The position numbers and the translations under genes are program-made. A stretch of DNA of 61,642 nt from the NCBI GenBank assembly GCA_028290405.1, contig JAQGJX010000083.1, positions 1-61,642 on the forward strand. The letters are read 5' to 3'. Below the pieces are notes generated by a model. It had not been told where the DNA came from and did not search any database. It worked only from the letters and a program-made list of their open reading frames with translations. Position 1 is the first letter of the stretch, and every line of letters begins with the position of its first letter. Source of the stretch: Hyphomicrobiales bacterium. GTDB lineage: Bacteria; Pseudomonadota; Alphaproteobacteria; Rhizobiales; Beijerinckiaceae. This document shows positions 1 to 61,642 of the stretch, one piece after another.

Positions 1-444
1 CTTGTCGGCGGCGCATACGCCGACACCCTGCGCGGCATCGATCTCGCCAACGTCATCAGCGGCGGCGCCGACGCGCTCAAGGGGGGCGACGGAAACGACT
101 CCCTCTATGGGGGACTTGGGGTGGACACGCTGGTGGGCGGAAGCGGAGCCGACGTATTCGTCTTCCAATCGACCCTGGAGTCCAGCGTTGCGGCCGCCGA
201 CATCGTCAGCGACTTCACGATTGGCGTTGATCGCATCGACCTGCGCAGCATTGACGCCAGCGTGAACGCCATGAAAGACCAGGCGTTCACGTACATCGGC
301 GGCGCTGCTTTCACCGGGCAGGCGGGGCAGCTCCATTTCGTCAACGGCGTCCTGTCGGGGGACGTGAATGGAGACAAGATCGCCGACTTCGCGATTTCGA
401 TCGCCGGCGTGAACGCCCTCTCGGCGACTGACTTCTACCTCTGA
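1..444 (+). CDS. C-terminal part of an RTX-type (haemolysin-type calcium-binding) secreted protein, 5' end outside window
   Basis: The frame is open from base 1 and ends with a TGA at 442-444, giving about 147 visible residues. The first part has glycine/aspartate nonapeptide repeats of the GGxGxDxLxGG kind (SGGADALKGGDGND, YGGLGVDTLVGGSGAD), which bind calcium in a parallel beta-roll. After them comes DVFVFQS and then DFTIGVDRIDL, a pattern typical of the C-terminal module of serralysin-like and other type I-secreted proteins, where the uncleaved secretion signal sits at the extreme C-terminus (here ending DFYL). The catalytic or adhesive N-terminal domain is not in the window, so the actual activity cannot be stated. 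Followed by a strong hairpin and then the unrelated wecBC pair. Confidence 0.85.
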   Translation, partial: LVGGAYADTLRGIDLANVISGGADALKGGDGNDSLYGGLGVDTLVGGSGADVFVFQSTLESSVAAADIVSDFTIGVDRIDLRSIDASVNAMKDQAFTYIGGAAFTGQAGQLHFVNGVLSGDVNGDKIADFAISIAGVNALSATDFYL

Positions 445-477
445 GGGCTCTCCCGGGCGCCCGGAGAAACGGACGTT

Positions 478-506
478 CCGGCTGCGCAACTTGCTTGCGC
501 AGCCGG
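478..506. terminator. 12-bp perfect hairpin after the RTX gene
   Basis: The arm at 478-489 (CCGGCTGCGCAA) pairs perfectly with 495-506, leaving a 5-base loop. It lies 34 bases after the RTX stop codon. There is no T-tract, so it may be a transcript 3'-end stabiliser or a Rho-assisted terminator rather than a classical intrinsic terminator. The rest of 445-684 holds the presumed wecB promoter, for which I see no convincing box. Confidence 0.6.
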
Positions 507-684
507 CGCCTCCCGGAACCTCGTTTGCGACGTTTTATTTGATTACATCCGCGCCCCTTTGTGACGCATGCGTCCGCACATAACTAGCAATATAGGTTGA
601 ACGGAATCGGGGCGGGAGAGTTACTCTCACGCTCGACGCCGCGCAGCAGGCCGGCTCGGGTTCGACCCAATTGCTGGAGCTCGC

Positions 685-1827
685 ATGGCGGGACACGTAC
701 TCGTGGTGTTTGGCACGCGCCCGGAGGGAATCAAGATGATTCCTGTGGTCAAGGCGCTGCGACAGTCCCCCTACTTGCGAACCACCGTGGCGACCACCGG
801 CCAGCATAGAGAGATGCTGGAGCAGGTGTTCGTGGCTTTCGATGAACGCCCCGACGTCGATCTTGCGCTGATGTCGCCAGGCCAAAGCCTTGCGGGCATC
901 ACCGCCGGCGTCGTGGAAAAGATGTGCGACGTGCTCGCCGAGTTGCGTCCAGAACTGATGCTTGTCCATGGCGACACCACCACCGCTATGGCGGCCGCGA
1001 TAGCGGGCTTTTATACGGGCTGCCGCATCGGACACGTGGAGGCGGGCCTTCGCTCGCACGATCTCAAACGGCCGTGGCCGGAAGAATTCAACCGTGTGAC
1101 GATCGACGCGGTCTCGGACCTGATGTTCGCGCCGACACAAAAGGCGAAGCTCAATCTGAGCCGCGAGTATAACCAGAAGGGCCGGGTGTTCGTCACAGGC
1201 AACACCGGCATCGACGCGTTGATGTACATGTCCCAGCGCATCGAAACCTCCAGCGCGCTCAAGCAGGACCTCGACCGCAAATATGGCTTCCTGGACCAAG
1301 CGCGAAACCTCGTGCTGGTGACAGGTCATCGGCGCGAGAGCTTCGGCGAAGGCTTCCGGCGCATTTGCGAGGGGCTGGCGAGCGTCGTGGATCGCGGCGA
1401 TGCGCAGGTGCTCTATCCCGTGCACCTGAACCCGAACGTGCGCACCGTCGTGGGCGATCTGCTGGGCGGGCGCCCGAACGTGAACCGCTCGCTGCACCTC
1501 ATCGACCCTGTGGATTACGTGGATATGGTTTATCTCATGAACAGGGCGCGGCTCATCATCACGGACTCCGGCGGCATCCAGGAAGAAGGACCGGCGCTGG
1601 GAAAGCCAGTGCTGGTGATGCGCGACGTGACGGAACGGCCCGAGGCTCTCAGCACAGGCGTCGTCAAGCTCATCGGCACGGACCCGCGCGTCATGCGTGA
1701 GGAAGTGGACCGCCTGCTGTCCGACGAACGCGCCTACGCGGCTGCGGCGCGGCGCGTGTTTCCATACGGCGACGGAACCGCCGCGCGGCAAATTGTACGA
1801 ATCATCGAGCAGGAGTTCGCCCAATGA
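685..1827 (+). CDS. wecB: UDP-N-acetylglucosamine 2-epimerase (non-hydrolysing)
   Basis: Cytoplasmic enzyme that interconverts UDP-GlcNAc and UDP-ManNAc, the first step toward UDP-ManNAcA for surface polysaccharide. The 380-residue product matches the family length. It shows the N-terminal VVFGTRPEGIKM segment, HVEAGLRSHD in the middle, GHRRESFGEG and the C-terminal UDP-binding block ITDSGGIQEEGPALGKP followed by RDVTERPE. The ATG at 685 is preceded by GGAG (676-679), supporting this start. The stop overlaps the start of wecC (ATGA), so the two are translationally coupled and act in sequence. The polysaccharide they feed is not encoded here. Confidence 0.95.
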   Translation: MAGHVLVVFGTRPEGIKMIPVVKALRQSPYLRTTVATTGQHREMLEQVFVAFDERPDVDLALMSPGQSLAGITAGVVEKMCDVLAELRPELMLVHGDTTTAMAAAIAGFYTGCRIGHVEAGLRSHDLKRPWPEEFNRVTIDAVSDLMFAPTQKAKLNLSREYNQKGRVFVTGNTGIDALMYMSQRIETSSALKQDLDRKYGFLDQARNLVLVTGHRRESFGEGFRRICEGLASVVDRGDAQVLYPVHLNPNVRTVVGDLLGGRPNVNRSLHLIDPVDYVDMVYLMNRARLIITDSGGIQEEGPALGKPVLVMRDVTERPEALSTGVVKLIGTDPRVMREEVDRLLSDERAYAAAARRVFPYGDGTAARQIVRIIEQEFAQ

Positions 1828-3077
1828 GCGTCGTGTGTGTCGTCGGCCTTGGATACATCGGTCTTCCTGTCGCTTCGATGCTGGCGAGCCGGGGCCATGA
1901 AGTCGTCGGGTACGACGTGAGCGAACGCGCCGTATCCAGCATCAACCAGGGACGGGCCCACTTCTTTGAGCCGGACCTCGACATGCTGCTGAAAGCCGCC
2001 GTCCAGACGGGCCGGCTGCGCGCGCAGAACGAACCTGTGGAAGCTGATTATTACGTCATCGCCGTGCCCACCCCCTTTCGGGATGGACACAAGCCGGACC
2101 TCTCCTATATCGACGCCGCCACAGCCGCGATCGCGCCCTGCCTGAAGGCCGGATCGACCGTGGTGCTGGAGTCGACCTCGCCCGTCGGGGCGACGGAGCG
2201 CATGACGAGGCAGCTTGCCAGCCTGCGCCCGGACTTGAACTTCCCGCGCTACAAGGAGAGCCGGCCGGACACCAACGTCGCCGTCGCGCACTGCCCCGAG
2301 CGCATTCTGCCCGGCCAGATGATGCGCGAACTCATCACCAATGATCGCATCATTGGCGGCATGACCCGCGAATGCGCGGAGGCGGCCGCCAAGCTCTATG
2401 GCTCTTTCGTCACCGCTGACGCGTTTCGAACGGACTGCCGCACAGCCGAATTCGTCAAGCTGATCGAAAACTCGTTCCGCGACGTCAACATCGCGTTCGC
2501 CAATGAACTCTCGGTCATTTGCGAGAAGCTGGGCATCGACGTCTGGTCGGCCATCGACCTCGCCAACAGGCATCCCCGGGTGAATATCCTTCAGCCGGGA
2601 CCGGGTGTGGGCGGGCATTGCATCGCCGTCGATCCCTGGTTCATCGTCGACAGCGCCCCCGAGGAGGCGCGCATGATCCGCATGGCTCGCGAGGTCAACG
2701 AGGCCAAGCCCCACTGGGTCGCGGACCGCGTGGTGCATCATGCCGAGCGCTTCAAGAGCCCTGTGGTTGGTTGCTACGGACTTGCGTACAAGCCGGACGT
2801 CGAAGACCTGCGCGAAAGTCCCTCGCTGCAAATCGTGCGCTGGCTTGCGTCCCACAAGGACCTTTCGCTGGTGGTGTGCGAACCCATGATCGAGCGCTTG
2901 CCGGACGATCTACGGGAAGCGGGAAACGTGAAGCTCGCCTCCATGGACGAGACGCGCGAGCAGTCGGACATCGTCGCGTTCCTGGTGGCGCATCGGGCTT
3001 TCCGGGCGTTTCATCGCAACCAGTTCCTGAACAAGATCGTCGTGGACGCCGCAGGGCTGTTGTCGCAGCCTAGTTAG
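1824..3077 (+). CDS. wecC: UDP-N-acetyl-D-mannosamine dehydrogenase
   Basis: NAD-dependent four-electron oxidation of UDP-ManNAc to UDP-ManNAcA. The N-terminus is a Rossmann fold (VVGLGYIGLPVA, residues 6-17). The middle has CPERILPG (157-164), and the catalytic cysteine is C266 in GPGVGGHCIAVD, all hallmarks of the UDP-glucose/UDP-ManNAc dehydrogenase family. The 417-residue length is normal. WecB directly upstream with a 4-base overlap makes ManNAc the best substrate assignment over glucose or GalNAc. Its last 8 bases overlap the end of the convergently transcribed ctaG (3070-3077), so the two operons share their 3' ends. Confidence 0.92.
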   Translation: MSVVCVVGLGYIGLPVASMLASRGHEVVGYDVSERAVSSINQGRAHFFEPDLDMLLKAAVQTGRLRAQNEPVEADYYVIAVPTPFRDGHKPDLSYIDAATAAIAPCLKAGSTVVLESTSPVGATERMTRQLASLRPDLNFPRYKESRPDTNVAVAHCPERILPGQMMRELITNDRIIGGMTRECAEAAAKLYGSFVTADAFRTDCRTAEFVKLIENSFRDVNIAFANELSVICEKLGIDVWSAIDLANRHPRVNILQPGPGVGGHCIAVDPWFIVDSAPEEARMIRMAREVNEAKPHWVADRVVHHAERFKSPVVGCYGLAYKPDVEDLRESPSLQIVRWLASHKDLSLVVCEPMIERLPDDLREAGNVKLASMDETREQSDIVAFLVAHRAFRAFHRNQFLNKIVVDAAGLLSQPS

Positions 3078-3981
3078 GCGTGGCCCAGAGCGCGCCGGGC
3101 GGATGGCGGCTTGAGCGCGCAATCCACACCCCGCACAGGGCGAGGGCAGCAATTGCGTAGACCATGCCGCCCGGCACCCACATGATGAGCCCGGCGAGCT
3201 GCTGGTCCTCAAGCGGCGACAAGCCCCATGCGAGCGCCTCTCGCGTCTGCACGGGATAGAGCGGGCGCCGGGTCACGGACAAAAGGACGCCCAGAAATCC
3301 CGTGTGCAGCGATGTGACGAACAGATAAAAGACCGCTGCGCCAAAAGCGCGCTCTCGTCCCGGACCGCGCAAGAGCGCCCACCAGAACACGAGCGCGCTG
3401 GCGAAGAAGCTCACATGCTCGAGCCAGTGCAGGCGCGGCGAGGCGAGCGCGGCGTCGTAGAGGGCAGGCGCATGCCACAGCCAGATGGTGAGTCCATGCA
3501 CGAGCGTCGCGACGAGCGGCGTCGTGATCCACGCCCACATGGCGGCCGCCGCGCGGCTGCGCGCCACATGTCCCCAGCCGCGGCGCCAACTTGGCGGAGC
3601 GCCCCATAACGCGGCGCCGAAGGGGCGCGCGACGACGAGCAGCGGCGCGGCGAGCGTCATCAGGATCTCATGTTCGATCATGTGCGCCATAAACAGCCGC
3701 TCGCCCAGCCAGTGCAGCGGAGCCACGAGGGCGCCGAACAGCAGGAGCCACGCCAGCGCGAAGCACCCGACTTGCCACATGCGAACGCCGCGTCCCACGC
3801 CCGCACGCCGCCATAGCCGCCCCACGCCGAGAGCATAGATCGTCAGCGAGAGGACGAGCGGCGCCACAATGAGGGGGTCCCAGGTCCACGTCGAGGCAAG
3901 CTCCGTCCAGTGCACATGACCCGCGTGCGCCAACGCCGGGCCGCAAAGAAGACAGGCGCTCAAAAGCAGCGCCGCTCTCAT
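3070..3981 (-). CDS. ctaG: Cytochrome c oxidase assembly factor, caa3_CtaG family
   Basis: Polytopic membrane protein of 303 residues with a cleavable-looking N-terminal segment (LLLSACLLCGPALAHA), followed by several hydrophobic helices with conserved histidines (APLHWLGERLFMAHMIEHEILM, read as two pieces around residue 95; LHWLEHVSFF near residue 190). This is the caa3_CtaG family, associated with copper insertion or assembly of caa3-type oxidases; it is not the CtaG/Cox11 family that shares the name. It is the last gene of the operon that starts at 11013 and overlaps the preceding small membrane gene by ATGA (3978-3981). Its position with the oxidase genes fits a dedicated assembly role. 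Confidence 0.88.
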   Translation of the reverse strand: MRAALLLSACLLCGPALAHAGHVHWTELASTWTWDPLIVAPLVLSLTIYALGVGRLWRRAGVGRGVRMWQVGCFALAWLLLFGALVAPLHWLGERLFMAHMIEHEILMTLAAPLLVVARPFGAALWGAPPSWRRGWGHVARSRAAAAMWAWITTPLVATLVHGLTIWLWHAPALYDAALASPRLHWLEHVSFFASALVFWWALLRGPGRERAFGAAVFYLFVTSLHTGFLGVLLSVTRRPLYPVQTREALAWGLSPLEDQQLAGLIMWVPGGMVYAIAALALCGVWIARSSRHPPGALWATPN

Positions 3982-4325
3982 CGCTCGCAGCCTTCAAGGA
4001 AGAACGCCGCGGTGCCCTGGACGACGATCACGAGCGTGAACAGCAGCGCCACAAGCACGCTGAGCATCGCGAGGAACTGATGCGGGCGGCCGCCCGCCTG
4101 AGGATCCTGCGAGGCTGACCCGGAGCTCGCATAGGCGCGCCATGAAAGCCACGCGCCTGCAAGGCCGATGAGGGCGGACGCCAGCGTGACCGGGTGAATG
4201 AGCTGCGCCTTGTTCGCGCACACCCATGGCACGAGCGCGTACTTCGTCTGCAGGCTGACGAACCACGCCAAGGGTCCGGCGAATACGCCGGCCGATGAAA
4301 GTCCGCTTCGGTAGAACGCCGCCAT
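3978..4325 (-). CDS. Small membrane protein of the caa3 oxidase operon, unknown function
   Basis: A 115-residue protein with three predicted transmembrane stretches (about residues 12-34, 45-65 and 85-110). I do not recognise a named family. It lies 7 bases after the subunit III gene and overlaps ctaG by 4 bases, so it is co-translated with oxidase parts. A role as a small accessory subunit (a subunit IV analogue) or assembly partner is a guess from position and topology only. Confidence 0.7.
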   Translation of the reverse strand: MAAFYRSGLSSAGVFAGPLAWFVSLQTKYALVPWVCANKAQLIHPVTLASALIGLAGAWLSWRAYASSGSASQDPQAGGRPHQFLAMLSVLVALLFTLVIVVQGTAAFFLEGCER

Positions 4326-4332
4326 GGGACCC

Positions 4333-4932
4333 TCATAGCCTCGTCGTCCAGTAGAGAATGAAATAGATCGGCAGCCAGGAGGCGACCACGAAATACCAGT
4401 AGAAGGCGTTGTCGGTCACGTCGCTGAAACGCTTGCCATGCGCGTGCCGCGTGAACATCAGGGCGGTGAGGACGATTGTGTCGATCACGTCCGTCGCAAG
4501 ATGGGTCGTATGGAGCCCCAGCAACAGCCATACGAAGGAGCCGTAGGCGTTGGCGTCCCATTTGACGTGCAGGGTGGCGAACTCGGCCGCCCGAAGGGCG
4601 AGCAGACCAAGCCCGATTGCGCTCATCACGAGCAGATGCAATTGCACCGCCGGAAGATTGTGCTCTTCCGCACGCGCCTTGGCGCGCTGGTTCGGCCACA
4701 GGCTCACGAGCATGAGAAGGGTGATGAGGCCAGACCACAGGAGACCAGGCGGGGCGGCGCTCAGCGGCCATTCCGGATTGAGCCACGCAAGATAAAAGTA
4801 CGCCGCGGCGGCGATCGCGAATCCCGTCCCCTCGATGAGGATGAACGCCATGGTGCCCCACGCCATCGTCATCCGTGTTCCGAAGCCGTAGGTGGGGAGT
4901 TCTGAAACGTCGTGCAGGATGGACGTTTTCAT
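4333..4932 (-). CDS. ctaE: Cytochrome c oxidase subunit III
   Basis: A 199-residue membrane protein of the haem-copper oxidase subunit III family. It has five or so hydrophobic segments, including MAWGTMAFILIEGTGFA near the N-terminus and a histidine-bearing LLLGLHTTHLATDVID in the second half, a typical subunit III signature. The frame is open well upstream, but the ATG at 4932 is chosen because it overlaps the stop of subunit I (ATGA, 4929-4932) and the residues before it do not resemble the family. Subunit III is short here compared with the 260-290 residues of mitochondrial-type enzymes, as is usual for five-helix caa3 forms. Confidence 0.9.
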   Translation of the reverse strand: MKTSILHDVSELPTYGFGTRMTMAWGTMAFILIEGTGFAIAAAAYFYLAWLNPEWPLSAAPPGLLWSGLITLLMLVSLWPNQRAKARAEEHNLPAVQLHLLVMSAIGLGLLALRAAEFATLHVKWDANAYGSFVWLLLGLHTTHLATDVIDTIVLTALMFTRHAHGKRFSDVTDNAFYWYFVVASWLPIYFILYWTTRL

Positions 4933-6848
4933 TCCTCGTCCTCCGGCGCGCCCTTTGGCCAAAACCAGCAGATCAGCGCGACGCCGACCGGCGCTGCGCC
5001 CCACACCACGCCCCAGGGGGTAAAGATGGAGGCGATGAAGGTCGCCCCCACCGCAATCGCTGAAACGAAGGGCCAGATGGACGGGGCGGGCGATGTTTCG
5101 CGCAGGTCCGGGCGGGCTTCCGTGACGCTCGTCACGAGCACCTCGCGATGATCGACCGCCAGGCCCGCCACGACCGTCAACGCGTCGCGCTGCGCCCAGA
5201 GCGGCTCGCGATGGGTGACGAAGGGAATGCGGTCGAAGTTCTGCGGCGAGGGCGGAGACGAGGTCGCCCATTCAAGCGTGCCGGCGTCCCAGGGATTGTC
5301 GCCGGCCGGCGCGCCGGCGCGCAGGCTCGTGACGGCGTTCCACAGGAACAGCACGAAACTCAGGAAGAAGAACGCGGCGCCGATCGTGACGAGGAGATTG
5401 AGCGGCCCCCACCCCATCTCCGCCTGGTAGGCGTAGACCCGGCGCGGCATGCCCTGCAGCCCCAATATGTGCATGGGAAAGAAGGCGACGTTGAAGCTCA
5501 CGAACGCGAGCCAGAAATGCCATGTCCCCAGGCGTTCGCTCATCATGCGGCCGGTCAGCTTCGGGAACCAGTAGTAGACGGCGCCCAGCAGCGGGAACAC
5601 GGCGCCGCCGATCAACACGTAATGAAAGTGCGCCACAACGAAATACGTATCGTGCACCTGAGTGTCGATGGGCACCGAGGCGACCATGACGCCCGTGAGC
5701 CCCCCGATTACGAAGATGACGATGAAGCCCAGCGCGAACAGAAGCGGGGTTCGAAACACCGGCTTGCCGTCCCACAAGGTGGCGATCCAGCAGAAGATCT
5801 GGACCCCGTTGGGAATGGCGATCAACATGCTCGCGCCGGTGAAGAAGCTTGCGCCAAGCTGGGGAACGCCTGCGGTGAACATGTGGTGCACCCACAGGCC
5901 GAAGGACAGGAAGCCCACGGAGATGACCGACAGGACCATCGGCAGATAGCCGAACATCGGCCGGCGGCTGAACGTGACGACGATGGACGAGACGAAGCCC
6001 GTGGCGGGCAGAAAGATGATGTAGACCTCCGGGTGCCCGAAGAACCAGAACATATGCTGCCAGAGAAGCGCGTCGCCGCCTTCCGCAGGGTTGAAGAAAT
6101 GGGTTTCCACCAACCTGTCGAGAATGAGCATGGTGGAGGCCAGCATCACGGCGGGCATCGCGAAGATCACCACGAAGGCGGTGACGAGCTGGGTCCATAC
6201 CGACAGCGGCAGGCGGTCCAGCGTCATCCCCGGGGCGCGCTGCTTGAATACGGTGGTGATGATTTCCACCGACACCGCGAGCGCCGCGACTTCCGTGAAG
6301 GTGATCATCTGCGCCCAGAAGTCGACGCGCTTGCCCGGGCTGTTCTCCGGACCTGACAGCGGCACGTAGGCGAACCAGCCGGTGTCCGGGCCTATGTTGA
6401 GCGCGAACGCCACCCACAGCATCAGGCCGCCGAAAACATAGACGTAATAGCTGAAGGCGTTGAGGCGCGGGAAGGCGATGTTTCGCGTGCCCACCATGAG
6501 CGGCACGAGGTACACGGCGAACGCCTCCATCACCGGCACGGCGAAGAGGAACATCATGGTCGTGCCGTGCATGGTGAAGAGCTGGTTGTATAGATCCGGC
6601 CCCATTAGCGCCGACTCGGGTCGCGCCAGTTGCAGGCGCATCGCCACCGCCGACAGGCCGGCGAGAAAAAGAAACAGGAACGCGGTGACGATGTAGCGCC
6701 GCCCGATGATCTTGTGGTCCACCGTGGACAGCGCCGCCAGCAGCCCCCGGCCAGATCCCCATGTGCGCGCCAGCCGCGCGTGTAGCTCCGCCGCGTCCAG
6801 CTGCGTGTCGCGCACGTCCTTGGCCGGCCGCACCGACGCCTCGCTCAT
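4929..6848 (-). CDS. ctaD: Cytochrome c oxidase subunit I (A1-type catalytic subunit)
   Basis: The haem a / haem a3-CuB catalytic subunit. A CuB histidine and the cross-linked Tyr lie in WFFGHPEVYIIF; the Glu of this motif is the D-channel gate of type A1 oxidases. Haem ligands are visible in MHGTTMMFLF and in VVAHFHYVL. At 639 residues it is about 100 longer than the usual 530-560. The extra C-terminal part carries at least one more helix (SIWPFVSAIAVGATFI, then GVVWGAAPVGVALICWFW). Such extensions occur in caa3 enzymes and partly mimic subunit III helices. Both ends overlap neighbours by ATGA, which implies strict stoichiometric translation with subunits II and III. Confidence 0.95.
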   Translation of the reverse strand: MSEASVRPAKDVRDTQLDAAELHARLARTWGSGRGLLAALSTVDHKIIGRRYIVTAFLFLFLAGLSAVAMRLQLARPESALMGPDLYNQLFTMHGTTMMFLFAVPVMEAFAVYLVPLMVGTRNIAFPRLNAFSYYVYVFGGLMLWVAFALNIGPDTGWFAYVPLSGPENSPGKRVDFWAQMITFTEVAALAVSVEIITTVFKQRAPGMTLDRLPLSVWTQLVTAFVVIFAMPAVMLASTMLILDRLVETHFFNPAEGGDALLWQHMFWFFGHPEVYIIFLPATGFVSSIVVTFSRRPMFGYLPMVLSVISVGFLSFGLWVHHMFTAGVPQLGASFFTGASMLIAIPNGVQIFCWIATLWDGKPVFRTPLLFALGFIVIFVIGGLTGVMVASVPIDTQVHDTYFVVAHFHYVLIGGAVFPLLGAVYYWFPKLTGRMMSERLGTWHFWLAFVSFNVAFFPMHILGLQGMPRRVYAYQAEMGWGPLNLLVTIGAAFFFLSFVLFLWNAVTSLRAGAPAGDNPWDAGTLEWATSSPPSPQNFDRIPFVTHREPLWAQRDALTVVAGLAVDHREVLVTSVTEARPDLRETSPAPSIWPFVSAIAVGATFIASIFTPWGVVWGAAPVGVALICWFWPKGAPEDEE

Positions 6849-7852
6849 TTAAGGCCCTCCAGGTAGGCCGCCAGGGGCTGGACCTGATCCGGGCGCAGCG
6901 GCGTCGCCGGCATGTGGACGCCGGGCTTCACGCCTTGTGGATCGACGATCCAGGCGGCGAGCGCCTCTGCGCTCATCCGCAAGGCGCCCGCCGCAATGTA
7001 CTGGCGGCCGCCGACATGGGTGAGGTCGGGGCCGACGCGCCCGCCCGCTCCGGCGCCGCGCACCGTGTGGCAGGTCACGCATGTGCTCGACAGGAACACG
7101 CCCTCGCCCTGCTTGCGCAACTCGTCGTCAGGCGGCGCGCGTGCAACGATCTGCTGGTTGCGCCAGGCGTCGAAGTCCTGTTGCGGCTGCGCGACGACCA
7201 AAAAGCCCATGTGGGCGTGTTGCCAGCCGCAGAACTCCGCGCACTGGCCGCGATAGACGCCGGCCCTGTCCGCCTGGATCGTCAGCAGGTTTTGGCGACC
7301 CGGAATGAGATCCTGCTTGCCCGCGAGGCTCGGGACCCACAGCGAATGAATGACGTCCGACGCTTCAAGCTTCAGCAGCACCGGCTGGTTGACCGGAACA
7401 TGAATCTCATTGGCGGTGCTGAACGTGCGCTGCGGGTCAGGGTCTTCATAAACCGCGTCCCACCACCATTGGTGGCCGGTGATGCGGATGGTGAGGCGCG
7501 CCTCCTGCGGGCCGAACAATCGCCTCTGGCTGGCGTAGCTGGCGATCGTGAGTCCGATCAGCGTTACGCCAGTCAGCGCCACAAGGGTCGACACCACGAT
7601 CGTAAGGCGTCGCTCGCGCCCGCCTTGGATGGATAAGGGATCCGGCCTGAGCCCCCGGCGACGCCACAAGGCCCATGCGAGCGCCAGAACCACGAGCGCC
7701 CACACAAGGGCGCATACGGCGGTGAAGAACCAGAAGAGATCATGGATGGCGCTCGCGTGCGGGCCCTTTGGGTCCAGCGAGGACTGCCACCCCTCGCAGC
7801 CTGCCAGGGCAAGCGAGGCGGCCACCACAACGGCGTGACGCGGCGACCTCAT
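6845..7852 (-). CDS. ctaC: Cytochrome c oxidase subunit II with fused cytochrome c domain (caa3 type), lipoprotein
   Basis: The ATG at 7852 is chosen: it overlaps the preceding stop (ATGA) and starts a lipoprotein signal with lipobox LALAGC (Cys19). Two transmembrane helices follow (about 38-63 and 82-105). The CuA domain contains GHQWWW (127-132), H169, and the cluster CAEFCGWQHAHM (C204, E206, C208, H212, M215). A C-terminal haem c domain has CVTCH (258-262) and a likely distal Met at 314 (HMPATPL). It takes electrons from a periplasmic cytochrome and passes them through haem c and CuA to subunit I. At 335 residues, the fused haem defines the complex as caa3. Confidence 0.95.
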   Translation of the reverse strand: MRSPRHAVVVAASLALAGCEGWQSSLDPKGPHASAIHDLFWFFTAVCALVWALVVLALAWALWRRRGLRPDPLSIQGGRERRLTIVVSTLVALTGVTLIGLTIASYASQRRLFGPQEARLTIRITGHQWWWDAVYEDPDPQRTFSTANEIHVPVNQPVLLKLEASDVIHSLWVPSLAGKQDLIPGRQNLLTIQADRAGVYRGQCAEFCGWQHAHMGFLVVAQPQQDFDAWRNQQIVARAPPDDELRKQGEGVFLSSTCVTCHTVRGAGAGGRVGPDLTHVGGRQYIAAGALRMSAEALAAWIVDPQGVKPGVHMPATPLRPDQVQPLAAYLEGLK

Positions 7853-8412
7853 TGCGGCGCGAGCCCGGAGGGCGGCGTCGAGCCGCCGGGAATGGGCGTG
7901 ACGTAAGGCTGCCGGTTCTCGGCGGGCCTTGGATGCATGTCGTCGTTGCGTCCGGGGGCGACGTCCTGGGGGATGGCCCGGCCCATGGAGCGCACGTACG
8001 CGGCGAGCTCCCAGATCTGATCGTCCGGGATGCGGTCGCGAAACGACGGCATGCCGTTCGGCCGCCCCTCCTTGATCGTGCGAACGATGTTTTCCATGGA
8101 CCCGCCATAGATCCAAGTATCGTCCATCAACGGCGGGCCCGAACCGCCGCCGCCGTTTGAATGGCAGCCGTTGCAGTTGAACCAGGTATAGTATTTCTTG
8201 CCTTGGCTGACGTGATAGGCGTTGTTCTCGAACTCTTTCGCGCGCGCGCTGCTCTGCGCGGCCGGCTGCCCGCCGCCCGGGGAGATGCTCGACATGGTGA
8301 TCTTGTCTTCGTCGCTCGCCACCACGGGATCGCGGCGGAATTCGCGCCGTTCACGCTCGCACGCGCCCACAAGAAGGCTGGCGCACAGCAGCATGAGGGC
8401 TCCGCGGGTCAT
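7849..8412 (-). CDS. Lipoprotein cytochrome c, probable electron carrier between the dehydrogenase and the caa3 oxidase
   Basis: A 187-residue c-type cytochrome with one haem site, CNGCH at residues 80-84, and a likely distal Met at 121 (GMPSF). The N-terminus (MTRGALMLLCASLLVGAC) ends in a lipobox with Cys18, so it is probably tethered to a membrane on the periplasmic side. The start at 8412 overlaps the stop of the upstream substrate-binding-like gene by ATGA, and its own stop overlaps ctaC by ATGA. Its place between a PQQ dehydrogenase pair and an oxidase suggests a XoxG/MxaG-like carrier; I cannot show homology to those. The long linker with AAQSS before the haem domain could act as a tether. 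Confidence 0.88.
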   Translation of the reverse strand: MTRGALMLLCASLLVGACERERREFRRDPVVASDEDKITMSSISPGGGQPAAQSSARAKEFENNAYHVSQGKKYYTWFNCNGCHSNGGGGSGPPLMDDTWIYGGSMENIVRTIKEGRPNGMPSFRDRIPDDQIWELAAYVRSMGRAIPQDVAPGRNDDMHPRPAENRQPYVTPIPGGSTPPSGLAPQ

Positions 8413-9215
8413 CTTGCCTCCACGTCCGCACGCGGCACGTTGTAGGCCGCCAGAACAGCGTCGATCTCTCGCCGCCACGTCGCCAAAGCCGCTTCGACTT
8501 CTTGCCGCAGAGGCTCGTCCGCCTTGCGCACGGCCATGGAGATGCTCCACGTCATCGGCAGATCCGACGCCTTTTGTGTTCCCCCGAAGGGCGTGACCCG
8601 CAACGGCGGCTTTTGCAACGCCGCGAAATAGCCCGCCAGCGGCCCCCATACGACAGCGACGTCCACCTCTCCATTCGCTACCGCGTCGACGATTCGCGCT
8701 GGCGGGTTGGGCTGGCGATAGTCCCCATAGAGCGTATATCCGCGGATGTTGTTGACGACGCCGCGTTGCGTCAGCGCATGGGCGGGGGGCGTGTTCCAGC
8801 CGTCGTCGCCGATCAATTGCACGCCTACGGTCGCTTTGTGCAGCACGGGATCGTCGAAGGAGGAGACGGACGGGCCGTCGGCGCGCGTCACGAAAACGTA
8901 GGCGGAACGGTAGTAGGGCGTCGTAACTCCCACGCCCTCCATGTTGCTTGGCAGGCCGGGCACGAGATCGCACGCGCCCGCCTTCAGCGTTTCGCGCAGG
9001 AACCCGCGACGCTGGGCGCGCCACTCATAGGTCACCTCCGCGCGAAGCGCCTGGGCCACAAGGTCGACGATCCTGTTCTCAAACCCCTCCCGGGCTTCGT
9101 TGGAGAAGGGCAGGTTGTTCGGGTCAGCGCAGACGCGCAGCTCGCGCGCTTGCGCCGAAAGGGAGGCGAGCATTGCGCAGCCGAGCGCCGCCAGCCTAAG
9201 GGAGCTTGAACACAT
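8409..9215 (-). CDS. Quinoprotein dehydrogenase-associated periplasmic substrate-binding-like protein (MoxJ/XoxJ-like)
   Basis: A 268-residue protein with a signal peptide (LRLAALGCAMLASLSAQA) followed by ELRVCADPNNLPFSNE, the signature opening of the ABC-type amino-acid-binding fold found beside PQQ alcohol dehydrogenases. MoxJ/XoxJ proteins of this family lack transporter partners and help the dehydrogenase mature or become active. No permease or ATPase gene is nearby, which supports that role. Its first 20 bases overlap the end of the dehydrogenase gene, and its stop overlaps the cytochrome c start. Whether it binds PQQ, a lanthanide or the apo-enzyme cannot be read from sequence. Confidence 0.85.
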   Translation of the reverse strand: MCSSSLRLAALGCAMLASLSAQARELRVCADPNNLPFSNEAREGFENRIVDLVAQALRAEVTYEWRAQRRGFLRETLKAGACDLVPGLPSNMEGVGVTTPYYRSAYVFVTRADGPSVSSFDDPVLHKATVGVQLIGDDGWNTPPAHALTQRGVVNNIRGYTLYGDYRQPNPPARIVDAVANGEVDVAVVWGPLAGYFAALQKPPLRVTPFGGTQKASDLPMTWSISMAVRKADEPLRQEVEAALATWRREIDAVLAAYNVPRADVEAR

Positions 9216-11013
9216 AGAGCGTTCCTCCCTTAGTGGTGACGTTCTTCAGGTCCCGCATCGCGTTGACGAAACCCAGCGCGGCGCTTCCGTCGCGCGGATC
9301 TAGATCGCCCGAGACGATGGCCCCCGCCCAGCCGCCGACCCCGGAGAGAACCGCGACATATTGCTTGCCGTCGGGCCCCCGATAGGTGGTCGGTTGACCG
9401 ATGATTCCAGAGGACGTCTTGAACTGCCACAGGGCTTCGCCGGTGCGCGCGTGCACGGCTTTGAACCAGCCTTCCATGTTGCCGTAGAAAACGAGGTCGC
9501 CGCCGGTCGCCATGGCGCCGCTCCAAAGCGGGAAGCGCTCGTTGATGGTCCAGAGTTCCTTTCCTGCGCGGATGTCCCACGCGGAGAACTCCCCCATGTG
9601 GCCGCCTGGCCCGGGGAACATGCGCACCTCCGCGCCCACGTAGGGCGTGCCGGCGATGTAATTAGGTTCTGTGGTCTCCCAATCCATGCACATGTTCATG
9701 TGCGGAATGTAGAGAACGCCGGTCCTGTGCGAAAACGCGGAGGGATTCCAGTCTTTGGAGCCGGGCGCGGTCGGGCAGATGTTGCGCACCACACGGTTCT
9801 GGATCGGCTCCTTGTCGGGATTGTATTGGAGACGGCCGGTCTTGAGGTCGACGCCCGTCACGGCCGTGAGGGCATGGAACGGCTTGGCTGACAGCACTTC
9901 GCCCGTGGTGCGGTCTAAGACGTAGACGAAGCCCGTCCGGCCCGGGTGCACAAGCACCTTGCGCATTTGGCCGTCCCATTCCATGTCGAGCAGCACCTGC
10001 TCGTTGATGGTGTCCCAGTCATGTATGTCGTGCTGCGCGGTCTGGTAGTACCAGCGCGCGTCGCCGGTGTCGGGATCGCGTGCGAAGATCCCTGTGGTCC
10101 ACTTGTTGTCCCCGGGCCTCTGGTTGGCGTTCCAGGGGCCGGGATTGCCGGTGCCGTGATAAAGTAGGTTGAGGTCAGGATCATACGACATCCATCCCCA
10201 AACCGTGCCGCCGCCCTGCTCCCATGCGTTCGGCGGCCATGTGGAGACGCCAAGGTCCTGGCCTTTGTCGCCGTCATAGAACGGCTTGAACGACGGGCCT
10301 ATCTTGACGTCCCTGTCGGGCCCGGTGCTGTAGGCTTTCCAGACGCTCTTGCCTGATGCGGCGTCAAGCGCCTGCACCCAGCCGCGCACGCCGTATTCGC
10401 CCCCCGAATTACCGACGACCACCTTGTCCTTGGCGACCAGGGGCGCCATCGTCATGGTCTCGCCCTTGTTGATTTCGCCGACCTTCGTCTTCCACATCTC
10501 CTCGCCGGTGTCGGCGTTCACCGCGACCACGTGCGCATCGAGCGTGGTGAAGAAGATTCGCCCGTTCGCATATGTGGGGCCTCGGTTCACCACGTCGCAG
10601 CACGCCACGCCTTGCGCGGCGGCGTCGGGCTTGGGGTTGTAACGCCACTTCAGCGGCGCGCCCGGCTGCGTGAGATCGAGCGCATAAAGGATGTTCGGGT
10701 AGGGCGACAGCACGTACATCGTGCTCCCGACCACCAGCGGCGCGGATTCATGGCCCTTGTTCACGCCGGTGGAGAATGTGAACGCGACCTGGAGATTCTT
10801 TACGTTGCTGACGTTGATCTGGTCGAGGCCGCTATAACGGGTGCTGGCGAAATTCTTGCCGGGCATGGTCCATTGCCCGTCCTCGGCGGGCGCCGCGGAG
10901 GCCGGCGGGGCTGCAATATTGTGCGCCGAGGCGCCCTGCGCCCACGCCAAAGCCCAAGGCGATCCTGCGTAAATGGAAGCTGTGATAATCGCTGCGCCGA
11001 GGCTTCTTTTCAC
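9196..11013 (-). CDS. PQQ-dependent periplasmic alcohol dehydrogenase with lanthanide-type active site (XoxF/ExaF-like)
   Basis: A 605-residue eight-bladed propeller quinoprotein of the methanol/ethanol dehydrogenase family. Start is GTG at 11013 with AGGAGA six bases upstream. A signal peptide precedes the mature chain (cleavage probably after WALAWA). Visible active-site features are vicinal cysteines C138-C139 (ACCDVVNRG), E206 (SGGEYGVRG), N290 (GTGNPGPWN), catalytic D332 and a second D334 (IHDWDTINE). In calcium enzymes of the MxaF type the second position is usually Ala or Ser; Asp there is the known lanthanide-coordinating residue. It oxidises primary alcohols (substrate not determinable) and passes electrons to a cytochrome c. 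First gene of the operon; no PQQ biosynthesis genes are in the window. Confidence 0.93.
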   Translation of the reverse strand: MKRSLGAAIITASIYAGSPWALAWAQGASAHNIAAPPASAAPAEDGQWTMPGKNFASTRYSGLDQINVSNVKNLQVAFTFSTGVNKGHESAPLVVGSTMYVLSPYPNILYALDLTQPGAPLKWRYNPKPDAAAQGVACCDVVNRGPTYANGRIFFTTLDAHVVAVNADTGEEMWKTKVGEINKGETMTMAPLVAKDKVVVGNSGGEYGVRGWVQALDAASGKSVWKAYSTGPDRDVKIGPSFKPFYDGDKGQDLGVSTWPPNAWEQGGGTVWGWMSYDPDLNLLYHGTGNPGPWNANQRPGDNKWTTGIFARDPDTGDARWYYQTAQHDIHDWDTINEQVLLDMEWDGQMRKVLVHPGRTGFVYVLDRTTGEVLSAKPFHALTAVTGVDLKTGRLQYNPDKEPIQNRVVRNICPTAPGSKDWNPSAFSHRTGVLYIPHMNMCMDWETTEPNYIAGTPYVGAEVRMFPGPGGHMGEFSAWDIRAGKELWTINERFPLWSGAMATGGDLVFYGNMEGWFKAVHARTGEALWQFKTSSGIIGQPTTYRGPDGKQYVAVLSGVGGWAGAIVSGDLDPRDGSAALGFVNAMRDLKNVTTKGGTLYVFKLP

Positions 11014-11085
11014 GAAACTCTCCTACCGAGAGCCACAGAACGTGGGCGCAAATGCGAAGTTCCCGCACACATGAACTTTCCCCCG

Positions 11086-11123
11086 CATAAATACGGGTCA
11101 TGCACGCCGCTTAAAGGCGGCGT
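11086..11123. terminator. Hairpins between the glycan operon and the dehydrogenase operon
   Basis: On the minus strand, 5 bases after the aldo/keto reductase stop, arms 117-123 and 104-110 (within 11104-11123; ACGCCGC/GCGGCGT) form a 7-bp stem. A second small stem (CCCGTA/TGCGGG) follows at 11086-11100. Neither has a T-tract. They could end the 19099-11128 transcript. The dehydrogenase promoter must lie in the same 114 bases (11014-11127); no clear -35/-10 pair is visible to me. Confidence 0.45.
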
Positions 11124-11127
11124 TCGA

Positions 11128-11982
11128 TCAATCCCATTCAGGCGCGAAGGAAGGGTCCGTGATGCGGCCTCGCTTTTGCGCGAGGGCCGCGATGGCCTTC
11201 ATGTCGGCGTCCCCCAGCGAGAAGTCAAAGACCGCCAGATTTTGCCGCGCATGCTCGCGGCGGCTCGCCTTGGGTATCGCGATGACCGCAGGCTGCTGCA
11301 CATGCCAGCGCAGCACAATCTGCGCGGCGGTGCGCCCATGCCGGCGCGCAATCTCCAACAGCGCGGGATGGCCGAGAAGCGCGGCCTTTCCAAGAGGCGA
11401 GTAGGAGGTGAACGAAACGCCGCGCGCCCGGCATGCGGCCAGAAGATCGTCCTGCCGGAGGCCGGGGTGATATTCGCACTGGTTCGTCGCCAACCGCTGG
11501 CCATGGCGCGCAGCGAACTCGTCGGCCTTGTGGAGCAGGGCCGCTGAGAAGTTGGACACCCCGATATGCCGCGTGCTCCCCAGACGCTTGGCGGCGCACA
11601 GGGCCGAGATCGTCTCCTCCAGCGGAATGGAGGCGTTGGGCCAATGCACGAGCAGCAGGTCCACAGGCCCGCCAAGCCGCACGACGCTCTGCGCCGCAGA
11701 GCGTTCAAGCGCGCCGGCGCCGATGTCGTCGCGCCAGACTTTCGTGGTCAGGAAGATCTCCGCCCGTGGCACGCCGCTTGCGCGAATGGCTGCGCCAACC
11801 TGGGCTTCGTTGCCATACATGGCGGCGGTGTCGAGATGGCGATAGCCCAGCTCCAGCGCGTCCTCGACCGCGCGTTGGCACGCGGCGCCGGAGAGCTCCC
11901 ACGTGCCGAAGCCGATCGCGGGGATCGCAGCGCCGTTGCAGTGGACGCGCGGCGCCCCGCCGATGCCTCGCGGCAAGCTCAT
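11128..11982 (-). CDS. Aldo/keto reductase family oxidoreductase
   Basis: A 284-residue NADPH-dependent AKR barrel. Typical segments are GFGTWELSG, LGYRHLDTAAMYGNEAQVG (catalytic Asp and Tyr), FLTTKVW (Lys), LLLVHWPN (His), GVSNFSAALL and a C-terminal IPKASRREHARQN cofactor loop. The catalytic tetrad D-Y-K-H is complete. The start ATG at 11982 overlaps the stop of the GH2 gene (ATGA); the frame is open further upstream but without family resemblance. It resembles 2,5-diketo-gluconate reductase-like AKRs, which reduce sugar-derived carbonyls. In this operon it could act on an oxidised or released sugar; the substrate is unknown. Confidence 0.88.
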   Translation of the reverse strand: MSLPRGIGGAPRVHCNGAAIPAIGFGTWELSGAACQRAVEDALELGYRHLDTAAMYGNEAQVGAAIRASGVPRAEIFLTTKVWRDDIGAGALERSAAQSVVRLGGPVDLLLVHWPNASIPLEETISALCAAKRLGSTRHIGVSNFSAALLHKADEFAARHGQRLATNQCEYHPGLRQDDLLAACRARGVSFTSYSPLGKAALLGHPALLEIARRHGRTAAQIVLRWHVQQPAVIAIPKASRREHARQNLAVFDFSLGDADMKAIAALAQKRGRITDPSFAPEWD

Positions 11983-14729
11983 CTGAATCCGCTCCCGCTT
12001 CGCGCGTCCTGCGCCTCGATGGCGTCCGGCTTGTCGCCATGGTTCATCGCGAGTGCGATGTGGCGCGCGAGCAGGATCGTCGCCATCGGGTCCGCGCCCG
12101 GCTCGTCGCGAAACAGCCGAAAGGTCGTGGCGGCGAAATGCCCCTTTCCGTAGGCGCGCTCCACGGTCAGTGCGACCGGCTTGTGGATCCATCCCACCAC
12201 AAGCCCTGCATGCACCCGCGCCTGGAAATCGAGAAGGTTGCAACCGGTCATCACATGCGAGGGCAGCACGCGATCAAACGGCTCGTCCAGCAGCGGCTCG
12301 CCGGGAATGTCCGAGAAGGGGCCGTCGCGCCGCAGCCATGAGAACGACGACGCCCAGTCGCCGCGCCAAACCGTCCCGTCGCGGCGCACCACCCGCACGT
12401 TCTGCCAGTGTGGAAACAGCGGCTGCAAAAGCCCCTCGCGATCCGGCAGCAGCAAAAGGCGCCCGCCGTCCCGCAGGTACTTGGCGATTTCAAGATCAAA
12501 CTCCCGCGCGATGATGAGCCTGGCCTGCGAGATGGCGCCGGACACGCGATAGCCCAGGGCGGAGAGATGCTCGCTGATGGCGACGTCCGGAGACCAGATC
12601 GGCGCCTCCACGCGGGCGCGGCGCATGGCGGCGGGGAAAACGCAGATATCAAGGTGGTTGCGCGCCGCCACCTCGCCATTGCGCCGCAAGCTCATCTCCA
12701 TCCGCAGGCGCGCGGGCGCGGCGACCGGCGCGATGGCGAGATCAAGGCCCGGCAAGGTGACGACACGGCTGGCGGCGAGGGATTCAATGCTGCGCGCCAT
12801 CGGATGCGGCCCAGACAGCTCAAGGCTCGCGTTCGTGATGTCGCTCGCCCCGCCGTTGGCGATGGACAGCGAGACATGCGCCGGTTCGTCGTCCCAGTAG
12901 GCGAGGCGATTCCATTTCGGCGCGATCACGACATCGGCGTTGATGTCCTTGAACACGTCGTGAAAGATGCGCACGTTCCGGCGCATGTCGAGCAAGCCGT
13001 TCGACTCCCAGTGCACGTCCGTGAGTTCGGTGATGACGTACCCGGCGATCTGCTGCTTGCGCCGCATCGCCTCGATCTCATACTTGAGCGCCCGGAACTG
13101 CTGCCATTGGCACGCTACAATGAAGCGGCGCAGGTCGCCGAACACGCGGTCGAGGCTCCAGTCGTTGAAACGGTGCTCGATCCCATGGGGATACATCACC
13201 CCGTCGCCCCAATCGTGACCGGTCTCGAACCACCATGGCTCGCGACCGTCCGCGCCCGCAAGATCAGCCGGGTCCGGCAGGCCCCAATTCCCGAACTCGG
13301 AGCACACCAGCGGTTCCTCGCCCGTGGGCGCCGCGTCGCCTTCAGGGCTGAACAACCAGTCCGGCCGACTGGCGAGGGAATCCACGAAGGCGTCCCAATC
13401 GTGCCGGTGATCGGGGATGCCGGCGTAGAAGTGATAGTCGGCGATGTCGGTCTGCACGTGAAAGCTGGGTGCGAGCGGCGAGTTGTCCACCACAAGGCGC
13501 GTGCGGTCATATTGCTTGAGCCAGTGGTAGGTCTTCTTCAGCCAGTCCCGGTGCGAGGAATCATGCACAAGGTCGACGCCCCAGTTTTCGTTGATGATGG
13601 TCCAGATCACGATGGACGGGTGATGGCTGTCGCGATCGACGATGCCCTTCAGCAGGCGTTCCTTGCGGGCGCGCGAGCGCTCCGTCGAAAGTCCGCCATT
13701 GGGCAGCTCGGACCACACCAGAAGGCCGATTCGGTCGGCCACGTCGTAATACAGCGGATCGGCCGCCTTGATGTGGCAGCGCACGCAGTTGAGGCCGAGT
13801 TGCTTGGCCTTCTGGAACTGGTCGATCAGAAACGCCTCGCTGGGCGGCGTGCAGATCGTGTCGGGGTAGTAATCCTGGTCGAGCGCGCCGCGCAGGTAGA
13901 ATGGCTCGCCGTTGAGGAAGAACCGTCCCTCGCGCGCTTCGAACGTGCGAAAGCCGAACGTCTGCTCGATGCGGTCGACCACCTGCGGGCCATGCGAAAT
14001 CGTCATCGCCATGCGATAGACATGCGGGTGGTCGGGCGACCACGCCTTGATCGTCTCCGGCGCAAGACGGGACGTGACTTCCTCCGTCCCGGATCGGCGG
14101 AACACGCTCTCCTGCGCGACGATCTCGCCATCGGGATCGAGCGCCGCAAAGGTGATCTCGGCGTCGCGCGCAAGCGGCTCATGGGTGAACAGCGTGACGC
14201 TGACGGCGCCCGCGACAAGATCCGCGACGATGCGCGCCCGCTCGATATAGTCGCGGTTGCGCGATTCCAGATACACCGACTGCCAGATGCCTGACAGCGG
14301 CCCATACCAGCTTTGCTTTCCGAACGGAATCTCGGCGAGCGGCGCATCGGGGTAAGCCAGGGGATTGTCCGTTGGACTCTCGGCGCGCACGAGGATTTCG
14401 TTTTCGCCGTCGACGATGAACTCGGTCACGTCGAACGAGAAGGGCAGGAAGCCGCCTTCATGCTTGCCCACGGGGCTGCCGTTCACCCACAGCCGCATGG
14501 CGTGGAACACGGCGCCGAACACGATGTAGATCCGCCCGTCGCGCATGGACGCAGGCACGTGGATGACGCGGCGGTAGGCGCCGATGCCCGCGCGCATGCG
14601 CAGGTCCGCAAACTGCGCCTGCCATGGAGCCGGCACCCTGATGCGGCGGCGCGCGACGGGCTCCAGCGCGCTGTCGTTGCTCGCGTGCAGGAAGTCCCAC
14701 TCCCCGTTGAGGTCAAGCCGCGTGCGCAT
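11979..14729 (-). CDS. Glycoside hydrolase family 2 protein (beta-galactosidase/beta-glucuronidase-like)
   Basis: A 916-residue retaining glycosidase. It has an N-terminal jelly-roll sugar-binding domain (LDLNGEWDF at the start, LWVNGSPVGKHEGGFLPFSFD around 80-100), an immunoglobulin-like domain, and a (beta/alpha)8 barrel from about 265. The acid/base is E381 in IINENWG and the nucleophile E478 in CSEFGNWG. A long C-terminal region (about 640-916) is not part of the core enzyme and includes a GATase-like look (YLRDGGRLLLLPD). No signal peptide is visible, so it probably acts in the cytoplasm. The ATG at 14729, 20 bases after the previous stop, is preferred over an upstream in-frame ATG at 14810 inside the preceding gene. 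Exact sugar specificity cannot be told; galactose genes nearby favour a beta-galactosidase. Confidence 0.85.
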   Translation of the reverse strand: MRTRLDLNGEWDFLHASNDSALEPVARRRIRVPAPWQAQFADLRMRAGIGAYRRVIHVPASMRDGRIYIVFGAVFHAMRLWVNGSPVGKHEGGFLPFSFDVTEFIVDGENEILVRAESPTDNPLAYPDAPLAEIPFGKQSWYGPLSGIWQSVYLESRNRDYIERARIVADLVAGAVSVTLFTHEPLARDAEITFAALDPDGEIVAQESVFRRSGTEEVTSRLAPETIKAWSPDHPHVYRMAMTISHGPQVVDRIEQTFGFRTFEAREGRFFLNGEPFYLRGALDQDYYPDTICTPPSEAFLIDQFQKAKQLGLNCVRCHIKAADPLYYDVADRIGLLVWSELPNGGLSTERSRARKERLLKGIVDRDSHHPSIVIWTIINENWGVDLVHDSSHRDWLKKTYHWLKQYDRTRLVVDNSPLAPSFHVQTDIADYHFYAGIPDHRHDWDAFVDSLASRPDWLFSPEGDAAPTGEEPLVCSEFGNWGLPDPADLAGADGREPWWFETGHDWGDGVMYPHGIEHRFNDWSLDRVFGDLRRFIVACQWQQFRALKYEIEAMRRKQQIAGYVITELTDVHWESNGLLDMRRNVRIFHDVFKDINADVVIAPKWNRLAYWDDEPAHVSLSIANGGASDITNASLELSGPHPMARSIESLAASRVVTLPGLDLAIAPVAAPARLRMEMSLRRNGEVAARNHLDICVFPAAMRRARVEAPIWSPDVAISEHLSALGYRVSGAISQARLIIAREFDLEIAKYLRDGGRLLLLPDREGLLQPLFPHWQNVRVVRRDGTVWRGDWASSFSWLRRDGPFSDIPGEPLLDEPFDRVLPSHVMTGCNLLDFQARVHAGLVVGWIHKPVALTVERAYGKGHFAATTFRLFRDEPGADPMATILLARHIALAMNHGDKPDAIEAQDARSGSGFR

Positions 14730-14749
14730 CGCGATCCCATGCTGCTGCT

Positions 14750-16747
14750 TCAGGGACCTATGGACCCTGCGCAGAACTCCGCGAGCCTGCCCTCCAGCGG
14801 CGGCAGCCACAACCCGCGTTCAGTGGTGATGGTGGCGCAATCCGTAGGTTGGGCGAGAGGTTCCGTATTCACGGGCGCGCTCATGTTTTCAGGAGCTGCG
14901 CTCCCTTGGTTGACAAGGTGCCACGTGCCCCATGCCTCGTCGATCAAGAGATCGAGAACGGCGTCGACAAGGTCGGGAATATAGGTGAGGGAGGACGCCG
15001 CCTCGCGGCGTCCGCTTACGACCATCTGCATCATCGCCGCGAAGTCTGCGTCCGCCCAGTCGAGGGAAAACATCGGTCCCGTGCGCACGAGCAGCGAAGC
15101 GGGGGCGCGGGCGCGCGCGTCGTCCTCCGCCGCCGCGGCCCTGCGGCCGCGCTCGTTGGCGGGCGTCGGACGGTCGGATTCGCGATAGGCTCTGCCTTTG
15201 AGCGGCTTGAACAGATGCGGGGAGGAGAAGCGCACCAGAGGCGCGCCGATGCGTTGCGCGAAATCCGTCATGGCGCTGGCGCCGGGCGCGACGTCGCCCG
15301 TATCGATGACCGCCCATGCTCGCCCCTTAGCCTCGGGAAAAGGCGCTGTGACGACGGCGAGGTCGCGCCGTTGGCAGGCGTTCATGAAGGCCGCGCCGAG
15401 CGCCGTCGAGGGATCGCTCACAGCCAGGCGACGCGTTCGCCGACCGCCAGCGGCGGCCGGAGCGCACCATTGGGCGCGATGATATCGATCGCTCCGCCGC
15501 CACCATCCCGCGCCGTCAAGGCATGGATGATCGAAGCAGGCTTGGCTCGTCAGCGCGCGCACGGCGCTGGCGAGCGCGGTGGGCCGCGGCGGACTTGTGC
15601 GCACGTCGAACGCCCCCGGTTCATAGAAGCCGTCCCGGCGCGTCAGAAGCGAGTTCCAGTCCACTGCGCCCGCGAGCGACCAGACGGTCACCGCGCGCAC
15701 GTCCGCCCCCGCCTGCGCAACGTCGTTCGCCGCCCACCAAACCTCCGCGAGCCATCGCAACTGCTCCTCGCGCGTTGAGCCGTTGTGCACTTCCGTCACA
15801 GCCAGCGGCAGGCCATACCGGTCCCATGCTTCCTGCAGACGGGCGCGGGGCCCGAAGTCGCGCGCTGGCACGTTTGCCCGCGCCGCCGCCACGTCCACAT
15901 AGGCTTGCCGGCCGTTTCCACCGCGAAACTCGGGAGGATAGTCGGCGACGCGGTGGTCGAGGTAACGGTCGCTCGTCAGGTAATGATTGACGCCGACGAT
16001 GTCCGGCGGACAAGGCTCGTGGCTGATCTCGTCGAGTTGGCGCTCCTGCACGCCGGCGTCGAGAAACGCCCGCCGCCAGGGGTGTTTCGAGTCGACGCGG
16101 CCCGTCAACAGGTCGAAGCTGAGCCAGCGCCGTTCGTTCTCGTACTCTGCCTGCAGTTTTAGTTTGGATGTCGAGAAGACGCGGCCCATGTCCTCCGTCT
16201 GGACGAGTTGCGCGCGGGGGTTCACGCGCCGAATGGCTTTCATGGCCGCCGCCGTGGCTCTGCACTGGTGGAACAACGCGAGCAGGAACGCGCCGGTGTG
16301 CGCCTGATGGGGATGCCAGTGACCGTACAGGCAAGCGAATCGCGCGGTGGTGAGCGGTTCGTTCACCGGCGTATACGCCTCCAGCCAAGGATAGCGCTGC
16401 GCGACAGCACTCGCATGGCCGGCGAGCTTTTCAGGATAGTGCGTGTCGAGGAGGCTCGTGCCGGACGGTCCGCCGCCGTGGTGGGTCAGTCCGGCGATCA
16501 CCCCCAGGCCCAAGGCCCGCAGGCGCGAGAACCTCGCGTCGTGCCAGGCCCACGCGGTCGCTTCGTCCGCGAATGATTCCCACAGCACAGGATAGCGCAA
16601 ACGCCTGAGCCCCAGAGACGCCGCGCGCTCCAGGTCTTCGATGCGATCAAAGTGCCCGGTGTCGCGGCATTGATCGCGATAGGAATCGCGAATGCGCGCG
16701 ATGGTGCATTCGAACCCGCCCCAAACCTCAAGCGCCGGTCGCTCCAT
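14750..16747 (-). CDS. Fusion of a GH1-like glycosidase domain and a degenerate RmlD-like (dTDP-4-dehydrorhamnose reductase) domain
   Basis: A 665-residue two-domain protein starting at ATG 16747. The N-terminal part (about 1-400) is a GH1-type barrel with E130 in TPVNEPLT (acid/base) and E319 in VTEVHNG (nucleophile). After a linker with GWWRRSD, an RmlD-like Rossmann part begins near 439. Its nucleotide motif is eroded: SDPSTALGAAF stands where GxxGxLGxAF is expected. NERGRRAAAAE stands where N-x-YG-x-x-K is expected, so the reductase Tyr and Lys are missing. GH1-RmlD fusions are known in other bacteria; here the second half looks catalytically dead and may be structural. Linker residues 419-438 are unusually Arg/Cys/Trp-rich and read better in another frame, see findings. 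Confidence 0.8.
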   Translation of the reverse strand: MERPALEVWGGFECTIARIRDSYRDQCRDTGHFDRIEDLERAASLGLRRLRYPVLWESFADEATAWAWHDARFSRLRALGLGVIAGLTHHGGGPSGTSLLDTHYPEKLAGHASAVAQRYPWLEAYTPVNEPLTTARFACLYGHWHPHQAHTGAFLLALFHQCRATAAAMKAIRRVNPRAQLVQTEDMGRVFSTSKLKLQAEYENERRWLSFDLLTGRVDSKHPWRRAFLDAGVQERQLDEISHEPCPPDIVGVNHYLTSDRYLDHRVADYPPEFRGGNGRQAYVDVAAARANVPARDFGPRARLQEAWDRYGLPLAVTEVHNGSTREEQLRWLAEVWWAANDVAQAGADVRAVTVWSLAGAVDWNSLLTRRDGFYEPGAFDVRTSPPRPTALASAVRALTSQACFDHPCLDGAGWWRRSDRYHRAQWCAPAAAGGRRTRRLAVSDPSTALGAAFMNACQRRDLAVVTAPFPEAKGRAWAVIDTGDVAPGASAMTDFAQRIGAPLVRFSSPHLFKPLKGRAYRESDRPTPANERGRRAAAAEDDARARAPASLLVRTGPMFSLDWADADFAAMMQMVVSGRREAASSLTYIPDLVDAVLDLLIDEAWGTWHLVNQGSAAPENMSAPVNTEPLAQPTDCATITTERGLWLPPLEGRLAEFCAGSIGP

Positions 16748-16782
16748 CAAAGCTACAGCCCTCTCGAACCACCTTCAGAAGA

Positions 16783-17919
16783 TCAAACGGCGCTGGCGGC
16801 CAGGGCCTCTCCCGATCTTGCCACTGGCAGGGATTCGTTGATCCGTCGGAAGGTCGCAAGCGCCTGCCCGCAAACCTGGTCCATGTTGTAATAGCGGTAG
16901 GTGGCGAGGCGGCCGACGAACCATACGTCCCGCGCGCGCGCGGCAAGCGCCTCATAGCCCCGGTAGAGCTCCGCGTTCTCCGGCTTTGGAACCGGATAAT
17001 AGGGGTCGCCCTCGTCGCTGGGATATTCATACGTGATGCTCGTGCGAGCGTGGGTCTGTCCCGTCAGGTGCTTGTATTCAGTGATGCGCGTGTAGGGCTC
17101 CGACATCGGATAGTTGATGACCGCCACCGGCTGCGATTGCTCGCACTCCAGCGTGCGATGTTCGAAGCGCAACGAGCGATACGGCAGACGCCCCAGGCGG
17201 AAATCGAAATACTCGTCGATGGGTCCAGTGTAGATGACGCGCCGCGCGTCGATCTCCTCGCGCACCTGCCTGTAATCGGCCTGGAGCATAACGTGGATGT
17301 TGGGATGCGCAAGCATCCGCTCGAACATGCGCGTATACCCAAGCGCCGGCATGCATTGGTATGTGTCGGTGAAATAGCGATCATCCTGGTTCGTGCGCGT
17401 GGGCACGCGGGCCGTAACGGATTTGTCGAGCTGGGAGGGATCAGCTCCCCATTGCTTGCGCGTGTATCCGCGAAAAAAAGTCTCGTAAAGGTCGCGCCCC
17501 ACCTGGCTGACAACCACGTCCTCGGATGTCCTGATCTCCCCCACGGGCTCTGCGCGTTCAGCGAAAAAGCGCTGCAGCTCCTCGCTGTTCATCGACAGTC
17601 CGTACAGCTTGTTGACGGTGTCAAGGTTGATGGGGATCGGCAGCAATTGCCCCTTCACGGACGCCAGCACCCGGTGTTCATAAGGGCGCCAGTCGGTGAA
17701 TTGCGAAAGGTAGTCGATGATCGCCTTGGCGTTCGTGTGGAAAATATGCGGGCCATACTGGTGGATCAGCAGGCCCGCCTCGTCGTACCGGTCGTAGGCG
17801 TTGCCGCCGATATGCGGACGCTTGTCGATGATGAGGACCTTCTCGCCTCGCTGCGACGCAAGCCGCTCCGCCAGAACGCTTCCCGCGAATCCGGCGCCGA
17901 CCACAAGCCAATCATACAC
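16783..17919 (-). CDS. glf: UDP-galactopyranose mutase
   Basis: FAD enzyme that converts UDP-galactopyranose to UDP-galactofuranose for surface glycans. It opens with a Rossmann fold (VVGAGFAGSVLAERL), then DKRPHIGGNAYD, the QYGPHIFHTN histidine loop, and FFRGYTRKQWG; YTGPIDEYFD and the C-terminal GRLATYRYYNMDQ segment are also family hallmarks. A GTG start at 17919 is chosen because GGAGG sits five bases upstream; a TTG at 17931 is the alternative. The product is then 378 residues, normal length. It overlaps the end of the glycosyltransferase gene by 8 bases, and that enzyme is the obvious candidate to use the product. Confidence 0.93.
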   Translation of the reverse strand: MYDWLVVGAGFAGSVLAERLASQRGEKVLIIDKRPHIGGNAYDRYDEAGLLIHQYGPHIFHTNAKAIIDYLSQFTDWRPYEHRVLASVKGQLLPIPINLDTVNKLYGLSMNSEELQRFFAERAEPVGEIRTSEDVVVSQVGRDLYETFFRGYTRKQWGADPSQLDKSVTARVPTRTNQDDRYFTDTYQCMPALGYTRMFERMLAHPNIHVMLQADYRQVREEIDARRVIYTGPIDEYFDFRLGRLPYRSLRFEHRTLECEQSQPVAVINYPMSEPYTRITEYKHLTGQTHARTSITYEYPSDEGDPYYPVPKPENAELYRGYEALAARARDVWFVGRLATYRYYNMDQVCGQALATFRRINESLPVARSGEALAASAV

Positions 17920-19099
17920 GGGCGCCTCCAAGCTCCCGGCTGAGCGCGGCGGCAGGCCGCGAGGCCTCCTCGCGCAGCCCGTCCATGAGGTCCAGCATGC
18001 GCGCCCACGTCTCGTCCCAGGAATTGCCGTTCAGCATCTTGTCGACGGCGGCCAGCCATGGCTCCTTGGGCATATCCATGAGGCGCTGCGCGCACGCCAC
18101 GGCGCTCTGCGGGTCCTTGGCGATGTCGACGATCTTCGCGTCCCCATAGGGCCGGATCACGTCGCGAATGGGCGTGGAGACGACAGGACAACCGGCCGCC
18201 AGGAACTCGGGCGTCTTCGTGGGGCTGATGAAACGGGTGGATTCATTCAGCGCGAAGGGCATAAGGCCCACGTTCCACGAGGCGATGTATTCGGGAAGGT
18301 CGTCATAGCTGCGGCCGCCGATCCAGTGAATGTTGTGCCTGCGCGGCAGGCTCGCGGAGTCGATCTTCACCACGGGGCCCAGCATCACATAGTTCCAGTG
18401 CGGCGTCGCGTCCGCCATGGCGGCGACGAAGTCGAGGTCCATGCGCTCGTCGATCACGCCGAAGAATCCGAGCTTGGGCCCGTTGATGCCCTGCATGTCC
18501 TCCGGGGCGGGAGCTCCCTGTCGCACGCGGCCAAAATGGTGCGCATCGATGCTGCTTGGGAACGCGTGGACGCTCTTGTGGTAGGACTTCTTGGCTTCGT
18601 AGAGGCTGAAGCCTCCGGTGAAGACGAGGTCCGCCTGCTTGAAAAGCCGCTGCTCGCAAAAGCGCAACTCCTGCGACGCGCCTTTGAACGCCGTGAGCTC
18701 GTCCATGCAGTCATAGACGCAGGCGTCCGGCGTCAGATGCGCGCTGAAGGGGAGCGCGGCCGGCGTGTAGTACCATGTTGTGAGCGAGCGGCTGCGCTGG
18801 CGTTGGATATAGCGGTCAAGCAGCGAGCGTTGCGCCGCCAGCGCTTCGTCCGCGTCGAGGTCCAGCGGCAGGATGGGCGTCGCCACGTTCACGCCCTCGC
18901 GCGACACGTACGTGCGCAGGAACGGCCGCGAACACGCCTCCCGCAGGGGCTCTTCGAAAAACGCGACTTTAAAACGTCGCGTCGCGCGCGACAGCAGATG
19001 CTGCGGCCGCTGGAAAACGAAATTCCATCTCAGATGTGAAAAGCAGACAAGAAGTTCACGGGCGCCTTCAGCGCCGTTCAGGTAAGCCGTCGCGGTCAT
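17912..19099 (-). CDS. Glycosyltransferase family 1-like protein, probable galactofuranose/galactose transferase
   Basis: A 395-residue GT-B-type enzyme. The N-terminus has FSHLRWNFVFQRPQHLLSR, a segment common in GTs encoded beside glf. The middle has VYDCMDELTAFKG, and the second Rossmann half has LGFFGVIDERMD and the donor-site region SPTKTPEFLAAGCPVVSTP. ATG 19099 is preferred to an upstream ATG at 19231 because the extra 44 residues do not resemble the family and lie in the divergent promoter region. First gene of the operon glycosyltransferase-glf-GH1/RmlD-GH2-AKR. Donor and acceptor are inferred from glf only. Confidence 0.85.
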   Translation of the reverse strand: MTATAYLNGAEGARELLVCFSHLRWNFVFQRPQHLLSRATRRFKVAFFEEPLREACSRPFLRTYVSREGVNVATPILPLDLDADEALAAQRSLLDRYIQRQRSRSLTTWYYTPAALPFSAHLTPDACVYDCMDELTAFKGASQELRFCEQRLFKQADLVFTGGFSLYEAKKSYHKSVHAFPSSIDAHHFGRVRQGAPAPEDMQGINGPKLGFFGVIDERMDLDFVAAMADATPHWNYVMLGPVVKIDSASLPRRHNIHWIGGRSYDDLPEYIASWNVGLMPFALNESTRFISPTKTPEFLAAGCPVVSTPIRDVIRPYGDAKIVDIAKDPQSAVACAQRLMDMPKEPWLAAVDKMLNGNSWDETWARMLDLMDGLREEASRPAAALSRELGGARV

Positions 19100-19141
19100 G
19101 GATGTCTCCGCCGAAAGGCGGTCAGGGAGAAGCCTTTCGCA

Positions 19142-19175
19142 GCAGGAACGCTGCCACGACTTGAAGGGTTCCTGC
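19142..19175. promoter_or_regulatory. Inverted repeat between divergent glycan and galM genes
   Basis: GCAGGAAC (19142-19149) is repeated inverted as GTTCCTGC (19168-19175) in the 91-base gap between the two divergent genes. A GAAA-loop stem (CCGCC/GGCGG, 19108-19121) lies beside it. It could be an operator controlling both directions, or a leader stem for galM, whose GAGG ribosome site begins at 19181. Confidence 0.35.
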
Positions 19176-19190
19176 CCCAGGAGGCGTATC

Positions 19191-20246
19191 ATGGCGATGA
19201 AAAGCGAGATGTTCGGTATGACTCCGTACACAACGCCAGCGACGCTTTATCGGCTCCGCAACGCCGCCGGATATGAGATCCACCTGAGCGATCTGGGCGC
19301 GTGCATCGTGTCGCTTTGCGTGCCGGATCCGAGCGGGAGGTTTGACAACGTTGTGCTTGGCTACGCCGAGGCTGCTCCCTACGCATGCGGACGCGATTAT
19401 CTGGGGGCCTGCGTGGGCCGCGTCGCCAACCGCATCGCCGGCGCTTCCTTCAGCCTGGATGGCGTCGAGTACGCGCTTGACGCCAACGAAGGGCCCAACA
19501 GCCTGCATGGCGGCGCGGAGGGGTTCCACCGCAGGCTGTGGCGGCCGTCCCCGCCTGTCGAAGCGGCGCATCTTGTCGCGATGACGTTCGCGCTGCACAG
19601 CCCGGCTGGCGACATGGGATATCCAGGCGCACTGGACGTCGAGGTGACGTACACGCTGGACGCCCAAGGGGTCCTGACAATCGCCTACGAGGCCCGGTGT
19701 GACGCGCCGACGCTCGTCAACCTGACGAACCATTCCTACTTCAACCTTGCGGGCGAAGGCTTCGGCGACATCCTCGGCCATGAGCTTGAGATCGACGCGG
19801 AGGCGTTTCTGCCAGTGGACGACGCTCTGATTCCGACGGGGGAGCTTCGCAGCGTCAGAGGCGGCGCTTTTGATTTCCTCGCGCCACGCCGGCTTGGCGA
19901 TTCGCTTGGTCGAGCGGACGCGCAACTCACGCTCGCGCGCGGACTGGACCACAATTTCTGCCTTCGAGGCGAGCGCGCGGGCCTGCGCACTGCGGCGTGC
20001 CTGCGCCATCCGGCGAGCGGCCGGCGGCTTGAGGTGCGAACGACTGAGCCTGGGCTGCAGGTCTATTCGGGAAACGTCCTTGACGGGACAGGCGGCCGCG
20101 GCGCTGCGAAGCATCGGCGCCACGCGGGTCTTTGTCTTGAGGCGCAGCATTATCCGGACGCGCCCCATCACACGCATTTCCCCTCGATCGTGCTGCGGCC
20201 GGGCCGCACATGGCGCTCCTGCACCCAATACGCTTTCTCGGCGTAA
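19191..20246 (+). CDS. galM: Aldose 1-epimerase (galactose mutarotase)
   Basis: Interconverts alpha- and beta-D-galactose so that GalK can use the sugar. The 351-residue product has RVANRIAGASFSLDG, NEGPNSLHGG (catalytic His region), NLTNHSYFNLAG (second catalytic His), LDHNF and QVYSGN with the closing catalytic-Glu segment LCLEAQHYPDAPHH (Glu in LEAQ). The ATG at 19191 has a GAGG site six bases upstream; another ATG two codons on is possible. It is convergent with galK (7-base gap) and divergent from the glf operon, which together form a galactose neighbourhood. Confidence 0.93.
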   Translation: MAMKSEMFGMTPYTTPATLYRLRNAAGYEIHLSDLGACIVSLCVPDPSGRFDNVVLGYAEAAPYACGRDYLGACVGRVANRIAGASFSLDGVEYALDANEGPNSLHGGAEGFHRRLWRPSPPVEAAHLVAMTFALHSPAGDMGYPGALDVEVTYTLDAQGVLTIAYEARCDAPTLVNLTNHSYFNLAGEGFGDILGHELEIDAEAFLPVDDALIPTGELRSVRGGAFDFLAPRRLGDSLGRADAQLTLARGLDHNFCLRGERAGLRTAACLRHPASGRRLEVRTTEPGLQVYSGNVLDGTGGRGAAKHRRHAGLCLEAQHYPDAPHHTHFPSIVLRPGRTWRSCTQYAFSA

Positions 20247-20253
20247 GGCTGCT

Positions 20254-21315
20254 TCAGCGCGCCTGCGCCTCTGGCACGAGCACCCTTGCGCCGCTCAGCC
20301 CAAGCGCGGCTACATAGGCGGTGAGCTCCCGCGCTGCGCCCTCCTGCGTCAGCGCCACGCAGGCTCCGCCAAAACCAGCCCCGGTCAGCCGTGCGCCATG
20401 AACGAGGGGGTGGCGTTGCAGCGCGTCCACCAGCGTGTCGAGCGCGGGCGCCGAGACCGCGTAATCATCGCGCAAGCTCGCGTGGGATGCGTTCATCAGC
20501 TGTCCAAATTCAGGCGCTGAAGCCTTGAGGGCGCTCAGCACGCGTGCGTTCTCGCTCACCACATGGCGCGCGCGCTCACGCCACGGGCTCTCAAGCTTTT
20601 CAACGGCCGCGATGTCGTCGACGTCGCGCAAGCTTGGGGCGCCCAGCATTGCGGCCGCGGCCTGGCACTCGCGCCTGCGTTCGTTATACGCGCTGGCGCT
20701 CAACTGACGCTCGACGCCGCTGTGCGTCACGAGGATGTCGCACCCCTGCGGCAGCGGGGTGTGGCGGAACGCCAGCGTGCGCGTGTCGATGAAGAGCATC
20801 TGGCGCGGTCCCGCGAGGCTGGCCGCCATCTGGTCCATGACGCCGCACTGCACGCCCGCGTGCATGATCTCGGCGCGCTGCGCCAGCAGGGCGATTTCCA
20901 CCGGCTCAAGTCCAAGGCCGAACATCTCGTCGAGGACGCGCAGGACGGCGACTTCCAGCGCGGCGCTGCTGGACAGTCCCGCGCCCACAGGCACGTTTGA
21001 GCTGATGCGGAAGTTCAGAGGCGGCAGCGCGATCCCGCGCTCCGCCAGTACGTTCACGCATCCCCCGACGTAGCGCGCAAAGTCCGGCAGGTCCGCGCCG
21101 GCAAACGACTCCATGCGGCGAAGCGAGACGCTGTACGCCCTGTGCGGCATGGCTTTGGCGCGCGCCGCCTCCACGAACGTGCGTTGAGGGATCGCCATCG
21201 GCAGCACGAAGCCGTCGTTGTAATCGGTGTGGTCGCCCATCATGTTGACGCGGCCGGGCGCATCCGCTTCGCACTCCGGCGCGACGCCGAACAGGTCTTC
21301 GAACGCATCGCCCAT
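20254..21315 (-). CDS. galK: Galactokinase
   Basis: GHMP-family kinase phosphorylating alpha-D-galactose at C1. The 353-residue protein shows the signature APGRVNMMGDHTDYNDGFVLP near the N-terminus, the ATP-binding VPVGAGLSSSAALEVAVL, catalytic Asp in CGVMDQMAA, and the C-terminal GAGFGGACVAL. The ATG at 21315 overlaps the galT stop by one base (TGATG); the longer upstream frame lies inside galT. Cytoplasmic; second gene after galT. Confidence 0.95.
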   Translation of the reverse strand: MGDAFEDLFGVAPECEADAPGRVNMMGDHTDYNDGFVLPMAIPQRTFVEAARAKAMPHRAYSVSLRRMESFAGADLPDFARYVGGCVNVLAERGIALPPLNFRISSNVPVGAGLSSSAALEVAVLRVLDEMFGLGLEPVEIALLAQRAEIMHAGVQCGVMDQMAASLAGPRQMLFIDTRTLAFRHTPLPQGCDILVTHSGVERQLSASAYNERRRECQAAAAMLGAPSLRDVDDIAAVEKLESPWRERARHVVSENARVLSALKASAPEFGQLMNASHASLRDDYAVSAPALDTLVDALQRHPLVHGARLTGAGFGGACVALTQEGAARELTAYVAALGLSGARVLVPEAQAR

Positions 21316-22379
21316 CAGCGCGCCTCCCGAAGCAGTTTCGCTGCATCCTCGGGCGTGACGTCGCTGGCGAACACGCCTGCGCCCAGTTCCGTGCCGGCGA
21401 GATACTTCAGCTTGGCGGCTGTGCGGCGGATCGGCCAGATCTCCACGCGCAAGCCCCATTCGGGGCAATCGCCCCCGCACGGCGCCTGGTGGATCGTCAT
21501 CAGGTAAGGCATGGGCTGCGCGAACAACCCGTCAAGCCGCAGCAGCGCGTCCGACAATGCGCGCGCAAGCGAGAGCAGGGCGTTGTCGTCAAGGTCGCCA
21601 AGGCGGGCCGCGCGCCGCGTCGGCGCTATCCAGGTCTCATACGGAAAGCGTGCGAACGGCGGCGCGAACGACACCGCCCCGCCAAAATCGGCGATCATGC
21701 GGCGTCCCAGGCGCGCCTCGCTCTCGGTCAGGTCCTCCATGTAGCTGCGCCCATGCGCGGCCAGATGCGCGCGCTGCGCTTCCAGCGCGCGCGCCTGCTG
21801 CCCCGGAAGGAACGAATAGCCATAAATCTGCGCGTGCGGATGATGCAGCGTCACGCCCATTTCGACGCCGCGGTTTTCGAACGGCAGCACATAGGCGACG
21901 CCCGCTTGCGCCATGGCGCGCGTGCGGTCCGCCAGCGCCTGCAACACCAGCGCGACGTGATCGTCCGCAAGCTGCGCCAGGCCAAGCGCGCCGTCCTGCG
22001 CGAACACCACGACCTCGCATCGACCTAACGCTTCGGCCGTGCGCACGCCCTCCATGGAGGGCGCAGGCCCTGGGTGTGCGGCAAGGCTGGGAAAGCGGTT
22101 CTCGAACACAGCCACGTCGTAATCGCCCGCAGGCAATTCGGTCGGACGTTGAGGGTCGCGCGTGGGCGCCAGCGGGTCCGCCGCGGGCAGGAACGTGCGG
22201 TCTTGCCGGTGCGCCGCGTAGATCACCCATTCCTGCGCCAGCGGGTGCCAACGCATGTGGGTTGCGATTTCGACAGGCTCGAACGAGGGAACGTCCTGCG
22301 GCGCAAGCGGCCCCATGGGGGCTTTGCTGTACAGCCACAGGCCCCGTCCATCGCGCTTTGTGTAATCGCAGCGGTGCAT
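21315..22379 (-). CDS. galT: Galactose-1-phosphate uridylyltransferase
   Basis: Exchanges UMP between UDP-glucose and galactose-1-phosphate. 354 residues; the catalytic HPHAQIYGY (HxHxQ) triad motif is present in GVTLHHPHAQIYGY, with VFENRFPSL and the C-terminal MTIHQAPCGG. The ATG at 22379 is preceded by a good GGAGGG site. No galE is seen in the window, so UDP-galactose/UDP-glucose interconversion must come from elsewhere, as must UDP-galactose supply for Glf unless it comes from this reaction. Confidence 0.94.
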   Translation of the reverse strand: MHRCDYTKRDGRGLWLYSKAPMGPLAPQDVPSFEPVEIATHMRWHPLAQEWVIYAAHRQDRTFLPAADPLAPTRDPQRPTELPAGDYDVAVFENRFPSLAAHPGPAPSMEGVRTAEALGRCEVVVFAQDGALGLAQLADDHVALVLQALADRTRAMAQAGVAYVLPFENRGVEMGVTLHHPHAQIYGYSFLPGQQARALEAQRAHLAAHGRSYMEDLTESEARLGRRMIADFGGAVSFAPPFARFPYETWIAPTRRAARLGDLDDNALLSLARALSDALLRLDGLFAQPMPYLMTIHQAPCGGDCPEWGLRVEIWPIRRTAAKLKYLAGTELGAGVFASDVTPEDAAKLLREAR

Positions 22380-22438
22380 CCACGGCCCTCCGGGAGAAAG
22401 GTCAATGGACGCATCCGGCTCTTGTTCCTGAAGCGGAC

Positions 22439-23164
22439 CTAGGACGCGAGGCGTGCGCGCGTGCGTTCGTCGTTCTGGGCCACGCCGAACAGGCGCTCGT
22501 ATTCCACCTCCGGCGGGCCGTAACTGCCGGATGCGAGTTCAACAAGCGCGTCGCGATCCAGGATTCTGACGCGGCCGCGCTGGGTGCTGATGGCGCCCTG
22601 CGCCTGCAAGCGGTTCATTGCTTCCGTCACCCCGGCGCGCCGCACCGCGAGCATCCACGAGAAGAACTCGTGCACCAGAGGTATGTCTCCGTTGATCCGG
22701 TCGTCGACCATCAGGAGCCACCGTGCCAAGCGCTCCGTGACCGTAAAGCTGCCGTGAGACAGCGCCGTGTAGGATAATTGAATGAGCATGAAGCGCTGAT
22801 AGCGCAGCATCAGAGCGGCGAATGGCGGACTGGCGACGACCTGGCCTTCGAGCGCCGCAACCGGGATGCGATGGCCTTCGCCCTGCACCTGAACGATCGT
22901 CTCCAGCGGGGTGCGTCCTCCCGGCAACATGTCGGACATGCCTTCGCGTCCCACCATCCCGACTTCGATCGGCTCGAAGTTGCGGATCTTCGCGAGGGTT
23001 GAGAGCTGGCCGCTTTCGGGAAAGTAGACGTATTCGATCGCGGTGTTGGGACGAACGATGACGTCGCGCACCTTGAAGGCGCATGGTTCAAGCTCGGGCC
23101 GGAAAATCTCCATGTCCTGGGGGCTCATGAGGCGAAGCAAAGTGTTCTGAAACCGGGAATGCAT
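22439..23164 (-). CDS. Crp/Fnr family transcriptional regulator
   Basis: A 241-residue protein with an N-terminal cyclic-nucleotide-binding-like beta-roll (VRPNTAIEYVYFPESGQLSTL; VGREGMSDMLPGG) and a C-terminal winged helix (WMLAVRRAGVTEAMNRLQAQGAIS, read around residue 180). There are no clustered cysteines of the FNR type and the cAMP-phosphate loop RGE-x6-R-[ST] is not evident, so the ligand is unknown. Upstream of its start there is a short palindrome at 23240-23252 that may be an autoregulatory site. It sits 59 bases upstream of galT on the same strand, so co-transcription with galTK is possible. Confidence 0.9.
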   Translation of the reverse strand: MHSRFQNTLLRLMSPQDMEIFRPELEPCAFKVRDVIVRPNTAIEYVYFPESGQLSTLAKIRNFEPIEVGMVGREGMSDMLPGGRTPLETIVQVQGEGHRIPVAALEGQVVASPPFAALMLRYQRFMLIQLSYTALSHGSFTVTERLARWLLMVDDRINGDIPLVHEFFSWMLAVRRAGVTEAMNRLQAQGAISTQRGRVRILDRDALVELASGSYGPPEVEYERLFGVAQNDERTRARLAS

Positions 23165-23239
23165 GTCGCCCCTCGTGGCTGGGGCGGGAGGTCGGGCGCC
23201 TCTCGGTTGCTTGCGCCCTGAAGGTCGCTGGCAAGCAAT

Positions 23240-23252
23240 GTAACGAAGTTAC
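23240..23252. promoter_or_regulatory. Short palindrome upstream of the Crp/Fnr-type gene
   Basis: GTAAC-GAA-GTTAC is a perfect 5-bp inverted repeat with a 3-base centre, 76 bases before the regulator start, in AT-richer DNA (23236-23285) that is likely the promoter. Confidence 0.35.
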
Positions 23253-23314
23253 CACAGAACCTGCGAAAATAGTTATGTAATTTTCCCAGCGCGAGCTTCG
23301 GCGCCGCATTGATC

Positions 23315-23938
23315 TTAAAATCGCAGATTGGCGCCCGCGCGCAGCAGGTTCGTGCTAGTGCGCAAGGATGTCACGCTGGTGGGGGTGACATAAGTGTTCG
23401 CCCCAAAGTCATAGCGCAGCATTTCAATGCGCAGGCCGATGCGGCGCACGGGCGACCATTCCGCCCCCACGCCATAGCTTGCGCCCTTGATGGTGGCGCG
23501 CGCGATGCCGGTCCCATCGCGAAAGGCCGAAGTGGAATAGCCGAAACCCAGCGTGCCGTAGAGCATCAGGTCGGCGAACACGAAGCCGGCGCGGCCGCGC
23601 AGGGACGAGAGGAATTTCTGGCTGTAATCGGACGCCGCAAGCCGCCCTGAGCTGAGGCTGGTGGTGAACGTGTCGATCTCGGCGCCCCCCGTGAGACGGC
23701 CTGCCTGGAACGTGTAGCCCAGATGCGCGCCGCCCACGTAGCCGGACGTATGCGCCCCTCCCGCGGAACCCAGCGCCGCGCCGATGTCGGCGCCCGCGTG
23801 AAGGCCGGAGAAGTCGGACGCTTCGCGGCCGCTGTATTGGGGCAGGGCGGCTGGCGCTTCCAGATCGGCGGCGCGCAACGAGGCGGCCGAGCAGCAGAGC
23901 AGCGTGAAGGTGAGCGTGGGGGCGATGAAAGGGGACAT
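23315..23938 (-). CDS. Small outer-membrane beta-barrel protein
   Basis: A 207-residue protein with an N-terminal signal (LTFTLLCCSAASLRAADL), then alternating glycine/aromatic strands (GLHAGADIGAALG, YVGGAHLGYTFQAG, GRAGFVFADLMLYGTLGFGYS) and a last strand ending NLLRAGANLRF with a terminal Phe, as outer-membrane barrels require. It resembles the alphaproteobacterial porin-like/opacity family of eight-stranded barrels. The function is probably structural or adhesion-related; nothing in the neighbourhood narrows it. The 155 bases upstream include a very AT-rich tract at 24018-24056, a likely promoter region. Confidence 0.82.
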   Translation of the reverse strand: MSPFIAPTLTFTLLCCSAASLRAADLEAPAALPQYSGREASDFSGLHAGADIGAALGSAGGAHTSGYVGGAHLGYTFQAGRLTGGAEIDTFTTSLSSGRLAASDYSQKFLSSLRGRAGFVFADLMLYGTLGFGYSTSAFRDGTGIARATIKGASYGVGAEWSPVRRIGLRIEMLRYDFGANTYVTPTSVTSLRTSTNLLRAGANLRF

Positions 23939-24094
23939 GGCGGCGGCCTTGCAGCCGTCTTGAGCGACAGCGCTTCACCATAGCGCAGCTTTGGCCGCCG
24001 TCCCCCGGCTTCGGTCAAGATGATAAAATTTGTCCTAATTTATTGCTTAGTTGACGAAGCGGAAGGGCGCCGCAGGCCGCGGCGCCCGCGCTTG

Positions 24095-24889
24095 CTAGTC
24101 GAGCGTTTCCTTGAGGAAGCTCTGCATGGACGCCCACGCGCGCTTGGCGGAGCGCTCGTTGTAAGCCGAGCCCTTGGCGTTGTCGTTGCCGGCGGACGGC
24201 ATGGTGAAGGAATGCACCGTCTGGCTGTAAGCGACGAATTGCAGGTCCGTGCCAGCGGCTTTCATCTCGGCCTTGAAGGCTTCGACGTCCTTGAGCGGAA
24301 CTGCCGGATCGTCCGCGCCGTGCAACACGAGGACCTTCGCCTTGATGTTCCTGGCGTCCTCAGGCGTCGGGTTCGAGAGCGAGCCGTGCAGCGACACGAT
24401 CGCCTTCACGTCGGCGCCCTGGCGTCCGAGTTCAAGGACGCCTGCGCCGCCGAAGCAATAGCCGATCGCCGCAAGCTTCGAAGCGTCCACGTTGGCTTCT
24501 GCGACCAGGCGGTCGAGCCCGGCCTTTGCGCGTGCGCGCAGCAGCGGGCGGTCGCTCATGTACTTGCCCATTTCGACGCCGGATTCCTTGGGCGCCTTGG
24601 GGTTCACGCCCTTGCCGTAGACGTCAGCCACCATGGCGACGTAACCGAGCTTGGCGAGGTCGCGCGCGACGCCGCGCTCGTGGTCGCTGATGCCCGTCCA
24701 CTGCGAGAAGATGAGGACCCCGGGCCGCTTGCCGCTGGCGGAATCGTCCCACGCCATGAAGCCCTCAAGGGCCGTATCGCGTTCGGTGTAATCAAACGTA
24801 CGGGTGCGGACTTCCGCCTGCGCCGCAGCGCCGAACGTCAGCGTCGCCAGCACCGCGGCCCCCAGCGCCATCGCGATTTTGCGCGTCAT
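24095..24889 (-). CDS. Periplasmic dienelactone hydrolase family protein
   Basis: A 264-residue alpha/beta hydrolase with a clear signal peptide (MALGAAVLATLTFGAAAQA). The catalytic triad of the dienelactone hydrolase family is complete: C145 in IGYCFGGAG, Asp193/194 in GADDPAVP and H226 in TVHSFTMP. It probably hydrolyses small lactones or esters; substrate unknown. The ATG at 24889 has a GGGGGAA site upstream; an earlier in-frame ATG would place residues before the signal peptide. It stands alone, about 100 bases from the next gene. Confidence 0.88.
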   Translation of the reverse strand: MTRKIAMALGAAVLATLTFGAAAQAEVRTRTFDYTERDTALEGFMAWDDSASGKRPGVLIFSQWTGISDHERGVARDLAKLGYVAMVADVYGKGVNPKAPKESGVEMGKYMSDRPLLRARAKAGLDRLVAEANVDASKLAAIGYCFGGAGVLELGRQGADVKAIVSLHGSLSNPTPEDARNIKAKVLVLHGADDPAVPLKDVEAFKAEMKAAGTDLQFVAYSQTVHSFTMPSAGNDNAKGSAYNERSAKRAWASMQSFLKETLD

Positions 24890-24988
24890 TTGAATTCCCC
24901 CCTTGAATGGAGCGTGGAAACCGCCCCGCCGCATCTGAAGCGGCTGCAAGAGGACTATAGCGCAACGCCGGAGCTTGAGAAGCGTGCG

Positions 24989-25366
24989 CTACGCAGGGCG
25001 CTTGCGTCCGGCGAGGCGCGCCAGATGCGGCCGGATGGGGAGGAACAGGCGGTACGCGCCTTCCATCAGCGCAAGCGCGCCCGGCGCCCCGGCGAGGCGC
25101 GCCGCCCACCGCCAGCGCGGCAAGGCGCGCCACACGCTCACGAAGGCCGCAGCGCCCGACACCAGTTCGCCCGATGCGTCGCGCACATGGAAGCGCGCCA
25201 TGGCGTCGGTCCGGCTGAGGTCCGAGGCGATCCGGTCCTCGCAAGCAGAGTCGTCCAGAAAGCAGATCGCCTGCGCGCCGTCCTGCCGCTGATAATGCGC
25301 AATCTCCGCCCGGCAGAGCGGGCAGGAGCCGTCGTAATAGACCGTCGCGGCGGGCGCGTCCGTCAT
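24989..25366 (-). CDS. DUF393/DCC-family thiol-disulfide oxidoreductase-like protein
   Basis: A 125-residue protein starting VYYDGSCPLCRAEI, the DxxCxxC signature of the DUF393 (DCC) family with a thioredoxin-like CxxC. It continues with FLDDSAC and GAAAFVSVWRALPRW, typical of the family. Function of these proteins is not established. The start overlaps the stop of the FAD-enzyme gene (ATGA, 25363-25366), so the two are co-translated and may act together in a redox step. Confidence 0.82.
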   Translation of the reverse strand: MTDAPAATVYYDGSCPLCRAEIAHYQRQDGAQAICFLDDSACEDRIASDLSRTDAMARFHVRDASGELVSGAAAFVSVWRALPRWRWAARLAGAPGALALMEGAYRLFLPIRPHLARLAGRKRPA

Positions 25367-26316
25367 GGCGCAACTCCCAGGGCCGCGAGCGCGCGGGCCG
25401 CCATGGCCTGGCCGCTGTCGAACGCGGCCTCCACGCGCGGGCCGAGCGCCCAGTCGCCGCAGGCGCCGAGGCCGCTGGCCTCGTCCCACAGGCATGGCTC
25501 GCCGAGCGCCTGCTCCACCAGCGCGAAGCGCCAGCGGTGGGCGCTGGCGTACGCCGGGGCGTCCTGCACGCCGGTCAGCCGGCGAAAACGCGCCAGCAGC
25601 GCGTCCTGCGCCGCCTCAGGCGCCCATTCCAGATGCGTCCGCGACCACGCGGGACCGGCGTGCGCCACGATCGTCTCCGCCCAGGCGTCGCGCCCTGGCT
25701 TGGCGCTGTTGCGGGCGATCCAGCCGATCATGTCGTCGTCCGGCTTGTGGCGATCCCCCGCAAGCGCGGCGGCGCTCGCGAACCCCAGCATCAGGGCCCA
25801 GCAGGGCGCATAGACGGCGCGCTCAAGGCCCGGCAGGGCGACACCCGCCGACGCCGCCAGGGGAAGCGCCTGGGGGGCCGGGACGGCGAGGATCGCCGCT
25901 TCATAGGCGCCGTTGCCAAGCGCTTCGACCGGACCCTCGGCGTCGCTGACGCTCCAGCGGCCCGCGCTCAGCGAGAGGCGCGTCACCGTGCGCCCGGTCG
26001 TCACCGACAGGCCGTTTGCAAGATCCGTCGCCGGGGCGTTCATCGACGGCGCGCCCACATATCCGCCCTCGAACCATTCGCGTACGGCCCCGGCGGCCCG
26101 CCAGCGGGCGACCTCCGCCTGGAAGCCCGGGCCCCGGGCGGTGAAATATTGCGCCCCATGGTCGAACCGCAACTCGCCCGCGCGGCGCGTCGCCATTCGG
26201 CCGCCCAGCCCGCGGCTTTTCTCGAAAACTGTGACGCTGAAGCCGGCGCGCCCAAGCAGGCTCGCCGCCGAAAGTCCCGCCATTCCGGCGCCGATCACTG
26301 CAATGTGTCGTGTCAT
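25363..26316 (-). CDS. FAD-dependent amine-oxidase/renalase-like oxidoreductase
   Basis: A 317-residue flavoprotein. The N-terminal Rossmann dinucleotide site is IAVIGAGMAGLSAA, followed by VFEKSRGLGGRMATRR (FAD-binding GG motif) and FDHGAQYFTAR, which is characteristic of the renalase-like NAD(P)/FAD family. The C-terminal GACGDW region closes the flavin site. The ATG at 26316 is placed just before this fold; an ATG at 26328 is nearly as good. It heads a two-gene unit with the DUF393 gene. Physiological substrate unknown. Confidence 0.85.
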   Translation of the reverse strand: MTRHIAVIGAGMAGLSAASLLGRAGFSVTVFEKSRGLGGRMATRRAGELRFDHGAQYFTARGPGFQAEVARWRAAGAVREWFEGGYVGAPSMNAPATDLANGLSVTTGRTVTRLSLSAGRWSVSDAEGPVEALGNGAYEAAILAVPAPQALPLAASAGVALPGLERAVYAPCWALMLGFASAAALAGDRHKPDDDMIGWIARNSAKPGRDAWAETIVAHAGPAWSRTHLEWAPEAAQDALLARFRRLTGVQDAPAYASAHRWRFALVEQALGEPCLWDEASGLGACGDWALGPRVEAAFDSGQAMAARALAALGVAP

Positions 26317-26429
26317 GTCCGCTCGCATTCCCGTGTGTTCGCATACGAGGGCGCGGCCGCCATGGACCATCGGGCGCGGGCGGCGGCGGGCGGCTTTGGG
26401 GCCTTGTCCTGCGCAAAGAGCGCAAAAAC

Positions 26430-26458
26430 TTGTGTTTCCCGCTCAAGTGGCCTACACA
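26430..26458 (+). promoter_or_regulatory. Possible sigma-70-type promoter of the cold-shock gene
   Basis: TTGTGT (26430-26435) and TACACA (26453-26458) are separated by 17 bases, which would give a 5' untranslated leader of over 140 bases, as in cspA-type genes. The whole 26317-26607 gap has no gene. Confidence 0.3.
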
Positions 26459-26607
26459 GACGTGCCGACTTTTGGCCGGACTACTGGGCCGCTTCGCCTT
26501 TCACAAAACTGGGCGCACGTTTCAGATCTTCTCTCGAACATTGAGAAGCCGCGTTGCGGCGCGCTTACGCGATCCCACGTGCAGACTTGTCAGTGAAAGG
26601 CTACGCC

Positions 26608-26817
26608 ATGATTACGGGTACTGTTAAGTTCTACAATGACCAGAAGGGCTTCGGCTTCATCCAGCCGGAAGACGGCTCCAAGGACGTGTTCGTTCACGCC
26701 ACGGCGCTCGAGCGCGCTGGCATGCGCGGTCTGATGGAAGGCCAGAAGGTCATGTTCGACACGGCCGAAGACCGCCGCACCGGCAAGGTCGCGGTCAACA
26801 ACATCCAGGCCGCCTGA
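26608..26817 (+). CDS. CspA-family cold-shock protein
   Basis: A 69-residue single cold-shock domain with the RNA-binding motifs KGFGFI (RNP1) and DVFVH (RNP2), starting [10 protein letters not shown]. It binds single-stranded RNA/DNA and relieves secondary structure. The ATG at 26608 follows a GAAAGG site; a longer in-frame reading from 26554 would add an unrelated N-terminus. A strong intrinsic terminator follows. It has its own leader and terminator, so it is monocistronic. Confidence 0.95.
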
Positions 26818-26875
26818 GCCTGAACGAAGCGCGGTCCGCCGCTGCGCTCCGGCGCATGATGCAGCGACTGCGCCA

Positions 26876-26902
26876 GAGCCGCTCCTGAGGGGGCGGCTTT
26901 TT
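26876..26902 (+). terminator. Rho-independent terminator after the cold-shock gene
   Basis: A GC-rich stem (AGCCGC...GCGGCT) closing around CTGAGG is followed by TTTTT at 26898-26902, about 60 bases past the stop. Confidence 0.85.
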
Positions 26903-26962
26903 CGCTTGCGCGGGCGCTTGACGCGGCGGAGGCCGCGCGAGGGCGCAAAGCAGGAGAGTGCG

Positions 26963-27172
26963 ATGTCTCACAAGTACAAGTTGAACCAGATGGTCCGCCT
27001 GGCGCGTCTCGGCTTCACGGACAGCAAGACCAGCCCCGCGGGCCTCTATGAGGTGACGCGGCTGATGCCCGCCGACCAGACGGGCGAATACTCATATCGC
27101 ATCAAGGCGTCCGGCGCTGGCGAGCGGGCCGTGCGCGAGAGCGAGCTTTCGCCCAGCGTCGCCGAAACCTGA
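26963..27172 (+). CDS. Small basic protein of unknown function, 69 residues
   Basis: Starts MSHKYKLNQMVRLAR with a CAGGAGA ribosome site at 26951-26957. It contains a beta-rich-looking stretch GLYEVTRLMPADQTGEYSYRIK and ends with ERAVRESELSP, a pattern I have the impression of seeing in small conserved alphaproteobacterial proteins, but I cannot name the family. No signal peptide or membrane helix. It sits between the cold-shock terminator and the convergent desaturase gene. Confidence 0.75.
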   Translation: MSHKYKLNQMVRLARLGFTDSKTSPAGLYEVTRLMPADQTGEYSYRIKASGAGERAVRESELSPSVAET

Positions 27173-27179
27173 GATCGGC

Positions 27180-27220
27180 TGAGGCGCCCGCGCTCCGGCG
27201 CGCGCGCTCCTGGCGCCTCA
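27180..27220. terminator. Hairpin between convergent genes
   Basis: TGAGGCGCC (27180-27188) pairs with GGCGCCTCA (27212-27220), with an inner CG-rich stem in the 23-base loop. The 3' arm includes the desaturase stop codon. Probably terminates the small gene; no T-tract. Confidence 0.5.
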
Positions 27221-28333
27221 GGCGCGCGAGCGCGCCATTTCGCGGAACGACACCAGCCGCTTGCGGTCTTCGTCCCAGAGCGCCAGCGAGACGCAGCGCA
27301 GGCTGTCGCCCAGCGTCAGCCGCCCCACCTTCGCCAGTTCGGGATGGTCGCGCAGCACTTCGGGCAGCCGGTAGAACGGCACGCGATTGCACAGGTGGTG
27401 CACATGGTGCACGCCGATGTTGGCCGTGAACCACGCCAGCACGCCCGGCAATTGATAGTGCGAGGAGCCGTGCAGCGCCGCGTCGTGCATGCGCCATGTG
27501 TCGTCGTTGCTCCAGGTGGTGCCCTCGAACTGGTGCTGCACGTAGAACAGCCACACGCCGATGGACGCCGCCAGCAGCATCACCGGCCCATGCACGGCCA
27601 CGAACGGCTTCCAGCCCAGCAGCCAGATCATGGACCCGGCGAACAGCGCGATGGCCGCGTTGGTGCCCATGGCGCTCAGCCAGGGCCGCACGCCCTCGCC
27701 CATCAGCCCCACCGGCAGCCGCTGCTGCACGAAGAACAGATATGCGGGCCCCAGGCCGAACATCACCAGCGGATGGCGGTAGATGCGATATTTCAGACGA
27801 CCGATGGCCGGGCGCGCGAGATATTCGCGCACCGTCAGCGTGTCCACGTCGCCGATGCCGCGCCGGTCGAGGTTGCCGCAGGTGTTGTGATGGATCGCGT
27901 GGGTCTGCCGCCAGAGGTCGTAGGGCGTCAGCGTCAGCACGCCGAGCGCGCGGCCCAGCCAGTCGTTGGCCTTGCGGTGCGGGAAGAACGAACCGTGGCC
28001 GCAATCGTGCTGGATGCAGAACAGGCGCACGAGAAACGCCGCCGCGGGGACGACGAGGAGCGCCGAGAGCCACCAGTAGCCGAAGGAGAACGCCAGCGCG
28101 GCGCCCGCCCACAGGGCCGCGAGCGGCAGGGCGGTGATCGCCAGTTCAAGCGTGCTGCGGGCGGAATTGGGGTCACGGTAGCGTGCGAGCACGCCGGCCC
28201 AGGACCTCGGCGCGGCAGGGTCGCGCGGCGCGGCGGGCGTCCTGGCGGCTGCGCGTTGCTTTTCCGGGGCCGAATGGGCGGGCGTGAAGAGGGCCTCGCG
28301 AGGGGCGGGCCCGGCAAAATCTGCATGGCTCAA
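27218..28333 (-). CDS. Membrane fatty acid desaturase
   Basis: A 371-residue di-iron membrane desaturase. The three histidine boxes are HDCGH (109-113), HAIHH (145-149) and HHVHH near residue 307, with hydrophobic helix pairs between them. It probably introduces double bonds into acyl lipids (delta-12/omega-3-like), adjusting membrane fluidity. The start is uncertain: the frame opens with a TTG at 28333, an in-frame TAA lies 21 bases upstream, and there is no ATG before the conserved part (from about residue 45). A GTG at the VLARYRDP segment is another candidate. Confidence 0.88.
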   Translation of the reverse strand: MSHADFAGPAPREALFTPAHSAPEKQRAAARTPAAPRDPAAPRSWAGVLARYRDPNSARSTLELAITALPLAALWAGAALAFSFGYWWLSALLVVPAAAFLVRLFCIQHDCGHGSFFPHRKANDWLGRALGVLTLTPYDLWRQTHAIHHNTCGNLDRRGIGDVDTLTVREYLARPAIGRLKYRIYRHPLVMFGLGPAYLFFVQQRLPVGLMGEGVRPWLSAMGTNAAIALFAGSMIWLLGWKPFVAVHGPVMLLAASIGVWLFYVQHQFEGTTWSNDDTWRMHDAALHGSSHYQLPGVLAWFTANIGVHHVHHLCNRVPFYRLPEVLRDHPELAKVGRLTLGDSLRCVSLALWDEDRKRLVSFREMARSRA

Positions 28334-28473
28334 GAAATGTCCAGTCCAACGTTAAGAACACGCGCCAGCGGCGCATGCGAAACTGCGGCAATCAATGACG
28401 CGGAGGGAGTAGCACATAACATCAGCTTTGATAGGGGCTTTTTCGTGTCTGGGAGCGCCATGATCGTCCACGT

Positions 28474-28496
28474 TTTCGTATCTATGGTTTCGTATC
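28474..28496. promoter_or_regulatory. Direct repeat in the desaturase-ilvD intergenic region
   Basis: TTTCGTATC occurs at 28474-28482 and again at 28488-28496, 14 bases apart. It lies between the divergent desaturase and ilvD genes (28334-28631), a region with no gene and a GC-rich inverted stretch around 28510-28560. It might be a regulator site for either gene; purely a pattern observation. Confidence 0.25.
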
Positions 28497-28631
28497 CGGA
28501 CCGCCCGCCGCGGCCCCCGCCCGGCCAAAGCGTGACGGGGCCGGGGGGCGCGGCGGCCCGGCGGCAGTTGAAACGCGCGTAAAACCGTTTAATCACTTCT
28601 TCCTCGTTCTCAGATCATCGCAGGCGCACCC

Positions 28632-30476
28632 ATGCCCCCGTATCGTTCACGCACCTCCACCCACGGCCGCAACATGGCCGGCGCGCGCGGTCTCTGGCGC
28701 GCCACCGGCATGAAGGACGAGGATTTCGGCAAGCCCATCATCGCCGTGGTGAACTCGTTCACCCAGTTCGTCCCCGGCCACGTCCACCTGAAGGACCTCG
28801 GCCAGCTCGTCTGCCGCGAGATCGAGAAGGCGGGCGGCGTCGCCAAGGAGTTCAACACGATCGCGGTGGACGACGGCATCGCCATGGGCCACGACGGCAT
28901 GCTCTACAGCCTGCCCTCGCGCGAGATCATCGCCGATTCCGTGGAATACATGGCCAACGCCCACACGGTGGACGGGCTCGTGTGCATCTCCAATTGCGAC
29001 AAGATCACCCCCGGCATGCTGATGGCCGCCCTGCGCCTCAACCTTCCTGCGGTCTTCGTCTCCGGCGGTCCCATGGAGGCCGGCAAGGTCACCCTGCGCG
29101 GCAAGGTGAAGTCGCTCGACCTCGTGGACGCCATGGTGGCTGGGGCGGACGATTCGGTCAGCGACGCCGACCTCAACGCCATCGAGCGCTCGGCTTGCCC
29201 CACCTGCGGCTCGTGCTCCGGCATGTTCACCGCCAATTCCATGAACTGCCTCACGGAGGCGCTGGGCCTCGCGCTGCCCGGCAACGGCACCGTGCTGGCC
29301 ACGCACTCGGACCGCGAGCGCCTGTTCGTGGAGGCGGGCCATCTCATCGTCGACATCGTGCGCCGCTGCTACGAGCAGGACGACGACAGCGTGCGTCCGC
29401 GCTCCATCGCCTCATTCAAGGCGTTTGAAAACGCCATGACGCTGGACATCGCCATGGGCGGGTCCACAAACACCGTGCTGCATCTGCTGGCGGCCGCTTA
29501 CGAGGGCGGCGTCGATTTCACCATGGTGGACATCGACCGCCTGTCGCGCCACGTGCCGGTGCTCTGCAAGGTCGCGCCCGCCGTCGCGGACGTGCACATG
29601 GAGGACATCCATCGCGCCGGCGGCATCATGGCGATCCTCGGCGAGCTGGATCGCGCCGGGCTCATCCACCGCGACGTCAACAACGTTCACTCCGGCACGC
29701 TGGGCCAGGCGCTGGATCGCTGGGACGTCGTGCGCACCTCGTCGGAGGCTGTGCGCGAGCTGTTTCTCGCCGCTCCTGGCGGCGTGCCCACGCAGGTCGC
29801 CTTCAGCCAGAGCCGCCGCTACGAAGAACTGGATCTCGATCGCGAGGGCGGGGTCATCCGCAACGCCGAACACGCGTTCTCGCAGGACGGCGGCCTCGCG
29901 GTGCTGTCCGGCAATCTTGCGCTGGACGGCTGCATCGTGAAGACGGCGGGCGTGGACGACAGCATCCTCGTCTTCGCCGGCCCCGCGAAGGTCTACGAGA
30001 GCCAGGACGCCGCGGTGCGGGCGATCCTGCTGGGCTCGGTCGTCGCGGGCGACGTGGTGATCATTCGCTACGAGGGTCCGCGCGGCGGGCCGGGCATGCA
30101 GGAAATGCTGTACCCGACGAGCTACATCAAGTCGAAGGGACTGGGCAAAGCCTGCGCGCTCGTCACCGACGGCCGCTTCTCGGGCGGCACGTCCGGCCTG
30201 TCCATCGGCCACGTCTCGCCGGAAGCCGCCGAAGGCGGATTGATCGCGCTGGTGCAGGACGGCGATCCCATCGAGATCGACATCCCGAACCGCTCCATCA
30301 GGCTCGCGTTGCCCGACGAAGAGATCGCGCGCCGCCGCGCGGAGATGGAGGCGCGCGCCGACGGCGCCTGGAAGCCCGCAAAACCGCGCGAGCGCAAGAT
30401 CACCACCGCGCTGCGCGCCTATGCGGCGCTCACCACAAGCGCCGCGCGGGGCGCCGTGCGGGTCGTGCCCGAATAA
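28632..30476 (+). CDS. ilvD: Dihydroxy-acid dehydratase
   Basis: Iron-sulfur enzyme of valine/isoleucine synthesis that dehydrates 2,3-dihydroxy-acids to 2-keto acids. The 614-residue protein has the cluster cysteines in [10 protein letters not shown] and [16 protein letters not shown], plus ILGELDRAG and the C-terminal [18 protein letters not shown] signature. The ATG at 28632 is the natural start ([19 protein letters not shown]). It ends before a strong intrinsic terminator and is a single-gene unit. Confidence 0.96.
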
Positions 30477-30501
30477 ACTTTCGTTGATCGCTGAACGACA
30501 G

Positions 30502-30532
30502 AGGCCCGGGCGTCATGCGCCCGGGCCTTTTT
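30502..30532 (+). terminator. Rho-independent terminator after ilvD
   Basis: An 11-bp stem (AGGCCCGGGCG at 30502-30512 with 30518-30528) with loop TCATG is followed by a T run to 30532. The cleanest terminator in the window. Confidence 0.93.
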
Positions 30533-30647
30533 CATGCGCGCCCGCGCGAAGGATCGTTAACCATTCCGGGGCAACATGCGGGCTCTTTTCAAGTGATGTT
30601 TTTCGGCCTGCGGCAGAGCGCTTTTTCAGCGGAAGATCATTTCATCC

Positions 30648-31337
30648 ATGAAGCTCACCATCATTATTCCGTGCTACAATGAACGCGCGACCATCGAAGA
30701 CATTCTGGAACGCGTCCACGCCTGCCCCTACGAGCCCAAGGAAATCATCGTCGTCGACGATTGCTCGGGCGATGGCACGCGCGACCTGCTCGCCGCTCGC
30801 CCAGAAGGGCGCGAGCGAATCGTCTATCACGACGTCAACCAGGGCAAGGGCGCGGCCATCCGCACGGGCGTCGCGCATGCGACAGGCGATATCGTCACCA
30901 TCCAGGACGCCGATCTCGAATATGATCCCGACGAGATCCCCAAGCTCATCGCCCCCATCGTCAACGGCCGGGCGGACGTGGTCTATGGCTCGCGCTTCGT
31001 GGGCGGGGACGCGCACCGCGTGCTCTATTTCTGGCACCGCATCGGCAACGGACTGCTGACGCTGGCCTCCAACATGCTCACCGACCTGAACCTCACGGAC
31101 ATGGAGACCTGCTACAAGGCCTTCCGGGCGGAGATCGTGAAGGCCATCACGATCGAGGAATCGCGCTTCGGCTTCGAGCCCGAGATCACCGCCAAGATCG
31201 CCAAGCTGAAAGGCGTGCGCATCTTCGAGGTCGGCATCTCCTACTATGGGCGCACCTACGCGGAGGGCAAGAAGATCGGCATGAAGGACGGCTTCCGGGC
31301 GCTCTACTGCGTCGTGAAGTACAGCCTGTTCCGGTGA
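30648..31337 (+). CDS. Glycosyltransferase family 2 protein (dolichol-phosphate mannosyltransferase-like)
   Basis: A 229-residue GT-A enzyme without membrane helices. It opens [18 protein letters not shown], continues [16 protein letters not shown] (first DD) and [17 protein letters not shown] (DxD metal/nucleotide motif), and has GSRFVGG and [10 protein letters not shown], typical of polyprenyl-phosphate sugar transferases. It likely adds a sugar from a nucleotide donor to a lipid carrier; sugar unknown. Alone on this strand after the ilvD terminator; the following gene is convergent. Confidence 0.88.
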
Positions 31338-31358
31338 CGCGCGCGGCTGCGGGCGTCG

Positions 31359-31799
31359 TCAGACCACGGCCCGCAGGAGCAGCAGCAGCGCCGCCAGCCC
31401 GAGCACCCCGAACGTCGTGGCCATTCCGGCGATCCGCAGGCGCAGGTCTTCCGGTTCGTGGCTGACGCCCCAGGCGTGGAGGCAGCGTGCCGCCAGCAGC
31501 GCGAGGCAAAGGACGTGAAGGAGGAACGGCAGGGCGTTCTGCAATTCCAGCATCAGCAGAAGCAGCAGCGCCAGCGGCGTGTATTCGGAAAAATTGCCGT
31601 GGACGCGGATCGCGCGCTCAAGCGCCGGGTCGCCCCCGGAGCCGATGCCGACCTTGGCGACCCGCCGGGCGCGGATGACGCGCACGGACAGAAGGCAGAA
31701 AACCAGCGCCAGAAGCGCGGCGTAGACGGGCACGATGCTGGGCACGGGGCGGGGCTCCGGTTGCGAATCGCAGGCTTGCGCCCGCAATCGTCCCAGCAT
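31359..31799 (-). CDS. MAPEG family membrane protein
   Basis: A short polytopic protein (146 residues from ATG 31799) with four hydrophobic helices and the MAPEG-like core ERAIRVHGNFSEYTPLALLLL followed by ARCLHAWG. MAPEG proteins include glutathione transferases/peroxidases, but bacterial members are mostly uncharacterised. A GTG at 31745 (VPSIVPVYAALLAL) gives a first residue right before the first helix and has a GGAG upstream, so I think the true protein may be 128 residues. Integral in the inner membrane. Confidence 0.82.
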   Translation of the reverse strand: MLGRLRAQACDSQPEPRPVPSIVPVYAALLALVFCLLSVRVIRARRVAKVGIGSGGDPALERAIRVHGNFSEYTPLALLLLLMLELQNALPFLLHVLCLALLAARCLHAWGVSHEPEDLRLRIAGMATTFGVLGLAALLLLLRAVV

Positions 31800-31895
31800 G
31801 TCATGCTCAAGCTGCCGGCGCCATCTCGGCCGCGCAGACCCGATTGACCACGGGAGCGGGACCGTTCACGCTCGTTTCTTCGCAAGGAGCCTCCA

Positions 31896-33056
31896 GTGAC
31901 CACGCCTGACGCCCTCTCTCTCGTCCGCGATCTCATCCGCTGTCCCTCCGTGACTCCCGCCGACGCGGGCGCGCTGGGCCTCATAGAGCGCGTGCTCGCC
32001 GGGGCGGGGTTCGAGACGCACAGGGTCGTCTTCCGGCAGGAGGGCTATCCCGACACGGACAATCTCTACGCGCGGCTTGGCTCGCAGGCGCCGTGCCTGC
32101 TGTTTGCGGGGCACACCGACGTCGTCCCCCCCGGCGATACGGACCAATGGCGGTTCGACCCGTTCTCGGCCGAGATCGCCGACGGCATGGTGTGGGGCAG
32201 GGGCGCGGTGGACATGAAAGGGGGGCTCGCGTGCTCCATCGCGGCCGTCCTCGGTTATCTGGAGGCGCACGGCCGCCCTGCGGGCTCCATCGCCTTCCTG
32301 ATCACCGGCGACGAGGAAGGCCCGGCGGTCAACGGCACCGTGAAGCTGCTCGAATGGGCCCATGCGCGCGGCGAGCGCTTCGACCATTGCATCCTGGGCG
32401 AGCCCACCAACCCGGACGCGCTGGGGGACATGATCAAGATCGGCCGGCGCGGCTCGCTGTCTGGCGCCATCGTGGTGGACGGCAAGCAGGCGCACGTCGG
32501 CTACCCGCATCTGGGCGACAATCCCGTGCACCACATCGTGCGCCTCGTGACGGCGCTGAAGGCGTCGCCGCTGGATTCGGGCACGCCGCACTTCGATCCT
32601 TCGAACCTCGAAGTCACCTCCATCGACGTGGGCAACACCACCGTCAACGTCATTCCGGCCCGGGCCCGCGCCCAGTTCAACATCCGCTTCAATGATTTGT
32701 GGACGCCCGAAACTGTCGCCGACGAAGTGCGCCGCCGCATCGACGCCGCCGCCCAGGGCGCCCGGGTGACGCTGAACTTCCAGCCCACGAACGCCCTCGC
32801 GTTTCTCACCCAGCCGGGCCCCTTCGTGGAGGCGCTGTCGGCCGCCGTGGAGGCGGAGACCGGCCGGCGCCCCGCGCTGTCCACCACGGGCGGCACGTCG
32901 GACGCGCGCTTCATCTGCAAGTATGCGCCGGTGCTTGAATTTGGCCTGGTGGGGCAAACCATGCACGCTGTGGACGAACGCTCGAGCATCGCGGAAATCG
33001 AAACCCTCGAGCGTATCTACAGGCGCGCCCTGACGGCGTATTTCGCCGGCGGGTGA
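31896..33056 (+). CDS. dapE: Succinyl-diaminopimelate desuccinylase
   Basis: Zinc M20 hydrolase of lysine/peptidoglycan precursor synthesis: N-succinyl-LL-DAP to LL-DAP plus succinate. 386 residues with the metal ligands in [14 protein letters not shown] (His), [10 protein letters not shown] (bridging Asp), [13 protein letters not shown] (Glu pair), and [10 protein letters not shown] near the C-terminus, specific to DapE. The start is GTG at 31896 with a textbook AAGGAG site. It precedes the urate-degradation genes by 130 bases but is metabolically unrelated. Confidence 0.95.
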
Positions 33057-33188
33057 ACTGGCGCCGCGCCTGCATGCCAAATCCGGGGCGCACGGCGGTC
33101 CGCTTGGGCGTGGCGGGCGCCGCCGCAATCATGCTAGAGCGCATCCGCGCTTTGAGTCTTTGAGCGAAGATCACCCTTGAGGGACGAC

Positions 33189-33542
33189 ATGGGCCGCCTG
33201 TCCACGCATGTTCTCGACACTCATTCGGGCCGCCCCGCGCCGGGCGTCGCCATCGAGCTGGTGCAGATTCTGGACGGCGCGGAGCGGGTGCTGAAGCGCG
33301 TCGCCACCAATGCGGACGGGCGCACGGACGCGCCGCTGCTGTCGGGCGAGGATTTCGCCCCCGGCGTCTATGAATTGCGCTTCCATGCGGGCGATTACTT
33401 CCGCCAGCGCGGCGTCGAATTGTCCGAGCCGCCGTTCCTCGACGTGGTGCCCATCCGCTTCGGGCTGGCGGAGCCGGACGGCCATTATCACGTGCCCCTG
33501 CTGGTCTCGCCCTGGTCGTATTCCACCTACAGGGGCTCGTGA
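33189..33542 (+). CDS. uraH: 5-hydroxyisourate hydrolase (transthyretin-like)
   Basis: Opens the ring of 5-hydroxyisourate, the product of urate oxidation, to give OHCU. The 117-residue product has the N-terminal [13 protein letters not shown] (His site) and ends with the family C-terminal tetrapeptide YRGS. The ATG at 33189 is chosen because GAGGG lies just upstream, at 33179-33183; an in-frame TTG at 33177 overlaps that site. It overlaps the puuE fusion start by TGATG. Cytoplasmic. Confidence 0.93.
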
Positions 33543-34957
33543 TGCGCGAGTACCCCCGCGATCTCGTCGGCTACGGCCAGCATCCCCCCCATCCCCGCTG
33601 GCCCGGCGACGCGCGCATCGCCGTGCAGTTCGTGGTCAACTACGAGGAGGGCGGGGAGAACAACATCCTGCATGGGGACGCGGCTTCGGAGGCTTTCCTC
33701 TCGGAGATCGTGGGCGCCGCCGCCTGGCCCGGCCAGCGCCACATGAACATGGAATCCATCTACGAGTATGGTTCGCGCGCGGGCTTCTGGCGCCTGCACC
33801 GCCTGTTCACGCAGCGCGCCATGCCCGTCACGGTGTTCGGCGTCGCGACCGCCATGGCGCGCAACCCGCAAGCCGTCGCGGCGATGAACGAGGCCGGGTG
33901 GGAAATCGCCACGCACGGCCTCAAGTGGATCGAGTACAAGGACTACACGGCCGCCGACGAGCGTGCCCACGTGCTGGAGGCCGTGCGCCTGCACAAGCAG
34001 GTCGCGGGCGCGCGTCCGCTGGGGTTCTATCAGGGCCGCGCCTCGCAGCATTCCCTCGCCATCGCCATGGAGGAGGGAGGCTTCCTCTATTCGGCGGATT
34101 CCTACGCCGACGAGTTGCCCTATTGGGTGGAGGGGCCGCACGGCCCCCACTGCATCGTGCCGTACACGCTGGACGCCAACGACATGCGCTTTGCGACCCC
34201 CCAGGGGTTCAACAGCGGCGACCAGTTCTTCGCTTACTTGAAGGACAGCTTCGACCTGCTCTACGCCGAAGGCGCGCAGGCCCCGAAGATGCTGTCCGTC
34301 GGCCTGCACTGCCGTCTCGTGGGGCGCCCGGGGCGCGCCGCCGCGCTGGCGCGCTTTCTGGACTATGTGCAGAGCCATGAGCGCGTGTGGGTCGCGACCC
34401 GGCTCGACATCGCGCGCCACTGGATCAGGCGCCACCCCCCCAAGGGCGGCTACGCGCCAAGCCGCCTGGGACCGGCGCTGTTCACGGAGGTGTTCGGCGA
34501 CGTGTTCGAGCACACCCCGCAGATCGCCGCCCGCACCCATGCGCGCGGCCTCAACCCAGCGCACGACACGGCGGCCGGCCTGCACAGCGCCATGGTGGAG
34601 ACCATGCGGGCCATGCCGCACGCGGAAAAGCTGGCGCTCATCCGCGCCCATCCCGACCTCGCCGGGCGCCTGGCGCTGGCGAAGCAGTTGACGGACGATT
34701 CGGCCAGGGAGCAGGGCTCGGCTGGCCTCGACAGGCTGACGCCCGACGAACTGGCGCGCTTCACGCAGATCAACGACGCCTACAAGGCGCGCTTCGGCTT
34801 CCCGTTCATCCTCGCCGTGAAGGGCGCGACGAAGGAGCAGATCATGGAGGCTTTCGAGAGCCGCATCGGCAACGAGGCTGACGTGGAGTTCGCGCAGGCG
34901 CTCACGCAGATCGAGAAGATCGCCGGGTTCCGGCTCGCCGACAGGCTGCCCTCATGA
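33542..34957 (+). CDS. puuE: Fusion of allantoinase (PuuE, NodB-fold) and OHCU decarboxylase (UraD)
   Basis: A 471-residue two-domain enzyme. The N-terminal ~300 residues are a polysaccharide-deacetylase-fold allantoinase, cofactor-independent PuuE type, with FVVNYEEGGENNIL, YGSRAGFWRL and ATHGLKW. From about 320 the OHCU decarboxylase follows: FGDVFEHTPQIAARTH, then AHPDLAGRLALA (conserved HPDLA) and NDAYKARFGFPFI. So one chain makes allantoin from OHCU and then opens the allantoin ring to allantoate. The ATG at 33542 overlaps uraH by one base (TGATG) and the stop overlaps the next gene by ATGA. Confidence 0.93.
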   Translation: MREYPRDLVGYGQHPPHPRWPGDARIAVQFVVNYEEGGENNILHGDAASEAFLSEIVGAAAWPGQRHMNMESIYEYGSRAGFWRLHRLFTQRAMPVTVFGVATAMARNPQAVAAMNEAGWEIATHGLKWIEYKDYTAADERAHVLEAVRLHKQVAGARPLGFYQGRASQHSLAIAMEEGGFLYSADSYADELPYWVEGPHGPHCIVPYTLDANDMRFATPQGFNSGDQFFAYLKDSFDLLYAEGAQAPKMLSVGLHCRLVGRPGRAAALARFLDYVQSHERVWVATRLDIARHWIRRHPPKGGYAPSRLGPALFTEVFGDVFEHTPQIAARTHARGLNPAHDTAAGLHSAMVETMRAMPHAEKLALIRAHPDLAGRLALAKQLTDDSAREQGSAGLDRLTPDELARFTQINDAYKARFGFPFILAVKGATKEQIMEAFESRIGNEADVEFAQALTQIEKIAGFRLADRLPS

Positions 34958-36195
34958 ACGGGTCCGCCGCGGAGGGCGCCGCGCGCATCTCCGCCCGATT
35001 GCGCGAACTCTATGCGGTGAGCGACGATCCCGGCGGCCTGACGCGGCTCACCCTGTCCCCGTCCCACAAGCGCGCCGTAGACCTTGTGTCCCGCTGGATG
35101 CAGGAGGCGGGGCTCGCCACGCGGCTCGATCCCACCGGCACGGTGGTGGGCCGCCGCGAAGGCCCCAACGCGAGCGCCAAGACGCTGCTCATCGGTTCGC
35201 ACATCGACAGCGTGCGCAACGGCGGCATGTTCGACGGGCCGCTGGGCGTCGTGCTGGCCATCGAGGTCCTGCGGCGGCTGGGCAATCTCGGCCGCAAGCT
35301 GCCGTTCGCCGTCGAGGTGCTGGCGTTCGGCGACGAGGAGGGCGTGCGCTTTCCCACCGCCCTCACGGGGTCGCGCGCGGCCGCGGGCACGTTCGATCCC
35401 GCCGCGCTCGACAGCCGCGACGCGGCGGGCGTCTCGCGGCGCGACGCCCTGACGGCGTTCGGCTGCGACCCGGCCTGGATCGCAGCCGAAGCGCGCGATC
35501 CTGCGCGCACGCTCGGCTACCTCGAGGTTCACATCGAGCAGGGGCCGGTGCTGGAGACGCGCGGGCTGCCCCTGGGCGTGGTCACCGCAATCAACGGCGC
35601 GTCGCGGGGCGAGATCGTCATCAAGGGCGTGGCGGGCCATTCCGGCACCATTCCGATGCACATGCGCCACGATGCCGCCGCCGCGGGGGCGCAGGCGCTT
35701 CTGGCCATCGAGGACGTCGGCCGCAGCTTCGAGGACCTCGTCGCCACCGTGGGGCGTTTCGACATTCCCAATGGGGCGGTCAACGTCGTGCCGGGCGCCG
35801 CGCGCCTGTCAGTGGACGTGCGCAGCCCCTCGGACCGCGACCGCGCGCTGGCCCTCAAGGCCATCCGCACCCGCGTGCAGGCCATCGCTCAGCAGCGCGG
35901 CGTCACGGCCGACCTTGCGATCACCTACGACATGCCCGCCGCCCCGTGCGATCCGGCGTTGATGCAGCGTTTCGAGCGCGCGTTCGCCCGCCAGGGCTAC
36001 GAGCCTTTCCGCCTGCCCAGCGGCGCCGGGCACGACGCCATGGCGTTCCGCGGGCGCATTCCCATCGCGATGCTGTTCGTGCGCTGCCGCGGCGGCGTCA
36101 GCCACAGGCCGGACGAGTTCGCATCCGATGCGGACATCGCCTGCGCGCTTGCGGTGATGGAGGATTATGTCGAGACGTTCGCCGCGAGGGCGTAA
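34954..36195 (+). CDS. allC: Allantoate amidohydrolase (M20 hydantoinase/carbamoylase family)
   Basis: A 413-residue M20/M28 Zn/Mn amidohydrolase. Key segments are LLIGSHIDSVRNGGMFDGPLGV (metal His/Asp), LAFGDEEGVRFP (Glu pair), GYLEVHIEQGPVLE and, toward the C-terminus, LPSGAGHDAMAF (metal His). Family members split allantoate or N-carbamoyl amino acids. The overlap with the allantoinase fusion (ATGA) makes allantoate the likely substrate, giving ureidoglycine, CO2 and ammonia; a beta-ureidopropionase/carbamoylase is the alternative. Ureidoglycine/ureidoglycolate enzymes are not seen in the window. The gene is followed by a 153-base gap and glcB. Confidence 0.85.
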   Translation: MNGSAAEGAARISARLRELYAVSDDPGGLTRLTLSPSHKRAVDLVSRWMQEAGLATRLDPTGTVVGRREGPNASAKTLLIGSHIDSVRNGGMFDGPLGVVLAIEVLRRLGNLGRKLPFAVEVLAFGDEEGVRFPTALTGSRAAAGTFDPAALDSRDAAGVSRRDALTAFGCDPAWIAAEARDPARTLGYLEVHIEQGPVLETRGLPLGVVTAINGASRGEIVIKGVAGHSGTIPMHMRHDAAAAGAQALLAIEDVGRSFEDLVATVGRFDIPNGAVNVVPGAARLSVDVRSPSDRDRALALKAIRTRVQAIAQQRGVTADLAITYDMPAAPCDPALMQRFERAFARQGYEPFRLPSGAGHDAMAFRGRIPIAMLFVRCRGGVSHRPDEFASDADIACALAVMEDYVETFAARA

Positions 36196-36222
36196 ACGGA
36201 CCGGGCCTTGCGGCGTTGGGGC

Positions 36223-36326
36223 CTTGTGGGTTGGGCGGCAGGTGGGGCAGGATCGTCCCACAAGCGCGCGGGCCTGTGGGGCTCGCCGATTTTGCAGATC
36301 ACGTGGGACAGGTCCCTTCGCGGGAC
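36223..36326. promoter_or_regulatory. Structured leader before glcB
   Basis: CTTGTGGG (36223-36230) is matched by CCCACAAG (36257-36264). Further on, GGGAC (36305-36309), GTCCC (36312-36316) and GGGAC (36322-36326) can form two mutually exclusive hairpins. All lie in the 153-base gap just before the glcB ribosome site. I recognise no known riboswitch family. Confidence 0.35.
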
Positions 36327-36348
36327 GACAGGTTTTGGGGAGCGTAGG

Positions 36349-38514
36349 ATGACGAAGACGATGATCGAAGGGCTGCAGGTCGACGCGGGCCTGCGGGCGT
36401 TCGTGGAGAACGAAGCGATCGCCGGAACCGGCGTGACCCCCGAGGCCTTCTGGGCGGGGTTCGCGGCGCTGGTGCGCGATCTGGCGCCCCGCAACAAGGC
36501 GCTGCTCGACAAGCGCGACGCCCTGCAGGCGCAGATCGACGTCTGGCACGTGAAGAACGCCGGCCGCCCCCATGACGCGGGCGCCTACGAGGCCTTCCTG
36601 CGCGAGATCGGCTATCTGCTGCCCGCGCCCTCGCCCACACCCATCGCCACCGGCGCGGTGGACGACGAGATCGCCCGCATCGCAGGCCCGCAACTCGTCG
36701 TGCCCTCCACCAACGCCCGATATGCGCTGAACGCCGCCAACGCCCGCTGGGGCTCGCTCTATGACGCGCTCTACGGCACGGACGCCATTTCCGACGAGGG
36801 CGAGGCGGAGCGCGGGGCAGGATACAACCCGGCGCGCGGCGCCAAGGTGGTCGCGAAGGCCCGCGAGACGCTGGACGCCATTGCGCCGCTGGCGGCCGGC
36901 TCCCATGGGGATTCGGTCGGCTATGCGGTGGAGGGCGGTGCGCTCCGCGTCAGCCTGCAGGACGGTTCCCGCACGGGCCTGAAGAACCCCGCGCAGTTCG
37001 TCGGCTATGCGGGAGAGGCGGCGGCTCCCCGGGGCGTGCTGCTGGTCAACAACGGCATGCATGCGGAGATCGTCGTCGACCGCGCCCACGCCATCGGCCG
37101 GACGGACCCGGCGGGCGTGGCCGACGTGGTGATGGAGGCGGCCGTCTCCACCATCATCGACATGGAGGATTCGGTCGCCGCCGTGGACGCGCAGGACAAG
37201 ATCCTCGTCTACCGCAACTGGCTGGGCCTGATGAACGGCACGCTGTCGGCCTCGTTCCCCAAGGGAGCGGGCACGGTGGAGCGCCGCCTGCGCGAAGACC
37301 GCGTCTATACGGCGCCGGGCGGCGGGCAGACGCGCCTGCACGGCCGCAGCCTCATGCTCATCCGCAACGTGGGCCTGCACATGTTCACCGACGCGGTGCT
37401 TGACGAGGCAGGCGCGGAGATTCCCGAAAACCTGCTGGACGCTGCGGTCAGCGTGCTCATCGCCATGCACGACCTCAAGGGCGCCGGGCCCATCCGCAAT
37501 TCGCGCGCGGGCTCCGTCTACATCGTGAAGCCGAAGATGCACGGGCCCGAGGAAGTCGCCTTTGCGGACGAGACCTTCGCGCGCGTCGAGGACATGCTGG
37601 GCCTGCCGCGCTACACGATCAAGATGGGCATCATGGACGAGGAGCGCCGCACCACGGTGAACCTCGCCGCCTGCATCCGCGCCGCCGCCAACCGCGTGGT
37701 GTTCATCAACACGGGCTTCCTCGACCGCACGGGCGACGAGATCCACACGTCGATGGAAGCGGGCCCCATGGTGCGCAAGAACGACATGCGCGCCACCGCG
37801 TGGATCAAGGCTTACGAGGACAACAACGTCGACGTCGGCCTCGCGCTGGGCCTGCCCGGCAAGGCGCAGATCGGCAAGGGCATGTGGGCCGCTCCCGACC
37901 GCATGGCGGAGATGATCGAGCAGAAGATCGGCCATCCGCGCTCGGGCGCCAACACCGCGTGGGTGCCCTCGCCGACCGCCGCCACCCTGCACGCGCTGCA
38001 CTATCATCAAGTGGACGTGTTCGCCCGCCAGCGCGAGCTCAGCGCCCGCGCGCCCGCGCCGCTGGCCGACATCCTCACCCTGCCGATCTCGCAATCCAAC
38101 TTCGCCCCGGAAGCCGTGCAGCAGGAGCTGGACAACAACGCCCAAGGCATCCTCGGCTATGTGGTGCGCTGGATCGACCAGGGCGTCGGCTGCTCCAAAG
38201 TGCCCGACATCCACGACGTGGGCCTGATGGAAGACCGCGCGACCCTGCGCATCTCCAGCCAGCATCTCGCCAACTGGCTGCGCCACGGCGTCGTCACGCA
38301 GGCGCAGGTGCTGGAGACCATGAAGCGCATGGCCGCCATCGTCGACCGCCAGAACGCCGACGACCCGCTCTATACGCCCATGGCGCCCGGGTTCGACGGC
38401 GTGGCGTTCAAGGCCGCGTGCGATCTCGTGTTCCAGGGCCGCTCGCAGCCCAACGGGTACACGGAGTTCGTGCTCCACGCCCGCAGGCGCGAAGCCAAGG
38501 CCGCCGCCGGCTGA
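36349..38514 (+). CDS. glcB: Malate synthase G
   Basis: Condenses acetyl-CoA with glyoxylate to malate. The 721-residue length fits isoform G. It has [17 protein letters not shown] (Mg-binding Glu/Asp), [27 protein letters not shown], and [37 protein letters not shown], read in separate pieces around 440-475. The ATG at 36349 has a GGGGAG site upstream; an earlier ATG at 36208 would add an unrelated stretch across the structured leader. Glyoxylate from ureide breakdown is the likely substrate supply, which matches its place after the allantoin genes. Confidence 0.95.
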
Positions 38515-38552
38515 CGGTTCCGGTCAGGGGTCGCGCCCCGTTGGGTAATCAT

Positions 38553-38590
38553 GCGGACGGCGCGTCGGGCGATCCCCGCGCGCCGTCCGC
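38553..38590 (+). terminator. 12-bp hairpin after glcB
   Basis: GCGGACGGCGCG (38553-38564) pairs with 38579-38590. It starts 38 bases after the glcB stop. No T-tract, so termination efficiency is uncertain. The whole 38515-38915 stretch has no gene: it holds this hairpin, the repeat at 38683-38718 and the urtA promoter. Confidence 0.55.
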
Positions 38591-38682
38591 TGCGGTTCGC
38601 CGAAGCTTGTCGTTAGGCCGAGGCCATCGTGCAGGCGTTTGATGAAACGGGATTCAACCTGCCGTCGCATTATGCCGCTGGC

Positions 38683-38718
38683 GCCTAAACGACTGTCGAA
38701 AATGGCTAATCTTTAGGC
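38683..38718. promoter_or_regulatory. Inverted repeat upstream of urtA
   Basis: GCCTAAA (38683-38689) is matched by TTTAGGC (38712-38718) with a 22-base spacer, 140-175 bases upstream of the sigma-54 promoter, in the range for an enhancer. It does not match the NtrC site consensus that I know, so the binder is open. Confidence 0.3.
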
Positions 38719-38857
38719 AGGAGTTGCGCGCGCGGGCGCCGCGGGACTAGGCGCCCGACGCCTTTACGCCAAGCTTTCGTCCCCCTTGCGGCCGCCTGCT
38801 GCGCGCGCCCCCTGCGCCCGGGATCAAAATGGCCGATTCCCCCGGCGGAAGCCGCCA

Positions 38858-38873
38858 TGGCACGCCCCTTGCT
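38858..38873 (+). promoter_or_regulatory. Sigma-54 (RpoN) promoter for the urea transporter
   Basis: TGGCAC-GCCCC-TTGCT gives GG and GC elements at -24/-12 with the correct spacing and an almost perfect match to consensus TGGCAC-N5-TTGCW. Transcription would start near 38884, about 30 bases before the urtA ATG. This indicates nitrogen control (NtrC-type activator) of urea uptake. Confidence 0.85.
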
Positions 38874-38915
38874 CAATGGGTGGCCAGGCGATTTTGCCGA
38901 ACAGGGGTGGAATTC

Positions 38916-40202
38916 ATGAGCATCAAGATTGGGCGGCGGGGCGTTCTCGCCGGCATGGCGGGCGCGGCCATGATGATGTCCGGCGCGGCCGCTTACGCGC
39001 AGGAGACCATCAAGGTCGGCATCCTGCATTCGCTCTCGGGCACGATGGCGATCAGCGAGACGACCCTGAAGGACGTCATGCTGATGCTCATCGACGAGCA
39101 GAACAAGAAGGGCGGCGTTCTCGGCAAGAAGCTTGAGGCCGTCGTGGTCGATCCGGCCTCCAACTGGCCGCTGTTCGCCGAAAAGGCGCGCGAGCTCATC
39201 ACGCAGCAGAAGGTCGCGGCGGTGTTCGGCTGCTGGACCTCGGTCAGCCGCAAGTCCGTGCTGCCCGTGTTCAAGGAGCTCAACAACATCCTCTTCTACC
39301 CGGTCCAGTACGAGGGCGAGGAGAGCGAGCGCAATGTGTTCTACACCGGCGCCGCGCCGAACCAGCAAGCCATCCCGGCCGTCGACTACCTGATGAGCAA
39401 GGACGGTGGCGAAGTGAAGCGCTGGGTGCTGGCCGGCACCGATTACGTCTATCCGCGCACGACCAACAAGGTGCTTGAGGCCTACCTCAAGGGCAAGGGC
39501 GTCGCCGCCGAAGACATCATGATCAACTACACGCCCTTCGGCCATTCCGACTGGCAGACCATCGTCTCCGACGTGAAGAAGTTCGGCTCGGCCGGCAAGA
39601 AGACCGCCGTGGTGTCCACCATCAACGGCGACGCGAACGTGCCCTTCTACAAGGAACTCGGCAACCAGGGCGTGAAGGCCACCGACATTCCCGTCGTGGC
39701 GTTCTCGGTCGGCGAAGAAGAGCTCGCGGGCATCGACACGGGCAGTCTCGTGGGCCATCTGGCCGCCTGGAACTACTTCCAGTCCGTCAAGAACCCCGCC
39801 AATGCGGAATTCATCGCCAAGTGGCAGGCCTTCACCAAGAACCCGAAGCGCGTGACCAACGATCCGATGGAAGCGCACGTCGTGGGCTTCAACATGTGGA
39901 TCAAGGCCATCGAGAAGGCCGGCACGACCGATCCCGACAAGGTCATCGACGCCCTCCCTGGCATCGAAGCCGCCAACCTCACGGGCGGCGTGTCCAAGAT
40001 GCTGCCGAACCATCACATCACGAAGCCCGTCATGATCGGCGAAATCCGCGCCGACGGCCAGTTCGACGTGGTGTGGCAGACCAAAGACCTCGTCCCCGGC
40101 GACGCATGGTCCGACTTCCTCGACGGCTCGAAGGACCTCGAAGCCGACTGGGTTGGCAAGAAGTGCGGCAACTTCAACACCAAGACCGGCAAGTGCGGCT
40201 AA
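38916..40202 (+). CDS. urtA: Urea ABC transporter substrate-binding protein
   Basis: Periplasmic urea-binding protein of 428 residues. The N-terminus KIGRRGVLAGMAGAAMMMSGAAAYA is a twin-arginine-style signal (RRGVLA), read as two pieces here, so export may be by Tat. The core begins IKVGILHSLSGTMAISE and contains VFGCWTSVSRKSVLPVF, YPVQYEGEE and GSLVGHLAAWNYF, typical of UrtA. ATG 38916 follows AGGGGTGG. Its own sigma-54 promoter sits upstream and a terminator-like hairpin follows, a common way to make excess binding protein over the membrane subunits. Confidence 0.95.
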   Translation: MSIKIGRRGVLAGMAGAAMMMSGAAAYAQETIKVGILHSLSGTMAISETTLKDVMLMLIDEQNKKGGVLGKKLEAVVVDPASNWPLFAEKARELITQQKVAAVFGCWTSVSRKSVLPVFKELNNILFYPVQYEGEESERNVFYTGAAPNQQAIPAVDYLMSKDGGEVKRWVLAGTDYVYPRTTNKVLEAYLKGKGVAAEDIMINYTPFGHSDWQTIVSDVKKFGSAGKKTAVVSTINGDANVPFYKELGNQGVKATDIPVVAFSVGEEELAGIDTGSLVGHLAAWNYFQSVKNPANAEFIAKWQAFTKNPKRVTNDPMEAHVVGFNMWIKAIEKAGTTDPDKVIDALPGIEAANLTGGVSKMLPNHHITKPVMIGEIRADGQFDVVWQTKDLVPGDAWSDFLDGSKDLEADWVGKKCGNFNTKTGKCG

Positions 40203-40264
40203 AGCCCGCGACCTGTCAGGCGCAGTCCCGGACCTTGGTGCGCGCCTGACCTGAGACACGAACG

Positions 40265-40299
40265 AATGGCCGCCGTCCGCCCCTGTCGGCGGCCATTTT
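40265..40299 (+). terminator. Terminator-like hairpin between urtA and urtB
   Basis: AATGGCCGCCG (40265-40275) pairs with CGGCGGCCATT (40287-40297) and TTT runs to 40299; 11-bp stem, 11-base loop. A further stem (GTCAGGCGC at 40216-40224 with 40243-40251) precedes it. It can reduce transcription into urtB relative to urtA. Confidence 0.75.
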
Positions 40300-40337
40300 C
40301 CAGCAAAGACAGTATGCGCAGCCGCGCGGAGGATAGC

Positions 40338-41936
40338 GTGCCCCGGTTTTCACTTCTCTGCGCCCTCCTGCTTGCGTGCCTGACCATCCTCGCCCCGCAG
40401 GCCCGCGCGGACGTCTCCGCGCCTCTGGCGCGCCTGGCGCTGGACGAGTTCGCCGAAACCGCGAAGGCGGTGGACGAGATCGCCGCGTCCGGCGACGCGC
40501 AGGCCCAGGCCATCCTTGAAGCGCTGGGCTCCGCCCGGCTGTTCGTCGATCCCGCCACTAAGGCCGTCTACCGGCGCGCCGCCAACGGGGATGCGTTCGC
40601 CGCCGCGACAGGCGCCCGCGTTCCTGCTCCTCCGGCGGGCCTTCAGACCGTGCGGGTCAACAACCGCCTGCGCGGCGCGATCCAGAACGCCGTCGGGGCG
40701 CTCACGCTCATGTCTCCCGATCCCGCGCGCCGCCGCGCCGCCGCCGAATCCGTGTTTCGCTCGCGCGACGCCAGCGTGCTCGCGCCCCTCGAGGCGGCCC
40801 TGAAGGCGGAGAAGGACCCGGGCGTCGCGCAGCTTTTCGCGCAGGCGCGCGCCGCCGTCCTCGTCGCCGCCCCCGACAGCTCGAACGAGGTCCGCATCGA
40901 CGCCATCGGCGTGCTGCGCGCCCGCGCCGACATCAACGCCATCGCGGCGTTGCGCTCGCTGCCCGCCAAGGCCGACGCGAGCGCGAAGTCGCTGGCGGAC
41001 GACGCCGTCGCTGCCATCGAGCAGCGCCTGCGCCTGCTGAGCCATGCGCAGAACGTCTGGTACGGCCTGTCGCTCGGCTCCGTTCTGCTGCTCGCCGCCA
41101 TCGGGCTAGCGATCACGTTCGGCGTCATGGGCGTCATCAACATGGCCCACGGCGAGATGGTGATGCTGGGCGCCTACGCGACCTTCATGGTGCAGGAGGC
41201 GTTCCGGGCCTATGCGCCCGCATGGTTCGATTTCTCGCTGCCCGTGGCGCTGCCGCTCGCGTTCCTGTTCACGGGCCTTGTGGGCGTCGCGATCGAGCGC
41301 GGGATCATCCGGTTCCTCTACGGCCGGCCGCTGGAGACGTTGCTCGCCACCTGGGGCGTCAGCCTCATCCTCCAGCAGGCCGTGCGCACCGTGTTCGGCC
41401 CCACCAACCGCGAGGTCGGCGCGCCGTCCTACATGGCCGGCGCGTTCGATTTCTTCGGGCTCTCGGTCACCTGGGGCCGCATGTGGATCATCGTGTTCAC
41501 GCTGGTGGTGTTCGTCAGCCTTCTGCTGGCCCTCAAGCACACGTCCCTTGGCCTGCACATGCGCGCCGTCACCCAGAACCGCCGCATGGCGGCCGCCATG
41601 GGCATCCGCACGCCCTGGGTGGACGCCATGACGTTCGGGCTCGGCTCCGGCCTTGCGGGCGTCGCCGGGGTGGCGCTGTCGCAGATCGACAACGTGTCGC
41701 CCAACCTGGGGCAGAGCTACATCATCGACAGCTTCATGGTCGTGGTGTTCGGCGGCGTCGGCAACCTGTGGGGGGCGCTCGTGTCGGCCTTCGCGCTAGG
41801 GGTCGCCAACAAGTTCCTCGAGCCGCTGGCGGGCGCCGTGCTGGCGAAGATCCTCATCCTCGTGCTGCTGATCCTCTTCATCCAGAAAAGGCCGCGCGGC
41901 CTGTTCGCCCTCAAGGGCCGGGCGGTGGAAGCATGA
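40338..41936 (+). CDS. urtB: Urea ABC transporter permease
   Basis: A 532-residue permease of the branched-chain amino acid/urea class. A signal-like start (PRFSLLCALLLACLTILAPQARA) leads a ~200-residue periplasmic region with repeated alpha-helical units (unique to UrtB), and the C-terminal ~300 residues form membrane helices with GLSLGSVLLLAAIGLAITFGVMGVINMAHGE, read in two pieces. The GTG at 40338 is preferred because it has GGAGGA at six bases; an ATG at 40266 sits inside the terminator hairpin and one at 40314 lacks a ribosome site. Its stop overlaps urtC by ATGA. Confidence 0.92.
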   Translation: MPRFSLLCALLLACLTILAPQARADVSAPLARLALDEFAETAKAVDEIAASGDAQAQAILEALGSARLFVDPATKAVYRRAANGDAFAAATGARVPAPPAGLQTVRVNNRLRGAIQNAVGALTLMSPDPARRRAAAESVFRSRDASVLAPLEAALKAEKDPGVAQLFAQARAAVLVAAPDSSNEVRIDAIGVLRARADINAIAALRSLPAKADASAKSLADDAVAAIEQRLRLLSHAQNVWYGLSLGSVLLLAAIGLAITFGVMGVINMAHGEMVMLGAYATFMVQEAFRAYAPAWFDFSLPVALPLAFLFTGLVGVAIERGIIRFLYGRPLETLLATWGVSLILQQAVRTVFGPTNREVGAPSYMAGAFDFFGLSVTWGRMWIIVFTLVVFVSLLLALKHTSLGLHMRAVTQNRRMAAAMGIRTPWVDAMTFGLGSGLAGVAGVALSQIDNVSPNLGQSYIIDSFMVVVFGGVGNLWGALVSAFALGVANKFLEPLAGAVLAKILILVLLILFIQKRPRGLFALKGRAVEA

Positions 41937-43081
41937 TCATCCGTCATCTCTTTGCGCGCTTCGACCGCGCGGGCCTTCTCTTCATGCTCATCGTCGGCGC
42001 CGCCGCGGTGCTCGTGCCGCTGTCCAACCTGCTGCTGCCGACCGCCTCGCCCTTCCACGTGCCCACCCACGTGGTGTCGCTCGTCGGCAAGTACCTGTGC
42101 TACGCGATCCTTGCGTTGTCGCTGGACCTCGTGTGGGGCTATTGCGGCATTCTTTCGCTGGGCCACGGGGCTTTCTTTGCGCTGGGCGGCTACGCGATGG
42201 GCATGTACCTCATGCGCCAGATCGGCCCGCGCGGGGTCTACGCCAACCCGCTGCTGCCGGACTTCATGGTGTTCCTGAACTGGAAGGAACTGCCGTGGTT
42301 CTGGTACGGGTTCGACATGTTCCCCTTTGCGGCGGCCATGGTGTTCCTGGCGCCCGGCGTGCTGGCGTTCCTGTTCGGCTGGCTGACGTTCCGCTCCCGC
42401 GTCACGGGCGTTTACCTCTCCATCATCACGCAGGCGATGACGTATGCGCTGCTGCTGGCGTTCTTCCGCAACGACATGGGCTTTGGCGGCAACAACGGCC
42501 TGACGGACTTCAAGGACATCCTGGGCTTCAACATCCAGGCGCAGGGCACGCGCCTCGCGCTGTTCTCCGCCACCGCCGTCGCGCTGGTGCTGTGCTACGT
42601 GCTGGCGCGCTGGATGGTGACGACCGCCTTCGGCAAGGTGCTGATCGCGGTGCGCGACGCCGAAAGCCGCTCGCGCTTCCTGGGCTACCGGGTCGAGCAC
42701 TACAAGCTCGTGGCCTTCACGGTCTCGGCCGCCATGGCGGGCCTTGCGGGCGCGCTCTACGTGCCGCAGGTCGGCATCATCAACCCGTCCGAGTTCTCGC
42801 CGGCCAATTCCATCGAGGCCGTCATCTGGGTGGCGGTGGGCGGGCGCGGCACGCTGGTGGGCGCGGCCCTTGGGGCCGTGCTGGTGAACTTTCTCAAGAC
42901 GTGGTTCACCACCGGCATGCTGGCGCCCTACTGGCTGTTCCTGCTGGGCGCGTTGTTCATCGGAGTCACGCTGGCGCTCCCCAAGGGCATCGTGGGCGCC
43001 GTTCATGAATGGAGCGACAAGCGCCGCGCGCGCCGCAAGGCCGCCGCGCCTGCGCCCCAGCCGGCGGAGCAAGGCACATGA
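41933..43081 (+). CDS. urtC: Urea ABC transporter permease
   Basis: A 382-residue inner-membrane permease with about ten helices and the family segments LSLDLVWGYCGILSLGHGAFFALGGY (read in pieces), LTFRSRVTGVYLSIITQAMT and GGRGTLVGAALGAVLVNF. Pairs with UrtB to form the channel. Starts by ATGA overlap with urtB; the frame is open upstream but those residues are a shadow of urtB. Stop overlaps urtD (ATGA). Confidence 0.95.
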   Translation: MIIRHLFARFDRAGLLFMLIVGAAAVLVPLSNLLLPTASPFHVPTHVVSLVGKYLCYAILALSLDLVWGYCGILSLGHGAFFALGGYAMGMYLMRQIGPRGVYANPLLPDFMVFLNWKELPWFWYGFDMFPFAAAMVFLAPGVLAFLFGWLTFRSRVTGVYLSIITQAMTYALLLAFFRNDMGFGGNNGLTDFKDILGFNIQAQGTRLALFSATAVALVLCYVLARWMVTTAFGKVLIAVRDAESRSRFLGYRVEHYKLVAFTVSAAMAGLAGALYVPQVGIINPSEFSPANSIEAVIWVAVGGRGTLVGAALGAVLVNFLKTWFTTGMLAPYWLFLLGALFIGVTLALPKGIVGAVHEWSDKRRARRKAAAPAPQPAEQGT

Positions 43082-43890
43082 TCGCGCAAACCCTCACGAC
43101 TAACGACGCCAGCGCCTTCGTGGACAATCCTCACGCCGCGCCCGAAGTCACCAAAGCGCTGCTGTATCTCGACGGCGTCAGCGTCAGCTTCGACGGCTAC
43201 CGGGCCATCCGCAACCTGTCGCTCTATGTGGCGGCGGGCGAAATGCGCGCCATCATCGGCCCCAACGGGGCCGGCAAGACCACCATGATGGACATCGTGA
43301 CGGGCAAGACGCGGCCTGACGAAGGCGAAGTGTTGTTCGACCACGGCAAGCACGACCTGACGAAGCTGGACGAAACCGCCATCGCCAATCTGGGCATCGG
43401 CCGCAAGTTCCAGAAGCCGACCGTGTTCGAGATGCACACGGTGGCCGACAACATCCTGCTGGCCATGAAGGGCCCGCGGGGCCCCTTCGCGTCGCTGGTC
43501 GGCTGGCGCAACCGGGTCCAGCGCGAGAAGATCGACAGCGTGCTGGAGACCGCAGGCCTCATCGAGCACCGAGGCAGGCTGGCGGGCGAAATCTCCCACG
43601 GCCAGAAGCAATGGCTGGAGATCGGCATGCTGCTGGCGCAGGATCCCGCCATCCTGCTGGTGGACGAACCCGTGGCGGGCATGACGGACGCCGAGACCGA
43701 GCAGACCGCGGAACTGCTGCGCGACATCAATCGCCAGCACACGGTTATCGTCGTGGAGCACGACATGGCGTTCGTGCGGGCGCTCGACTGCAAGGTGACG
43801 TGCCTGCACGAGGGCGCAGTGCTCTCGGAAGGCACGCTCGACAAGGTCGCGGGCGACGAGCGCGTGATCGAAGTTTATCTCGGGCGCTAG
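43078..43890 (+). CDS. urtD: Urea ABC transporter ATP-binding protein UrtD
   Basis: A 270-residue nucleotide-binding subunit. Walker A GPNGAGKTT, signature SHGQKQWLEIGMLL (the SHGQKQ variant typical of UrtD) and Walker B ILLVDEPVAGM are clear, with HDMAFVRAL as the switch His. Works with UrtE to energise urea import. The N-terminal ~35 residues before the ABC domain are a short extension. Start ATG 43078 overlaps urtC. Confidence 0.95.
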   Translation: MIAQTLTTNDASAFVDNPHAAPEVTKALLYLDGVSVSFDGYRAIRNLSLYVAAGEMRAIIGPNGAGKTTMMDIVTGKTRPDEGEVLFDHGKHDLTKLDETAIANLGIGRKFQKPTVFEMHTVADNILLAMKGPRGPFASLVGWRNRVQREKIDSVLETAGLIEHRGRLAGEISHGQKQWLEIGMLLAQDPAILLVDEPVAGMTDAETEQTAELLRDINRQHTVIVVEHDMAFVRALDCKVTCLHEGAVLSEGTLDKVAGDERVIEVYLGR

Positions 43891-43911
43891 AGCCCGCTGG
43901 AGTCAACGCAG

Positions 43912-44607
43912 ATGTTGCGGGTCGAGAACGTCGATCTATCCTATGGCGCGGCGCGGGTCCTGCGGTCGGTCAACGTCGCCGCGCAAGTCGGCCAGGTCTC
44001 GTGCGTGCTGGGCCGCAACGGCGTCGGCAAGACCTCGCTGCTGCGCGCCATCGTGGGCCACCAGCCGATCGGCGCGGGGCGCATCGAATTCGGCGGCCAG
44101 GACATCTCGCGCCTCGCGTCCTTCGAGCGGGCGCGGCGCGGGATCGCCTACGTTCCGCAGGGCCGCGAGATTTTTCCGCTGCTCAGCGTGAAGGAAAACC
44201 TCGAGACCGGGTTCGCCCCCGTGGCGCGCAAGGACCGCTACGTGCAGGACGAGATTTTCGAGCTGTTTCCGGTGCTCGGCCAGATGATGCACCGGCGCGG
44301 CGGCGACCTGTCCGGCGGCCAGCAGCAGCAGCTCGCCATCGGCCGCGCGCTCGTCACGCGCCCGAAGCTGCTCGTCCTGGACGAGCCCACGGAGGGCATC
44401 CAGCCCTCCGTCATCAAGGACATCGGCCGCGCCATTGACTATCTGCGCCGCAAGGGCGACATGGCGATCCTGCTCGTCGAGCAGTATTTCGATTTCGCGC
44501 GCGAGCTGGCCGACACGTTCGTGGTGCTGGAGCGCGGCGAGGTCGTGATGGCCGGAACGCATGACGACCTGAAGGGCGACGATGTCCGCGCTCGCATCGC
44601 GATCTGA
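43912..44607 (+). CDS. urtE: Urea ABC transporter ATP-binding protein UrtE
   Basis: The second ATPase, 231 residues: Walker A GRNGVGKTSLL, signature LSGGQQQQLAIGRAL, Walker B LLVLDEPTEGIQPS, and EQYFDFA in place of the H-loop His, as in UrtE/LivF proteins. Twenty-one bases after urtD, with CTGGAG upstream. The end overlaps ureD by 26 bases, so import and hydrolysis genes are in one transcript. Confidence 0.95.
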   Translation: MLRVENVDLSYGAARVLRSVNVAAQVGQVSCVLGRNGVGKTSLLRAIVGHQPIGAGRIEFGGQDISRLASFERARRGIAYVPQGREIFPLLSVKENLETGFAPVARKDRYVQDEIFELFPVLGQMMHRRGGDLSGGQQQQLAIGRALVTRPKLLVLDEPTEGIQPSVIKDIGRAIDYLRRKGDMAILLVEQYFDFARELADTFVVLERGEVVMAGTHDDLKGDDVRARIAI

Positions 44608-45442
44608 CGAAGCGCTGCGCGAAGCCGGCGATCCGCTGGCGTCGATCCGCGCGCGCGGCCTGATTTCCCTCACCACCGCCGCCCATGGCGGCGTCACGCG
44701 CCGTGCGCGCGTGCGCGAGGAAGGCGCCTTGCGCCTGCGGTTCCCCCGGGAGGCGCGGGACAGGCTGGACGCCGTGCTGGTCAACGTCGCGGGCGGCATG
44801 GCGGGCGGAGACGTGTTCGGGGTCTCGCTGTCCGCCGGGGAGGGCGCTCGCCTCATGGTCACCACTGCGGCCGCCGAGAAAGTCTATCGCGCGCTGGGCC
44901 GCGAGACGGTCGCCAACTTCGCGCTGGAGGCGGGAGAGGGCGCCTCGCTCGCCTTCCTGCCGCAGGAGACCATCCTGTTCGACAGGGTGCGCCTGTCGCG
45001 CCGGTTTGATCTGGCCATGCACGCCAGCGCGCGCCTGATCGCGTGCGATCTCACCATCCTGGGCCGAGCCGCCATGGGGGAGGACGTGCGCAGCCTCTGG
45101 CTCAACGACCAATGGCGGCTGCGGCGCGCCGGCAAGCTCATCTGGGCGGACGCCATGCGCATCGACGGCGACGCGCAGCAGCAACTCGCGGCGCTCGCCA
45201 CGGGCGGCGGGGCGCGGGCCTTCGGATCGCTTCTTTACGCCGCGCCGGACGCCGCCCGGCATCTGGAGGCCTTGCGGGCCAGCCTGTCCGACGCGCCGGG
45301 CTGCGAGGCCGCCGCGACCAGCTTTGACGGCTTGCTCGTGGCGCGCTTCATGGCTCATGATGGCGCCGGCGCACGCGCCGCCATGGCGCGCGCGCTGGCC
45401 CTGTTGCCGGACGCGGCGCCCCCGCGCAGCTGGTCCACCTGA
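44582..45442 (+). CDS. ureD: Urease accessory protein UreD
   Basis: Chaperone (286 residues) that binds the urease apoprotein and, with UreF and UreG, forms the activation complex that installs the nickel centre. Family segments seen: LVNVAGGMAGGDVF, TTAAAEKVYRA, FLPQETILFDR. The start overlaps urtE by 26 bases. Cytoplasmic. Its position first in the urease block (D-A-B-C-E-F-G) is the common alphaproteobacterial order. Confidence 0.93.
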   Translation: MSALASRSDEALREAGDPLASIRARGLISLTTAAHGGVTRRARVREEGALRLRFPREARDRLDAVLVNVAGGMAGGDVFGVSLSAGEGARLMVTTAAAEKVYRALGRETVANFALEAGEGASLAFLPQETILFDRVRLSRRFDLAMHASARLIACDLTILGRAAMGEDVRSLWLNDQWRLRRAGKLIWADAMRIDGDAQQQLAALATGGGARAFGSLLYAAPDAARHLEALRASLSDAPGCEAAATSFDGLLVARFMAHDGAGARAAMARALALLPDAAPPRSWST

Positions 45443-45466
45443 CAACATTCGACACGAGGACGCCCG

Positions 45467-45769
45467 ATGAACCTGACGCCGCGCGAAAAGGATAAACTGC
45501 TGGTCTCGCTGGCCGCCATGGTCGCGCGCGCGCGGCTGGCGCGCGGCGTGAAGCTCAATCATCCCGAGAGCGTCGCGCTCATCACCGATTACGTGGTCGA
45601 AGGCGCGCGCGACGGGCGCTCCGTGGCGGACCTGATGGAGGCCGCCGCCCATGTGGTGACGCGCGCGCAGGTCATGGACGGCATCGCCGAGATGATCCAC
45701 GACGTCCAGGTGGAGGCGACCTTCCCGGACGGCACCCAGCTCGTCACCGGCCACGAACCCATCCGCTGA
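45467..45769 (+). CDS. ureA: Urease subunit gamma
   Basis: A 100-residue structural subunit: starts [20 protein letters not shown], with [22 protein letters not shown] in the middle (read in parts), and ends [16 protein letters not shown], a near-canonical UreA. It is separate from UreB, unlike the fused forms of some bacteria. Nine bases lie before ureB. Confidence 0.97.
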
Positions 45770-45777
45770 GGCGCGCC

Positions 45778-46083
45778 ATGATCCCCGGTGAAATCATCAC
45801 GCAGGACGGCGACATCGTCCTGAACGAAGGCCGCGAGACGGTGACGCTGACCGTCGCCAACACCGGCAACCGGCCCATCCAGGTCGGCTCGCACTACCAC
45901 TTCTTCGAAACGAACCCGGCGCTCAGCTTCGAGCGCGGCAAGGCCCGCGGCTTCCGCCTCGACATCGCCGCCGGCACCGCGGTGCGCTTTGAGCCGGGAC
46001 AGACGCGGGAGGTGCAGCTTGTCGCGCTGGCGGGCAAGCGCGAGGTGTTCGGCTTCCGGCAGGACGTGATGGGGCCTCTCTAG
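45778..46083 (+). CDS. ureB: Urease subunit beta
   Basis: A 101-residue beta subunit: [53 protein letters not shown]. All hallmark parts are present. The full structural trio is separate genes A, B, C. Confidence 0.97.
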
Positions 46084-46121
46084 CCCGTTTCAGAAATTCA
46101 CCGATCCATGGGGCTTCAACC

Positions 46122-47834
46122 ATGTCCACCCGCATTTCCCGATCCGCCTACGCGGACATGTTCGGACCCACGACGGGCGACCGCATCCGGCTGGCCGACA
46201 CGCAGCTCATCATCGAGGTGGAGAAGGACTTCACCACCTACGGGGAGGAAGTGAAGTTCGGCGGCGGCAAGGTCGTCCGCGACGGCATGGGCCAGTCGCA
46301 GGCCTCGCGGGCCCAAGGGGCGGTCGACACCGTCATCACCAATGTGGTGATCCTCGACCATTGGGGCGTGGTGAAGGCCGACATCGGCCTGCGCGACGGG
46401 CTCATCTATAGGATCGGCAAGGCCGGCAATCCTGACATCCAGCCCGGCGTCGACATCATCGTGGGCCCCGGCACCGAGGTCATCGCCGGCGAAGGCAAGA
46501 TCGTCACCGCGGGCGGCTTCGACAGCCACATCCATTTCATCTGCCCGCAGCAGATCGAGGAGGCGCTGATGTCGGGCGTCACCTCCATGCTGGGCGGCGG
46601 CACCGGCCCCGCGCACGGCACGTTCGCCACCACCTGCACGCCCGGCCCCTGGCACATCGCCCGCATGATCGAGGCCGCCGACGCGTTTCCGATGAACCTC
46701 GGCTTCGCCGGCAAGGGCAACGCCTCCCTGCCGGCCGGCCTTGAAGAACAGGTGAAGGCGGGCGCCTGCGCGCTGAAGCTGCATGAGGACTGGGGCACCA
46801 CCCCCGCGGCCATCGACAATTGCCTGTCGGTCGCCGACGAGCACGACATCCAGGTGATGATCCACACGGACACGCTGAACGAGTCGGGTTTCGTGGAAGA
46901 CACCGTGGCGGCGTTCAAGGGTCGCACCATCCACGCCTTCCACACGGAGGGCGCGGGCGGCGGCCACGCGCCGGACATCATCAAGGTCTGCGGCCTGCCC
47001 AACGTGCTGCCGTCGTCCACCAATCCCACGCGCCCCTTCACGGTGAACACGCTCGACGAGCATCTCGACATGCTCATGGTCTGCCATCATCTCGATCCCT
47101 CGATCACCGAGGACCTGGCGTTCGCCGAGAGCCGCATCCGCAAGGAGACCATTGCGGCCGAGGACATCCTGCACGACATCGGCGCGCTCTCCATGATGTC
47201 CTCCGACAGCCAGGCCATGGGCCGCGTCGGCGAGGTCGTCATCCGGACGTGGCAGACGGCGGACAAGATGAAGCGCCAGCGCGGCGCGCTGCCGGGCGAG
47301 CGCGGCGACAACGACAACATGCGCGCGCGCCGCTATGTGGCGAAGTACACGATCAACCCCGCCATCGCGCACGGCGTGTCGAAGCACATCGGCTCCATCG
47401 AGCCCGGCAAGCTGGCCGATCTCGTCATGTGGTCGCCGGCCTTTTTCGGCGTGAAGCCCGATTGCGTCATCAAGGGCGGCATGATCGCCGCAGCCCCCAT
47501 GGGCGACCCCAACGCGTCCATCCCCACCCCTCAGCCGGTGCATTACCGGCCGATGTTCGGCGCCTATGGCCGCGCGGTGACGTCCACCTCGCTGACGTTC
47601 GTCTCGAAAGCCGCCGTCGAGGGCGATCTCAAGGGCCGGCTCGGCGTCGCCAAGCGCCTCGTGGCGGTGGAGAACACGCGCGGCGGCATCTCGAAGGCCT
47701 CCATGATCCACAACGATCTCACGCCAAAGGTCGAGGTCGATCCGGAAACCTACGTGGTGAAGGCGGACGGGGAGGTGCTGGTGTGCGAACCGGCGACCGA
47801 GTTGCCCATGGCCCAGCGGTATTTCATGTATTGA
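46122..47834 (+). CDS. ureC: Urease subunit alpha (catalytic)
   Basis: The nickel-binding amidohydrolase that splits urea to ammonia and carbamate. 570 residues. The active site is complete: H136 and H138 (DSHIHF), carbamylated K219 ([12 protein letters not shown]), H248 (IHTD), H274, and the flap C321/H322 (MVCHHLDPS), with the Asp ligand in SSDSQAMG. The ATG at 46122 follows ureB by 38 bases. Confidence 0.98.
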
Positions 47835-47845
47835 ACGTGCATTTG

Positions 47846-47910
47846 CCCCTGCGCCCGGTTAAGCGAAAGCCAGAAAGCCGGTTCGCCGGCGCGACGCAAA
47901 CGGGCAGGGG
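47846..47910 (+). promoter_or_regulatory. Hairpin in the ureC-ureE gap covering the ureE ribosome site region
   Basis: CCCCTG-CG-CCCG (47846-47857) pairs with CGGGCAGGGG (47901-47910) with a two-base bulge, and an inner stem GCCGG-TTCG-CCGGC (47877-47890) is capped by a stable TTCG loop. The 3' arm includes the GGGG of the ureE ribosome site, so it may tune accessory versus structural protein levels. Confidence 0.45.
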
Positions 47911-47918
47911 ACCATAGG

Positions 47919-48578
47919 ATGAGCATGATCCGCGCGAACTTCATCAGCACCCGGGGCGCCTGGCGGGCGACCGCCGCCGACACCATAGTGCTCGACTACG
48001 AGGGACGACACCGGCGCCGGGTGACGATGACCGCGACCCGGGGGACCCAGTTCCTGCTGGACCTGCCGGAAGCGGTGGCGCTGCGCGGCGGCGACGCGCT
48101 GATCCTCGAGGACGGCCGCCTGATCGAGATCGTCGCCGCGCCTGAAGAACTGGCGGAAATCCGCTGCCCGGACGCCCGCCAGCTGGCCCGCGTCGCCTAC
48201 CACATCGGCAACCGCCACGTGCAGGCGGAGATCATGCCCAAGAGCATTCGCATCCGCCGCGACCACGTGCTGGAGGACATGGTGCGCGGCCTGGGGGCCA
48301 AGGTCATGCACATCGAAGCGCCCTTCGAGCCGGACACGGGAGCCTATGAGGCGCAGGAGCCCGCGCACGCGCACGCGGGCCACGGCCACGCCCATCATGG
48401 CCACGATCATCATGGCCACGATCATCATGGGCACGAGCCCCATGATCACGGCCATCCCGAGCACGTGCATGGCCCCGAATGCGGCCACGAAGACCACCAG
48501 CACGGGCATGACCACAAGCACGAGCACAAGCACGAACATGGCGCGCACGGCCACGGCCATGGCCACAAGCACGACTGA
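47919..48578 (+). CDS. ureE: Urease accessory nickel metallochaperone UreE with histidine-rich tail
   Basis: A 219-residue nickel chaperone. An N-terminal peptide-binding-like domain (1-75), then the metal-binding domain (about 80-140) with [12 protein letters not shown], whose His100 is the conserved metal ligand. From about 149 to the end is a 71-residue tail with 32 histidines, mostly HGH/HDH/HEH repeats, plus one cysteine. Typical UreE tails are 10-20 residues, so this one is unusually long. It probably stores or buffers nickel. The end overlaps ureF by 20 bases. Confidence 0.95.
48393..48437 (+). repeat. 15-base tandem repeat within the ureE His-tail coding region
   Basis: CATCATGGCCACGAT occurs at 48393-48407 and 48408-48422, followed by a copy with two changes at 48423-48437. 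It encodes HHGHD units. This looks like replication-slippage expansion of the tail. It is coding and in frame. Confidence 0.85.
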
Positions 48579-49238
48579 CCCCGCGCTGGCGCTGTTCGCC
48601 TGGCTGTCGCCCGCCTATCCGGTGGGCGCCTTCGCGTATTCGCACGGGCTGGAATGGGCCATCGAAGCCGGGGACGTGCGCGACGGGGCCAGCCTCGCCG
48701 CGTGGCTGGGCGCGCTCGTGCAGTACGGCTCGGGCCGCAACGATGCGATCCTGTTCGCCTGCGCGTGGCGCGCGGTGAATGAAAGCGGCGATCTCGCCTC
48801 GCTGGCGGAACTCGCCGTCGCGCTCTCGCCCTCGCAGGAGCGCAGGCTGGAAAGCGTGCAGCAGGGCGCAGCCTTCCTCGCCGCGACGCGCGCCGCCTGG
48901 CCGTGCGCCAGGCTGGACGACGTGATCGCCCAGGTGGGCGCGCACACCGCCTACGCGGTCTGCTTCGGCGCCAGCGCGGCGGCGCACGGCCTGCCTTTGC
49001 GCCCGGCGCTCGAAGGGTTCGTGGCGGCCTTCGGGGCCAGCCTCGTGTCCGCCGCAGTGCGCCTCAGCGTCATCGGCCAGACCGAAGGGCAGGCCATCGT
49101 GGCGCGCCTCGCCCCGCTGGCGTCCGCCGCCGCCGCGCACGCGCAGGACGCCGGGCCGGACGACCTCGGCGGATGCGCGCTGCGCGCGGATCTCGCGTCC
49201 ATCCATCACGAAACCCAGTACTCAAGGCTGTTTCGCTC

Positions 49239-49242
<4 letters not shown>
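48559..49242 (+). CDS. ureF: Urease accessory protein UreF
   Basis: A 227-residue activation-complex protein with [23 protein letters not shown] (read as two pieces) near the start, [23 protein letters not shown] at the end (two pieces). It gates GTP use by UreG on the UreD-apourease complex. The ATG at 48559 starts the family-like [12 protein letters not shown]; longer upstream readings fall in the His-tail repeat and make no sense. The start is inside ureE (20-base overlap), the end overlaps ureG by ATGA. Confidence 0.92.
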
Positions 49243-49853
<611 letters not shown>

Positions 49854-49873
49854 AGCCAGCCGCGCTGGCGTGA

Positions 49874-49942
49874 ACGAAACCACTCCTCATTTCGTTTGTC
49901 CCGATGCGGCCGACGCGCCGCGGACAAGCTGAGGAGTTTCGT
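49874..49942 (+). promoter_or_regulatory. Long stem-loop that pairs the ribosome-binding site of the next gene
   Basis: ACGAAA (49874-49879) and CTCCTCA (49883-49889) pair with TGAGGAG and TTTCGT (49930-49942), with a three-base bulge, and TTGTCC/GGACAA (49896-49901/49922-49927) add an inner stem. The GAGGAG at 49931-49936 is the best ribosome site of the next gene, so folding would hide it. It could also mark the 3' end of the urease mRNA. Confidence 0.6.
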
Positions 49943-50722
49943 TTGCCGCGTCTTCTGACCTGGAACGTCCACCGCTGCGTGGGGCGCGATGGACGCTGTT
50001 CGCCTGAGCGGATCGCGGGCATCATCGGCGAACTGAAGCCCGACGTGGTTGTGCTGCAGGAGCTCGACGTGCGCCGTCGCCGCACGGGCGGGATCGACCA
50101 GGCCCATGTCATCGCCCACAGGCTGGGCATGACCCACCATTTCCACCCCGCCTACACGGTGATGGAGGAAGCCTACGGCGACGCCATCCTCACCGCGCGC
50201 CCCTCGCGCATGATCAGGGGCGCGGCCCTGCCGGGCATCGGTCCCTTGTCGGGCCTGGAGCCCCGCGGCGCCCTGTGGGCCAGCGTGCATCTCGCGGGCG
50301 CGGACGTGCAGATCTTCAACACGCATCTTGGCCTGCGCAGCCGCGAGCGCCTGGCGCAGGTCGACGCCCTGCTGGGCCGCGACTGGATCGGTTCGCCAAG
50401 CTGCCGTGAACCGGTCATCATCGCGGGCGACTTCAACGCGGTGCCGCGCTCGCGCGTCTACGCCCGTCTCGCGTCGAGCCTGAAGGACGCGCAATGCATC
50501 GCCGGCCGGCGCAAGCCGCAGGCGACCTTCCCGTCCCGGCTGCCGCTTCTGCGGCTGGATCACGTGTTCGTCAGCAAATCCATCGAAGTGCAGCGCGCCG
50601 AAACGGTGCGAACCCAGGAAGCGCGCATCGCGTCCGACCATCTGGCGCTCTTCGTCGACTTCACCGTGAAGCCTTTGTCGGCGCGCGCCGCTCATGCGCC
50701 GCCGGAGCGCGCCGAAGCATGA
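49943..50722 (+). CDS. Endonuclease/exonuclease/phosphatase family protein (YbhP-like)
   Basis: A 259-residue EEP-fold Mg-dependent phosphoesterase: LLTWNVHRCVGRDG (Asn), VVLQELD (Glu), FNTHLGLR, GDFNAVPRSR, LRLDHVFVS and SDHLALFVD are the family motifs in order. A TTG at 49943 with GAGGAG six bases upstream is my preferred start; an ATG at 49904 in the same frame lies in the hairpin loop without a ribosome site. In E. coli a related gene (ybhP) sits with the cardiolipin synthase gene clsB and ybhN, as here. Substrate unknown, perhaps phospholipid. Confidence 0.85.
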   Translation: MPRLLTWNVHRCVGRDGRCSPERIAGIIGELKPDVVVLQELDVRRRRTGGIDQAHVIAHRLGMTHHFHPAYTVMEEAYGDAILTARPSRMIRGAALPGIGPLSGLEPRGALWASVHLAGADVQIFNTHLGLRSRERLAQVDALLGRDWIGSPSCREPVIIAGDFNAVPRSRVYARLASSLKDAQCIAGRRKPQATFPSRLPLLRLDHVFVSKSIEVQRAETVRTQEARIASDHLALFVDFTVKPLSARAAHAPPERAEA

Positions 50723-51636
50723 ACAGGCGGTATGTGGGATGGGGCATAGGCGCCTTCGGGGTCGCGCTCGCGGCGTTTCTGATCTACCGCACCTTGAGCC
50801 AATACACTTGGGATGAGCTTGCGTCCTCCGTTGCGGCGGTGCCGGCGGCGCGGCTGGCCGGCGCGCTTGGTTTTGCGGGCGCGAGCTATGTCTGCCTCAC
50901 GTTCTTCGACTGGCTGGGCCTGCGTTATGCGGGCCGCCCGCTGCCGTGGCGCAAGGCGGCGCACGCCTCCTTCGTCAGCTTGTCGCTGGGCCACAACATC
51001 GGCTTTGCGGCGCTCAGCAGCGGCGCGATCCGCTACCGGTTCTACAAACGCTGGGGCCTTGGCGCGGAGGAGGTCGCGAAGGTCATCGCGTTTTGCGCCG
51101 CCACCGTGGGCCTGGGGCTCGCGTCGCTGGCGGGCGTCGCGTGCCTGGCGCGGCCGGAGACGGCCGCCCGCGTGCTGAGCCTCGATCCTGCGTCCGTTCG
51201 CATGCTGGGCGCCGCCTGCATCGGGGTGTGCATGGCGTGGATCGCCGCGTCCGCGCTCCTGCGTGCGCCGCTGCACGTTTGGCGCTGGCGTTTCGAACTT
51301 CCGCCTCTTCGTCTCGCGGCGGCGCAGACCTTGGTTGGGGCGCTCAACTTCGCGCTCGTCGCCGCATGCCTGCACCAGGCGCTGGCGGCCGCCGCGCAGG
51401 TGGATTACGCAGCCGTCGCCACCGCGTACGTCATCGCCAACGTCGCCGTGCTGGTCAGCCATGTGCCGGGCGGGCTCGGGGTGATCGAAACGGTGGTGTC
51501 CTACCTTATACCCGGGGCCCCGCTCATCGGCGCGCTGCTGGTGTTTCGCTTCGCTTACTTCCTGGCGCCGCTGGCCCTTGGCCTGCTGACCCTGCTGGCG
51601 ACAGAGCTTGCGTGGCGGCGCATGAAATCCCCCTAA
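50719..51636 (+). CDS. YbhN/UPF0104 family membrane protein (lysylphosphatidylglycerol synthase-like transmembrane domain)
   Basis: A 305-residue polytopic protein (about eight hydrophobic helices) with the YbhN-like segments FVSLSLGHNIGFAALSSGAIRYR (in pieces), ATAYVIANVAVLVSHVPGGLGVIETVV (in pieces). It overlaps the EEP gene by ATGA and converges with the phospholipase D gene (4-base overlap of 3' ends, 51633-51636). Flippase-like activity is known for the MprF domain that it resembles; for YbhN it is not shown. Confidence 0.85.
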   Translation: MNRRYVGWGIGAFGVALAAFLIYRTLSQYTWDELASSVAAVPAARLAGALGFAGASYVCLTFFDWLGLRYAGRPLPWRKAAHASFVSLSLGHNIGFAALSSGAIRYRFYKRWGLGAEEVAKVIAFCAATVGLGLASLAGVACLARPETAARVLSLDPASVRMLGAACIGVCMAWIAASALLRAPLHVWRWRFELPPLRLAAAQTLVGALNFALVAACLHQALAAAAQVDYAAVATAYVIANVAVLVSHVPGGLGVIETVVSYLIPGAPLIGALLVFRFAYFLAPLALGLLTLLATELAWRRMKSP

Positions 51637-53132
51637 GGGCGATGATGCCTGCGACGCAGGAACCACAGCGGCTCGAAGGGCCGGTGCGGGTCGAGAAGGC
51701 TTGTGCCGCAGACGGGCCGCTCGGGACCTGGAGTCGTGAGCGCATCGAAGCAGTCGAGTCCGCGTTCGCCCGTGTTCACCGCGTCGATCGCGGCGCACAT
51801 GGAGCCAAGGCGCGCCGCAGCTTCGGCGACCTCCCGGGGCGTCGCGTCAAGGTGCTCGCCCAGCAGCCGCCATGTGATCCCCGTAATGGCTTCGCGGGTC
51901 TGCTCCGATCGCGCCTCGATGGCGAGGTCGCATTCGGTGTCCAGCCCCATCGACCTGTTGTTGAGATTGGACGAACCGATGCGGATGAACCTGTCGTCCA
52001 CGACGATCAGCTTGGAATGCACCATCACCTGTGAAGGGCCTGAGGCGGAGCGGATCACCGGATAGCAGACCCGCAGCCGCCCCCATCGATCCGCGCGCTT
52101 CAGCCTCCGGATGAGCCTGTCGCGGTTTTTGCCCATCACCATGCGTTCGGCGAAGCCGCGCGATTCATGGGTCATCAGCACCACGACATCCGGCCCCTCG
52201 CTGTTGGCGAGGTGATCGGCGAGAATGTCGCCGATGAAGCACGCGGTCATGTATTGCGCTTCGATGTAGATGGACTTGCGCGCAGCCAGCAGGCAATCGC
52301 GCGTCAGCGCCTCGACCTCGGTCGCGGGCCGCTGGTCGCCGATCGCCGGCAGAGTGCGGGCGATCGCGATGGCCTCGCGCCGGAAGTCCGGCTGCAGCGA
52401 GGCCGGCCACACGTCGTGCCCGCGGGGGCATGGCTGCAGCTCTTCCCCGATGGCCGTGCGCCAGCGCTCGCGCGCAAGCTCCGCGATGGCTTCGGCGGCC
52501 TCGCCGTCGACCGCCATCTGGATGTCGTGAATGGCGCGATAGGGCTCGCCCTCAGGGCTTTTACGCGCCGGGTGGGCGATCGCATGCGGTCGCGCGTCCC
52601 AGCGGCGCACCGTCAGGTCCATGCCGCCGACGAACGCGATGGAATCGTCGACGCAGACGATCTTCTGGTGATGCGCCGCGTAGATGGGATGAAATGTGTC
52701 CAGCCTGACGCTGATGCGCGGATGCTTCTCCCACTCCGCGCCGAGCAGCAATTGCACCGGCTGGCTGGGCGCGTGAACCACCGCGACGCTCCACACCAGC
52801 ACGCGCACCTCCAGCAGGGGGCGACGTTCCACAAGGTCGCGCAAAAGCGCGCCGAGCGTCATCGACGCCTCGTCGTCAGGCCGAAGCCGGATGCGGTGAT
52901 CGAAGTCCCAGCCGAGGATGAGGATGGAATGTCGCGCGGCGCACAGCGCTTCCTCGAGCCTGCTGAAGTAATCCGCCCCGTCGACGAGCGCTGCGGCGCG
53001 CTCCGCGGTCGCTACGCGCCAGCAGTTTTCACCGGGTTTGAGTATTTCGAACGGCGTCGCCGGCGCGGCCGCCTGCGGGCGCCGCGCGTCGTGCAAATTG
53101 TCATGGTCGCGCCTCTGCGTCGCCGCCGCCAT
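51633..53132 (-). CDS. Phospholipase D-family cardiolipin synthase-like protein
   Basis: A 499-residue PLD-superfamily protein with both HKD motifs: H155xK157x4D162 (HHQKIVCVDDSIAFVGG) and H372xK374x4D379 (HSKLIVVDDRFIRIGSSN). No N-terminal membrane helix is visible, as in ClsB-type enzymes. Likely forms cardiolipin or transfers phosphatidyl groups. It is convergent with its functional neighbour YbhN-like gene. Family members can also be plain phospholipases or nucleases, so the exact activity is inferred. Confidence 0.87.
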   Translation of the reverse strand: MAAATQRRDHDNLHDARRPQAAAPATPFEILKPGENCWRVATAERAAALVDGADYFSRLEEALCAARHSILILGWDFDHRIRLRPDDEASMTLGALLRDLVERRPLLEVRVLVWSVAVVHAPSQPVQLLLGAEWEKHPRISVRLDTFHPIYAAHHQKIVCVDDSIAFVGGMDLTVRRWDARPHAIAHPARKSPEGEPYRAIHDIQMAVDGEAAEAIAELARERWRTAIGEELQPCPRGHDVWPASLQPDFRREAIAIARTLPAIGDQRPATEVEALTRDCLLAARKSIYIEAQYMTACFIGDILADHLANSEGPDVVVLMTHESRGFAERMVMGKNRDRLIRRLKRADRWGRLRVCYPVIRSASGPSQVMVHSKLIVVDDRFIRIGSSNLNNRSMGLDTECDLAIEARSEQTREAITGITWRLLGEHLDATPREVAEAAARLGSMCAAIDAVNTGERGLDCFDALTTPGPERPVCGTSLLDPHRPFEPLWFLRRRHHRP

Positions 53133-53191
53133 TCGCCCGCACCCTCATGTTTCGCGGATCAATGCGCAGCGCCAGTCGAGGTTCCGCTGCC

Positions 53192-55374
53192 CTAGCCGGC
53201 CCGCCATTCAAAGATGACGGTCGCGAGGGGCGGAACGGTGACGCAGAGCGAGAATGGCTGGCCGTGGCTCGCCTGCCGCAAAGCTTCTAGCCCGCCGCCG
53301 TTGCCCACGTCCCCGCCGCCGTAGACGCGCGCGTCCGTGTTCACAACCTCGCGCCAGAAACCCTCCCGGGGCACGCCGAGGCGATAATCAAGCTGCGGCA
53401 CAGGCGTGAAATTGCACACCACAAGCGCGACGCTCCGCCCGGCCTTGTCGAACCGCGTGAAGGCCACGACGCTGTTCTCATGGTCGTCGCCGACGATCCA
53501 CCCGAAGCCCTCCGCCTCGCAATCGCGTTCGTGCAGCGCAGGGATGTCGCGGTAGGCGCGGTTGAGATCGCGCACGAGATTTTGCACGCCCTTGTGCATC
53601 GGGTCGCCGAGAAGATGCCAGTCAAGGCTGACGTCATGGTTCCATTCGCGCTCCTGCGCAAACTCCCCGCCCATGAACAGAAGCTTCTTGCCCGGGTGCC
53701 CCCACATGAATCCAAAATAGCAGCGCAGATTCGCAAAGCGCCGCCACGTGTCGCCCGGCATCCGGCCCAGCAGGCTGCCTTTGCCGTGGACCACTTCGTC
53801 ATGGCTCAGCGGCAGGACGAAGTTCTCCGAAAACGCGTAAAGCAGGCCGAACGTCAGGTCTTCGTGGTGATGCTTTCTATAAATTGGGTCCCGCGCCATG
53901 TAGCGCAGGGTGTCGTGCATCCACCCCATGTTCCACTTGAAGCCGAACCCGAGCCCGCCCGCCCATGTCGGGCGCGAAACGCCCGGCCAGGCGGTGGACT
54001 CCTCGGCGATGGTGACGGCGTTGCGCCCCGTGGCGTAGGCGACTTCATTCATGCGGCGCAGGAACGCGATGGCTTCCAGATTCTCGTTGCCGCCATGGCG
54101 ATTGGGCACCCATTCGCCCGGCTGCCGCGAGTAGTCCAGGTAGAGCATCGACGCGACGGCGTCCACGCGCACTCCGTCGATTCCATAGCGCTCAAGCCAG
54201 AACCTGGCGTTGTCGACAAGGAAGGTTTCGACTTCCTTGCGGCCATAATTATAGATGTGCGTGCCCCAGTCCTGATGAAATCCCTGGCGCGGATCGGCGT
54301 GCTCGTAGAGGTGCGTTCCGTCGAAAAACGCCAGCCCGTGAGCGTCGTTGGGAAAATGCGCCGGCACCCAATCCAGCAGCACGCCGATGCCGCGGCGATG
54401 TGCTTCCTCGACAAAGTAGCGGAAGTCCTCCGGCGTCCCGAAACGGCTTGTCGGCGCGTACAGCGAGATCGGCTGATAGCCCCACGATCCATCGAACGGA
54501 AACTCGGTGATCGGCATAAGCTCGATATGCGTGAAGCCAAGGTCCTCGACGTACGGCAGCAGACGCGCGGCCAATTCGCGGTAGGTGAGGAAACGGTCGC
54601 CGTCCTCCACCACCCGCGCCCATGAGCCAAGATGGCATTCATAGATCGACATCGCACGCTCACGCGCCGGCGCGCCTTTCGGTTCGTCATGGGGCGCCGT
54701 GGGTTCCGGCAGCCCATGCACGATGGAGGCCGTGGCGGGCGCGCGCTCCGCATGAAATGCGAACGGGTCCGCCTTCAGCGGCATCAGGTGACCGCCAGGC
54801 CCGGCGATTTCAAACTTGTACGCGGCGCCGGCTGAAATGCCCGGCACGAACAATTCCCACACGCCCGCATCATGGCGTAGCCGCATCGCATGGCGTCGCC
54901 CATCCCATCCGTTGAAATCCCCGACGACGCTCACGCGGTCCGCATTGGGGGCCCATAGGGCGAAAGCGACCCCCTCGACGCCTTCATGCGATAAAGGATG
55001 CGCGCCAAGCACGCGGTAGGCCTGGAGGGGACTTTCGCTGCGCACGGCGTGGAGAGCTTCCGGCCCCAGCAGCAGACCGAACGCATAGGCGTCATGCTCG
55101 ATGTGATCCGCGCCGTTCTCAGATACTTTCAGACGGTACGAGGGCCGAAACTTCCCCCGCAGCTGCGCCGCCCACAGCCCAGTGTCGTGAACGAGGGCCA
55201 TCTCGGCGAGCGCCTCGTCGCTGTCGCGCGCCACCAGGACGATGGACGTCGCGCGCGGGTTCATCGCCCGGACCTCCCACGTATCCGGCCCTGCCGCGTG
55301 CGGCCCCAGAACCGAAAAGGGATCTCTGCGCCATGCCTCGATGAGCGCGCTGGCGCTCGCCGCATCCCTCTGCG

Positions 55375-55378
<4 letters not shown>
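53192..55378 (-). CDS. glgB: 1,4-alpha-glucan branching enzyme
   Basis: GH13 enzyme of 728 residues that makes alpha-1,6 branches in glycogen-type glucan. It has an N-terminal pair of CBM48-like modules (PFSVLGPHAAG; RVLGAHPLSHEGVEGVAFALW), then the barrel with DGVRVDAVASMLYLDYSR (nucleophile Asp), AEESTAWPGVSRP (acid/base Glu) and LPLSHDEVVHGKGSL (transition-state Asp). Its start overlaps the TreS-maltokinase stop by ATGA. Last gene of the operon, matching the GlgE pathway where GlgE polymer is branched by GlgB. Confidence 0.96.
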
Positions 55379-58640
<3,262 letters not shown>

Positions 58641-58644
<4 letters not shown>

Positions 58645-60641
58645 CGCGCCCTCTCCGCCGACGCAGGAGCGATCAGGCGCCAGATGACGACTGGGTTGTG
58701 GGCGGGATCGAGCGCGATCTGATGCGTCTTGCCAAATAGCGTGAAGCGCCCGCCGAACAGCAGGTCTTCGACGTCCACGGACGCATGGTCGGGGAGGCCG
58801 AACTCCCACAGGGGGGCTTCATAGACGCACTCATGACGTCTATGCGGATCGAGGTTCGCCATTATCATGATGATTTCTTTTCGGGCGGGGTCGAGCCGCG
58901 CATAGGCGATGATGTTGTCGTTCCATGCGTTCAGGAACAGCGTATTGCGAAAGTCCTGCAGCGCGGGATGCGCGTTGCGAATCGCGTTCAGCCGCCGCAC
59001 GTGATCCTTGATGTTGCCCGGAGCGTCGAAATCCCGAGCCCTGATCTCGTACTTTTCGGAGTCGAGATATTCCTCGCGTCCCGGCAAAGGCGCGGTTTCG
59101 CAAAGCTCAAAGCCGCTGTAGAGACCCCAGTTGCTCGACAACGTCGCCGCCAGCGTCGCCCGGACGATGAAGCCGGGACGACCGCTGGTCTGGAGATACA
59201 GCGGATTGATATCCGGCGTATTGACGAAAAAGTTAGGCCGGTAGTATTCGCCCATCGGGCCGGAGAGCTCGGTGACGTACTCCATCAGATCGTGCTTCGT
59301 GTTGCGCCATGTGAAGTAGGTGTAGCTCTGCTGAAAGCCGATCTTGGCGAGGCGCTTCATCATCTTCGGACGCGTGAAGGCCTCTGCGAGAAAGATCGCG
59401 TCAGGATAGTCGGCGTTCACCTCCGCGATCAGCCAGCGCCAGAACGGCAGCGGCTTGGTGTGCGGATTATCGATGCGGAAGATCCGCACGCCCTCGCGGG
59501 CCCAGAACAGGATGACGTCGCGCAGCGCAAACCACACGCCCGGATAGGCGTCGCCGTCGAAATGCACGTTGACGATGTCCTCGTACTTCTTTGGCGGGTT
59601 TTCGGCGTATCGGATGCTTCCGTCGGGACGCCAGAGGAACCACTCCGGATGCTCCTTGATCCATGGATGGTCGGGGGAGCATTGCACGGCGATGTCGAGC
59701 GCAAGCTCGAGGCCATGCTGCTCGGCGGCCTTCACGAGCCGCCGAAAATCGTCCAACGTTCCAAGCTGCGGGTGAATGGCGTCATGCCCGCCCTCCGCCG
59801 CCCCGATGGCGTAGACGCTCCCAGGGTCGTCGCGGCCGGCTGAAAGGGCGTTGTTGCGTCCCTTACGGTTGATCCGGCCAATCGGATGAATGGGCGGGAA
59901 GTACAACACGTCAAACCCAAGGTCGCGGACATAGGGCAGGCGAGCGATCACGTCGTCGAACGCGCCGTGGCGATGAACGTCGTTGGAGGCCGAGCGTGGA
60001 AACAACTCGTACCAGGCAGAGAACAGCGCCTGGCGCCGCTCGCACACGACTTCCAGCGTGCGTCCATAGCGCGTGAGGCCTTCACGCGGTCCGACGCGTC
60101 GCGCGACGTCGCGCATCTCCGGCGACAATAAAATTCCGATACGATCCGCTGGCGTGGCCCCATGCAGGCGTGCTTTGGCGGATTGCGCGGCGTCGTCGCT
60201 CGCGTCGCAACGATCGAGCAGGTGCTCGCCTTCGGCGATCTCCACCTGCACGTTCTGTCCTGCGCTTAGTTTCTTGCTGACGTCCGCCGCCCATGAGGCG
60301 AACACGTCGCGCCAGCCCTCGACGGTGAATTCCCACACGCCGATGGCGTCCAGCGCGAAGGAGCCGCGCCATTGATCGTTCTGCACGAACCGCATGGGCG
60401 ATCGCGACCAGTGGCGCGCCCCCTTGCGGCGCCACAGGAGGTCGCAATCAATCGTGTCGTGCCCATCGCTGAACACGTCAGCCGTAACGCTGATCACGTC
60501 ACCCACGACGCGCTTGACCGGCCATTCGCCGCAATCGACCGCCGGCTGCAGCGCTTCTATGGCGACCCGTCCCGACGCGTCGGGCGCCGGTTCGTGGACG
60601 CGGGTGTGCGACGTCGCCGCAGGGAGAGATTCTCGTGCCAT
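58641..60641 (-). CDS. glgE: Alpha-1,4-glucan:maltose-1-phosphate maltosyltransferase
   Basis: A 666-residue GH13_3 enzyme that extends alpha-1,4-glucan from maltose-1-phosphate. The N-terminal immunoglobulin-like domain (RVVGDVISVTADVFSDGHD) is followed by the GlgE-type catalytic segments FPPIHPIGRINRKG, GVRIFRIDNPHTKP (nucleophile Asp) and IFLAEAFTRPKMM (acid/base Glu), then VNTPDINP. Start ATG 60641 follows directly on the treY stop (TGAATG). Second gene in the visible operon. Confidence 0.96.
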
Positions 60642-61642
60642 TCAGCCGGACGCCTTGAAGACAAACACAGGCGGAGCGCGCGTGCGGTCCGCTGCCGGCA
60701 ACGCATCGGTCCGGAGAAGGTTGCGCCATTGCGGGCGGGCTTGGGTCCACTCCCCTGGCGGGGGCGCCGCCTGAAACGGATCGACGCGCACGGCCGCAAA
60801 AAGACGCTCGCGCCCATGCGATCTATGAAACGCCATCCATCCCGGCGGTGCCGTCGCGCCCTGGTAATCGCCCGCGGCGTAGAGCTGCGGCGATTGCGCG
60901 CGATCCTGCAGAAGCGCAGCAATAAGCGCCTGCTTGCGCGCGCTGAAGCTTGCTCCCTGGGCGCCCTCAAGCGAGGCTGCGCGCGCCGCATAGTCCACGG
61001 GGCGCCTGTTGTCCGGGTCTACCAGCGAGAAGTCGGCGAATTCGCAGCCCTGATAGATATCCGGCGCTCCGGGAATCGTGAGCTTGAGCGCCGTGCGCGC
61101 CAGGGATATGTCGAAGCCGGCGAGCGCAACTGAAGCAAGATTGTTTTCAACGCAACCTCGCAGCCCGGAGGCCGGCTGCATCAGCGCCTCGGTCCAGGCC
61201 CATAGCTTCGCCTCATAGGCTTCGTTGGGGCGTGTCCAGGTGGAGCGGGACTTCGCCTCCCGCAGGGCTTTTTGCAGCCAAGCGTGAATCCGCGAGCGGA
61301 AATCCTCGTCTGGCGCCAGCGGGCGCCCGCTCTCCTCATCCGCCGGCCAGGCGCCGATGAGCGTCTGGAGCGCCATGTAGCGATCGAGCGCTTCATCGTC
61401 CCCCGCGTCGTTCTTCACCTGGGCTGTGTGGACCAGTTCGCGCCAGGTTTCAGGCGCGTGCGACAGCGCGAGGAGACGGGCGCGGGTGTCCTCTCCTCGC
61501 TTGGTGTCATGGGTGGCGGTCGCCGACAACGAGGCAGGCCAGAGCGCCGCGCGCTCCTTCGCCATGTCGTGGAAGGCCCGGACGTCGAGCGCAAACCGCG
61601 ACGGATCTCCGCCTACCTCGTTCAGGGCGATGAAGCGGCCGT
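60642..61642 (-). CDS. treY: C-terminal part of malto-oligosyltrehalose synthase, 5' end outside window
   Basis: The frame is open to the window edge (about 333 residues visible). It has GRFIALNEVGGDPSRFA near the cut, SATATHDTKRGED, and PGAPDIYQGCEFADFSLVDPDNRRPVDY (read in two parts), a strong TreY C-terminal signature. TreY turns the reducing end of alpha-glucan into a trehalosyl unit, which TreZ releases as trehalose; treZ is not in the window and may lie upstream. Stop is adjacent to glgE. Confidence 0.93.
   Translation of the reverse strand, partial: GRFIALNEVGGDPSRFALDVRAFHDMAKERAALWPASLSATATHDTKRGEDTRARLLALSHAPETWRELVHTAQVKNDAGDDEALDRYMALQTLIGAWPADEESGRPLAPDEDFRSRIHAWLQKALREAKSRSTWTRPNEAYEAKLWAWTEALMQPASGLRGCVENNLASVALAGFDISLARTALKLTIPGAPDIYQGCEFADFSLVDPDNRRPVDYAARAASLEGAQGASFSARKQALIAALLQDRAQSPQLYAAGDYQGATAPPGWMAFHRSHGRERLFAAVRVDPFQAAPPPGEWTQARPQWRNLLRTDALPAADRTRAPPVFVFKASG

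Follow-up and report, generated by a model that had tools for sequence, protein, structure and literature searches.

On the minus strand at positions 3070–11013 of the window (the whole 61,642-nucleotide stretch of DNA considered here), eight genes form an operon that is a known type of module with an unusual oxidase. The explanation we favor, and consider probable, is that these genes encode an XoxF3 respiratory module, which would carry electrons from methanol to O2 through an oxidase with a rebuilt proton inlet. All eight genes lie where a preliminary description of this DNA had placed them, and the identities it had proposed (lanthanide-type PQQ dehydrogenase, MoxJ-like protein, cytochrome, oxidase, and CtaG) were confirmed by family profiles and cofactor motifs:

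9196–11013, minus strand: putative xoxF3, PQQ methanol dehydrogenase, 605 aa, GTG start (TIGR03075, 643.7 bits, cut-off 480)
8409–9215, minus strand: xoxJ, MoxJ-like protein with a substrate-binding fold, 268 aa (TIGR03871 MoxJ_2, 288.7 bits, cut-off 212)
7849–8412, minus strand: xoxG-like cytochrome c, 187 aa, one CxxCH (Cytochrome_CBB3 and Cytochrom_C matches)
6845–7852, minus strand: coxII, 335 aa, with a C-terminal haem c (CoxB TIGR02866, 172.5 bits, cut-off 148; COX2; Cytochrom_C)
4929–6848, minus strand: coxI, 639 aa (CtaD_CoxA TIGR02891, 721.7 bits, cut-off 671)
4333–4932, minus strand: coxIII, short form, 199 aa (position, conservation, and matches to subunit III models that all fall below cut-off)
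3978–4325, minus strand: small membrane protein, 115 aa (place between coxIII and ctaG; alignment of 20)
3070–3981, minus strand: ctaG, oxidase copper-site assembly protein, 303 aa (Pfam Caa3_CtaG, 191 bits, cut-off 27.7)

The genes are joined mostly by 4-base overlaps, as previously described: these occur at five of the seven junctions, the other two being a 20-base overlap between xoxF and xoxJ and a 7-base gap between coxIII and the small-protein gene. Within the operon, promoter-like sites numbered 0 against 1.2 expected by chance, and terminator-like sites, counted on both strands, 6 against 6.2; the cluster may be read as a single transcript. The cytochrome c has a haem site, CNGCH, at residue 80 and, as read by eye, a lipobox (LVGAC). 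The coxII product combines the CuA motif CAEFCGWQHAHM with a fused haem c domain (CVTCH), as in caa3-type oxidases, with a start that by eye resembles a lipobox, while CoxI continues for ~90 residues beyond its core profile match.

The dehydrogenase carries the metal-site Asp pair within HDWD, and its leader-like start, read by eye, predicts a periplasmic location. In a tree of 76 rows, built after setting aside ten loci and with L223_4426 on a long branch, the metal-site Glu and Asn were kept throughout (76/76), and the lanthanide Asp pair was found in 69 of the 71 non-reference rows, including this protein (DD), versus D/A in the MxaF reference. Seventy of the 76 rows, this protein among them, formed a clade marked 99* apart from the five references, which cover XoxF1, XoxF2, XoxF5, and MxaF, in what is a quick tree that lacks an XoxF4 reference and a depositor-labelled XoxF3. 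We infer the XoxF3 label from gene content and from comparison with Methylocella tundrae T4, which is reported to have one XoxF3, in an xoxFGJ cluster, and whose plasmid p1 bears a 68.7%-identical copy adjoining a substrate-binding protein and a cytochrome c. Among solved structures, the top sequence match was XoxF2 PDB 4mae (636.6 bits), which we take to be the methanol dehydrogenase of Methylacidiphilum; the two proteins share the metal-site Asp pair but sit on separate tree branches. Lanthanide-dependent methanol activity is predicted for this protein. In Methylosinus trichosporium, an XoxF3 and the adjoining XoxJ are reported to go up with cerium (PMC12482762).

The preliminary description knew of no system with this gene set, a view that did not survive comparison with the literature, since both an XoxF3-cox cluster (PMC10875860, 2024) and COX operons with PQQ dehydrogenases (PMC4013037, 2014) have been published. 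XoxF3-cox clusters, which have been described in Acidobacteria and, in part, in Gemmatimonadetes and Verrucomicrobia, share XoxF3, XoxJ, XoxG/CytC, CoxI–III, a ~110-aa protein, and CtaG with this operon, in which each component of the type was found (xoxF, xoxJ, cytochrome c, coxI–III, the ~110-aa protein, and ctaG). They differ in that some genomes have NRAMP, TonB receptor, or MscS neighbors, none of which is among the eight genes here, and in that the full set was published mainly from Acidobacteria, with no mention of proton pathways in the excerpts of that paper (PMC10875860). COX operons of type a-II, often found with PQQ dehydrogenases, resemble this operon in being alphaproteobacterial, in their frequent MxaF-related PQQ dehydrogenase, and in their long COX1; their features include a COX1–COX4 fusion and a 5-helix COX3, and the text of PMC4013037 contains none of the proton-channel terms looked for. 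The operon adds an alphaproteobacterial example to a cluster type already in the literature.

Recurrence across genomes had been proposed as a check on whether the cluster is a functional module, and the cluster does recur well beyond one genome and in several phyla. All eight genes, ordered as here, were found in 20 of the 52 named loci encoding a dehydrogenase relative, which excludes chance; these loci include an Acidobacteria (L020) and a Verrucomicrobia MAG (L027), and the same order was seen on the conjugative plasmid pSMED03. More broadly, xoxF and coxI occurred together in 28 of the 52 loci; some of the remaining 24 end at contig edges, and no oxidase genes were seen in six loci with ~10 kb of flanking sequence in both directions (L022, L038, L043, L045, L047, and L052). 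XoxF without an adjoining oxidase is common, being found in L022 and in 19 loci (L034–L052, many of them short contigs, mainly from Gemmatimonadetes along with other phyla) whose XoxF is ~50% identical. Judged by the dehydrogenase, the closest named relatives are Microvirga.

The unusual character of the oxidase, which the preliminary description did not mention, lies in CoxI. All haem and copper ligand motifs examined are retained, as is the GHPEVY motif with Glu278 and Tyr280. A1-type cytochrome c oxidases such as PDB 7rh6, presumably the Mycobacterium smegmatis oxidase, have in common with it XGHPEVY with Glu and Tyr and the CuA, CuB, and haem His motifs, but differ at D124 and K354, which are replaced here by Asn (residue 123) and Gln (residue 350), respectively. 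At the D-channel positions listed in PMC3084760 (Asp124, Asn199, Asn113, Asn131, Tyr35, Ser134, Ser193, and Glu278), this CoxI has N, E, V, and N at the first four and, by alignment, Ala189 at Ser193, while keeping Glu278. At the K-channel positions from the same source (Lys354, Thr351, Ser291, and Tyr280) it has Q, N, S, and Y, so that neither channel is present in its canonical form. Glu is found at residues 108 and 186, both of them Gly in canonical oxidases. In the aa3 CoxI that the host genome encodes on contig 1, D124, E278, and K354 are all intact.

To place these substitutions, a motif table of 96 CoxI rows was compiled, comprising ORFs above 480 bits and 350 aligned residues from 124 scanned loci, plus this CoxI (L157 was omitted as a duplicate of L027, and L055, at a contig end, fell below threshold); flanks were taken for the better-scoring CoxI hits of the longer survey lists (18, 3, 7, 28, 2, and 10 regions). 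Tyr280 was present in all 96 rows. In the 53 rows linked to xoxF, i.e., with an XoxF hit >400 bits within the same locus (up to ~22 kb), many of them Microvirga near-copies, K354 was never intact, and D124 and E278 were both intact in three (L025, L149, and L212). A clade comparison used 91 rows, with 13 loci omitted as near-identical Microvirga, cut, or duplicate (11 of these had motif-table rows) and six plasmid loci added. E186 was found in all 53 rows of this oxidase's own group (a set other than the 53 linked rows) and in 15/15 COX1–3 fusions, versus 0/16 and 0/7 in the two remaining groups. We considered whether the proton-pathway losses are an XoxF-specific trait and rejected this in part: K354 loss is shared by COX1–3 fusions in whose vicinity no xoxF was seen, and that of D124 is not XoxF-specific because it tracks an oxidase clade that includes FdhF-linked and unlinked members. 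Nor is K354 loss in family A new per se, as repeated K-channel losses are discussed for an archaeal oxidase tree (PMC8239418). Within open-licence PMC literature, we found no paper joining XoxF-linked oxidases with proton-pathway loss.

The CoxI and XoxF trees together indicate that XoxF3 has paired with two oxidase clades that lie far apart and have changed in different ways, the second having lost Glu278 and Lys354, and that it has been re-paired with them several times: the E278W partner type, whose 15 rows include the long-branch L223, requires seven changes on the XoxF tree, and starred branches force at least six of these. The oxidase type is in turn not exclusive to XoxF, a second point that the preliminary description lacked, since on plasmids an FdhF/YdeP oxidoreductase adjoins it in 20 of the 40 best hits and XoxF in 15 of the 40. 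A related cytochrome c gene lies upstream of the oxidase in both settings. By eye, no export signal was seen in the FdhF/YdeP proteins of the sister operons, so one would not expect them to pass electrons directly to a cytochrome in the periplasm; no paper on an FdhF/YdeP–oxidase link was found in open-licence PMC literature. Clade members with neither xoxF nor FdhF were also observed (L150, L151, L203, L208, L209, L220, L096, and L222).

A dedicated chain from alcohol to O2, as first suggested for this operon, stands as the best reading of the sequence. XoxF3, with PQQ and a lanthanide, would oxidize methanol or another small alcohol in the periplasm, assisted by XoxJ. Electrons would pass to the membrane-anchored cytochrome c, next to subunit II with its haem c and CuA, and from there to the haem–copper centre of subunit I, where O2 would be reduced. 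CtaG would load the oxidase with copper, and the small membrane protein probably assists assembly or belongs to the structure. Such a chain would bypass quinone and bc1, so that energy could be conserved at the oxidase only. The proton inlet may be rebuilt around the new helix glutamates E108 and E186, in which case proton uptake and pumping would be unlike those of model A-type oxidases. Against this, protons can enter model oxidases with an altered subunit III via surface groups other than the D-pathway Asp (PMC8361435), so that its loss need not stop uptake. A wider version of this reading is possible, although we hold it tentatively: a mobile oxidase–cytochrome cassette, having lost both canonical inlets and rebuilt its proton path on the new helix glutamates, would serve differing, probably one-carbon oxidations (XoxF3 or FdhF/YdeP), with the second clade lacking Glu278 and Lys354 recruited likewise. 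On this version, that a dehydrogenase of the same kind recruited that clade would point to selection, in this role, for a proton pump that is unusual or missing.

How far the oxidase conserves energy is the point on which the strongest competing explanation turns. The chain could be a weakly coupled or uncoupled sink, with protons arriving by another route, little or no pumping, and a role in removing alcohol or excess electrons more than in feeding growth. Model oxidases in which Asn replaces the Asp at the mouth of the D-pathway have impaired activity and blocked proton uptake (PMC8361435). Among the CoxI compared here, K354 is missing from all 53 linked proteins, and Fae gave no hit in the host genome. 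On the other side, the ligand motifs examined are kept, the new Glu residues are conserved in a way that suggests a rebuilt path, and the three linked CoxI named above retain D124 and E278. Overall, we regard an uncoupled sink as somewhat unlikely. Host metabolism counts against the favored module, as do the non-exclusive oxidase type and the XoxF that lack an adjoining oxidase: PqqD gave no hit in the host genome in a search that matched 3 of 14 controls, PqqE gave nothing over cut-off there or in the controls, and no control is a sure PQQ producer (the PqqC model matched no control genome, making that search uninformative). Given these results and the lack of a Fae hit, it is doubtful that this host grows on methanol or makes its own PQQ.

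A private chain is also not the only way to read the gene order, which might reflect shared regulation, i.e., co-expression under common conditions, with the cytochrome also feeding general oxidases and the oxidase serving several donors. The FdhF/YdeP genes adjoining the same oxidase type on many rhizobial plasmids, the related XoxF found without it, and the other oxidases of the host genome (five COX1-family hits in all) are consistent with this. The repeated re-pairing of XoxF3 with oxidases from two distant clades, and the related cytochrome c gene that stands ahead of the oxidase in either setting, speak against it, and we consider shared regulation unlikely. Least probable by far is a decayed oxidase, in which the substitutions would mark lost function and the operon would be a remnant. 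Its spread is indeed patchy, with a close CoxI in 10 of 249 genomes of the host's order (host genome counted) and no such CoxI in the 8 further genomes listed under the host's family, but the frames are open, the genes overlap tightly, and CoxI is conserved across phyla, Tyr280 without exception.

In the respiratory module that we favor, the oxidase looks like a natural double variant at sites where laboratory mutation impairs or blocks proton uptake, of a kind present in several phyla. Should it turn over, one must ask by what means an A-type oxidase can function when the D and K inlets are missing; should it pump little, the energy that XoxF3 bacteria gain from oxidizing methanol in soil would have to be budgeted differently.

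The 115-aa protein matched no profile family, and its model (pLDDT 74.5) had no significant structural match (best Foldseek E = 1.0), which lends no support to a vesicle-transport relationship of the kind that PMC10875860 describes for its own models. It occupies the same CoxIII–CtaG position as the ~110-aa protein of the XoxF3-cox clusters (PMC10875860), and has three long predicted helices, with Cys36 and Cys113 nearly invariant in an alignment of 20.

All eight minus-strand genes reported for the operon (3070-11013) in the preliminary description were found, and its statement that they mostly share 4-base overlaps held at five of the seven junctions, the other two being a 20-base overlap between xoxF and xoxJ and a gap of 7 bases between coxIII and the small-protein gene. 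Family searches backed the dehydrogenase, the MoxJ-like protein, the cytochrome, CoxII with its haem c, CoxI, and CtaG, and backed CoxIII through sub-cut-off matches only; the small protein between CoxIII and CtaG had no match in these searches. Upstream of xoxF, on the same strand, an aldo-keto reductase gene (family searches) ends 114 bases before it, with a short inverted repeat visible by eye past its stop. A scan for promoter- and terminator-like sites inside the operon gave a count not above chance.

A synteny check found that this gene order is not confined to one genome. A single search of named genomes, with the window dehydrogenase as query, yielded 52 loci, of which 28 carried xoxF and coxI together and 20 the complete eight-gene set in the same order (14 Microvirga, 2 Sinorhizobium, 2 Phyllobacterium, a Pyrinomonadaceae MAG at L020, and a Chthoniobacterales MAG at L027), with rearranged versions in Methylocaldum (L025) and Gemmatimonadetes (L033, L055). 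The 24 loci without coxI included 19 (L034-L052; mostly Gemmatimonadetes, plus Acidobacteria and Proteobacteria, many of them short) with a XoxF about 50% identical, and at L022, L038, L043, L045, L047, and L052 oxidase genes were absent from the roughly 10 kb seen on each side. The cluster has a patchy distribution: of the 249 genomes in the order, 10, counting the window's own, encode a close CoxI match at E <= 1e-200, and the eight other genomes listed for the family of the window's genome have none. The cluster is also carried by the conjugative plasmid pSMED03. The preliminary description knew of no described system with this gene set, and here it is superseded by print. The gene set is that of the XoxF3-cox cluster, reported for Acidobacteria and in part for Gemmatimonadetes and Verrucomicrobia (PMC10875860), and COX operon type a-II is stated in PMC4013037 to often include a PQQ dehydrogenase related to MxaF. 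Given such published related systems, the finding as given belongs to an already known kind.

The solved structure closest to the dehydrogenase is 4mae, a XoxF2 enzyme; a structure of a XoxF1 enzyme has reportedly been determined in one study. When 76 sequences, references for XoxF1, XoxF2, XoxF5, and MxaF among them, were placed on a quick tree, the window and 69 others formed a single starred clade separate from every reference. The lanthanide Asp pair was present in 69 of the 71 non-reference rows and the metal-ligand Glu and Asn in all 76, while the MxaF reference displayed the expected Ala at the second Asp place. Based on gene content and comparison with Methylocella tundrae T4, the enzyme is probably a XoxF3. 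Strain T4 is reported to encode XoxF1, XoxF3, and two XoxF5 (PMC11102522, relevant passage), and the XoxF on its plasmid p1, 68.7% identical to the window's and neighbored by a substrate-binding protein, a cytochrome c, CtaG, and cox genes in opposite orientation, is likely the XoxF3 of that report. In Methylosinus trichosporium OB3b, cerium is described as raising XoxF3 and the adjoining XoxJ (PMC12482762, relevant passage).

The window CoxI retains the GHPEVY motif, Tyr280, and those histidine motifs for CuB and haem that were inspected; it carries Asn at residue 123 (D124 in Paracoccus numbering, the D-pathway entrance) and Gln at residue 350 (K354, the K-pathway lysine), following the channel residue list in PMC3084760. 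Both altered motifs align ungapped with 7rh6, a solved oxidase in which Asp and Lys are present, as they are in 15/15 canonical alphaproteobacterial CoxI. In the same genome, D, E, and K are all present in the aa3 CoxI (contig 1), and E and K in a second CoxI, a cut copy on contig 142. According to PMC8361435, model oxidases with an Asp-to-Asn change at the D-pathway entrance are impaired in activity and blocked in proton uptake, and other surface groups can feed the pathway in oxidases with an altered subunit III. Repeated K-channel loss in family A was discussed earlier on an archaeal oxidase tree (PMC8239418, relevant passage), so that K loss by itself is neither new nor XoxF-specific.

Nearly every XoxF3 oxidase partner lacks canonical residues of both pathways. 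Among 96 CoxI related to the window's, 53 were linked to xoxF (XoxF match >400 bits in the same fetched locus), a set with many near-copies whose counts are thus not independent events: K354 was intact in none, and D124 and E278 were both intact in three (L025, L149, L212). At the D124 site, 33 rows had N, 15 had D, 3 had E, and one each had I and S, and E278 was replaced by W in 13. All three residues were intact in 7 of the 96, every one unlinked, and 21 of the 43 unlinked CoxI combined D, E, and Q, so that among unlinked CoxI the K is often lost while D and E are retained.

In a quick tree of 91 CoxI, the linked rows fell into two distant clades, except for L025, placed together with three unlinked rows just outside the window's clade. 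That clade (43 rows: 30 with xoxF, 7 with FdhF, 6 with neither) mostly displays D124N and K354Q; the second (17 rows, 14 xoxF-linked) displays E278W throughout and a changed K354. The minimum number of changes on this tree was five for D124 (scored as intact or not), two for E278, and one for K354. On the XoxF tree, dehydrogenases of the two oxidase clades are intermixed, and the E278W-type partner (15 rows, one being the long-branch L223) requires seven changes, at least six of them forced by starred branches; XoxF3 has thus switched oxidase partner several times. Separately, L215 (genome G414, contig 16) encodes two CoxI about 7 kb apart, one from each clade, with a single xoxF-xoxJ-cytochrome c set in the stretch seen.

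Simple decay seems a poor account of the residue losses. Grouped by sequence, the 96 CoxI comprise the window's group (53 rows, not the same 53 as the linked ones), COX1-3 fusions (15), others (5), E278W rows (16), and canonical rows (7). A glutamate at window position 186 (E186) was found in 53/53, 15/15, and 5/5 of the first three groups, and one at position 108 (E108) in 42/53, 15/15, and 5/5; both were absent from the E278W (0/16) and canonical (0/7) rows, and Gly occupies both positions in 15/15 canonical oxidases from Alphaproteobacteria. Since E186 and E108 sit a few residues ahead of the D-pathway Ser192/193 and Asn113 places, respectively, we read them as a putative rebuilt proton inlet. 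E186 is not restricted to oxidases linked to xoxF.

The oxidase cassette is common to XoxF and FdhF/YdeP settings. Among the best 40 plasmid matches of the window CoxI, several of which are near-copies, XoxF lay within 5 kb of CoxI in 15 and an FdhF/YdeP gene within 6 kb in 20, with neither among the rows listed for 5. Examples of the FdhF/YdeP setting include Mesorhizobium japonicum pMLb, Rhizobium leguminosarum pR132503, and Bradyrhizobium barranii pCC829_1, whose oxidoreductases exceed the TIGR01701 cut-off; an export signal, looked for by eye in the pMLb protein, was not seen, so direct electron transfer from it to a periplasmic cytochrome would be unexpected. These modules, from rhizobial plasmids and other genomes, consist of coxII-coxI, mostly plus cytochrome c, coxIII, or ctaG:

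L242, 6005-12897: oxidase module beside FdhF/YdeP, without xoxF
L243, 5996-12513: oxidase module beside FdhF/YdeP, without xoxF
L245, 8422-17818: oxidase module beside FdhF/YdeP, without xoxF
L204-L207: further oxidase modules beside FdhF/YdeP, without xoxF

In the proposed route, XoxF3 would oxidize methanol or another small alcohol, and electrons would pass via cytochrome c to the haem c and CuA of subunit II, then to subunit I and O2, skipping bc1. Searches of the window's genome (99.65% complete) found neither Fae nor PqqD, with 2/14 and 3/14 control genomes positive, respectively, and nothing above cut-off for PqqE. The host may thus be unable to grow on methanol and may depend on PQQ taken up from outside, and the reading that the chain supplies energy for growth is weaker for this strain as a result.

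Despite these PqqD and PqqE results, the genome encodes two PQQ dehydrogenases. The second, with a DYD metal motif (L090 8873-10573; contig 115, 18959-20497), lies near periplasmic-binding, beta-propeller, ABC-export, and TonB-receptor-like genes identified by eye, a cluster that resembles the ExaF/PedH type. Elsewhere in the window, urease and urease-accessory-like genes adjoin a branched-chain/urea-type ABC transporter set (38829-49853; ORF list, by eye), and a glycogen/trehalose-type cluster with branching enzyme and alpha-amylase-like genes occupies 53192-61565 on the minus strand (by eye).
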